From assembly GCA_902785295.1 (NCBI GenBank), contig CACZYK010000052.1, positions 1-32,795 on the forward strand: a DNA stretch of 32,795 nt. Direction: 5' to 3'. Under the pieces are notes generated by a model. It was given only the letters and a program-made list of their open reading frames with translations, did not search any database and was not told the DNA's origin. Below, piece by piece: positions 1 to 32,795 of this stretch (position 1 is the stretch's first letter; each line of letters starts with the position of its first letter). This DNA is from an uncultured Clostridium sp. (GTDB lineage Bacteria; Bacillota; Clostridia; Clostridiales; Clostridiaceae). Position numbers and translations under genes: made by a program.

Positions 1-2
1 CA

Positions 3-92
3 AATGTAAGTAGCTTTGAAGTTATTCATTGCCAAAGCAGATACGTTGAAACAGTAAAATTCTTAAAATGTTTATATTTGATTACATTTTAA
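3..92 (+). CDS. C-terminal end of an upstream gene, possibly a methyltransferase remnant
   Basis: An open frame enters from the left edge and ends at a TAA at 90-92, giving 29 residues. The piece CQSRYVETVKFL resembles the HVETV-type ending seen in RlmD-like and related SAM methyltransferases, but the match rests on a handful of residues. The last codons overlap a perfect inverted repeat (62-93). It may be the true end of an intact upstream gene or a leftover tail; the window cannot tell which. Confidence 0.3.
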   Translation, partial: NVSSFEVIHCQSRYVETVKFLKCLYLITF

Positions 93-93
93 G
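62..93. promoter_or_regulatory. Perfect 10-bp inverted repeat upstream of the WYL gene
   Basis: CTTAAAATGT (62-71) and ACATTTTAAG (84-93) are perfect inverted arms around a 12-base AT-only-plus-one-G loop, ending 15 bases before the WYL start codon. No T run follows, so it is a poor intrinsic terminator. An operator for the WYL regulator itself is an attractive inference, because many WYL proteins with an N-terminal DNA-binding region repress their own gene. It also covers the stop codon of the upstream frame. Confidence 0.4.
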
Positions 94-108
94 TAGCAGT
101 CTACATGT

Positions 109-1641
109 ATGAATTATGAAGAAAAATTTCAAGAAATAATAAAATTATTATTAAAAAAGGCTAAAAAGAAAGATTCTAAATACATAATATGTACTTACTT
201 AGAAATACAAAAACATTTTTATAAGAAGTATAAAGAAACTATAACTTATAATGATATTACTGATATTATCAATAATGGAATTGATTACTATGATGATAAT
301 AATAAATTTATTTTAAGTGATGACTCTTCTAAAAAATATAAAATAGGTATATCTAATATTGATTTTAATGATAATGATGAAAATAATAATATTTGTTTTT
401 TATATGAAGATACCTCTAAAATTGATGATAATATATCTAAAAGAGAAGAAGAAATAAATAATCTCATAATTAAAAGGAAAAGATTATTAGCACCACTTTT
501 AATTCTAGCTACACTAAGAAGGTACACTTCAAAAAATAATCCATTAAATAAAAAAGCTATATTTGAATATTTAAATCATTCTTATTCATCTTATTTTCTT
601 GAAGAAAGCTCAAAAGAAGGAAGAAAAAATCCTAATGAAATATTATCATATTCAAATTTTACAAGAATATTAAATGATTTATCTTATGAAAGATTTTTTA
701 GAGGAATTGAGGAAAAAGAAATTCTTGATTTAGAACTTACAGTTTTTAAAAATGGAAATGAAGATAAATATTATACAAAATCTATATTTACTGAAAATGA
801 AATTCTTTTATTATCTGGTGCTATTGAAGTTTATAATTATATTACAGCAGAAGATACTATCAATTTAATTTCTAAACTAAATTCTATTCTACCCAATTCA
901 TCAAAATATGATTTAAACTCTACTGATTTGGAAAAATTTAAATTTTACAAAATTGATGCTCTAAAATTAGATGAAGATAAATCAAATGGAACATTAAATA
1001 ATATAAAAATTATTAGAGAGGCCATTAAAGAAAAAAAGAAGTTGTGTATAAATTATGGTAAGTATTCTGTTGAATACGACGGAAAAATCGCTAAAAAATT
1101 CAATTTAATACCTAAAAATAAAAATTTAATTGAAGAAGATATTTCTCCCTATGAGTTAATGTGGTCAAATGGTTATTATTATCTTATTGCTTCTAATTTC
1201 CAAAAAAGCATTGCACATTATAGAGTTGATAGAATAATTAATTTGAAAAAAATAGATGATTCTATTACCCCAATAAAAGAAGTAGTTGATGATACACAAG
1301 AGAAATATTATTTGTCAGGTAATAAAATAAATATAGGTAAATATAGAGCTACTCATCCAATTATGTATTATGGAGAAATTAAAAGAATTGAAATTGAGTG
1401 TAAAAATTATTTAATAAATAATATTTTAGATTCTTTTGGATTTAATGTAGAAATAAAAAAGATATCTGATGAATGGTGTAAGGTGTTTATTAATTCTACA
1501 GAAGAAGGTGCTGTATTATGGGCGACCCAATATTGTACTGACTGCAAAATTGTTTCTCCTAAAACTGCTATAGAAAAAATTAAACAAAGACTAGAAAAAG
1601 GACTTTCTAATTATTCTAAAGAAAAAGATAAGGAAGACTAA
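109..1641 (+). CDS. WYL-domain protein, probable transcriptional regulator
   Basis: The 510-residue protein has a WYL domain at about residues 300-400, recognisable from ISPYELMWSNGYYYLIA (about 345) and HYRVDRI (about 370). A winged-helix-like region lies around 135-200 (NKKAIFEYLNHSY onward), preceded by a very charged, Asn/Asp/Lys-rich N-terminus. WYL domains bind ligands, including nucleic acids, and commonly regulate defence or DNA-damage genes. An in-frame stop at 94-96 makes the ATG at 109 the only plausible start, yet the ribosome binding site is weak. It converges on the EamA gene and sits at the left edge of the accessory region. Which genes it controls is unknown; the nearby dynamin operon is on the other strand and has its own promoter. 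Longer than the usual ~320-residue WYL repressors. Confidence 0.8.
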   Translation: MNYEEKFQEIIKLLLKKAKKKDSKYIICTYLEIQKHFYKKYKETITYNDITDIINNGIDYYDDNNKFILSDDSSKKYKIGISNIDFNDNDENNNICFLYEDTSKIDDNISKREEEINNLIIKRKRLLAPLLILATLRRYTSKNNPLNKKAIFEYLNHSYSSYFLEESSKEGRKNPNEILSYSNFTRILNDLSYERFFRGIEEKEILDLELTVFKNGNEDKYYTKSIFTENEILLLSGAIEVYNYITAEDTINLISKLNSILPNSSKYDLNSTDLEKFKFYKIDALKLDEDKSNGTLNNIKIIREAIKEKKKLCINYGKYSVEYDGKIAKKFNLIPKNKNLIEEDISPYELMWSNGYYYLIASNFQKSIAHYRVDRIINLKKIDDSITPIKEVVDDTQEKYYLSGNKINIGKYRATHPIMYYGEIKRIEIECKNYLINNILDSFGFNVEIKKISDEWCKVFINSTEEGAVLWATQYCTDCKIVSPKTAIEKIKQRLEKGLSNYSKEKDKED

Positions 1642-1658
1642 TTCTTCCTTGTATCTTT
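1624..1658. terminator. Bidirectional terminator between WYL and EamA genes
   Basis: Stem AAAGATA-AGGAAG (1624-1636) pairs with CTTCCT (1644-1649) and TATCTTT (1652-1658), with a two-base bulge at 1650-1651 and a 7-base loop. It overlaps the stop codons of both convergent genes, so it can end transcription from either side. T-rich sequence follows in the + direction. Confidence 0.65.
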
Positions 1659-2070
1659 ATAATACCATAAGTAATGTTCCTGCTCCAATTAGCACACAAC
1701 CAATAATAGATTTTGTTGTAAACTCTTCATGTAAAAATACAAAAGCTAAAATTAATGTAATTACTACACTAAGTTTGTCAATTGGAACTACTTTTGAGGC
1801 ATTTCCCATTTGTAATGCTTTATAGTAACAAAGCCAAGAGGCACCAGTAGCTAGTCCTGATAAAATCAAAAACACCCAACTTTTCTTACCTATATCACTA
1901 ATTCCACCTTGAGTATTAGTTAAAAACACCATACCCCAAGACATAATTAACACAACTGTTGTCCTTATTGCAGTAGCAAGATTTGAGTTTACACCATCAA
2001 TTCCTACTTTTGCAAGAATAGATGTTAAAGCTGCAAATACAGATGACAAAATGGCAAATAATAACCACAT
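1657..2070 (-). CDS. Small EamA/DMT-family transporter
   Basis: 137 residues forming a single EamA domain with about five hydrophobic helices (MWLLFAILSSVFAALTSIL at the start; VITLILAFVFLHEEF and IIGCVLIGAGTLLMVL near the end). The motif LHEEFTTKSIIGCVLIGAG is typical of the drug/metabolite transporter superfamily. Single-domain members are thought to work as dimers; the substrate cannot be predicted. The start is supported by GAGGAG seven bases upstream. It has its own promoter (2121-2149). It was probably the gene next to glxK before the dynamin module entered, because a remnant of the glxK tail lies just upstream. Confidence 0.85.
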   Translation of the reverse strand: MWLLFAILSSVFAALTSILAKVGIDGVNSNLATAIRTTVVLIMSWGMVFLTNTQGGISDIGKKSWVFLILSGLATGASWLCYYKALQMGNASKVVPIDKLSVVITLILAFVFLHEEFTTKSIIGCVLIGAGTLLMVL

Positions 2071-2120
2071 AATTATCTCCTCGATTCTTCAAAATTATAA
2101 ATATTTAAATTTACAACTTT

Positions 2121-2149
2121 AATTTAGCAAATAGTTTTTTATGTGTCAA
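2121..2149 (-). promoter_or_regulatory. σA-type promoter for the EamA gene
   Basis: On the minus strand TTGACA (2149-2144) is followed by a 17-base spacer and TAAATT (2126-2121), with TGC just before the -10 giving an extended -10. Transcription would start about 45 bases upstream of the EamA start codon. Confidence 0.65.
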
Positions 2150-2150
2150 A

Positions 2151-2188
2151 TCTTAATATTATTTTAGACAATATATTTTTTATTAAGA
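2151..2188 (-). terminator. Possible weak terminator of the dynamin operon
   Basis: TCTTAATA (2151-2158) and TATTAAGA (2181-2188) are 8-bp inverted arms 22 bases apart, downstream of the operon's last gene. The stem is AT-only and no long U tract follows, so termination is uncertain. The right arm side abuts the EamA -35. Confidence 0.25.
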
Positions 2189-2207
2189 ATAATTGTTTAG
2201 TTTTTAC

Positions 2208-2242
2208 TAATTACGTCATAATATCTTAATAATGAATATATA
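2208..2242 (-). pseudogene. Remnant of the 3' end of a glycerate kinase gene (direct repeat with 9693-9727)
   Basis: 32 of 35 bases match the last codons of the intact glxK at 9693-9727, same orientation. Read in the glxK frame it gives SLLRYYDVI, as in glxK. Two of the three differences (2215, 2233) fall at third codon positions and are silent; the third (2238) changes D to Y. It is therefore a diverged coding tail rather than a chance match. The two copies bracket the entire dynamin operon. Confidence 0.75.
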
Positions 2243-2252
2243 CCTATTACAA

Positions 2253-2579
2253 TTAATAATTAATATTTCTTAATTTTTTCTTTTCTAAGCATAAATTATT
2301 TCTTTTTTCTTTTAACTTTTTTATATATTCATCCATAATTTTTTTGTTTTCTACTGTAAAATCTTTTTTTATATTATTATACTCAAGTTCAAACTCATAT
2401 AATGAACAATCTAGTTCTGCCATTTGCATTATTATTTCCTTACTTTTTATTCTTCTACTTTCAGCTTCAACTTTTACTAAATCATTATTAGCTTTTTTTA
2501 TTTTTTTTATCATTTGTTCTCTTGCTGCATCTTTACTAATTGCAGAAATTATTTTTATTATATTTGATATATCTTCCAT
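2253..2579 (-). CDS. Small coiled-coil protein, last gene of dynamin operon
   Basis: 108 residues, highly charged, almost all predicted helix (KKIKKANNDLVKVEAESRR, then an ELEYNNIKKDF region and a basic KKLKEKRNNL end). There is no signal peptide or membrane segment. No family recognised. Its ATG shares one base with the stop codon of the 140-residue gene upstream (TAATG), which implies translational coupling and a linked role. Together with the other two small proteins it may be a subunit or regulator of the GTPases; this is inference from context. Confidence 0.65.
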   Translation of the reverse strand: MEDISNIIKIISAISKDAAREQMIKKIKKANNDLVKVEAESRRIKSKEIIMQMAELDCSLYEFELEYNNIKKDFTVENKKIMDEYIKKLKEKRNNLCLEKKKLRNINY

Positions 2580-3001
2580 TAATCAATATCTCCAATTTGT
2601 GATATTATTGTTGTAATAACATTTGAAAATTCTTCACCTGTTAAGTTAGAATTATTATTTTCATAAAAATCTTTCATCATTAATCTAATCATTTCCATCT
2701 TACTAACAATTGAATTTGTTTCAGCATTTTTCTTTAATGCATAGGCCTCTGCTTCTGCTAGAATCTTTTTTCTATCTTCCTTCATTTTATCTAGTATAGC
2801 CTGAGATTGCACATTCATCTTTTTTATTTCAATTATATCAGAAGCTAAATTTAATATTAATTCAAAATTATCTACAATGGCATTTCCCATTTTTGAATTA
2901 GTTTTTTGAGGCATTTCATTAATATCTATTTTTTGTAATTCTTCATTATTTTTAACTTTCATCCTATTACTTTTCACTACTTCTAATCCATTATTATCCA
3001 T
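2579..3001 (-). CDS. Small helical protein of dynamin operon, function unknown
   Basis: 140 residues. The first ~40 are polar and likely disordered; the rest is helical, with a heptad-like stretch around residues 75-110 (AILDKMKEDRKKILAEAEAY). The stop codon of the 599-residue GTPase lies two bases upstream of its ATG, and its own stop overlaps the next start, so it belongs to the operon. The ribosome site is weak (GAGG about 13 bases away), suggesting reinitiation after the GTPase gene. No family recognised. Confidence 0.65.
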   Translation of the reverse strand: MDNNGLEVVKSNRMKVKNNEELQKIDINEMPQKTNSKMGNAIVDNFELILNLASDIIEIKKMNVQSQAILDKMKEDRKKILAEAEAYALKKNAETNSIVSKMEMIRLMMKDFYENNNSNLTGEEFSNVITTIISQIGDID

Positions 3002-3003
3002 GT

Positions 3004-4803
3004 TTATTCGCCAACCTCTTCTTTAATTTCATTAATCATATCCATTAATTCTAAAACTTCTTCCTCTTTATTAAAGCTTTCATTGTATTCATATCTTTCT
3101 TTACAACTTTGTTTTATTTCTTTTAATGTTTTAATATTTTCTTCTTTTAATATTTCTAAGTCATTTTTTATACTTTTCTCTGTTTCAGTATGCCAATCAT
3201 TTAATACATCATCTAGCTTTTGTTTTAATTTGCCTTTCCATATTGAATAATCTATAGCAGTACTTATTAATTCAGTAAACACCACAGTTGCAGTAGAAAG
3301 TGCCCTTACAGATGTTGCTCCTATTTTACTAAGAATATGCTTTAATGCATTATGTGTTTCACGTTTAAATGTATGTCCAAAAGCATCTCCTACTACCTTA
3401 AGTGCATGGGAAGCCGCATTTGCTATACCAGCTCCAACTTTTCCATTTCCTCCAAATTGTGTAAAGTATTTTTTAAGTCCTCCCTTAACTAAATTTTTGC
3501 CAATATCTTTACTAATGCCTTTTATTGCAAGTTCTGTTGCTGTTTCAAAACAAACTGTGATTTTTTTATTAAAATTTTCAATTTCTGTATTTAAATAATC
3601 ATCAACTTGCTTGTCAATATAATCAAGTTCTATTTCAATATATCTTTGTATTTCTAATATTTCTTTATTAGATATGTAATATAGTAAATGATTATTTATA
3701 TATGCTATCATTTCATCTTTTTGACTAGCACTTTCTTCATCAATAGCTTTATCAATAGTATCTTTTATATTCTTTTTTGCATTTAGCATAAGTTCAGGTA
3801 CTTTCTTTTGAATTTTATCAAATCCAGGTGTAATATACTTTGATATACATTCATCAATCTTATCTCCAAATTCTTCAGTATGTTTTTTTATTTTTTCTTG
3901 AGTCTCCCTTGATAGTTTTATTCCTTCATATAGTTTAAATACTTCTTCTTTAGATTTTTCAAACAATTCATTAATATATTCATTAAATGTACTTTCTAGT
4001 TGTTTTTTTCTAGTATCTGAATTTACTCTTTCTCCAACATACTGCCATAATTTAATTGCTTTTGGCATAGGATATTCATCCTCATTCTCACATTGCTCTG
4101 TTTTTATAAAAAATGTTTTTACATCTTCATGAAGAATATCATTAACATATTGTTTTATCTCTTTTATTCTTCTATCTTTTACATTTAAATTTTCTGGACA
4201 TCTATTAATGACAAGTATTATTTCAACATCATCTCTTATAAGTTGCTTAAGGAATCCTAAAAAAGAATAATCATTTTCTTGTATACCAATTCTATAATTA
4301 ACTATATATAATATAACATCACTATTTGGTATAAATTCTTTTAAAACTTCTTCATGTTCCCTAATTATTGAACCATAACCTGGAGTATCAAATAATCTCA
4401 TATTATTCAAATTACTAATTGAAGTCTTAGTTATTAATTTAACTCTTTTTAATTCCTCATCTGGATTCAAAGTTAAGTCCTTAAAAGCTTCATAATCTAA
4501 TTCTTCAATAGTTGCATTTTTATTAATTGCATAAAATTTATTTTCATCTATATCTTTTTTAAATTCAATTTCAGTTATTGCTCCTGTAGATGGTGCTGCA
4601 CTAACTTTAAGAATATTTTGTTGAATAAGTCCATTAATTATAGTTGACTTACCACTACTTGTTTCGCCAAGCATAATAATATAACTATCAGGATTCATTA
4701 ATCTTTCTTTTAAAAATTTTGATAAATTTATTAATTTTTCATTATTAATTTTTTGTACAAGAGCATCCACTTTATTAAATTTTTCTAATAATGCTTCATT
4801 CAT
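3004..4803 (-). CDS. Dynamin-like GTPase (third of three)
   Basis: 599 residues. The GTPase domain has G1 GETSSGKST (46-54), a switch-I threonine in APSTGAIT (70-77), G3 DTPGYG (139-144) and a G4-like NRCP (200-203) replacing NKxD. Long helices follow. Near residues 425-525 there is a Gly/Ala-rich, moderately hydrophobic region (ALKVVGDAFGH, ATVVFTELISTAIDYSIW) that could be a membrane-binding paddle. Bacterial dynamin-like proteins remodel or tether membranes, often as paired paralogues. Its start overlaps the end of the upstream GTPase gene by 8 bases, with AAGGAG upstream, so the two are likely made in fixed ratio and may assemble together. Confidence 0.85.
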   Translation of the reverse strand: MNEALLEKFNKVDALVQKINNEKLINLSKFLKERLMNPDSYIIMLGETSSGKSTIINGLIQQNILKVSAAPSTGAITEIEFKKDIDENKFYAINKNATIEELDYEAFKDLTLNPDEELKRVKLITKTSISNLNNMRLFDTPGYGSIIREHEEVLKEFIPNSDVILYIVNYRIGIQENDYSFLGFLKQLIRDDVEIILVINRCPENLNVKDRRIKEIKQYVNDILHEDVKTFFIKTEQCENEDEYPMPKAIKLWQYVGERVNSDTRKKQLESTFNEYINELFEKSKEEVFKLYEGIKLSRETQEKIKKHTEEFGDKIDECISKYITPGFDKIQKKVPELMLNAKKNIKDTIDKAIDEESASQKDEMIAYINNHLLYYISNKEILEIQRYIEIELDYIDKQVDDYLNTEIENFNKKITVCFETATELAIKGISKDIGKNLVKGGLKKYFTQFGGNGKVGAGIANAASHALKVVGDAFGHTFKRETHNALKHILSKIGATSVRALSTATVVFTELISTAIDYSIWKGKLKQKLDDVLNDWHTETEKSIKNDLEILKEENIKTLKEIKQSCKERYEYNESFNKEEEVLELMDMINEIKEEVGE

Positions 4804-6616
4804 TTAATATTTTCTCCTTTTCAGCAAAATAATTTAAATCTTCAGTTAATTCTTCAATTTTATATTTTGGAACATAATCTTTTTGTAATTTTTCAATATT
4901 TTTTCTCTTTAAATCTTTATACTCTTTTCTCCTACTTTCTACATATGATTCGCAATATTCTGAAACCATATCATAAATTTTTTTATAATTTTCAACTATA
5001 TTTTCATTAAATTGATCTTCTAAATCATCTAGACATTTTTGTATTTCACGCTTTGTACTTTCTGCTCTTGTATTTGTAATTTTATTTTTCATTCCACTTC
5101 CAAGTATATTAGCTACTAATCCAACAGTAGCACCTGCTACTAGTCCAACTACAAAGCCAACTGGTCCTGCTACACTACCTAAAGTTCCAGCTTCAAGTGC
5201 TGTAGTTACAGCACTACTTACTGTAGTGATTACTCCAATGCCTCCAATTCCTCCAACTAAATTCATAACTATTGGAATTCCCTTTTCAAATTTAAATGAT
5301 TCACCATTATTAAAATACATTGCATCAATTGACATATCATTTTCATTTTCAATAATATTTCCTAGTTCTTGTATTTGTTCTTTTAAATCAATAATAATTT
5401 TGTTACTAATTTTTATATATTCATTTATAAGCTCAGAACAATATTCTTCTTGATAATGTTTAAAAGCTTCACTAAGTTTATCCCCATCAACAATGCCACT
5501 ATCTATAACTCTAAATGTACTTTGTCTTATATTTTTTACACAATTTTCACTTTCACTTCTTGCAAATTTTTTAATTACCTTTTCATTTTCATCTAAGCTA
5601 TCTTCTATTTTTTCTATTTGTTTTTCAATATTTTTAGTGTTTTTAAAAAAAGTATCTTCCTCTTTTTTTAATTGTTCTTCAAGGTCTTTTTTACTCATTT
5701 TATATTCATCTATTCTTTTACCTATAAACATTTTGCATGATGAAAGTGATAATTTTATTTTTTTATATAAATTTACCTCTATATTTTGGCTCCAATTTAA
5801 TACAGCTTCATTTGTTTTATCAATTAACATTTTTATATTAGATTTTTCAATTAATTCATTATTATTATTAATTTTTCCTTTAGCTGCATCATAAGCATTT
5901 ACAACAATTATCTCATCATTAAAAGGAACTTGTATTTCATCAGCTATTTTTCTTAATACTTTAGTATTAAATTCAACAGATTCTTTTATTTCACGTTTTG
6001 ACTCTCCAAAAGAATTTTGAACAAATATAACAGAAGAAAATTGACTCCATAATCCTTTAATAAATATTTCTTCTTTTCTTCTTATTGTTGGAGTTGTTGG
6101 AATTACAAATATTGCACTGCATAAGTTTTTAACATATCTCATTGTTGTTTTTTCATTATTCTTTGTTAAACTTCCTACTCCAGGTAAATCAACAATAGTA
6201 ATTCCATTCTTTAACATCTGAACATTTCTATAAAGAACAATATGTGAAACATTTTTTTCATTTGCTTTATTATACATATTATCAACATATTCGTTTAACT
6301 CTTCACGAGTATTAACTTCTTTAGTTTTATTTGAATCATTAAAATAAACTATAGCTTTCTCTTCTATTCCATATTTAACTTCAACAGGAACACAAGTTGT
6401 TTCATCTGCATCATTAGGTAAAATATTTTCACTTAAAAATGCATTAATTAATGTGCTTTTTCCCATTCCTTGCATTCCTAACACAGGTATAATTATTTCT
6501 GCATTTTTTGAATTAAGAATAATGCTTTTAAGATTTTCACCCATTTTCATATTTTCTGAATATTTATCCATAAGTGAAAACAATTTTTTATCTTCTACTA
6601 AATTAAATACATCCAT
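4796..6616 (-). CDS. Dynamin-like GTPase with C-terminal membrane hairpin (second of three)
   Basis: 606 residues from the ATG at 6616, chosen because AAGGG lies about nine bases ahead; an ATG three codons earlier abuts that site. G1 GMQGMGKST (47-55), switch-I DETTCVP, G3 DLPGVG (143-148) and a G4-like VQNSFGE (N201) are visible. Coiled helices follow (about 300-420). Residues about 447-507 form a long Gly/Ala/Val-rich hydrophobic hairpin (VMNLVGGIGGIGVITTV; VGFVVGLVAGATVGLVANIL), typical of the membrane-inserting segment of bacterial dynamin-like proteins. It is the most clearly membrane-attached member of the operon. Confidence 0.88.
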   Translation of the reverse strand: MDVFNLVEDKKLFSLMDKYSENMKMGENLKSIILNSKNAEIIIPVLGMQGMGKSTLINAFLSENILPNDADETTCVPVEVKYGIEEKAIVYFNDSNKTKEVNTREELNEYVDNMYNKANEKNVSHIVLYRNVQMLKNGITIVDLPGVGSLTKNNEKTTMRYVKNLCSAIFVIPTTPTIRRKEEIFIKGLWSQFSSVIFVQNSFGESKREIKESVEFNTKVLRKIADEIQVPFNDEIIVVNAYDAAKGKINNNNELIEKSNIKMLIDKTNEAVLNWSQNIEVNLYKKIKLSLSSCKMFIGKRIDEYKMSKKDLEEQLKKEEDTFFKNTKNIEKQIEKIEDSLDENEKVIKKFARSESENCVKNIRQSTFRVIDSGIVDGDKLSEAFKHYQEEYCSELINEYIKISNKIIIDLKEQIQELGNIIENENDMSIDAMYFNNGESFKFEKGIPIVMNLVGGIGGIGVITTVSSAVTTALEAGTLGSVAGPVGFVVGLVAGATVGLVANILGSGMKNKITNTRAESTKREIQKCLDDLEDQFNENIVENYKKIYDMVSEYCESYVESRRKEYKDLKRKNIEKLQKDYVPKYKIEELTEDLNYFAEKEKILNE

Positions 6617-6630
6617 ACTAATCATCCCTT

Positions 6631-6936
6631 CTATATTTCACTTGTAGTTTTTTCTTTAATCATTCTTTCTATCTTCTTTAATATTTTATTATTTTCTTCT
6701 AAACAATCAAATATTTCTTCAAATTGTTTAGATAACTTTTCTATTTTTCTATTTTGTTCTTCTATTTTTTCTATAATTTCATCATTAATACCACTTTCTA
6801 TTTCCTTCATTATACCTTTAGTGGCTTCATTCACTTCTAATAGAATTGATTTTTCCTCTTTTTTTTCACTTTTTTTTATTTCCACAGTTTCAAGTTTGTT
6901 GTTAGCTCTTCTAGTTCTTCCCACATTTTTTTTCAT
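6631..6936 (-). CDS. Small coiled-coil protein between two GTPase genes
   Basis: 101 residues with a basic N-terminus (KKNVGRTRRANNK) and a clear heptad coiled coil over about residues 45-95 (IEKIEEQNRKIEKLSKQFEE; NNKILKKIERMIKEK). Preceded by AAAGGAG eight bases before the ATG. It lies 17 bases after the first GTPase gene and a few bases before the second. Likely an oligomerisation or adaptor subunit for the GTPases. No named family recognised. Confidence 0.65.
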   Translation of the reverse strand: MKKNVGRTRRANNKLETVEIKKSEKKEEKSILLEVNEATKGIMKEIESGINDEIIEKIEEQNRKIEKLSKQFEEIFDCLEENNKILKKIERMIKEKTTSEI

Positions 6937-6953
6937 ATTTCTTCTCCTTTAAT

Positions 6954-9416
6954 TTAAATTGTTCTAATTATTTGTGCTAGTATTTCCTCTACCTCTTTAT
7001 TTATTAAATAATTAAATCCTCTTTGAAGCCTTCCAAGTATAATAGTTTCATTTTTTAAGGTTTCAGAATTATTTATTTGACATTCAACAGCTGCAAGATT
7101 ATAAATTGGATTTTCATGATTTATTAGTATAATATTTTTGTTACTAACTTCTATTTTTTTAGGTAAAGAAATCATATTTTCTATAGCTTCACATACTCCT
7201 TCTCCATTTATTATTTCTGTGAAGTCTTGTATTACAAATCCTATAAAGTCCTCTTTTTTTATTTTGTTAAATATTCCACTTTGCGTAATTTGTGTTAAAG
7301 CAGAACCATATTGTGTTGTATTAGTTAAAATATAAATATTATTAAATTCATTTTCTAACATTAATCTTTCTATTTCTTCTTTTAATGGATTGTAATATAT
7401 TAAGCAATTATCAACCTTTATGTTTTTATATTCCTCTAAATTTTTAAATTCTTCTTCAGGTAAAATTATTCCAAAAAATCTTTTAAAAAATGAAATAATA
7501 CAACTAACATCCCATCCAATAATAATTGTTCTTCTTTCATATACATTATATTTTTTTAATACCAATTCCAAAGTTTTAATAGAAATATTAGTTAAAACTT
7601 TATCTGCAATTTTAGCTAAACTATATGCAATTTTATTAACTCTAACCTTTTCAAGTTTTATCTTCATATTAGTTGTTGTACTTTTAACAATATTATTTTC
7701 TAAATTTTTATATGTAAAATTAACTGAACTAATTAATTTATCTAAATTAACTTTTGTATCTTTCAGCTTGTTTACTTGTATTGCTTTACCTTTTTTCTCT
7801 TGAAAAGCACTTAATCTATTTTCATATTGCTCTAATAATTGATTTATTAGGGCTTTGTTTTTTCTTTCCCATAAATCTATTTGCTTAACATATATTTCTC
7901 TAGCATATTTTATATAATCCTTAATTTCTTGTTTAGTTTTTACATTATCTACAACTTCAACAGGTACCTTCTTAATTTCATATCCCCAATCTGTATTAAA
8001 CAAATCTCCAAAAAAGCGTGCAATTCCTGAACCAAAGCCAGTTTTTTTAACAAATTTATCCTCATATTTTATTTGCTTTTTTAGTTTTAATTCAGGCATA
8101 CTTGCTAATCCATTAAAACTAACTATGTCTCTTTTAGGTATATTTAATTTTTCTGCAACATTAGTTATATATTTATTAAAATTTCTTATTTCATTTATTA
8201 TTCCTTCTTCACACATTTTCACATTATTTTTTACATTTTCTATATCTTTATCTGTATAATTTTTAAATTTGCTGAAAATACTTTTTTTACCATTTTTTAA
8301 ATCACTAATTTTTTCAAAATTCTTTGTTAAAATACTATAATCTAAACTTAATAAAAGAATTAACTCTTTTAATTTATTATGTATACAATCAAGTTTATTA
8401 TTAATTTCTTTATCAAGACCTTCATATTCAAAAGAAAGATTTTCAAAACTTCCTTCTAATTTTATAGCTTCATCTATTTGATTAACAATTTTTTTTAATC
8501 TATTTATAATTGAACGTATTCTTTGTTCTTCAATAACAGGTCTTTCTTTATCAATTGTATTTACTACAGTATCAATAAATTCTTTGTATTGTGATTTTAA
8601 CATTAACTCTTTGTCATTACTTTCACGTCCTTGAAGTGCTCTTATAGCAGACATTTGAACAATTTTAACACTGTTTTTATTTTCTATTTTTGAATTATTA
8701 ATTATCCTTTCCACTCTTTTGCGATGTTCATCTGCAACTTGCTGAACATTTTTAGTTCCATCTAGACTTGGTTTTAAGGAATCAAGCATATTTTGCACAA
8801 CTATCATAGGACACTTATATTCTGAAATATTATTTAAAATTGAACGCATCTTATCATCACTATTAGTCTTTAAAGTGGTAACAAATATACATACATCTAT
8901 TGTTGGCAATAATTGTTTTAATGTTAATTCTTCATGTACTTGTAAACCATAAGCATCTAATCCTGGACTATCAATTAAAAGAATATCATCTCCAAATGCA
9001 AACTTAGGAGTAGATAACTCAATTTCTACAACATTTTCTTTATTTTTAGTGTTAAAATTTTCATCACTATATTTCTTAATATTTGAAGATGTTAAGTTTT
9101 CACCTTTCAATATTTCTGTCTTTCTATTTTCAAAATATACTATTGCTTGTTTTTTTTCATTCTTAGAACAACATACAAGCTGACTTGAAGATGGTTTTAC
9201 TGCCATTGTAAGAAAACTATCCCCTAATATTGCATTAATTAATGTTGATTTTCCACTACTTGTTACACCTATAACTCCAACACGAATTTTATCTTTATTC
9301 CATTTAACCTTATTTTGTGAAAAGCTATCAAGATCATGCTGGAATTTTTTCGAAAGTTCACTATCTTCTGAAAGAATTTTTATTGCTTTATCAACTATGT
9401 TAACTGCTTTTATCAC
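6954..9416 (-). CDS. Large dynamin-like GTPase (first of three)
   Basis: 820 residues, first gene of the operon, probably starting at GTG (9416) behind AAGGAAGTGA. G1 GVTSSGKST (50-58), a Ser-rich switch-I region (PSSSQ, 75-79), G3 DSPG (149-152) and G4 NMLD (209-212) define a dynamin-superfamily GTPase. Helical regions follow. An unusual C-terminal part from about residue 690 (NIYILTNTTQYGSALTQITQ; EGVCEAIENMISLP) reads like a compact α/β domain with no family I recognise. No long hydrophobic hairpin is evident, so it may be peripheral and depend on the second GTPase for membrane attachment. Confidence 0.85.
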   Translation of the reverse strand: MIKAVNIVDKAIKILSEDSELSKKFQHDLDSFSQNKVKWNKDKIRVGVIGVTSSGKSTLINAILGDSFLTMAVKPSSSQLVCCSKNEKKQAIVYFENRKTEILKGENLTSSNIKKYSDENFNTKNKENVVEIELSTPKFAFGDDILLIDSPGLDAYGLQVHEELTLKQLLPTIDVCIFVTTLKTNSDDKMRSILNNISEYKCPMIVVQNMLDSLKPSLDGTKNVQQVADEHRKRVERIINNSKIENKNSVKIVQMSAIRALQGRESNDKELMLKSQYKEFIDTVVNTIDKERPVIEEQRIRSIINRLKKIVNQIDEAIKLEGSFENLSFEYEGLDKEINNKLDCIHNKLKELILLLSLDYSILTKNFEKISDLKNGKKSIFSKFKNYTDKDIENVKNNVKMCEEGIINEIRNFNKYITNVAEKLNIPKRDIVSFNGLASMPELKLKKQIKYEDKFVKKTGFGSGIARFFGDLFNTDWGYEIKKVPVEVVDNVKTKQEIKDYIKYAREIYVKQIDLWERKNKALINQLLEQYENRLSAFQEKKGKAIQVNKLKDTKVNLDKLISSVNFTYKNLENNIVKSTTTNMKIKLEKVRVNKIAYSLAKIADKVLTNISIKTLELVLKKYNVYERRTIIIGWDVSCIISFFKRFFGIILPEEEFKNLEEYKNIKVDNCLIYYNPLKEEIERLMLENEFNNIYILTNTTQYGSALTQITQSGIFNKIKKEDFIGFVIQDFTEIINGEGVCEAIENMISLPKKIEVSNKNIILINHENPIYNLAAVECQINNSETLKNETIILGRLQRGFNYLINKEVEEILAQIIRTI

Positions 9417-9466
9417 CTATATCACTTCCTTTTTCATAATTCTACATTATTATATATTTTATTTAT

Positions 9467-9475
9467 ATTATACCA
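9467..9475 (-). promoter_or_regulatory. Extended -10 promoter of the dynamin operon
   Basis: On the minus strand TGGTATAAT (9475-9467) is a perfect extended -10. The best -35 with a 17-base spacer is only TTTATA, so the extended -10 probably compensates. The start codon is about 45 bases downstream of the likely transcription start. Confidence 0.55.
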
Positions 9476-9537
9476 TTATTTTTGTAAAATATAAATCAAT
9501 ATTGTAATATTTTCTATTTAAAAAGAAATTTTTATTA

Positions 9538-9604
9538 ATAGTTTTGTTTATTTTAAAATTTTATTTAAAAATAAGTGATAAAATTTTAAAATAAACAAAA
9601 CTAT
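9538..9604. repeat. Perfect 27-bp inverted repeat
   Basis: Arms 9538-9564 and 9578-9604 are exact reverse complements around a 13-base loop. Each arm begins ATAGTTTTGTTTATTT or its complement and is nearly all A/T. It lies between the dynamin operon promoter and the end of glxK, so it could be a strong hairpin terminator for glxK, an operator, or part of the recombination boundary. Confidence 0.8.
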
Positions 9605-9625
9605 AATACAATAAATATATAAAAA

Positions 9626-9653
9626 AGTGTATTTAATATTTTCTTAATGCACT
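9626..9653 (-). terminator. Possible terminator of glxK
   Basis: AGTGTATT (9626-9633) and AATGCACT (9646-9653) pair with one imperfect position. In the minus direction the hairpin is followed by TTTTTT, fitting an intrinsic terminator 35 bases after glxK, weakened by a C·A mismatch. Confidence 0.45.
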
Positions 9654-9687
9654 CTTTAAAATTTACCTGACTAAATAAATTATTTTT

Positions 9688-10815
9688 TTATTTAATTACA
9701 TCATAATATCTTAATAACGAATCTATAGTTTTTTCTAAATTCTCCTTAGCTTTAAATCTTGATATAGAATAATCTTCTGCTTTTTGATTTATTGAGAATA
9801 TAGCACTTACGCCTTCATCATAGACTTTTTCTGCACCTTCACCTATTGAACCTGCCACAACTATTACAGGAATATTTTGTTTTTTTGCTCTTTTTGATAT
9901 TCCTATTACTACCTTGCCATTTAAACTTTGACTATCTATTTGTCCTTCTCCAGTAAAGATTATATCAGCATCACTAATTAAATTATCAAAATCAATTAAA
10001 TCTAGTATTATTTCTATACCTGATTTTAACTCTCCATTAAAAAAGGCACAAACTCCTGCTCCAAAGGCACCTGCAGCTCCCGAACCTTTTATGTTAGATA
10101 CGTCTTTATTTAAATTTTTCTTTATTTTTTCAGATAATGCCCTTAAATTGTTATCTAACATTTTTACCATATTTTTATCTGCACCTTTTTGTGGAGCAAA
10201 TACAAAAGCTGCTCCATTTTCTCCATACATAGGATTATCTATATCACACATTGCAGTAACCTTGCAGTTTTTAAGCTTTTCTAATGTTTTACTTATATCT
10301 ATATATTCTATCTCATTTAGATTTTTTCCAACAGGAATAAACTCCTCTCCATTTTTATTTTTAAAAACTGTTCCTAAAGCAGAGGCTGCTCCCACTCCAC
10401 AATCATTAGTACAGCTTCCACCAAGACCTATAAATATTTCATTACATCCATGTTCTATTGCATGGCTTATAATTTCTCCAACTCCATAGGTAGAAGTTGT
10501 TGAAGGGTTTTCTCTTCCCTCTGCACTTACAAGCCCTACAACTTGAGCTACTTCTATAATTGCCTTATTTTTTATCCTTCCATAATAAACATCAATCACT
10601 TCGCCAAAAGCATTTTTTACCTTTAAATTTACTTTTTCTGCTTTTAATGAATATATAAAAGTGTCAACTGTTCCCTCTCCACCATCTGCTATAGGAATCA
10701 TTATGGCATTACACTTTGGGAAAAATTCATTTACTTTTTCTTTTATAATATTACAAACTTCTATGGAAGAAAGACTTCCTTTAAAAGAGTCTGGAATAAT
10801 AACACATTTATTCAC
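9688..10815 (-). CDS. glxK: Glycerate kinase (GlxK/GarK family, glycerate 2-kinase)
   Basis: 375 residues, the usual length. Diagnostic motifs are PDSFKGSLSS at residues 8-17, PIADGGEGTVD, GLGGSCTNDCGVGAASALG and FTGEGQIDSQSLNGKV. The family phosphorylates D-glycerate with ATP to give 2-phosphoglycerate, feeding lower glycolysis; it is cytoplasmic. GAAGTG precedes the ATG. Probably a core gene: its last codons are duplicated at 2208-2242 on the far side of the dynamin operon, so its 3' end served as the insertion or recombination point while the reading frame stayed intact. Confidence 0.93.
   Translation of the reverse strand: MNKCVIIPDSFKGSLSSIEVCNIIKEKVNEFFPKCNAIMIPIADGGEGTVDTFIYSLKAEKVNLKVKNAFGEVIDVYYGRIKNKAIIEVAQVVGLVSAEGRENPSTTSTYGVGEIISHAIEHGCNEIFIGLGGSCTNDCGVGAASALGTVFKNKNGEEFIPVGKNLNEIEYIDISKTLEKLKNCKVTAMCDIDNPMYGENGAAFVFAPQKGADKNMVKMLDNNLRALSEKIKKNLNKDVSNIKGSGAAGAFGAGVCAFFNGELKSGIEIILDLIDFDNLISDADIIFTGEGQIDSQSLNGKVVIGISKRAKKQNIPVIVVAGSIGEGAEKVYDEGVSAIFSINQKAEDYSISRFKAKENLEKTIDSLLRYYDVIK
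9693..9727 (-). repeat. glxK-tail direct repeat, right copy
   Basis: 35 bases inside the end of glxK that match 2208-2242 at 32 positions, 7485 bases apart and in the same orientation. They enclose the dynamin operon. See the remnant at 2208-2242. Confidence 0.75.
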
Positions 10816-10849
10816 TTCTTTTACCGCCCTATACTAAAAATCTTTATTT

Positions 10850-11503
10850 CTACTTATTTTTATTTAAGAAATAATTCATAAACTCCTTTTTAAAATAAAA
10901 AGCATGGTTTTTATTTGATACTTCTCTGCCATATTTTTTAGAATATATAGCATGATATGGCTTTGAGTCTTTGCTTCTTATTTGAATAAAATCTCCACTA
11001 GATGTATGTATAAATCCGTCTTCAGATGTTTCTATGTGTTCTCTTAATTGTGAGCATATAGAATAATAATCTTTTTCTAATTGTTTTGCTACAAAAGAAT
11101 ACTTGTCCAATTTTAAGTCAATATGAATGGCATCAATAATAAACCATTCTTTTGGATTTCCTTCTTTGCTAATTGGTACATATAATAAGTTATTAATTTT
11201 TTCATATAACTTAGTTTTTTCAAAAGTTTTCTCATCTAATAATTCATCTATTATTCCTGATATTTGGGTTATAAACATTGTTTCTAAAGGCTTTCCTTTA
11301 GCGTTGCATTTATTGGTTTTTAATTCTCCATCTTCAAAATCTAAAGTTACATTAGTATTTTTTAATCCAATAGCGAGTTCAAGTATTTGTCCACTTTTTC
11401 CTTTATTCTTTATAATATCTTCTAATTGTGATTCATTAAAAATATCCTTAAATTGTATTCCTACTAAGTCTTTAATAGCAAAAAATGCTTCATTTAATAA
11501 CAT
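10850..11503 (-). CDS. MutH/Sau3AI-family endonuclease, probably GATC-specific
   Basis: 217 residues from the ATG at 11503, chosen for AGGAG eight bases upstream. Alignment by eye to MutH is good throughout: SGQILELAIGL corresponds to the MutH segment around catalytic E56; DFEDGELKT (55-63) supplies the D...ExK active site (D55, E60, K62; E42 upstream); KGKPLETMFIT matches the GRPLETTF block; GDFIQIRSK matches GEYLQIRPK; and AFYFKKEFMNYFL matches the C-terminal GFYLKKNF block. This fold cuts at GATC when the adenine is unmethylated. A Dam-type methyltransferase gene lies just upstream, so this is most likely a restriction enzyme rather than a mismatch-repair protein. It is one domain, about half of Sau3AI. 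It has its own -10 (TATAAT at 11568-11563) beyond the dam terminator. Confidence 0.85.
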   Translation of the reverse strand: MLLNEAFFAIKDLVGIQFKDIFNESQLEDIIKNKGKSGQILELAIGLKNTNVTLDFEDGELKTNKCNAKGKPLETMFITQISGIIDELLDEKTFEKTKLYEKINNLLYVPISKEGNPKEWFIIDAIHIDLKLDKYSFVAKQLEKDYYSICSQLREHIETSEDGFIHTSSGDFIQIRSKDSKPYHAIYSKKYGREVSNKNHAFYFKKEFMNYFLNKNK

Positions 11504-11586
11504 ATTCTCATCTCCTGTATATTTTTGTTTGTTTTTTTGCATTATTATATATTTTTATCTATATTATACTATAATTTTTATAGAAT

Positions 11587-11629
11587 AAAAGGACTATTGT
11601 AATACTTTATATCTTACAATAGTCCTTTT
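11587..11629. terminator. Strong terminator after the dam gene
   Basis: 16-bp perfect stem: AAAAGGACTATTGTAA (11587-11602) pairs with TTACAATAGTCCTTTT (11614-11629). It begins one base beyond the stop of the methyltransferase and ends in T's on either strand, separating the transcription of methyltransferase and endonuclease genes. Confidence 0.85.
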
Positions 11630-11630
11630 A

Positions 11631-12538
11631 TTAATAATTTTTAATTATTATTTCTGAAATTTTTCCTCTTCCATTTCCTTTACTATTAATGCTTCTTGCT
11701 GCTTTTACTCTTTCTATATTAAAATCATTGTAAAGTTCATCAAAGAATTCATCTTCTTCATCTGTATTTTTTGGGTCTGAATTGCTTTCCATAAATTTAG
11801 CACCTACTTTATTTATGTATTTACAAAATTCATTAAGTCTTATTTGAGTATCATCATTAAATTCTTCTTTTGAGTAATCTTTAAAACTTCCTTTATCTTT
11901 TAAAGGTCTATATGGAGGATCCATATAAATAAATGTATCTTTATTTATATATTTTTTTACTATTTCAAAATCTCCATTTAATATAATAGTATTTTTTAAT
12001 GCTTTACTTACTGATAATATATTATCTCTTTCAAAAGAAGTTACCTTTTCTTTTTTACCAAATGGAACATTAAATCCACCTTTTTTATTTTCTCTGTATA
12101 AGCCATTAAAGCAACTTTTATTTAAAAATATCATAAAAGAGGCATGGTTTATTTCATCTTTTCCTATAGCATCATAATTTATTGTATTTTTTCCTTTATT
12201 AAATTCATCTCTAATATAATAATAAAATTCTTGTTTTTCTTCTAAAGAAGAAAGATTATTATATTTTGTATCATTGTTTTCTAATATATTTATAAGTTCC
12301 TCTGCATTATTTTTTATAATTTTATAGGTTAATATAAGCTCCTTATTGATATCACTTATAATTAAATTGTCAAATTTATACTTAGATAGCATATAAAAAA
12401 ATACTGCTCCTCCACCTATAAATGGCTCTATATATGTTTTTATTTTTCCTTCTTTAATAATCTGCTTTCTATTTCAGGTAATAGTTTTGCCTTTCCCCCT
12501 GCCCATTTCAAAAAAGGTTTTGCTTCTAAACAATTCAT
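11631..12538 (-). pseudogene. dam: Dam-type adenine N6 methyltransferase, frameshifted
   Basis: The N-terminal part starts at 12538 (GGAGG six bases upstream) with MNCLEAKPFLKWAGGKAKLL, the D12-class SAM-binding start. It stops at TAA (12442-12440). The other frame continues with KTYIEPFIGGGAVFF (FxGxG-type motif) and reaches MDPPYRPL, the catalytic DPPY motif, before stopping at 11631. The span is 908 bases, one short of 303 codons. Adding one A to the A5 run at 12447-12443 restores a continuous 302-residue protein reading KKEKIKTYIEPF, as expected for the family. So the lesion is a one-base homopolymer loss: a true mutation, a phase-variable or slippage-corrected site, or a sequencing error. 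The product would methylate GATC adenine and protect against the neighbouring MutH-like nuclease. Confidence 0.85.
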
Positions 12539-12690
12539 GTCTTCCTCCATTTTTAAGTTCTTTTCTTTAGTTATTATATCATTTTTTCTTTTACTTCTGA
12601 AATACAAAAATATATTAATGTTGATAAACACCCTTATGTAATTCTATCCATAAAATAAATTTATATTCATTAATCACACTAAAAATTAAC

Positions 12691-12724
12691 AAATCACAGT
12701 AACTTTTTATTGATACTGTGATTT
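12691..12724. terminator. Terminator of the phosphatase gene
   Basis: AAATCACAGTA (12691-12701) and TACTGTGATTT (12714-12724) form an 11-bp stem just after the stop codon of the phosphatase gene. In the minus direction it is followed by GTTAATTTTTAG, a moderate U tract. Confidence 0.7.
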
Positions 12725-12733
12725 ATGTTTAGT

Positions 12734-13396
12734 TTAGTCATAAAATTCTTTCATATCATCTAGTCTTAGGCAAGCAAGTTTGCCATTTTCAAAGCAACAA
12801 CCACAGTCAATATATATTGTTCCTTTTCTTTTAAGTATTTGCACTTCTTCATTATAATCATTACTAATTTCTTGTATTGGAGTATGTCCACATATAATTG
12901 TATAATCTTTAAATTGTTTTTCATTGTCTATATTTTCTCTTGTCCAAAGACAGGTTTCTTCGTCTTGATTGCTTAAAAATTCTTTAAGTTCTAGTTCGTT
13001 GTAGTTGTTGAAAAAATTTAATCCTGCATGTACTAATATAAATTTATCTATTATTTTAATTACTTGAAGATTTTTTATATATTTATACATTGCATCTTCA
13101 TAATAATAAGGTTTTTCTAGTAATTCACTATGGGTTGTTTGTCCACCATTACAATACCATAAATAATAATTACCCATTTCATAAAATTCTTGAAACATTT
13201 TTTCATGATTTCCCTTAAGTAATTGTATGTTTTTATGGGCTACTATATAATCTAATATTTCTAGTGGTTTATCTCCTCTATCTAAAATATCTCCTATTAT
13301 ATAAAGCTCATCCTCATCTTTAAAATCTATTAGATTTAACATCTCTTTAAATTTATGATAACAACCATGTAAATCAGACATGACATACTTAGCCAT
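12734..13396 (-). CDS. PP1/ApaH-like metallophosphatase
   Basis: 220 residues from the ATG at 13396, supported by GGTGG eight bases upstream and by the family start MAKYVMSDLHG. The metal-binding motifs are all present: DLH (8-10), GDILDRG (35-41), GNHE (62-65), VHAGL and CGHTPI. The family includes bacterial Ser/Thr phosphatases (PrpA/PrpB-type) and diadenosine tetraphosphatase ApaH; the length and motifs fit either, and I cannot choose a substrate. Cytoplasmic, two Mn or Fe ions expected. Confidence 0.88.
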   Translation of the reverse strand: MAKYVMSDLHGCYHKFKEMLNLIDFKDEDELYIIGDILDRGDKPLEILDYIVAHKNIQLLKGNHEKMFQEFYEMGNYYLWYCNGGQTTHSELLEKPYYYEDAMYKYIKNLQVIKIIDKFILVHAGLNFFNNYNELELKEFLSNQDEETCLWTRENIDNEKQFKDYTIICGHTPIQEISNDYNEEVQILKRKGTIYIDCGCCFENGKLACLRLDDMKEFYD

Positions 13397-13430
13397 TTTT
13401 TCACCACCTACTATAAATTTTATCTTACTT

Positions 13431-13558
13431 CTACCAATAGGTACAATCTTCCAATACTTCATCAAACCAAATCTTTCTCATTAATCTACCTCAATAATAT
13501 CATTTTCTATTCCTTTTCCTGCATTTAATGCCTCTACATCTCTATACAAGTGTGCCAT
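13431..13558 (-). other. Two tiny overlapping reading frames, possibly a gene remnant
   Basis: A 25-residue frame (13558-13481; starts MAHLYRDVEALNAGKG) ends in TAATG, where a 16-residue frame (13481-13431; MRKIWFDEVLEDCTYW) begins. The first has a weak AGAGAG site. Both read like fragments of real protein, but no family is recognisable. They may be the decayed remains of a gene or leader peptides ahead of the phosphatase. Confidence 0.25.
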
Positions 13559-13585
13559 ATTACTCTCTAAATAAAATGGATAAAT

Positions 13586-15346
13586 TTATATCTCAAGATT
13601 AATGATATCCTCAATTATTTGTTCTTTTGAAATACCATTTTCTTTTAATAATTGATTAGCATCATATCTATCTAGGAAACTCTTTTTTATGCCATAATTT
13701 TTAACTTTCATGTTTGAAGTTCCATAAAATCTTGAAATTTTTTCTCCAAAACCTCCATCTAAAATTCCATCTTCTAATGTTATGACAATTTCATGGTTAT
13801 TTTTTAGTTCTTCTAGTAAGTTTATATCTTGACCAGTTATATATCTAGGGTTAATCAATGTTGGTGTAATATTTAATTTAGCTTTTATTTCTTTTGCGAT
13901 TTCTTCTCCTAGTTGATAAAAATCTCCTAATGCTATAATTGCTATTTTACTTCCTTTTTCTTCTACTTTATATTTGTTTAAATTGCTATAATCAGTGTCT
14001 ACCTCTCTCTTGTCAGTTATAACTCCATTACAAGGGATACGAATTGCTACTGGATGTTCTTGTTGTTCAATGCTCCAATCTAACATAGCAAAATACTCAT
14101 CTTTAGAGGTTGGTGCTAAATAAACCATGTTTGGAATGTTTGAAATTAAAGGAATGTCGAAAATTCCTAAGTGTGTTACATCATTCATTCCATATACAGA
14201 GGCTGTATTTACTAAAATTGTTGCTGGATTATTGTTTATGCATAAGTCTTGAGACATTTGGTCGAATGTTCTTTGAATAAAGCTAGAGTGTGTTGCAAAT
14301 ATTGGTTTACCACCATTTTTAGCAATTCCTGATATCATAGCTATTGCATGTTCTTCTGCAATTCCAACATCTATAAATTGCTTTCCTGCTTCCTCTCTTT
14401 TTTCTTTTGTAAATCCAATATTTGTAGGAACTGCTGCTACTAAAGTTATAACAGTAGGGTCGTTTTTCATCTTTTTAAGTAAGAAATCAGCAGTTAAAGT
14501 GCCATAATCTTCTCCTGAAAAATTTAAAGTAGATTTTCCTGTTTCAATGTCAAATGGCATGCACCAGTGCCAGTCTTCTTTGTTTTCTTCTGCAAATTTG
14601 TAGCCTTTTCCTTTTTGGGTATTTATATGGACAACTATTGGATGGTCTATATCCTTTACACTTTTAAATGTATCAATTAACTTTTCTAAATCATTTCCTT
14701 CATTTAAATAAAGATAATCAAGTCCCATAGCTTTAAATAAATTACATTCACATGTTCCATTGGATTCTCTTAATGCTTTTAAATTCTTATAAATTCCTCC
14801 ATGATTTTCTGCAATGGACATATCATTGTCATTTACAAGAATAATAAAATTAGTGTTTTGCTCTCCTACAAAATCTAATCCTTCTAATGCTTCTCCACCA
14901 CTTAATGAGCCATCACCTATAATTGCAATAACATTACTTTTTTCCCCTTTTAAATCTCTTGCCTTAGCAACTCCAGAAGCTAAGCTAATTGAAGTTGAAG
15001 TATGTCCCACATTAAATAAATCATGCTCACTTTCTTCTGGATTAGTATATCCTGAAACATCATCAAAATGCTCTTCATAAAGATAAGCATCTTTTCTACC
15101 AGTTAATATTTTATGTGGATAGCTTTGGTGAGAAACATCAAATATAAACTTATCTTTTGGCGAATCAAACACATAATGAAGAGTTATTATTGCTTCTACC
15201 ATACCAAAATTTGGACCAAAATGACCTCCTCGTTTACTAAGCCTATTCATTAGTGCATCACGTATTTCAGAAGATAAAACCTTTAACTCTTCTATATTTA
15301 ATTTTTTTACATCACTTGGGTTGTTAATATTTTTTAATACTTCCAT
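13586..15346 (-). CDS. dxs: DXS-like thiamine-diphosphate enzyme (1-deoxy-D-xylulose-5-phosphate synthase family)
   Basis: 586 residues, shorter than the usual ~620 of DXS. Seen: GGHFGPNFG (40-48), DVSHQSYPHKILTGR (70-84), the thiamine-diphosphate motif GDGSLSGGEALEGL (144-157) with NDND, and DVGIAEEHA (326-334) with the catalytic glutamate. DXS joins pyruvate and glyceraldehyde 3-phosphate in the non-mevalonate isoprenoid pathway. The substrate-phosphate DRAG motif is replaced by NTAS (380-383), in an otherwise aligned block ending THLGIFD, and the later RYPRG is RIPCN. It may therefore be a short second DXS with altered substrate. It follows the MerR gene by 14 bases with AAAGGAG before the ATG, so it is in the same operon and probably under that regulator. 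Confidence 0.75.
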   Translation of the reverse strand: MEVLKNINNPSDVKKLNIEELKVLSSEIRDALMNRLSKRGGHFGPNFGMVEAIITLHYVFDSPKDKFIFDVSHQSYPHKILTGRKDAYLYEEHFDDVSGYTNPEESEHDLFNVGHTSTSISLASGVAKARDLKGEKSNVIAIIGDGSLSGGEALEGLDFVGEQNTNFIILVNDNDMSIAENHGGIYKNLKALRESNGTCECNLFKAMGLDYLYLNEGNDLEKLIDTFKSVKDIDHPIVVHINTQKGKGYKFAEENKEDWHWCMPFDIETGKSTLNFSGEDYGTLTADFLLKKMKNDPTVITLVAAVPTNIGFTKEKREEAGKQFIDVGIAEEHAIAMISGIAKNGGKPIFATHSSFIQRTFDQMSQDLCINNNPATILVNTASVYGMNDVTHLGIFDIPLISNIPNMVYLAPTSKDEYFAMLDWSIEQQEHPVAIRIPCNGVITDKREVDTDYSNLNKYKVEEKGSKIAIIALGDFYQLGEEIAKEIKAKLNITPTLINPRYITGQDINLLEELKNNHEIVITLEDGILDGGFGEKISRFYGTSNMKVKNYGIKKSFLDRYDANQLLKENGISKEQIIEDIINLEI

Positions 15347-15360
15347 TTATATCTCTCCTT

Positions 15361-15792
15361 TTAAATATCCTCTGGAATTTCATCTGGTTCCATTGTTGGA
15401 TTACATTTTCTATTTTTATGAATACTTTCTGTACCTGCTTCAATTGCAGTTTTATAATACCATTCCTTATATTCTATTTCTTTTAAGTTTTGTTTTAACA
15501 TTTTTATTTGCTCTTTAATTGATTCTTTTTGATTAAGTATTATTTCATATCTTTCTATTAAAGAACTATCACCTTCTTCTGCAAGTTCAACATATTCACG
15601 AATTTTTTTTAAAGGCATACCAATATTTCTTAAACAATTTAATACCTTTAACCATTTAAAATCATCATCAGTAAATACTCTTTTTCCACTTTCTCTCTTA
15701 ATATTTGGAAGTAATCCCTCTTTATCATAAAACCTAATTGTTGAAGCAGGAACTCCCATAATTTCAGCAACTTCTGATATTGAATATTTCAT
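15361..15792 (-). CDS. MerR-family transcriptional regulator
   Basis: 143 residues. The N-terminal MerR helix-turn-helix reads MKYSISEVAEIMGVPASTIRF, followed by YDKEGLLP and the second DNA-binding wing (RVFTDDDFKWL). A long dimerisation helix spans about residues 75-115 and a short C-terminal tail carries one Cys (NRKCNP). The lack of a Cys cluster argues against metal sensing; the aldehyde/electrophile or drug-sensing branch is more likely. It is the first gene of a two-gene operon with the DXS-like enzyme, and its promoter carries a classical MerR operator, so autoregulation is likely. Confidence 0.9.
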   Translation of the reverse strand: MKYSISEVAEIMGVPASTIRFYDKEGLLPNIKRESGKRVFTDDDFKWLKVLNCLRNIGMPLKKIREYVELAEEGDSSLIERYEIILNQKESIKEQIKMLKQNLKEIEYKEWYYKTAIEAGTESIHKNRKCNPTMEPDEIPEDI

Positions 15793-15832
15793 AAAATCAA
15801 TCCTTCTATTCTTAAAACAAGTTTATGAATAA

Positions 15833-15863
15833 ATCATAGCACTTAAAGTATGGTTTAAGTCAA
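15833..15863 (-). promoter_or_regulatory. MerR-type promoter with 19-bp spacer and operator
   Basis: On the minus strand TTGACT (15863-15858) and TATGAT (15838-15833) are separated by 19 bases. Within the spacer lies a perfect dyad ACTTAAA-6-TTTAAGT (15841-15860). The overlong spacer with a central dyad is the signature of promoters activated by MerR proteins through DNA twisting. It controls the MerR gene and, by read-through, the DXS-like gene. Confidence 0.8.
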
Positions 15864-16031
15864 GATAAAAATCTATGATATAATTAAAAGTAATTATTCA
15901 AGCTTAAATAAACTTATGGATTATACTCAGAAAAATGTAAAGGAAGCCATTAAAGAAAATAATTTTGAATTAGTAAAATATCTTATGTTGACAGTTTGTT
16001 TTAAAAAAGTATGCACTTTTTTGAAAATAGT
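15864..16031. other. Intergenic stretch with a short open frame
   Basis: Between the MerR promoter and the next terminator there is a 42-codon frame on the + strand (15916-16044, starting MDYTQKNVKEAIKENN). An extended -10 (TGATATAAT, ending about 15884) lies upstream, but no ribosome binding site is visible and its end runs into a terminator stem. I do not call it a gene with confidence. Nothing else is seen. Confidence 0.25.
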
Positions 16032-16076
16032 AAAAGCCCTGTAAGCCTTAATTCATAAGGTCTTACAGGTGCTTTT
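16032..16076. terminator. Bidirectional terminator, long hairpin
   Basis: AAAAGC-CCTGTAAG-CCTTA (from 16032) pairs with TAAGG-T-CTTACAGG-T-GCTTTT (to 16076), two single-base bulges, followed by GCTTTTT. It ends transcripts of the lipoprotein gene (minus) and anything from the + side. Confidence 0.8.
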
Positions 16077-16125
16077 GCTTTTTAAACTGTTAAAAAAGAA
16101 TATATACTATTTATTTTAGCAAAAA

Positions 16126-17640
16126 TTAATTATAATTCATGATAGGACCATGTACTTCTGTTAAGTCTCCTGTTTTAAAACTGTTGTATATGGTAGAAAC
16201 TATTTCATCAAATTTTTCTTTTTCTTCTTTTGGATAACTTATATAAAAGCTATTAAAACATCCTGTTCCTACTACTGTATATTTGTAATATATTAAACCA
16301 TTATCTTCCCATGAAAGAATATATGAATTATCAAACAAAGCTTCATAAGAAATATCCACATCTATTGATTCCTTATTTGATTCAAAATAGTCCTTAGTTG
16401 TTTGTGATAATACATTATTAAGACCATATGCTTTTAAACAAACAGTATTTTCAGGGTTAGTAAGAGTAACTCCATCACCATTTATTGACTCATTAGCTTC
16501 TGTTAAAAAATCAGGATAGTCTATTATAAAACCAAATCTAGCATTACCATATTTTAAATAGTTTATTTTTCCATCTTCTGTTACATTAATTTTATTTTCT
16601 TCATAGGATTTTATTAAATTTATATTTGCTTTTTCATATTCATTTAATTCACTTTCAGAACCACTAAATGATGGATTTTCTTTATACCACATTTTACCTT
16701 CAAAATAATTTTTATATTCTTCCATTTTAAATACATACCCATGTCTTGCAAAAATTTCATTTCTAGCAATAGCTAGTTCATCTTTACTTAGATTTTTAAT
16801 ATCCTCTGCTGATAAGTATTTTTTGTTACTATCTGGTAAAATATAATCATTATCTTCTTTGCTTGAATCCACAAATTCTAAACTAATTAATGTATATCCA
16901 GCAAACATACTATCTTCATTTATATTTGCAATAGCTTTGAAATTTTCTAAATAACCTATAACATAGTCACTACCACTAGAACTAGCACCAAAACTCTTTG
17001 TAGTTCCTTCAATTTTAACTTGGCTTTCAGAAATTTGAGTAACTTTTGTAATATCAGTAACAATATATTCATCTCCTCTATTTGCCAAAGACAGTTCATA
17101 ATTTCCATTTACATATCTAAGACCATTGCTTTGATCTTTGATAGTAATATCTTTAGAATCAAAGGCATCTTTTAACATTTTATTTACATCTTCCTCTGGA
17201 ATAGCTATTTTAGAATAAGAATTACCACTCTTATAATTATTAAAATCAATAACAGGTCTTAACCAACAATCACAAAACATCATCCACAATAAGTCTAACT
17301 TTTCCTTATCTGTAGTAGGTATAATATTTTCATTTTTAGATACTACTCTTCCTGTTTTTGATATTTTAAAATCACAAATTTCTCCTATTAACATTGATAA
17401 TATTCTCTTATCCTCTTCATTTAACGTTATACTTTTTTCTTCAAATTTTTTTACTGTTTCACTAGCTGTATTAGTTTCTTTTTTATTTTTATCTTTATCA
17501 TTACTATCATCATTTTTGCTATAGCTAATTTCTTCTTTATTTTTAATATCTTTTGTTTTTGTTTCACTATCACTTAAATTACACCCATTTAATACACTAA
17601 CAGTCATAATAACTGTTAATAATAATGATATTTTTTTCAT
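16126..17640 (-). CDS. YARHG-domain lipoprotein
   Basis: 504 residues. A signal peptide with a lipobox (MKKISLLLTVIMTVSVLNGC; Cys20) predicts a lipid-anchored extracellular protein, followed by a disordered Lys/Asp/Asn-rich linker. A YARHG domain lies around residues 280-320, with LARNEIFARHGYVF followed by MWYKENPSF. This small domain is common in surface proteins of Gram-positive bacteria; its binding partner is not established. The C-terminal 150 residues resemble a lipoprotein ligand-binding or adhesion region. Monocistronic with its own terminator. Confidence 0.85.
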   Translation of the reverse strand: MKKISLLLTVIMTVSVLNGCNLSDSETKTKDIKNKEEISYSKNDDSNDKDKNKKETNTASETVKKFEEKSITLNEEDKRILSMLIGEICDFKISKTGRVVSKNENIIPTTDKEKLDLLWMMFCDCWLRPVIDFNNYKSGNSYSKIAIPEEDVNKMLKDAFDSKDITIKDQSNGLRYVNGNYELSLANRGDEYIVTDITKVTQISESQVKIEGTTKSFGASSSGSDYVIGYLENFKAIANINEDSMFAGYTLISLEFVDSSKEDNDYILPDSNKKYLSAEDIKNLSKDELAIARNEIFARHGYVFKMEEYKNYFEGKMWYKENPSFSGSESELNEYEKANINLIKSYEENKINVTEDGKINYLKYGNARFGFIIDYPDFLTEANESINGDGVTLTNPENTVCLKAYGLNNVLSQTTKDYFESNKESIDVDISYEALFDNSYILSWEDNGLIYYKYTVVGTGCFNSFYISYPKEEKEKFDEIVSTIYNSFKTGDLTEVHGPIMNYN

Positions 17641-17713
17641 ATATACAAAATCCCCCTAAAAATTTTAACATTTATTTTTTACAATTTTTTTAATTCAACA
17701 ACATAACTAAAAA

Positions 17714-18550
17714 TTAAATACCTAATGAACTCTTCATTTCTTCTATTAATTTATAAGGTTCATGGGTAAAGGAATCTATTTTTTTATGTCTATCACTTCC
17801 TGCACTTGAAAGAAGTCCATATTTTTGTGTTAGTATTTTTAGGGTATTTCTCTTATTTTCGTCATATTTTATATAATAAACTTCCATAGCAGCTACTTTA
17901 TTTTCTGAAGCTTTTTTAAAATCTCTTATTAAATCCTCTATTTCTTCATAAGTAAAATTATAATGATATGGATGAGCAAGTATAGGAATGCCCCCATTTT
18001 CAGAAATTAATTTTACACACTTGTCCATATCCATATAATGAATAAAATCTAAAGGGTCAATAAAATATGGTGAATAGTTTCCAATATACTTATATCCTCT
18101 TTCTAAAATAAGGTGTGCAATTTGAGGTCTTCCTATTTGGTCAGAGTCTTTATAATGTGTAATCAAATCCTCATATGTTATATTTACGCCTAATTCTTGA
18201 AGTTTTGACATAATAGCTTTTATATATTTTTCTCTTTCACTATGTAAATTATCAAATATTCCACTTATTTTGTCATTTATTCCATTAAAAAATATTCCTA
18301 CAATATGTATTTCTATAACTTTTCCACTTTTATTTTTATATAATGTGCTAAACTCTGCTCCTGGAATAACCTCTAAATCATTAACTTTTCTAGGCTCTTT
18401 TATTGCAAAGGTATTATGGTCTGTTATTGCAATAGCTCTTAAATTTTCATCTTCTGCATCTTTAATTGTTTCTTCTACTGTTCTCATACCATGAGATTTT
18501 GTTGTATGAATATGTAAATCAATGCCATCTTTTAATATTTTATTGTTCAT
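17714..18550 (-). CDS. PHP-domain metal-dependent phosphoesterase
   Basis: 278 residues from the ATG at 18550; a GTG three codons earlier abuts GGGGA, too close to serve as start. Metal-binding motifs of the PHP fold are present: DLHIHTT (11-17), ITDHNTF (about 40-46), a GAEFS step, LAHPYHY and AGSDRH near the end. Relatives include histidinol phosphatase and the 3',5'-nucleoside bisphosphate phosphatase/RNase AM group; the specific substrate cannot be assigned. Cytoplasmic. Confidence 0.88.
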   Translation of the reverse strand: MNNKILKDGIDLHIHTTKSHGMRTVEETIKDAEDENLRAIAITDHNTFAIKEPRKVNDLEVIPGAEFSTLYKNKSGKVIEIHIVGIFFNGINDKISGIFDNLHSEREKYIKAIMSKLQELGVNITYEDLITHYKDSDQIGRPQIAHLILERGYKYIGNYSPYFIDPLDFIHYMDMDKCVKLISENGGIPILAHPYHYNFTYEEIEDLIRDFKKASENKVAAMEVYYIKYDENKRNTLKILTQKYGLLSSAGSDRHKKIDSFTHEPYKLIEEMKSSLGI

Positions 18551-18767
18551 AATAACCACTTCCCCAAATAATAAAAATTAATTATCTTAATATGTATTAT
18601 AATATGAATATAGTATTTTGTCTAAACATGATAAAATAAAAAAATGTAAAAGATTATAAATTATAATGGCAAGTATTGATTATAAGTAACTAAATGAGCT
18701 ATAATTAAAACCATATAATAACATTTAATGTAAGTTTTATAATATACTTAAGAAAGGACTATTAACA

Positions 18768-19265
18768 ATGAAAAAATTACCTCTTATTTATATAATGTTT
18801 TTTCCATATTTATTTGTATTAGCTACTTATTTAATCTTTAAATCATTTGTTAAAGAAAGTGGTTTTATTATATTTGCTACAACATCAGTTATAATGTCTG
18901 CATTATTTATGTTAACAGCAATTTTAGCTATAATATTTATTGTTTTTAAATGGAATGCAAAAGATGCACTACTTTTTAATCTACTTGTAAAAATTGTTTA
19001 TATTCCAGTACATTTAATACTCTTTGTTGTAATGCTTGGTATGGGAAATCCTTTTTTGTTTATGCTAATGTTTATACCACTTATAATAAGTCTTATGTTT
19101 ATGGGGATAACTGGAACAATTGCATTAGCAGGAATAATTAGTGGATATAGAATTGGAATTTTTAAACTATCAACATCAATTATTTATGGAATATTATCCT
19201 ATTGTTTTGTATTAGATATAATTGTTGCTATAATAGCTTATGTTAAGGCAAGACAAAAATGTTAA
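18768..19265 (+). CDS. Small integral membrane protein
   Basis: 165 residues with about five hydrophobic helices (starting LPLIYIMFFPYLFVLATYLIF, and ending YGILSYCFVLDIIVAIIAYV). GAAAGGA lies 11 bases ahead of the ATG. No catalytic motif and no family I can name with confidence. It has its own upstream AT-rich region and a strong terminator, so it is a single-gene unit divergent from the PHP gene. Confidence 0.75.
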   Translation: MKKLPLIYIMFFPYLFVLATYLIFKSFVKESGFIIFATTSVIMSALFMLTAILAIIFIVFKWNAKDALLFNLLVKIVYIPVHLILFVVMLGMGNPFLFMLMFIPLIISLMFMGITGTIALAGIISGYRIGIFKLSTSIIYGILSYCFVLDIIVAIIAYVKARQKC

Positions 19266-19446
19266 CTATATATTTTTTTCTTTAATAGTATAAATAGAAA
19301 ATAATGTAATATTATTTTTATTAAGCAATGGTGCTCTTTAAACTTTATATATTATGAAATATTTTTTGAGATTGCATTAGGACTTTTCTCTAGTACAAAT
19401 TCAGGAAACAAAGTAATAAAATTTAATATATTATATAATTACATAA
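19266..19446. other. AT-rich intergenic region, nothing clear
   Basis: Between the membrane protein gene and its terminator (about 180 bases) I see no promoter, repeat or gene with a start and ribosome site. A stretch without stops runs on the + strand but lacks a start. Confidence 0.3.
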
Positions 19447-19485
19447 AAAATTCCAGTAATGCTAATATTGCTTTACTGGAATTTT
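19447..19485. terminator. Bidirectional terminator
   Basis: Perfect 13-bp stem: AAAATTCCAGTAA (19447-19459) pairs with TTACTGGAATTTT (19473-19485), followed by TATTTTTT. It serves the membrane protein gene (+) and the Hsp70 operon (-). Confidence 0.85.
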
Positions 19486-19567
19486 TATTTTTTAACTAAA
19501 GTAAAAGTTTTCTTAAGCTACAAATTTTATTATTAAGCCAACAAAGATATAATTTTCTAATAAAATA

Positions 19568-22348
19568 TTATTCTATTTCAAGTTTAGTAAGCAAAAATGC
19601 TTCTTCCTCACTATTAAGAATTTCACCTTTTATCATTTTAATAGCAACTTCTTTTGCTTTCATACATTTTGTTGAATCAACACCTTCGATTGTATCTATC
19701 ACATCATCAAATTTGTGAGTTTCATAATTATTTTGTCTGTTATCACATATTAATCCAAGAGAAATTACACAATTTACAAGTTCCTCAAGTGTTAAATTTT
19801 CACTCTTTATAACATATTTTAATTGTTTAACAATATTTTCTTCCCAACTTAAATTTAAAACATTACATTCATCTTTTCTAAGTGCAATTCCCATTGCATA
19901 TGAAGTAAATTGTAGATTACTTTGTCTTCTCTTCATTACCTTTTTAATGTCATTTTCTAATTGTTGTTTTAACCAATAAACATCTGTCTTAGTTTTTGCA
20001 TGTGAATATAAACAAGAATGATAATATTTACTATTATTATGAAGTGCAGAAAGTTTCTCCATATCATTTTCATTTGCACATACACTTAATGTATAAATAG
20101 CTTGATTATTTGTTGATACCTTAGGACCATTATCAGTAATACCTAAAAGTTCACTCCTTAACTGTAACATACAACAATTTGCAAGTTTTCTCTTTTCAGT
20201 ATCTTTCCATGTGTAGCCAATTTTTCTTGCGATAACAAATAATCTTTGTTTTTCCTCTTGACTTGAACTTTCATCAAGAGCTTTTAATATTACTTCTGCA
20301 AAATCCTCTTTATTTTGAGCATTACAGATATTTTTTACTGAAGATTTAATTTTTTTAGCTATATTGATACCACTTGGCTTATTTCTACATCTTTCATAGT
20401 TTTTACAAAGTTGAAGCATATTATTTATTTCATCCTTTGGTTGAAGCTTACTTCCACTTGGTGCTATGATTTTTGTCTTAATATTAGAAGATTCATTATT
20501 ATCAATATTTATCTCAACATAACCTTCTTCAATTTTTTCAAGTCCATTGGTATCATTGCTTGTCCATGCTTTCATTGTGATTACTTTATTGTTATTCATA
20601 TAAATTTCAAAAGCCACATATGCTCCATCTGGATACTTATTCTTAAAGATAATATTACCATTTGCAATAATTCTATATGTACCATCAAGATTACGACTTT
20701 TAATAGGAATAGCTATCATATTCTGTCCAGGATTTATTTGAAATCCTGTCATAACTTCAGATTTATATGGAAGTTCAGCACCTGTAGGTATAATTTTATG
20801 AACACCTCCATTTTTAACTCCTAGATATAAACTATCATTTAAAATACTCTTTCCCCACTCAATAGGCATATATGAATTTAATGGTCTTGTCTTTACTCTT
20901 TCATCATTTACTTTTTCATTCCCCTCTTCTTCTCCAATAATTCTCATATTGTCTTTAATTTCATCATATTTATGTAAATAATAATGATAAACAGCTGCTC
21001 CTCTTGCTACAGCTTGGTCTGGGTCAAGGGCTTCAATTGGCTTAAAGCCAAAAAATTTTTCAAGTCTTTCAGTTACCATATAGAACTTAGACATTCCACC
21101 ATTAACAATAACTGCATCTATGACTACATTTTCCACGTTCATTTTTTTAGATGCTTTATCTAAAACATCTAAGATAGGATAAATAATATTTCTTGTAGAT
21201 GAAATACTATCTATTCTTTTATAATCTTCAAAAACAAGATTATCTGCCATAAATGTACTTAAAATTGATTCAACCTCTTCTTTTGTAAATGTATCATCAT
21301 AGGACAAACCACCTGGCATATTACCACCAGTTGGTGCACTAATTTCATCCTCATAATCATCCCAACCAGAATCAGAACAATAATCTTCACTACACTTTTC
21401 ACTTATCTCAAGTTTTAAAAATTCAGCGTATGCCCTAAGTTTTGGCATAATCATATCTTTTTCTCTCTCTATTTTTGAAATAATCTCTTTACCTTTGTTT
21501 GAATATTGTTTTTTATATCTTTCATACATAGCCTTTGCTATTTCTTCATCAAAATCATCTCCACCAAGAAGTGTATATCTATTTGTGGCAATCTCATTTA
21601 CCTCTAAAACCTCCTTTAAATTATCTCTTCTTTTTATTTTATGCATAGTAATATCTAAAGTTCCACCACCTAGGTCAAACACTAATACATTTTTCTCTTC
21701 ACTTAAATCTAATATATGACTTGATATTTCGCCATTATTTATTTGATTAATCAAATCATAAATTACAGCATTTGGCTCAGATAAAAGAATAGGTCTTTCA
21801 CTTCCATCAGAATTTTTTGTTTTTATGCCAGCTAATTTAGCAGCATCTATTGTTGCCTTACACATAGATGAATCAAAATTTGCAGGTACAGTAATAACTG
21901 CATCTGTTATTTCAGTTCTATAAATATTAGATGTTGCTTTAAGCATATGCTTTAATATTCTTGATGAAATTTCAGCTGGTGTTTTATCAGGAACATCAAG
22001 TGATAAACCTTCTGCAAAAGGTTTACCCATTTGACTTTTAATAGATTTTGCAACTAAATGAGGTCTTAATTGATATTGAAACTTAGCAAAATCACCTACT
22101 AATGGTTCATAATTATTTTCTTCTCTATAGTAAACACAAGATGGCAATGTAGGTTTCTTTTGTTTTGTAAATTTTACTTCTGAAGATACTGAATTATACA
22201 TATCTACAGCTCTTGGTATTTCCACAACCTTACTTACTATATCACCATTAGGCTTTACATTAATTGTAGCAAGAACAGAATTTGTTGTTCCTAAATCTAT
22301 TCCAACACATAAATCATTATGCTTTAAATCATCATTACTATTAATCAT
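19568..22348 (-). CDS. Divergent Hsp70-family chaperone with long C-terminal helical region
   Basis: 926 residues from the ATG at 22348, with AAGGAGG eight bases ahead; a longer frame reads back into the previous gene and is unlikely. ATPase motifs: GIDLGTTNS (16-24), FDLGGGT (224-230) and the adenosine motif VNGGMSKF (415-422). A 30-residue acidic and Gly-rich insert (about 318-352, CSEDYCSDSGWDDYEDE) interrupts the nucleotide-binding domain. A β-sandwich-like part spans about 490-640. Residues 640-926 are helical and Cys-rich, with no DnaK-type lid or EEVD-like tail, and are not recognised. About 300 residues longer than DnaK. It overlaps the GrpE-like gene by 8 bases, implying a dedicated exchange factor. 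Not the housekeeping dnaK, since no dnaJ or hrcA is nearby. Confidence 0.88.
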   Translation of the reverse strand: MINSNDDLKHNDLCVGIDLGTTNSVLATINVKPNGDIVSKVVEIPRAVDMYNSVSSEVKFTKQKKPTLPSCVYYREENNYEPLVGDFAKFQYQLRPHLVAKSIKSQMGKPFAEGLSLDVPDKTPAEISSRILKHMLKATSNIYRTEITDAVITVPANFDSSMCKATIDAAKLAGIKTKNSDGSERPILLSEPNAVIYDLINQINNGEISSHILDLSEEKNVLVFDLGGGTLDITMHKIKRRDNLKEVLEVNEIATNRYTLLGGDDFDEEIAKAMYERYKKQYSNKGKEIISKIEREKDMIMPKLRAYAEFLKLEISEKCSEDYCSDSGWDDYEDEISAPTGGNMPGGLSYDDTFTKEEVESILSTFMADNLVFEDYKRIDSISSTRNIIYPILDVLDKASKKMNVENVVIDAVIVNGGMSKFYMVTERLEKFFGFKPIEALDPDQAVARGAAVYHYYLHKYDEIKDNMRIIGEEEGNEKVNDERVKTRPLNSYMPIEWGKSILNDSLYLGVKNGGVHKIIPTGAELPYKSEVMTGFQINPGQNMIAIPIKSRNLDGTYRIIANGNIIFKNKYPDGAYVAFEIYMNNNKVITMKAWTSNDTNGLEKIEEGYVEINIDNNESSNIKTKIIAPSGSKLQPKDEINNMLQLCKNYERCRNKPSGINIAKKIKSSVKNICNAQNKEDFAEVILKALDESSSQEEKQRLFVIARKIGYTWKDTEKRKLANCCMLQLRSELLGITDNGPKVSTNNQAIYTLSVCANENDMEKLSALHNNSKYYHSCLYSHAKTKTDVYWLKQQLENDIKKVMKRRQSNLQFTSYAMGIALRKDECNVLNLSWEENIVKQLKYVIKSENLTLEELVNCVISLGLICDNRQNNYETHKFDDVIDTIEGVDSTKCMKAKEVAIKMIKGEILNSEEEAFLLTKLEIE

Positions 22349-23432
22349 TTTCTTTTTCCTCCTTAACTTTTGGTCTTGAAATTTGAATATTTTTATCTTT
22401 ATAAATCCATCCTGGAGAAACAACCTTTACCTTCTTAGTATCTTTAGTAGATATAAATGGTGTTCCTTCATAATTACAAAATTCAACATCTTTAGCAATA
22501 ACCTCTTTAACCATATTAATCTTCATAATTGGTTCTATATGACTATCTCTTACAAATTGAATTAATTTTTTTACCATAATTAAAAGCCCATTAATCTCAA
22601 TAGGAAGCTCATAATTTTTCTTTCTAAGTTCATCAATTCCTCTTTTAACTACAAGAAGCTCATCTAAAATACAACCATATTTTTCTGAATTTAACCTTGC
22701 AAAGAAATCTGTAAGTTCTCTTATTTTACTTTCTTCTAATTGTTCCTCAAACTCATCTTGTAAATCCTGTAACATTATATTTGTTCTTTCTAATGTATTT
22801 TCTAATTGACTTATTCTTTGTAATGCCTGTTTGTAAGATATTTTCTCTTGAAGTGTATTATTTTTTACTTTATCTTTATCCTGAGTAAAGCCATACACAT
22901 AACTAATAGCATCTACCATCTCATAGAAAAAGAACTTACATAAAGTATTTCCTAATGAATATAAATTTTCCTTATCATTAAATACATCAATTTCAGGATA
23001 CTTTTCAAAAATCATTATTGCTACTATACGTTCTTGAGACATATGAAACTTTCCATTTTTAAGTGAAGGCTCTTTTCTAATTTTTTCAAACTTCTCAAAA
23101 GAAGCTTCATCTCCTTCAATTACCTTTTTAAAATACTCTGTTACCTTATTTGCCCACTCTAATAATTCCACTCTTTCAACAGGATTTCCCATTCTTCTCT
23201 TCCTAAATATTTGAATAACTTCATATCCATTTAAGTTATAACCATATTTATTATTCATCTCAATTGCACATTGTGTAGGCTCACTACTAAAATTATGACA
23301 AAGCACAGAAAATAATCTATTTTCCATTACGATTTCATTATTTATTGATTTTTCCTTTTTAACCTTTCTAAGCATTGCTTCATGAATTTTATTTATTACT
23401 TCTTTTACTTTTTTATTTTCTACATTAATCAT
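22341..23432 (-). CDS. GrpE-like nucleotide exchange factor with extended N-terminus
   Basis: 363 residues, almost twice GrpE. The C-terminal third reads as GrpE: a helical bundle (CILDELLVVKRGIDELRKK, matching the LLPVLDNLERA block), then EGTPFISTKDTKKVKVVSPGW and YKDKNIQISRPKVK, matching the GrpE β-domain GxPFDP...HEAV...GY...RPAKV. The central part is a long coiled coil (about 200-250). The N-terminal ~190 residues are helical with no recognised family and probably bind a partner. GGAGG precedes the ATG, 17 bases after the MBL gene. Its coupling to the Hsp70 gene supports the assignment. Confidence 0.7.
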   Translation of the reverse strand: MINVENKKVKEVINKIHEAMLRKVKKEKSINNEIVMENRLFSVLCHNFSSEPTQCAIEMNNKYGYNLNGYEVIQIFRKRRMGNPVERVELLEWANKVTEYFKKVIEGDEASFEKFEKIRKEPSLKNGKFHMSQERIVAIMIFEKYPEIDVFNDKENLYSLGNTLCKFFFYEMVDAISYVYGFTQDKDKVKNNTLQEKISYKQALQRISQLENTLERTNIMLQDLQDEFEEQLEESKIRELTDFFARLNSEKYGCILDELLVVKRGIDELRKKNYELPIEINGLLIMVKKLIQFVRDSHIEPIMKINMVKEVIAKDVEFCNYEGTPFISTKDTKKVKVVSPGWIYKDKNIQISRPKVKEEKEND

Positions 23433-23449
23433 TTCTAACCTCCAATTAA

Positions 23450-24598
23450 TTATAATTTATATATTTCCCCTTCTTCTGCAAAAACAAATTGGGTTCTACA
23501 TTCTCCATCGAGCATAACAGTTTGTTCTATTGTATATTCATCACAACTACGCTCTTTTGGACAATGAACTATATATACCTGTTTTGGGTTAATCTTTTTT
23601 ATAAACCTTTTCATATCTTGAAAATCATCATGAAGTGAAAAATCAACCTTTATACATTTATAAAGTTTACTAGCACTACACTTATTTTCTGATGTAACAT
23701 ATATGTGAGGAATATTTATAGACTTTCCATAAACAACATGATTATTTTCATTTAATATAGGTATTGATAATTTTTCAAATTTCTCAACTATAGGCATTAT
23801 AGATTTATCTATATATATTGGTACATTTTTAAAATTATACTCATTTAAGGTTTTAATAAATTCTATTCCCTTACTTAATTGTGGAACATAACACATTACA
23901 GAAGACCCACTAGTTACTTCACTATATATTCTTTTTATTGCACTATATAAGCTATTTGATTTTTTTATATAATTTGGATGCTTTGCATGTAAACCACACA
24001 TAATAATTGTATCTATTTTTATGTTATCAGGTATAAAATATCCATCCGTTAGAAAGGTTTTATCAACAGAATAATCACCTGTATACAATATCTTTCTTTT
24101 CCCATATTCAAATAACATCATCATTGCACCTGGAATATGTCCTGCTGGTAAAAAAGTTACCGTATAATTTATAAAATCTAATGACTGCATATAACTTACA
24201 TTTATTACCCCATCTAATATCCTTTGAGCTATTAATCTTTCTTCCTCTGTTTTTATACTACCTAACATATAATCTTTATCATATAATTGATATTTAGCTA
24301 GTAATGATGTCATTTCAGTCATATAAACCTCAGGATTTCTTATACCTTTCAGTAATTTAAGCAAAAAACCTACATGGTCAATATGTGCATGGGATATAAA
24401 TACTTGATTCAATTGATTTAGACTTTCAAGAAATGATGATGTTAATAAAGAATATATATCAGGTTCAAAAACAACTCCATTTTCAATACCTATACCAGCA
24501 TCAAGAATAATATTTGCATTTCCAAGTCTTAAATAATAACAGCTTGCCCCAACTCTTTGACCCCCTCCAAGTGGCATAAAAAGTATCTCTTCATTCAT
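23450..24598 (-). CDS. β-CASP-like metallo-β-lactamase-fold protein
   Basis: 382 residues from the ATG at 24598, with AGGTG five bases ahead. MBL metal ligands are visible: SHAHIDHVG (69-77; H70, H72, D74, H75), H154 in PAGHIPGA and D175 in LYTGDYS. A β-CASP-like insertion follows, with a C-terminal VHCPKE that supplies the last histidine. The usual β-CASP motif A acidic residue (ExTYG) is replaced around MCGLHAKHPN, so it is a divergent member. RNase J and CPSF-73 relatives are nucleases acting on RNA or DNA. It lacks RNase J's C-terminal domain. First gene of the operon with GrpE-like and Hsp70 proteins, so a nuclease controlled by a dedicated chaperone pair is the natural inference. Confidence 0.82.
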   Translation of the reverse strand: MNEEILFMPLGGGQRVGASCYYLRLGNANIILDAGIGIENGVVFEPDIYSLLTSSFLESLNQLNQVFISHAHIDHVGFLLKLLKGIRNPEVYMTEMTSLLAKYQLYDKDYMLGSIKTEEERLIAQRILDGVINVSYMQSLDFINYTVTFLPAGHIPGAMMMLFEYGKRKILYTGDYSVDKTFLTDGYFIPDNIKIDTIIMCGLHAKHPNYIKKSNSLYSAIKRIYSEVTSGSSVMCYVPQLSKGIEFIKTLNEYNFKNVPIYIDKSIMPIVEKFEKLSIPILNENNHVVYGKSINIPHIYVTSENKCSASKLYKCIKVDFSLHDDFQDMKRFIKKINPKQVYIVHCPKERSCDEYTIEQTVMLDGECRTQFVFAEEGEIYKL

Positions 24599-24619
24599 AA
24601 TAACACCTGCTTTATTTTT

Positions 24620-24654
24620 ATTATACATACCTTAATTTACAGAATTGTAATTCT
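24620..24654 (-). promoter_or_regulatory. Promoter and candidate operator of the MBL-GrpE-Hsp70 operon
   Basis: A perfect TATAAT (24625-24620, minus strand) lies 22 bases before the start codon. The -35 region overlaps an inverted repeat AGAATT-GT-AATTCT (24641-24654). A dyad on the -35 suggests a repressor site. No CIRCE-type element is present, so HrcA control is not supported. Confidence 0.4.
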
Positions 24655-24859
24655 CATTTTTACTGAAAAATTTTCCATATAACTGCTTTTCAAAATATCA
24701 TAGTGCTTTAGAAAGCGTTTTCATTTTAAGCTTTATTTAACTTTGTCTATTTCTATACTTTATTCTATCATAGTTGAACTACATACACAATATATTCGCT
24801 ATTTTTTATCTTTTATTATTTATTATGATATTTTTTTACACAAAAATAAAATAAAAAAT

Positions 24860-24897
24860 CATTTCATAAAAGCACATTCTTTTGTTTCTATGAAATG
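24860..24897 (-). terminator. Terminator of the methyltransferase gene
   Basis: CATTTCATA (24860-24868) and TATGAAATG (24889-24897) form the outer 9-bp stem, with inner AAAG/CTTT pairing. In the minus direction it is followed by a T-rich ATTTTTTATTTTATTTTT. The rest of 24629-24974 is AT-rich without other recognisable features. Confidence 0.7.
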
Positions 24898-24974
24898 AAA
24901 TTCTATTTTTTATTATTTAAAAATATTCCTATTTGATTTGATTTAATTTATTCATACTAGTTCTATATTAAAAT

Positions 24975-25562
24975 TTATACTTTTTTTAATATAACATTAA
25001 GCCACTTTTCATTTTCTCTTGAAGCTCTTACATCTTCTGTTATGTGTTTTTCTATTAATTTATACTCTTTCATATCTTTTATTAATTCTTTAAATTTTTC
25101 TTCTGTCATATCAGTAAAATATCTTCCATTTCTTTCACCTTCAAAGTCACCATACTTAAAAGATAAATAAAAATATCCTTCTAACTTTATCATGCTACTT
25201 ATATTTTTCATAACTTTTTTTAATTCTTCATATGGAAGATGTAAAAGGGAGGCACAAGCCCATACACCATCAAATTTTATATTGCTTTTAAAATCTTGAA
25301 ATGTACTGTTTATTACCTCTTGTCCTATATAGTTTTTAGCAAATTCACATAGCTTTTTTGAGCCATCTACTGATACAACTTTAAAACCTTTCTCTAAAAA
25401 CGCTTTACTATCTCTTCCTGAGCCACAGCCTAAATCTAAAATGCAATCTCCTTTTTTAAGATACTTAATTAGCATATTTTGCATTTTATTAAATTCTACA
25501 TCTTTTGTTGAATTTATAAATAAATCTGAATTTATATTGTAATATTCTATTGTTTTATTCAT
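24975..25562 (-). CDS. Class I SAM-dependent methyltransferase
   Basis: 195 residues starting MNKTIEYYNINSDLF at 25562, the typical start of this group; a 20-residue upstream extension is unlikely. The SAM-binding motif I is ILDLGCGSGRDS (about 41-52), followed by the acidic motif II in VVSVDGS and motif IV FDGVWACASLLHL. The family (TehB/UbiE-like small methyltransferases) acts on small molecules or tellurite; the substrate is unknown. It has its own promoter region with direct repeats. Confidence 0.85.
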   Translation of the reverse strand: MNKTIEYYNINSDLFINSTKDVEFNKMQNMLIKYLKKGDCILDLGCGSGRDSKAFLEKGFKVVSVDGSKKLCEFAKNYIGQEVINSTFQDFKSNIKFDGVWACASLLHLPYEELKKVMKNISSMIKLEGYFYLSFKYGDFEGERNGRYFTDMTEEKFKELIKDMKEYKLIEKHITEDVRASRENEKWLNVILKKV

Positions 25563-25629
25563 AATTTTTCCATCTTCCTTTCCATTAGTAAAATATTCTA
25601 AATAAAAGCTTATTACATTCATTAAATGT

Positions 25630-25672
25630 ATTACTTTGCTTTAAATTTGACAATATATAATTACTTTGCTTT
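25630..25672 (-). repeat. Two 13-bp direct repeats at the methyltransferase promoter
   Basis: ATTACTTTGCTTT occurs at 25630-25642 and again at 25660-25672, 30 bases apart. Between them on the minus strand is TTGTCA, with a 17-base spacer leading to TACATT, a plausible promoter for the methyltransferase. Repeats on both sides of the -35, spaced by about three helical turns, suggest a DNA-binding regulator site. Confidence 0.5.
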
Positions 25673-25674
25673 TT

Positions 25675-25820
25675 CCACCCTACTAGCTATAAGTCAACAT
25701 AAATGACTAGCCAATAACTTATTTTTATATTTTTAACCATTTTTATGTGTAAAATTTAGATACTTATGCAAATATATTAACTGTATTATTTTGTTCTTCT
25801 ACCCTACTAACTCAAAGTCA
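25675..25820. repeat. Two 22-bp imperfect direct repeats upstream of the sigma-factor gene
   Basis: 25675-25696 and 25799-25820 match at 18 of 22 positions (core ACCCTACTA, then CT and AAGTCA), 124 bases apart. Both are preceded by a T-rich TTTGxTxTT run. They lie in the divergent intergenic region between the methyltransferase and sigma-factor genes and may be regulator binding sites, including sites for the sigma factor or its partner protein. Confidence 0.5.
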
Positions 25821-25928
25821 TGACAAAATAATATAGTCAATTTCCTCTAACTAAATTATACTTTTACTTTCATTTTTATAAAATATTTTATTTAAAATTC
25901 TTTTTTGCTATTTTTTTACAGTTATCTA

Positions 25929-25957
25929 TTGACTTTATTTTCCAATGATTGTATACT
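25929..25957 (+). promoter_or_regulatory. σA promoter of the sigma-factor operon
   Basis: TTGACT (25929-25934), a 17-base spacer and TATACT (25952-25957) form a strong vegetative promoter. Transcription would start about 40 bases before the start codon, which has a near-perfect AAAGGAGGG. Confidence 0.75.
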
Positions 25958-26006
25958 ATAAATAGTAAAAATTTTCCAAATATTTAAGTTTTAAAGGAGG
26001 GTACCT

Positions 26007-26606
26007 ATGGATAGTCAGCATGTCGAAAATTTAGTTACAAGGTTTCTTGAAGATAATGATTTAAAAGCTAAAGAAGAACTTATTGAAAGCTTTATCCCAT
26101 TTATAAAGAAATTTTCAAAGTCAATATTCATTTATGGATATGATAAATATGACATTGAAAATGAGTGTTATAAAGCTTTGTTAAGGGCATTAACTTATTA
26201 TAATTCTAGAAGCAATACCTTTGTGGCTTTTGCTATAAGAACTATTAAAAACTCCTTATATGAAATTTTAAGAAAATCTAAATCAAGAGAAGCTGCTGAA
26301 GGAAAGGAAGCTCTTATTTTTACAGACACTCTTGAAAATACTCTGCTTTCTCAAGAACTACCCATAGAAGAACAAATTTACAACACTTTAGACAATCTTC
26401 TTTTAAAAGATGCAATAGACAAGCTATCTCCAAATGAAAAGGTTTTTATAAATTATATATTTCTAAACAAAAAAACTTTAAGAGAATATGCTAAAGAATA
26501 TCATATGACCTATAAAGAAGCACTTGCTTTAAGAATGAGAATTTTAAGAAAGCTTAGAAAGATTATTGGTGGAAAGGATGAATTTAATCTTTATATGAAA
26601 GGGTGA
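26007..26606 (+). CDS. Sigma-70-family RNA polymerase sigma factor
   Basis: 199 residues. Region 2 spans about 20-90 (DIENECYKALLRALTYYN, then FVAFAIRTIKNSLYEILRK, the -10-recognition helix). Region 4 spans about 135-190 (LSPNEKVFINYIF, TLREYAKEYHMTYKEALALRMRILRKLRKI, the -35 helix-turn-helix). Regions 1 and 3 are absent, so it is a small alternative sigma of the group that includes clostridial toxin, bacteriocin and phage or plasmid-type factors; I cannot assign it to a named one. AAAGGAGGG precedes the ATG. The next gene starts 5 bases after its stop codon, so they form an operon. No anti-sigma factor is seen beside it. Confidence 0.85.
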   Translation: MDSQHVENLVTRFLEDNDLKAKEELIESFIPFIKKFSKSIFIYGYDKYDIENECYKALLRALTYYNSRSNTFVAFAIRTIKNSLYEILRKSKSREAAEGKEALIFTDTLENTLLSQELPIEEQIYNTLDNLLLKDAIDKLSPNEKVFINYIFLNKKTLREYAKEYHMTYKEALALRMRILRKLRKIIGGKDEFNLYMKG

Positions 26607-26611
26607 TTATT

Positions 26612-27589
26612 ATGGCAACAAAAGTTCCTAATGCATTTATAGATAAGATTTTAGAATGTAAAAAATATTATTCTATAGATACCATGCTTGGATTATGCTT
26701 TATATCCTCTGAAGCTATTGATAAAAAATCTTACTTTATAAAAACAGAGGATTTTTCTATTACTTCTCTTGCAGAAAAGCTTCAAGGAAAATATGTTAAA
26801 GCATCATTAAGGACTATTGTTTCTAATGTTAAAAACCTTATTTCACTTAAAATATTAAATAAAAATGAAACTAATAATGAATGGATTCTTACAGACATGG
26901 AAAAAATGCACACTAAGGGAAGCCAAGGTTTTACACGCATTTCTGAGTGGTTTTTTAGTATAGATTTTTCATGCCTTACTTTAGTTGAAAAACGTATAGC
27001 CTTAGTTTTAGCAATGCTTAAAGGAAGCCGTTCTAGTAAATTTTATAAAGAAGATGAATTTATAATAAATCTTCTTAACCTAAATAATAGCATTTGGGCT
27101 AAAGCACTTGGAAGTAATGATAAATATTATGGAAAAAAGATTATAAAAAGATTTTTAGAAAGAGATTTTGTTGAAAAAATTAATAAAAGCTCTGTTTATA
27201 ATACTGCCCCTAAAAAGATTAGAGATTTCTGCATTTCTTTTAAATGTAGCCTTTTTTGTAAAAAACAAAGAATTTTTTCAGAAAATGAAGAGGCTGATTT
27301 TGTAATGGTTTTAAATAAAGAAGAATATACCCTTTTAAATGATATTATAAAATTTTACAAAGATTCAGGAAAAAAGATTTCTCTTACCAGCACTGAATTT
27401 ATGCATATAATACAAGCTATTGCTCCATTAAATTGGAACTTAAAATTTGCTGTTGCAAATGATATAATAGCTAAATTTGTATCAATAAGATACTACAAAA
27501 ATTCAAACGATATAATTTCTCTTCCTAATTACTTGAAGGGAATTATAAATAATATAATCAAAAGACAAAAAGAAGAAGTGATACTATAA
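26612..27589 (+). CDS. Unrecognised protein, possibly winged-helix DNA-binding/Rep-like
   Basis: 325 residues from the ATG at 26612, with AAAGGGTGA overlapping the stop of the sigma gene; a GTG start nine bases earlier is possible. The N-terminal ~100 residues look like a winged helix (YFIKTEDFSITSLAEKLQGK; SLRTIVSNVKNLISLKILNK, then a wing). Further helical segments include a basic KKIIKRFLERDFVEKINK. It could be a replication-initiator-like or regulatory protein; I recognise no family. Partnered with the sigma factor in one operon that ends in a strong terminator. Confidence 0.6.
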   Translation: MATKVPNAFIDKILECKKYYSIDTMLGLCFISSEAIDKKSYFIKTEDFSITSLAEKLQGKYVKASLRTIVSNVKNLISLKILNKNETNNEWILTDMEKMHTKGSQGFTRISEWFFSIDFSCLTLVEKRIALVLAMLKGSRSSKFYKEDEFIINLLNLNNSIWAKALGSNDKYYGKKIIKRFLERDFVEKINKSSVYNTAPKKIRDFCISFKCSLFCKKQRIFSENEEADFVMVLNKEEYTLLNDIIKFYKDSGKKISLTSTEFMHIIQAIAPLNWNLKFAVANDIIAKFVSIRYYKNSNDIISLPNYLKGIINNIIKRQKEEVIL

Positions 27590-27619
27590 CAAAAGATACC
27601 TATTCCCATTTTAAAAAAG

Positions 27620-27652
27620 CCAGACTTTAAATTGAAAAAATTTAAAGTCTGG
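27620..27652 (+). terminator. Terminator of the sigma-factor operon
   Basis: CCAGACTTTAAATT (27620-27633) pairs with AATTTAAAGTCTGG (27639-27652) around a short A-rich loop, followed by TTTTTCTG. A strong intrinsic terminator 30 bases after the stop codon. Confidence 0.9.
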
Positions 27653-28052
27653 TTTTTCTGCTTTTAATAAATAAAATCCTTAACACTAAAACAAAAAATA
27701 TAAAATAATATATACTTAAAAACTAAAAATCTACTTATAACACCATAAAAATAACTGATTTTTTAAGACTTTATGAAAAGTTATCTAAAAATTCTGTAAG
27801 CTTCTTTAAAATTAGTAAAAAGTCCTCTAAAATTCTTACAAAGCTCTTTTCTAAAAAAATCTCTAAAAACCTTTAAGCTACTTTCATAGCAAGATTTCCA
27901 TAAAAACATAAAGTGTAAGTATATTAATAAATTGAATGTTAATTAACTAATTGTAAGGGTAAAAATAAACTGCGGATATCTTCCCTTAGCAAAGGATTTG
28001 AAAAAGCATTTTCATGTGTGCACCCATGTTGTTTTTTCATAATAAGCAAAAA
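27653..28052. other. Intergenic region with repeats of a TCTAAAA-type motif and a small open frame
   Basis: 27780-27890 holds several loosely repeated TCTnTAAAAnT units and a TGTAAG...CTTACA pair. On the minus strand a 33-residue frame runs 28040-27939 (MKKQHGCTHENAFSNPLL onward). It has no ribosome binding site and begins just after a terminator, so it is probably not translated; it may be the decayed end of an older mobile gene. No other gene is seen. Confidence 0.3.
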
Positions 28053-28081
28053 GAGACCAACCCAAAACTTTGGTTAGTCTC
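28053..28081 (-). terminator. Minus-strand terminator with no obvious gene ahead of it
   Basis: GAGACCAACC (28053-28062) and GGTTAGTCTC (28072-28081): in the minus direction the one mismatch becomes a G·U pair, and TTTTTGC follows. A strong terminator, although the coding gene upstream ends at 28401 and has its own terminator at 28319-28355. This leaves room for a short noncoding transcript. Confidence 0.7.
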
Positions 28082-28234
28082 CTTTGACTTCTCTTTACAA
28101 CCCCTATTATAGTCCCCATTATTTATAAATTCAAGTGCTATTTTAAGGAATACTATGTAAAATGAATTTATTGTAATTTTCTGAAAATAATTCTTTTCAA
28201 AACAAAAAGCTATACTCTTTTGAATACATCTTAT

Positions 28235-28306
28235 ATTATACTTGTTACTGGCAATTTTCTGAACCCTTAGAGTTCTAGTAAGAGGTCTTGGCTCTATCGC
28301 TTGCTA
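28235..28306 (-). repeat. Structured repeat, copy A
   Basis: About 70 bases, imperfectly matching 32632-32700 in the same orientation. On the minus strand both share TAGCAAGC at the start and, at the end, AAAATT, CCAGT and CAAG. A hairpin GAAC/GTTC lies at 28261-28264 and 28272-28275. In copy B the same place has GGACA/TGTCC, so pairing is kept while bases change. The two copies bracket the RecQ-type unit. Confidence 0.45.
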
Positions 28307-28318
28307 TAATAAAATTAA

Positions 28319-28355
28319 CCCATCAAAGCATAATATATTGTATTGCCTTGATGGG
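28319..28355 (-). terminator. Terminator of the nuclease-RecQ operon
   Basis: CCCATCAA (28319-28326) pairs with TTGATGGG (28348-28355). In the minus direction the stem extends to 11 bp with one G·U pair and is followed by TTAATTTTATT. It lies about 45 bases after the end of the coiled-coil gene. Confidence 0.75.
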
Positions 28356-28400
28356 CTAAAGATTACGTATGTACTATAATATAAAAACTATGTTTTGTGT

Positions 28401-28997
28401 TTATTTAATAATAAATATTAATGCTAAATTAATTAAAAGTAATATAATTGCAATTCCTGATAATGCCTTGTTTTCTTTACTTAATTTATTCACCCTTTCT
28501 TCTATATTATTCTTCATTTCATTTTCTAAATTATTTATTTTTATATTTGTTTCATTATTTATGCTTTCTAGTGATTTCTGTGTAACTTCATTTTTATAAA
28601 TTAATTCACTTTTAAGATTTGCGAATGATTTTTCCATATTTTTCTTTAAATTATCATTATTATCACTTATTTCTCTTTTAATTTCTGCTTCCATTTCTTT
28701 CTTTACATTATTTATTGTATCGTTAACATCAATTTTTAATGTATTTTTCATTTCCTTGAATTGGCACATAACTTCAGTTTTTAATTCATCCTTTGTATCA
28801 CCTATTTTTTTCACTACTTCAGATGCGTTTAATAAGCTATCTGCCTTCTTCTCAATTTCTTTTACATCATTAACTATTAAATCAACTTTATCTACAAGAT
28901 TATTTAATTTTTTTTGCTTGTCCACTACTGTTTCAATTTCCTTTACCTGAACTTGAAAATCATTTATTGTATTATTTAACTTATCTAAACTATTCAT
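28401..28997 (-). CDS. Tail-anchored coiled-coil protein, partner of the RecQ-type helicase
   Basis: 198 residues. Nearly the whole protein is heptad coiled coil (FQVQVKEIETVVDKQKKL; KREISDNNDNLKKNMEKSF; KINNLENEMKNNIEERVNKL). It ends in a single hydrophobic segment (IAIILLLINLALIFII) and one Lys, a C-terminal membrane anchor. The ATG lies inside the end of the helicase gene (8-base overlap) with GGAGA upstream, indicating coupled translation. It may sense or disrupt membranes, or tether the helicase to the membrane; this is inference. No named family recognised. Confidence 0.75.
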   Translation of the reverse strand: MNSLDKLNNTINDFQVQVKEIETVVDKQKKLNNLVDKVDLIVNDVKEIEKKADSLLNASEVVKKIGDTKDELKTEVMCQFKEMKNTLKIDVNDTINNVKKEMEAEIKREISDNNDNLKKNMEKSFANLKSELIYKNEVTQKSLESINNETNIKINNLENEMKNNIEERVNKLSKENKALSGIAIILLLINLALIFIIK

Positions 28998-31900
28998 TTA
29001 TCTTTTCTCCTAACTTTTTAATTATTGAGACTTTCTCTGATAGTATTAACTCAAGACTCACATTATCTTTTAATGAATCATATAACTCTTCCTTTTTGAT
29101 ATATTTTAATAATACCTCTGCTAAAAAGTCTCTATTTTTTTCATCTAAGGTTTTTCCTACCTCTATAGTTTTATTAAAAATTTCTTTTTTCTTTTTATCA
29201 TCATAGGTATTAATTTTTTGAAAAGCTGAATTAAATCTATCTCTTACTAGTTTGTCATTATATTTATCTAATTTTAATGCTAAAATTCCACTTAAGTAAT
29301 TTAATGAAGTATTATATCTGTAGCTTTCTAAAAATCTCATAAGAGCCACATCAGTTTTTTCTAGTGCATTTAAATTCTTAACTTTATTTTCTTCACTAGA
29401 AAAAATCATATCATATGTATTATTAAAATCATCTGGATTGTATACTAAATGGTCCAGTTTAAAGGATTCATCTGAAATCTTAAAATATCCTTCTAATGTA
29501 TTTTTAAAATATTCTTTTCCTTTTGTATAGTAACTATCACATAAATCAAGAAGATTCTTTTGTGATAACCTTCTTGAATAAAAGATATTATCATAGTTCC
29601 ATTGAATTAATATATATATAAGGTTATATACCTTATCCTTGCTATTATTATTTAAAATATCATAATACTTTTGATATTTTGTAAGGTTATTATTATTTAA
29701 ATCAAATTCAATATCATATTTTTTGATATACTTATTTAATGAATTAAAGGCATTTTGATAATCACAATGACCATATTCTATATTAAACTTACCTCTGTTG
29801 CCCCAGTCTTCTATGGTCCAATCTTTAATTATTCCAAGTAAACTCAAACGATAAATTGCCTTTTGAACTGTTACAAAGCTACATTGAATAACATTGTTAT
29901 TATAAGTAATTCTTGACCTACTTAAATCTTCAATTGATATTAACTCTTTTCTTTCCTTACAAAAATTTTCATATATATTTATAGCTAATGCACATTCTTC
30001 TTTAATTGTTTTATTTCCACTAAGCATTAAAAACAGATTTCTATATAAATCATCTGATGACCTAGAATTTATTTTATTAATTTCATTTAAGTCTTCTATT
30101 GTACTTTCTAAACTAAATACAGCATCATAATACTTTTTTGCATTTTTATCCCTTGAATTTAATAGGTAACATACTGCTTTTTCTTTATCTCTTCCTGCTC
30201 TTCCTGCTTCTTGGTAAAAAGATTCTATTGATTGTGGAAGACCAAAATGAATGGTATATCTTATATTTTGCTTATCCACCCCCATACCAAAAGCTTTTGT
30301 TGCTACCATAATAGGAAATTTATTTTCTTGAAATTCATTTTGAACATTAATCTTATATTCACCAAATTTCTTATCATTCATAATAGGACACTTATTTTCC
30401 TTAGGTGCTTCTCCTGAATAATACTTTGCCATATTACTAAATTGTTTATCACTATTAATTTTATTTGATAATGAATAGCAGCCATAATTACCATTTACAT
30501 GAGGAGTAAATATGAGCATGCACTTTTTATATCCTTTATTGTTTTTTGTAATATGATCTTTATTTTCTATATCATGGAGAAGATTAAATAATAAATTTTC
30601 TTTATCTTTGCTATTTCCATCCTCATCCTTAATAACTCTAAATTCTAATTCTTTTCTAGTATAATCAAGTATAGTCTTTACATTTCTTTCATCCATATTA
30701 AATTCTACTAATATATCTTTTAATACATTCTTAGAAGCAGTAGCTGTAAGCCCTAAAAACTTCGCATCTGGACATAATCTATTAATAGTTTTTGCTAAAT
30801 TTAAATAAGACGTTCTAAAGTCATGCCCCCATTCTGATAAACAATGTACTTCATCTATAACAGCATAACCAATATGATACATACTATTTATAGTTCTTAA
30901 CTGCTTCCTAAAATTATGAGTTTGAAATCTTTCTGGAGATATCCATACAAACATATATTTGAGCATAGAATACTCACTTAATATCTTTTCCTTTTCTTGT
31001 GCTGTCTGTTCACTATTTACAAAATTAGTATGTACTATTCCTTTTTTATCTAAGTTATATTTTTGATCATACATTAATGATTTTATAGGTACAACCACAA
31101 AGCTTATTGCAGGCTGAAGCAAACATACTAATTGATAACATAAAGATTTACCACTACCTGTAGGTAATAAACCTATGGTATCAGTTAATGATAAGCTATT
31201 AATTATAATAGGAAGTTGTCCTATATTAAAATTTGAAAAACCAAATATATTTTCATTAAGCATATATAAACTACTTTCATTAGATTCTTTACCTTCAGTG
31301 ATAATGTTATATTTTATACTTTTACTAGTAGCTACTTTAAAGTAATCCTTTTCATCTAAATAATCACTTCTCACAAAAATAACATCATCCTCATTTATAC
31401 TTTCATCCCATCTTTTAAGTAAACTAAAGTCAATTTTCAATGTTTCTTTGTTTTTAACAAATTTATCTACCTTTTTTATATTTATTGAAGGTCTTATTAG
31501 TTTTTTGCCTTGTAAGTTTAGTAAATTTTCAAGCCAAATAAATATGTCTTCTATCGCAACAAAATAATCAATATGTATATCTGAAGATTTAATTTGAAAA
31601 TTCCAACTATCATCACTTATGCTAATAATACCTCTTTTTAGTAACTGAAGTATTAAAATCTGAAATCTCATTATTCCATCAAGGCTATATTTTATTAATG
31701 AGTCTTTATCTTTACTAAATAAATCTAATGAACTTTTATATAATTGAATTTCCTTACTATTTATAATTTTTTCTTTAATTTCTTTAAGTATTTTATCTAA
31801 ATTCTTATCATTATCCCTTATTGAATTAGCAGGTATCCTTAAAACACTTATATTAAACTTAGCAAGATATGTATCTCTTTCAATATCTCTTTGAACATTT

Positions 31901-32370
31901 ACTTCTTCCTTATGCTGAATACCATCTATTTCAATTACTAATTTACATTGTGGAAGATAAAAATCCACTGCATTTTCAGAAAACTCTTCATTCTCCTCAC
32001 CAGTAATTTCATTAATTAATGCTTCAGGCAATATTAAATTTTTAACAAAATCATATTCACCCTTTAGCACTTTTGGTAAGATACTCTCATAAAATAGCTT
32101 TGCAGGATTATTATTGCCATAACCTTTAATAACCCCATTCCATTTACACTCATCCTGTGATAAATATCTTATATCTGGGTCTATACTATAATTTTCATAT
32201 TTACTTAATAAATAGTTTGATGGTTTAGTTGGAGCACCTCTTTGCAATATATTCTGTAATACGTTATATGTACTAAGAAATTCATCCTCCACACAATTTT
32301 CACTTTTCATATTAATATTAATGATATAATTATTATGACAACTTATATAATTACTTGAAAATTTTTGCAT
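28990..32370 (-). CDS. PD-(D/E)XK (DUF559/Vsr-like) nuclease fused to RecQ-type helicase
   Basis: 1126 residues from the ATG at 32370, supported by AAGGAGG six bases ahead; an earlier in-frame ATG has none. N-terminal nuclease-like domain, about 90-190: AVDFYLPQCKLVIEIDGIQH (D136, E147, D149, H153) then RDIERDTYLAKFNISVLRIP, the pattern of Vsr/DUF559 nucleases. Helicase: Walker A LLPTGSGKSLCYQ (401-413), DEVH box (506-509) with HCLSEWGHDFR as in RecQ, motif III LTATAS (541-546), and the motif V/VI region FGMGVDKQNI and YQEAGRAGRDKE. No four-Cys zinc site or HRDC domain is evident; the last ~350 residues are not recognised. Housekeeping RecQ is ~600-700 residues without a nuclease, so this is an accessory enzyme, plausibly defence-related. 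Confidence 0.87.
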   Translation of the reverse strand: MQKFSSNYISCHNNYIININMKSENCVEDEFLSTYNVLQNILQRGAPTKPSNYLLSKYENYSIDPDIRYLSQDECKWNGVIKGYGNNNPAKLFYESILPKVLKGEYDFVKNLILPEALINEITGEENEEFSENAVDFYLPQCKLVIEIDGIQHKEEVNVQRDIERDTYLAKFNISVLRIPANSIRDNDKNLDKILKEIKEKIINSKEIQLYKSSLDLFSKDKDSLIKYSLDGIMRFQILILQLLKRGIISISDDSWNFQIKSSDIHIDYFVAIEDIFIWLENLLNLQGKKLIRPSINIKKVDKFVKNKETLKIDFSLLKRWDESINEDDVIFVRSDYLDEKDYFKVATSKSIKYNIITEGKESNESSLYMLNENIFGFSNFNIGQLPIIINSLSLTDTIGLLPTGSGKSLCYQLVCLLQPAISFVVVPIKSLMYDQKYNLDKKGIVHTNFVNSEQTAQEKEKILSEYSMLKYMFVWISPERFQTHNFRKQLRTINSMYHIGYAVIDEVHCLSEWGHDFRTSYLNLAKTINRLCPDAKFLGLTATASKNVLKDILVEFNMDERNVKTILDYTRKELEFRVIKDEDGNSKDKENLLFNLLHDIENKDHITKNNKGYKKCMLIFTPHVNGNYGCYSLSNKINSDKQFSNMAKYYSGEAPKENKCPIMNDKKFGEYKINVQNEFQENKFPIMVATKAFGMGVDKQNIRYTIHFGLPQSIESFYQEAGRAGRDKEKAVCYLLNSRDKNAKKYYDAVFSLESTIEDLNEINKINSRSSDDLYRNLFLMLSGNKTIKEECALAINIYENFCKERKELISIEDLSRSRITYNNNVIQCSFVTVQKAIYRLSLLGIIKDWTIEDWGNRGKFNIEYGHCDYQNAFNSLNKYIKKYDIEFDLNNNNLTKYQKYYDILNNNSKDKVYNLIYILIQWNYDNIFYSRRLSQKNLLDLCDSYYTKGKEYFKNTLEGYFKISDESFKLDHLVYNPDDFNNTYDMIFSSEENKVKNLNALEKTDVALMRFLESYRYNTSLNYLSGILALKLDKYNDKLVRDRFNSAFQKINTYDDKKKKEIFNKTIEVGKTLDEKNRDFLAEVLLKYIKKEELYDSLKDNVSLELILSEKVSIIKKLGEKINE

Positions 32371-32564
32371 ATAGCCCTCCTTTTTATTATTTCCCATTTA
32401 TTTTGTCTTTTTACTAAGTAAATACTTCTTATCCTTAATAATACCCATCTTCTATGAGTTTATACTACTATAATATAATTACTTATTGTAAAGTTCAATA
32501 TATTTTGTAAATAAATATATATTATTATCATATTATAGATAAATAAAAGTTTTATAATACAAAC

Positions 32565-32608
32565 AAAAAGCTAAATTTTAAATTAAAAAACTTAAAATTT
32601 AGCTTTTT
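32565..32608. terminator. Long AT-rich bidirectional terminator
   Basis: Perfect 17-bp stem: AAAAAGCTAAATTTTAA (32565-32581) pairs with TTAAAATTTAGCTTTTT (32592-32608). It is upstream of the RecQ-type gene on the minus strand and would stop a minus-strand transcript coming from beyond the right edge. Confidence 0.8.
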
Positions 32609-32631
32609 ACTTAAATTTATTTTTTTATAAT

Positions 32632-32700
32632 AGCTTGCCACTGGAATTTTACTGGACACTAAATGTCCTAGCAAGTGGAAATGTCACTTGCTTGCTAATA
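32632..32700 (-). repeat. Structured repeat, copy B
   Basis: Imperfect copy of 28235-28306, same orientation. Hairpins GGACA/TGTCC (32653-32667) and GCAAGTG/CACTTGC (32671-32690) are clean. It is the left limit of a GC-richer segment. See copy A. Confidence 0.45.
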
Positions 32701-32795
32701 CCGCACAGAGATAGTGCCACAGCTGCGCAGTAGATTCTTTTGTCAGATCGTATCAGAATACCGCAGGAATACTGACGTATTTCAAGGGATCATGG
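32700..32795. other. GC-rich segment at the window edge
   Basis: The last ~95 bases are about 47% GC (45 of 95), against about 25% elsewhere, with hairpins GCAC/GTGC (32703-32717) and GAATAC/GTATTT (near 32766-32781). On the minus strand two frames stay open for 20-45 codons, one ending near 32690 (residues YDLTKESTAQLWHYLCAVLA) and another ending near 32645. It may be the 3' end of a gene in a mobile element of different origin, or a structured RNA. I cannot identify it. Confidence 0.4.

Follow-up and report, generated by a model that had tools for sequence, protein, structure and literature searches.

Cis-mobilizable elements (CIMEs), which derive by deletion from an ICE or IME and can move once an incoming element has integrated in a flanking att site, have kept their att sites and lost their genes for recombination and transfer; in the account given in PMC7563491, the classical streptococcal CIMEs are 1.2-13 kb long and form part of composites whose sites are the 3' ends of rpmG, rpsI, fda and rplL, and the study described there was able to find CIMEs only where they adjoin other elements in tandem. 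In the LeoABC system of enterotoxigenic E. coli, as presented in PMC4159319, several dynamin-like genes lie side by side and the system affects vesicle release, and DynA of Bacillus subtilis is described as delaying phage lysis (PMC8844932). Here we describe a 7,485-bp islet with a dynamin operon at the 3' end of the glycerate kinase gene glxK, located in a 32,795-nucleotide stretch of DNA from an uncultured Clostridium sp. (contig CACZYK010000052.1; the whole stretch is hereafter the window). We read the islet as one of a known kind, CIME-like, with an unusual cargo. As in the CIMEs portrayed in PMC7563491, the islet is flanked by att-like direct repeats where a protein gene has its 3' end, the length of 7.5 kb falls within the range of 1.2-13 kb, and the cargo is without recombination or transfer genes; whereas those CIMEs form tandems with an ICE or IME, the islet stands alone, without a known parent, with glxK as its target and a dynamin operon as its cargo. 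A literature search found neither a published description of this islet nor a report of a glycerate kinase gene as an integrase attB or integration site.

A dynamin operon between two copies of the glxK 3' end

The intact glxK (9688-10815, minus strand; Pfam and TIGR00045 cut-offs passed), the target of the insertion, ends in a 35-base stretch that holds its last codons (..DVIK*; right copy, 9693-9727, minus strand) and recurs in the same orientation at 2208-2242 (left copy, minus strand) with 32 of 35 positions identical, as an earlier note on this DNA had claimed. The alignment can be widened to 42 nt (2201-2242 against 9686-9727) at 86% identity. In the glxK frame the left copy, which borders the side of the EamA-family transporter gene, reads ..YSLLRYYDVISKN (..YSLLRYYDVI, continuing to SKN* at 2199), in agreement with the proposal that it is the remnant of a coding tail; of the three differences, two leave the encoded residues of that frame unchanged, again as proposed, and the third is a change of GAT to TAT close to the outer edge. 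Written in the direction of glxK, the left copy is TATATATTCATTATTAAGATATTATGACGTAATTAGTAAAAACTAA and the right copy TATAGATTCGTTATTAAGATATTATGATGTAATTAAATAA. The left copy is attL/attR-like, and phages and ICEs that integrate at gene 3' ends have attachment sites of this appearance.

The repeat is confined to these two positions. The second-best match to the 35-base glxK tail within the window has 23 identical positions, and a 151-bp query spanning the left copy found two places only in the 3.2-Mb genome (E<=0.001; 40 of 232 first-look candidates scored), as expected from the earlier reading, which would have suffered from frequent matches elsewhere. The 23-base att pattern ACRTCATAATATCTTAATAAYGA occurs without mismatch twice in the window's genome (G000) and once in genome G087, and in no other of the 68 genus genomes; when up to three mismatches are allowed, some match is present in 18 of the 68. 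A scan for glxK found 146 relatives, of which 80 loci were kept, with about 0.1 to 10 kb of DNA downstream of the gene (at least 5 kb in 52 of the 80). A second glxK tail is unusual, because only one of these loci (L108) reaches 26 of 35 positions in its downstream DNA and none reaches 27 or more.

AT-rich DNA raises the number of chance matches and the window may stem from a metagenome assembly (151 contigs), and chance similarity or a false assembly join might thus produce such a repeat; we regard either as highly improbable. The best 35-base matches in 60 simulated first-order Markov windows of equal length reached only 22-24 positions, and the empty site described below fits both flanks. 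The longest run that is exact across the left copy, the right copy and the empty site is 17 bp (TTATTAAGATATTATGA; 2219-2235, with its second copy at 9704-9720), and this is also the longest exact stretch common to the two copies. Words used in assembly are usually longer than 17 bp, and false joining is disfavoured because the exact core is so short.

Between the two copies lies exactly one operon, as had been noted, with six genes on the minus strand in the order dynC-d101-dynB-dynA-d140-d108. Three genes encode dynamin-like GTPases, namely dynC (6954-9416; 820 aa; Dynamin_N 8.2e-15, 55.7 bits), dynB (4796-6625; 609 aa; 1.8e-22, 80.6 bits) and dynA (3004-4803; 599 aa; 3e-20, 73.3 bits; P-loop GETSSGKST). 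All three exceed the Pfam Dynamin_N cut-off of 27 bits and contain P-loop and DxPG motifs, as bacterial dynamin-like proteins do, and dynB has a match at 6.7e-17 to PDB entry 2j68, a bacterial dynamin-like protein of solved structure. The remaining genes encode small proteins: d101 (6631-6936; 101 aa) lies between dynC and dynB, d140 (2579-3001; 140 aa) has no family match, and d108 (2253-2579; 108 aa) is of unknown family. Coding bases make up 7,140 (95%) of the 7,485-bp unit and the other 345 are non-coding; composition does not mark the operon out (24% G+C compared with 25% in the window).

The non-coding right end of the islet (9417-9690, minus strand) includes a promoter-like site (9495-9467) and, upstream of dynC, a perfect, AT-rich 27-bp inverted repeat with a 13-nt loop (9538-9564 and 9578-9604), and no Rfam match was found in the window. 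The stretch at 9433-9545 is 80% identical over 103 nt to 11532-11641, which lies upstream of the MutH-like gene, and two genomes have a 289-aa gene whose upstream DNA is also 73-76% like that of dynC (L192 6535-6702; L193 1652-1773). The similar stretch includes the promoter-like site, and judging from these resemblances the three genes may possibly have a promoter common to defence-type cassettes.

An empty site in a close relative

The earlier note had supposed that EamA was once the neighbour of glxK and that a relative might carry one glxK tail directly before the EamA promoter region. Such a site exists in the single close relative found, an uncultured Clostridiales bacterium, RUG296 (contig ONGV01000101.1; L053, with which stretches of contig C188 of G087 are identical), whose glxK protein is 97% identical to that of the window. 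In L053 a single glxK tail (..SLLRYYDVISKN*, ending ..DVISKN*) is followed directly by the EamA promoter region and by EamA, which starts about 130 bases on. Positions 1-1121 of L053 align with the window's glxK at 95% identity and positions 1080-1686 with window 2242-1639, that is, with the left repeat, the intergenic region and EamA (1657-2070, minus strand), at 94% identity; at the repeat about 40 bp are common to both alignments. No match to dynB was found in G087 (E<=1e-3; genome 86% complete). The evidence for the empty site thus comes from one site in one close relative with a genome of that completeness: of the 68 genus genomes, G000 and G087 alone combine a glxK and an EamA at more than 90% identity to those of the window, and among the 80 glxK loci EamA was seen in L053 and, at about 6.5 kb from glxK, in L114. 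The displaced tail that adjoins EamA in the window shows that the order glxK-EamA is the older one.

The similarity between the window and L053 stops just beyond EamA, at 1639 (window 109-1641 against L053 1635-4938). Past this point the window has a convergent WYL-domain gene and L053 has genes for an AAA_5 ATPase and a DUF2357/PDDEXK_7 protein, a pair that we take to be McrBC/LlaJI-like and that has a 96% match in L192, which comes from a different contig of the window's genome.

With the empty site in hand, each copy of the repeat can be related to host sequence. The left copy tracks the host on the EamA side, differing from L053 by three changes in 52 nt, and the right copy tracks the host on the glxK side and diverges from the relative's sequence just past the 17-bp core. 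The left copy is therefore the original host tail, since it matches the end of the relative's glxK and runs on into EamA, and the ..DVIK* tail now on the intact glxK probably came with the islet.

The same comparison bears on two explanations that dispense with this exchange. One is an insertion with a target duplication of about 35 bp, by transposition or break-repair, followed by substitutions, so that both copies were at first pure host sequence. Three differences in 35 bp are comparable in scale to the 5% divergence that separates the window from its relative, and a duplication of this length with three substitutions would look nearly alike; against it, no transposase family was found in the islet (Pfam, NCBIfam) and, to our knowledge, target duplications of about 35 bp are not usual for bacterial transposons, and we consider it quite improbable. 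The other is that glxK was duplicated, or that the operon brought in a second glxK, after which a deletion left only the last codons of the older copy, without site-specific recombination. Tails of deleted genes do occur nearby in this group: two genes present in L192 (3880-5622) are missing from L193 (2640-2720). The second of them, complete in L192 with 281 aa, has left a short tail in L193 that looks in frame, and this gap looks like a plain deletion because there is hardly any repeat at the join, a few bases at most. At the glxK locus, however, the remnant would by chance need to be a 35-bp near-copy that exactly abuts the operon, and as far as the repeat the intact gene is 95% identical to its counterpart in the empty site, the last codons alone setting it apart, which makes this course of events unlikely in our judgement.

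Proposed origin of the islet and search for a recombinase

We consider it probable that site-specific recombination within the 17-bp core common to islet and gene placed the 7,485-bp islet in the last codons of glxK. Strand exchange would have taken place within this core, mediated by a site-specific recombinase, probably of the tyrosine type. The attachment site of the islet would encode nearly the same last codons together with a stop of its own, and glxK would therefore stay intact, and the original glxK tail would have been displaced to its present place beside EamA. The empty site and the in-frame tail thus support the earlier proposal that a module of about 7.5 kb entered at the end of glxK and regenerated the gene. 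We take the event to be a gain in the window's lineage, although the relative may equally have lost the islet by exact recombination between the repeats.

No families of recombinases, transposases or relaxases, and no genes for conjugation or mobilization, were found in the six islet proteins (Pfam and NCBIfam scans), and a comparison of the islet with the nine tyrosine recombinases of the window's genome gave nothing better than E=0.27, in line with the earlier statement that no integrase lies inside. The islet therefore differs from autonomous integrative elements (ICE, IME, prophage or satellite), which have their own integrase, and it shares with CIMEs the att-type flanking repeats (32 of 35 positions, with an empty site) and the lack of such genes. 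Large serine recombinases (PF07508) were not found in the window's genome, and in stretches of 12-19 kb around its nine tyrosine recombinases the best match to the 23-base pattern has five mismatches. A search for tyrosine recombinases in loci L053-L132 and L172-L191 gave one match, in L111, several kb upstream of glxK. Viral contigs contain neither the exact att pattern nor relatives of glxK and dynB, and the right end of the islet has no match in phages or plasmids. The 17-base core alone is present in 47 viral stretches; the best of these matches 30 of 35 positions of a string that admits either variant, recurs in several AT-rich contigs, and was taken as unrelated. Altogether, neither a parent element nor, beyond the copies in G000 and G087, the same att site was found in the 68 genus genomes, in the surroundings of tyrosine recombinases, in viral contigs, or in phages and plasmids, and the 345 non-coding bases of the islet leave no space for a remnant of a parent element.

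An islet of this composition could be a decayed, CIME-like element that has lost its integrase or a cassette that depends for its movement on an integrase acting in trans, and the former is the more likely of the two. It is doubtful that the islet represents a class of minimal single-operon cassettes that have no more than a gene-end attachment site and pass from host to host through integrases acting in trans; if this were true, whole membrane-defence operons would circulate without any recognisable mobility gene.

The six-gene set in other genomes

dynB was detected (E<=1e-20) in 23 of 225 genomes of the order, the window's own included. In two genomes of other genera (G127 and G198) dynB is 53-54% identical and all six genes are present in the same order, with small proteins at 40-58% identity; the neighbours of these two operons are unrelated, and the 27-bp inverted repeat upstream of dynC was not found in either. 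The operon in G198 (L330 6543-13826) lies between large serine recombinases, two of which have all three domains while others are present as fragments. In that genome a split WYL/WCX-type regulator precedes the operon and dynC is split over two frames.

The other 20 genomes, all members of the genus, have a dynB that is 35-37% identical. Of these distant cousins 19 were fetched, and all 19 have dynC, dynB and dynA in the same order as the islet, usually with another ORF between dynC and dynB; unlike the islet, they have no match to d140 or d108 and no clear flanking repeat. Flanking repeats were compared with 40 simulations at 22 loci (the window, L329, L330 and 19 of the 20 cousins, G073 being left out for its short contig), and only the window was clearly above the simulations (26 against 16); none of the 21 other loci had clear repeats, with L174 marginal (18 against 16). 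Relatives of dynB are also present in one phage record and 20 plasmid records, as partial matches below 60% identity. These loci suggest that the dynamin operon is cargo moved by more than one route and that the glxK site is, so far as seen, that of this islet alone.

Surroundings of the islet

Other defence-like genes are near. Immediately to the right of glxK are genes for a MutH-like endonuclease and for a D12 adenine methyltransferase, and a DpdF-like helicase lies at the far right. The methyltransferase (11631-12392) may miss an N-terminal part, because the Pfam profile was matched only from position 41. A 55-bp hairpin-like sequence at 28306-28360, next to the DpdF-like region, has a 93% counterpart at the end of contig C67 (L192 1-55). 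A second module at 19495-24973 encodes an Hsp70-like protein of 951 aa, a 363-aa protein without family and a 392-aa protein with a metallo-beta-lactamase fold, and is absent between the same flanks in contig C110 of G087 (L343 10712-10791 and 10788-11382); it has no att-like repeat, as the flanks overlap by about 4 bp and have no word longer than 10 nt in common.

Possible role of the cargo

The islet resembles LeoABC, as described in PMC4159319, in having several dynamin-like genes side by side, and differs from it by three whole GTPases with three small proteins and by host and context. Its gene order is not that of LeoA followed by split leoB/leoC, and matches of dynA, dynB and dynC to the PADLOC LeoA and LeoBC models are partial. 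Matches to the DynA model NF052648 (1187 positions) are likewise weak and partial, far below the 1600-bit cut-off. DynA of B. subtilis is, like the islet proteins, a dynamin-family membrane GTPase, and its account in PMC8844932 suggests a role for the cargo. Dynamin-like proteins remodel membranes. By this analogy, the products of the operon would form a membrane-remodelling dynamin assembly, which may plausibly be protective against phage or membrane damage.

The empty site shows that the three-dynamin operon behaves as a discrete unit, present or absent at the end of a gene that remains unharmed. The islet contains no gene that a mobile-element finder would flag, and integrase-based searches miss such islets. 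The six-gene dynamin set, common to three genera, is a candidate for a role in the response to phage or membrane stress.
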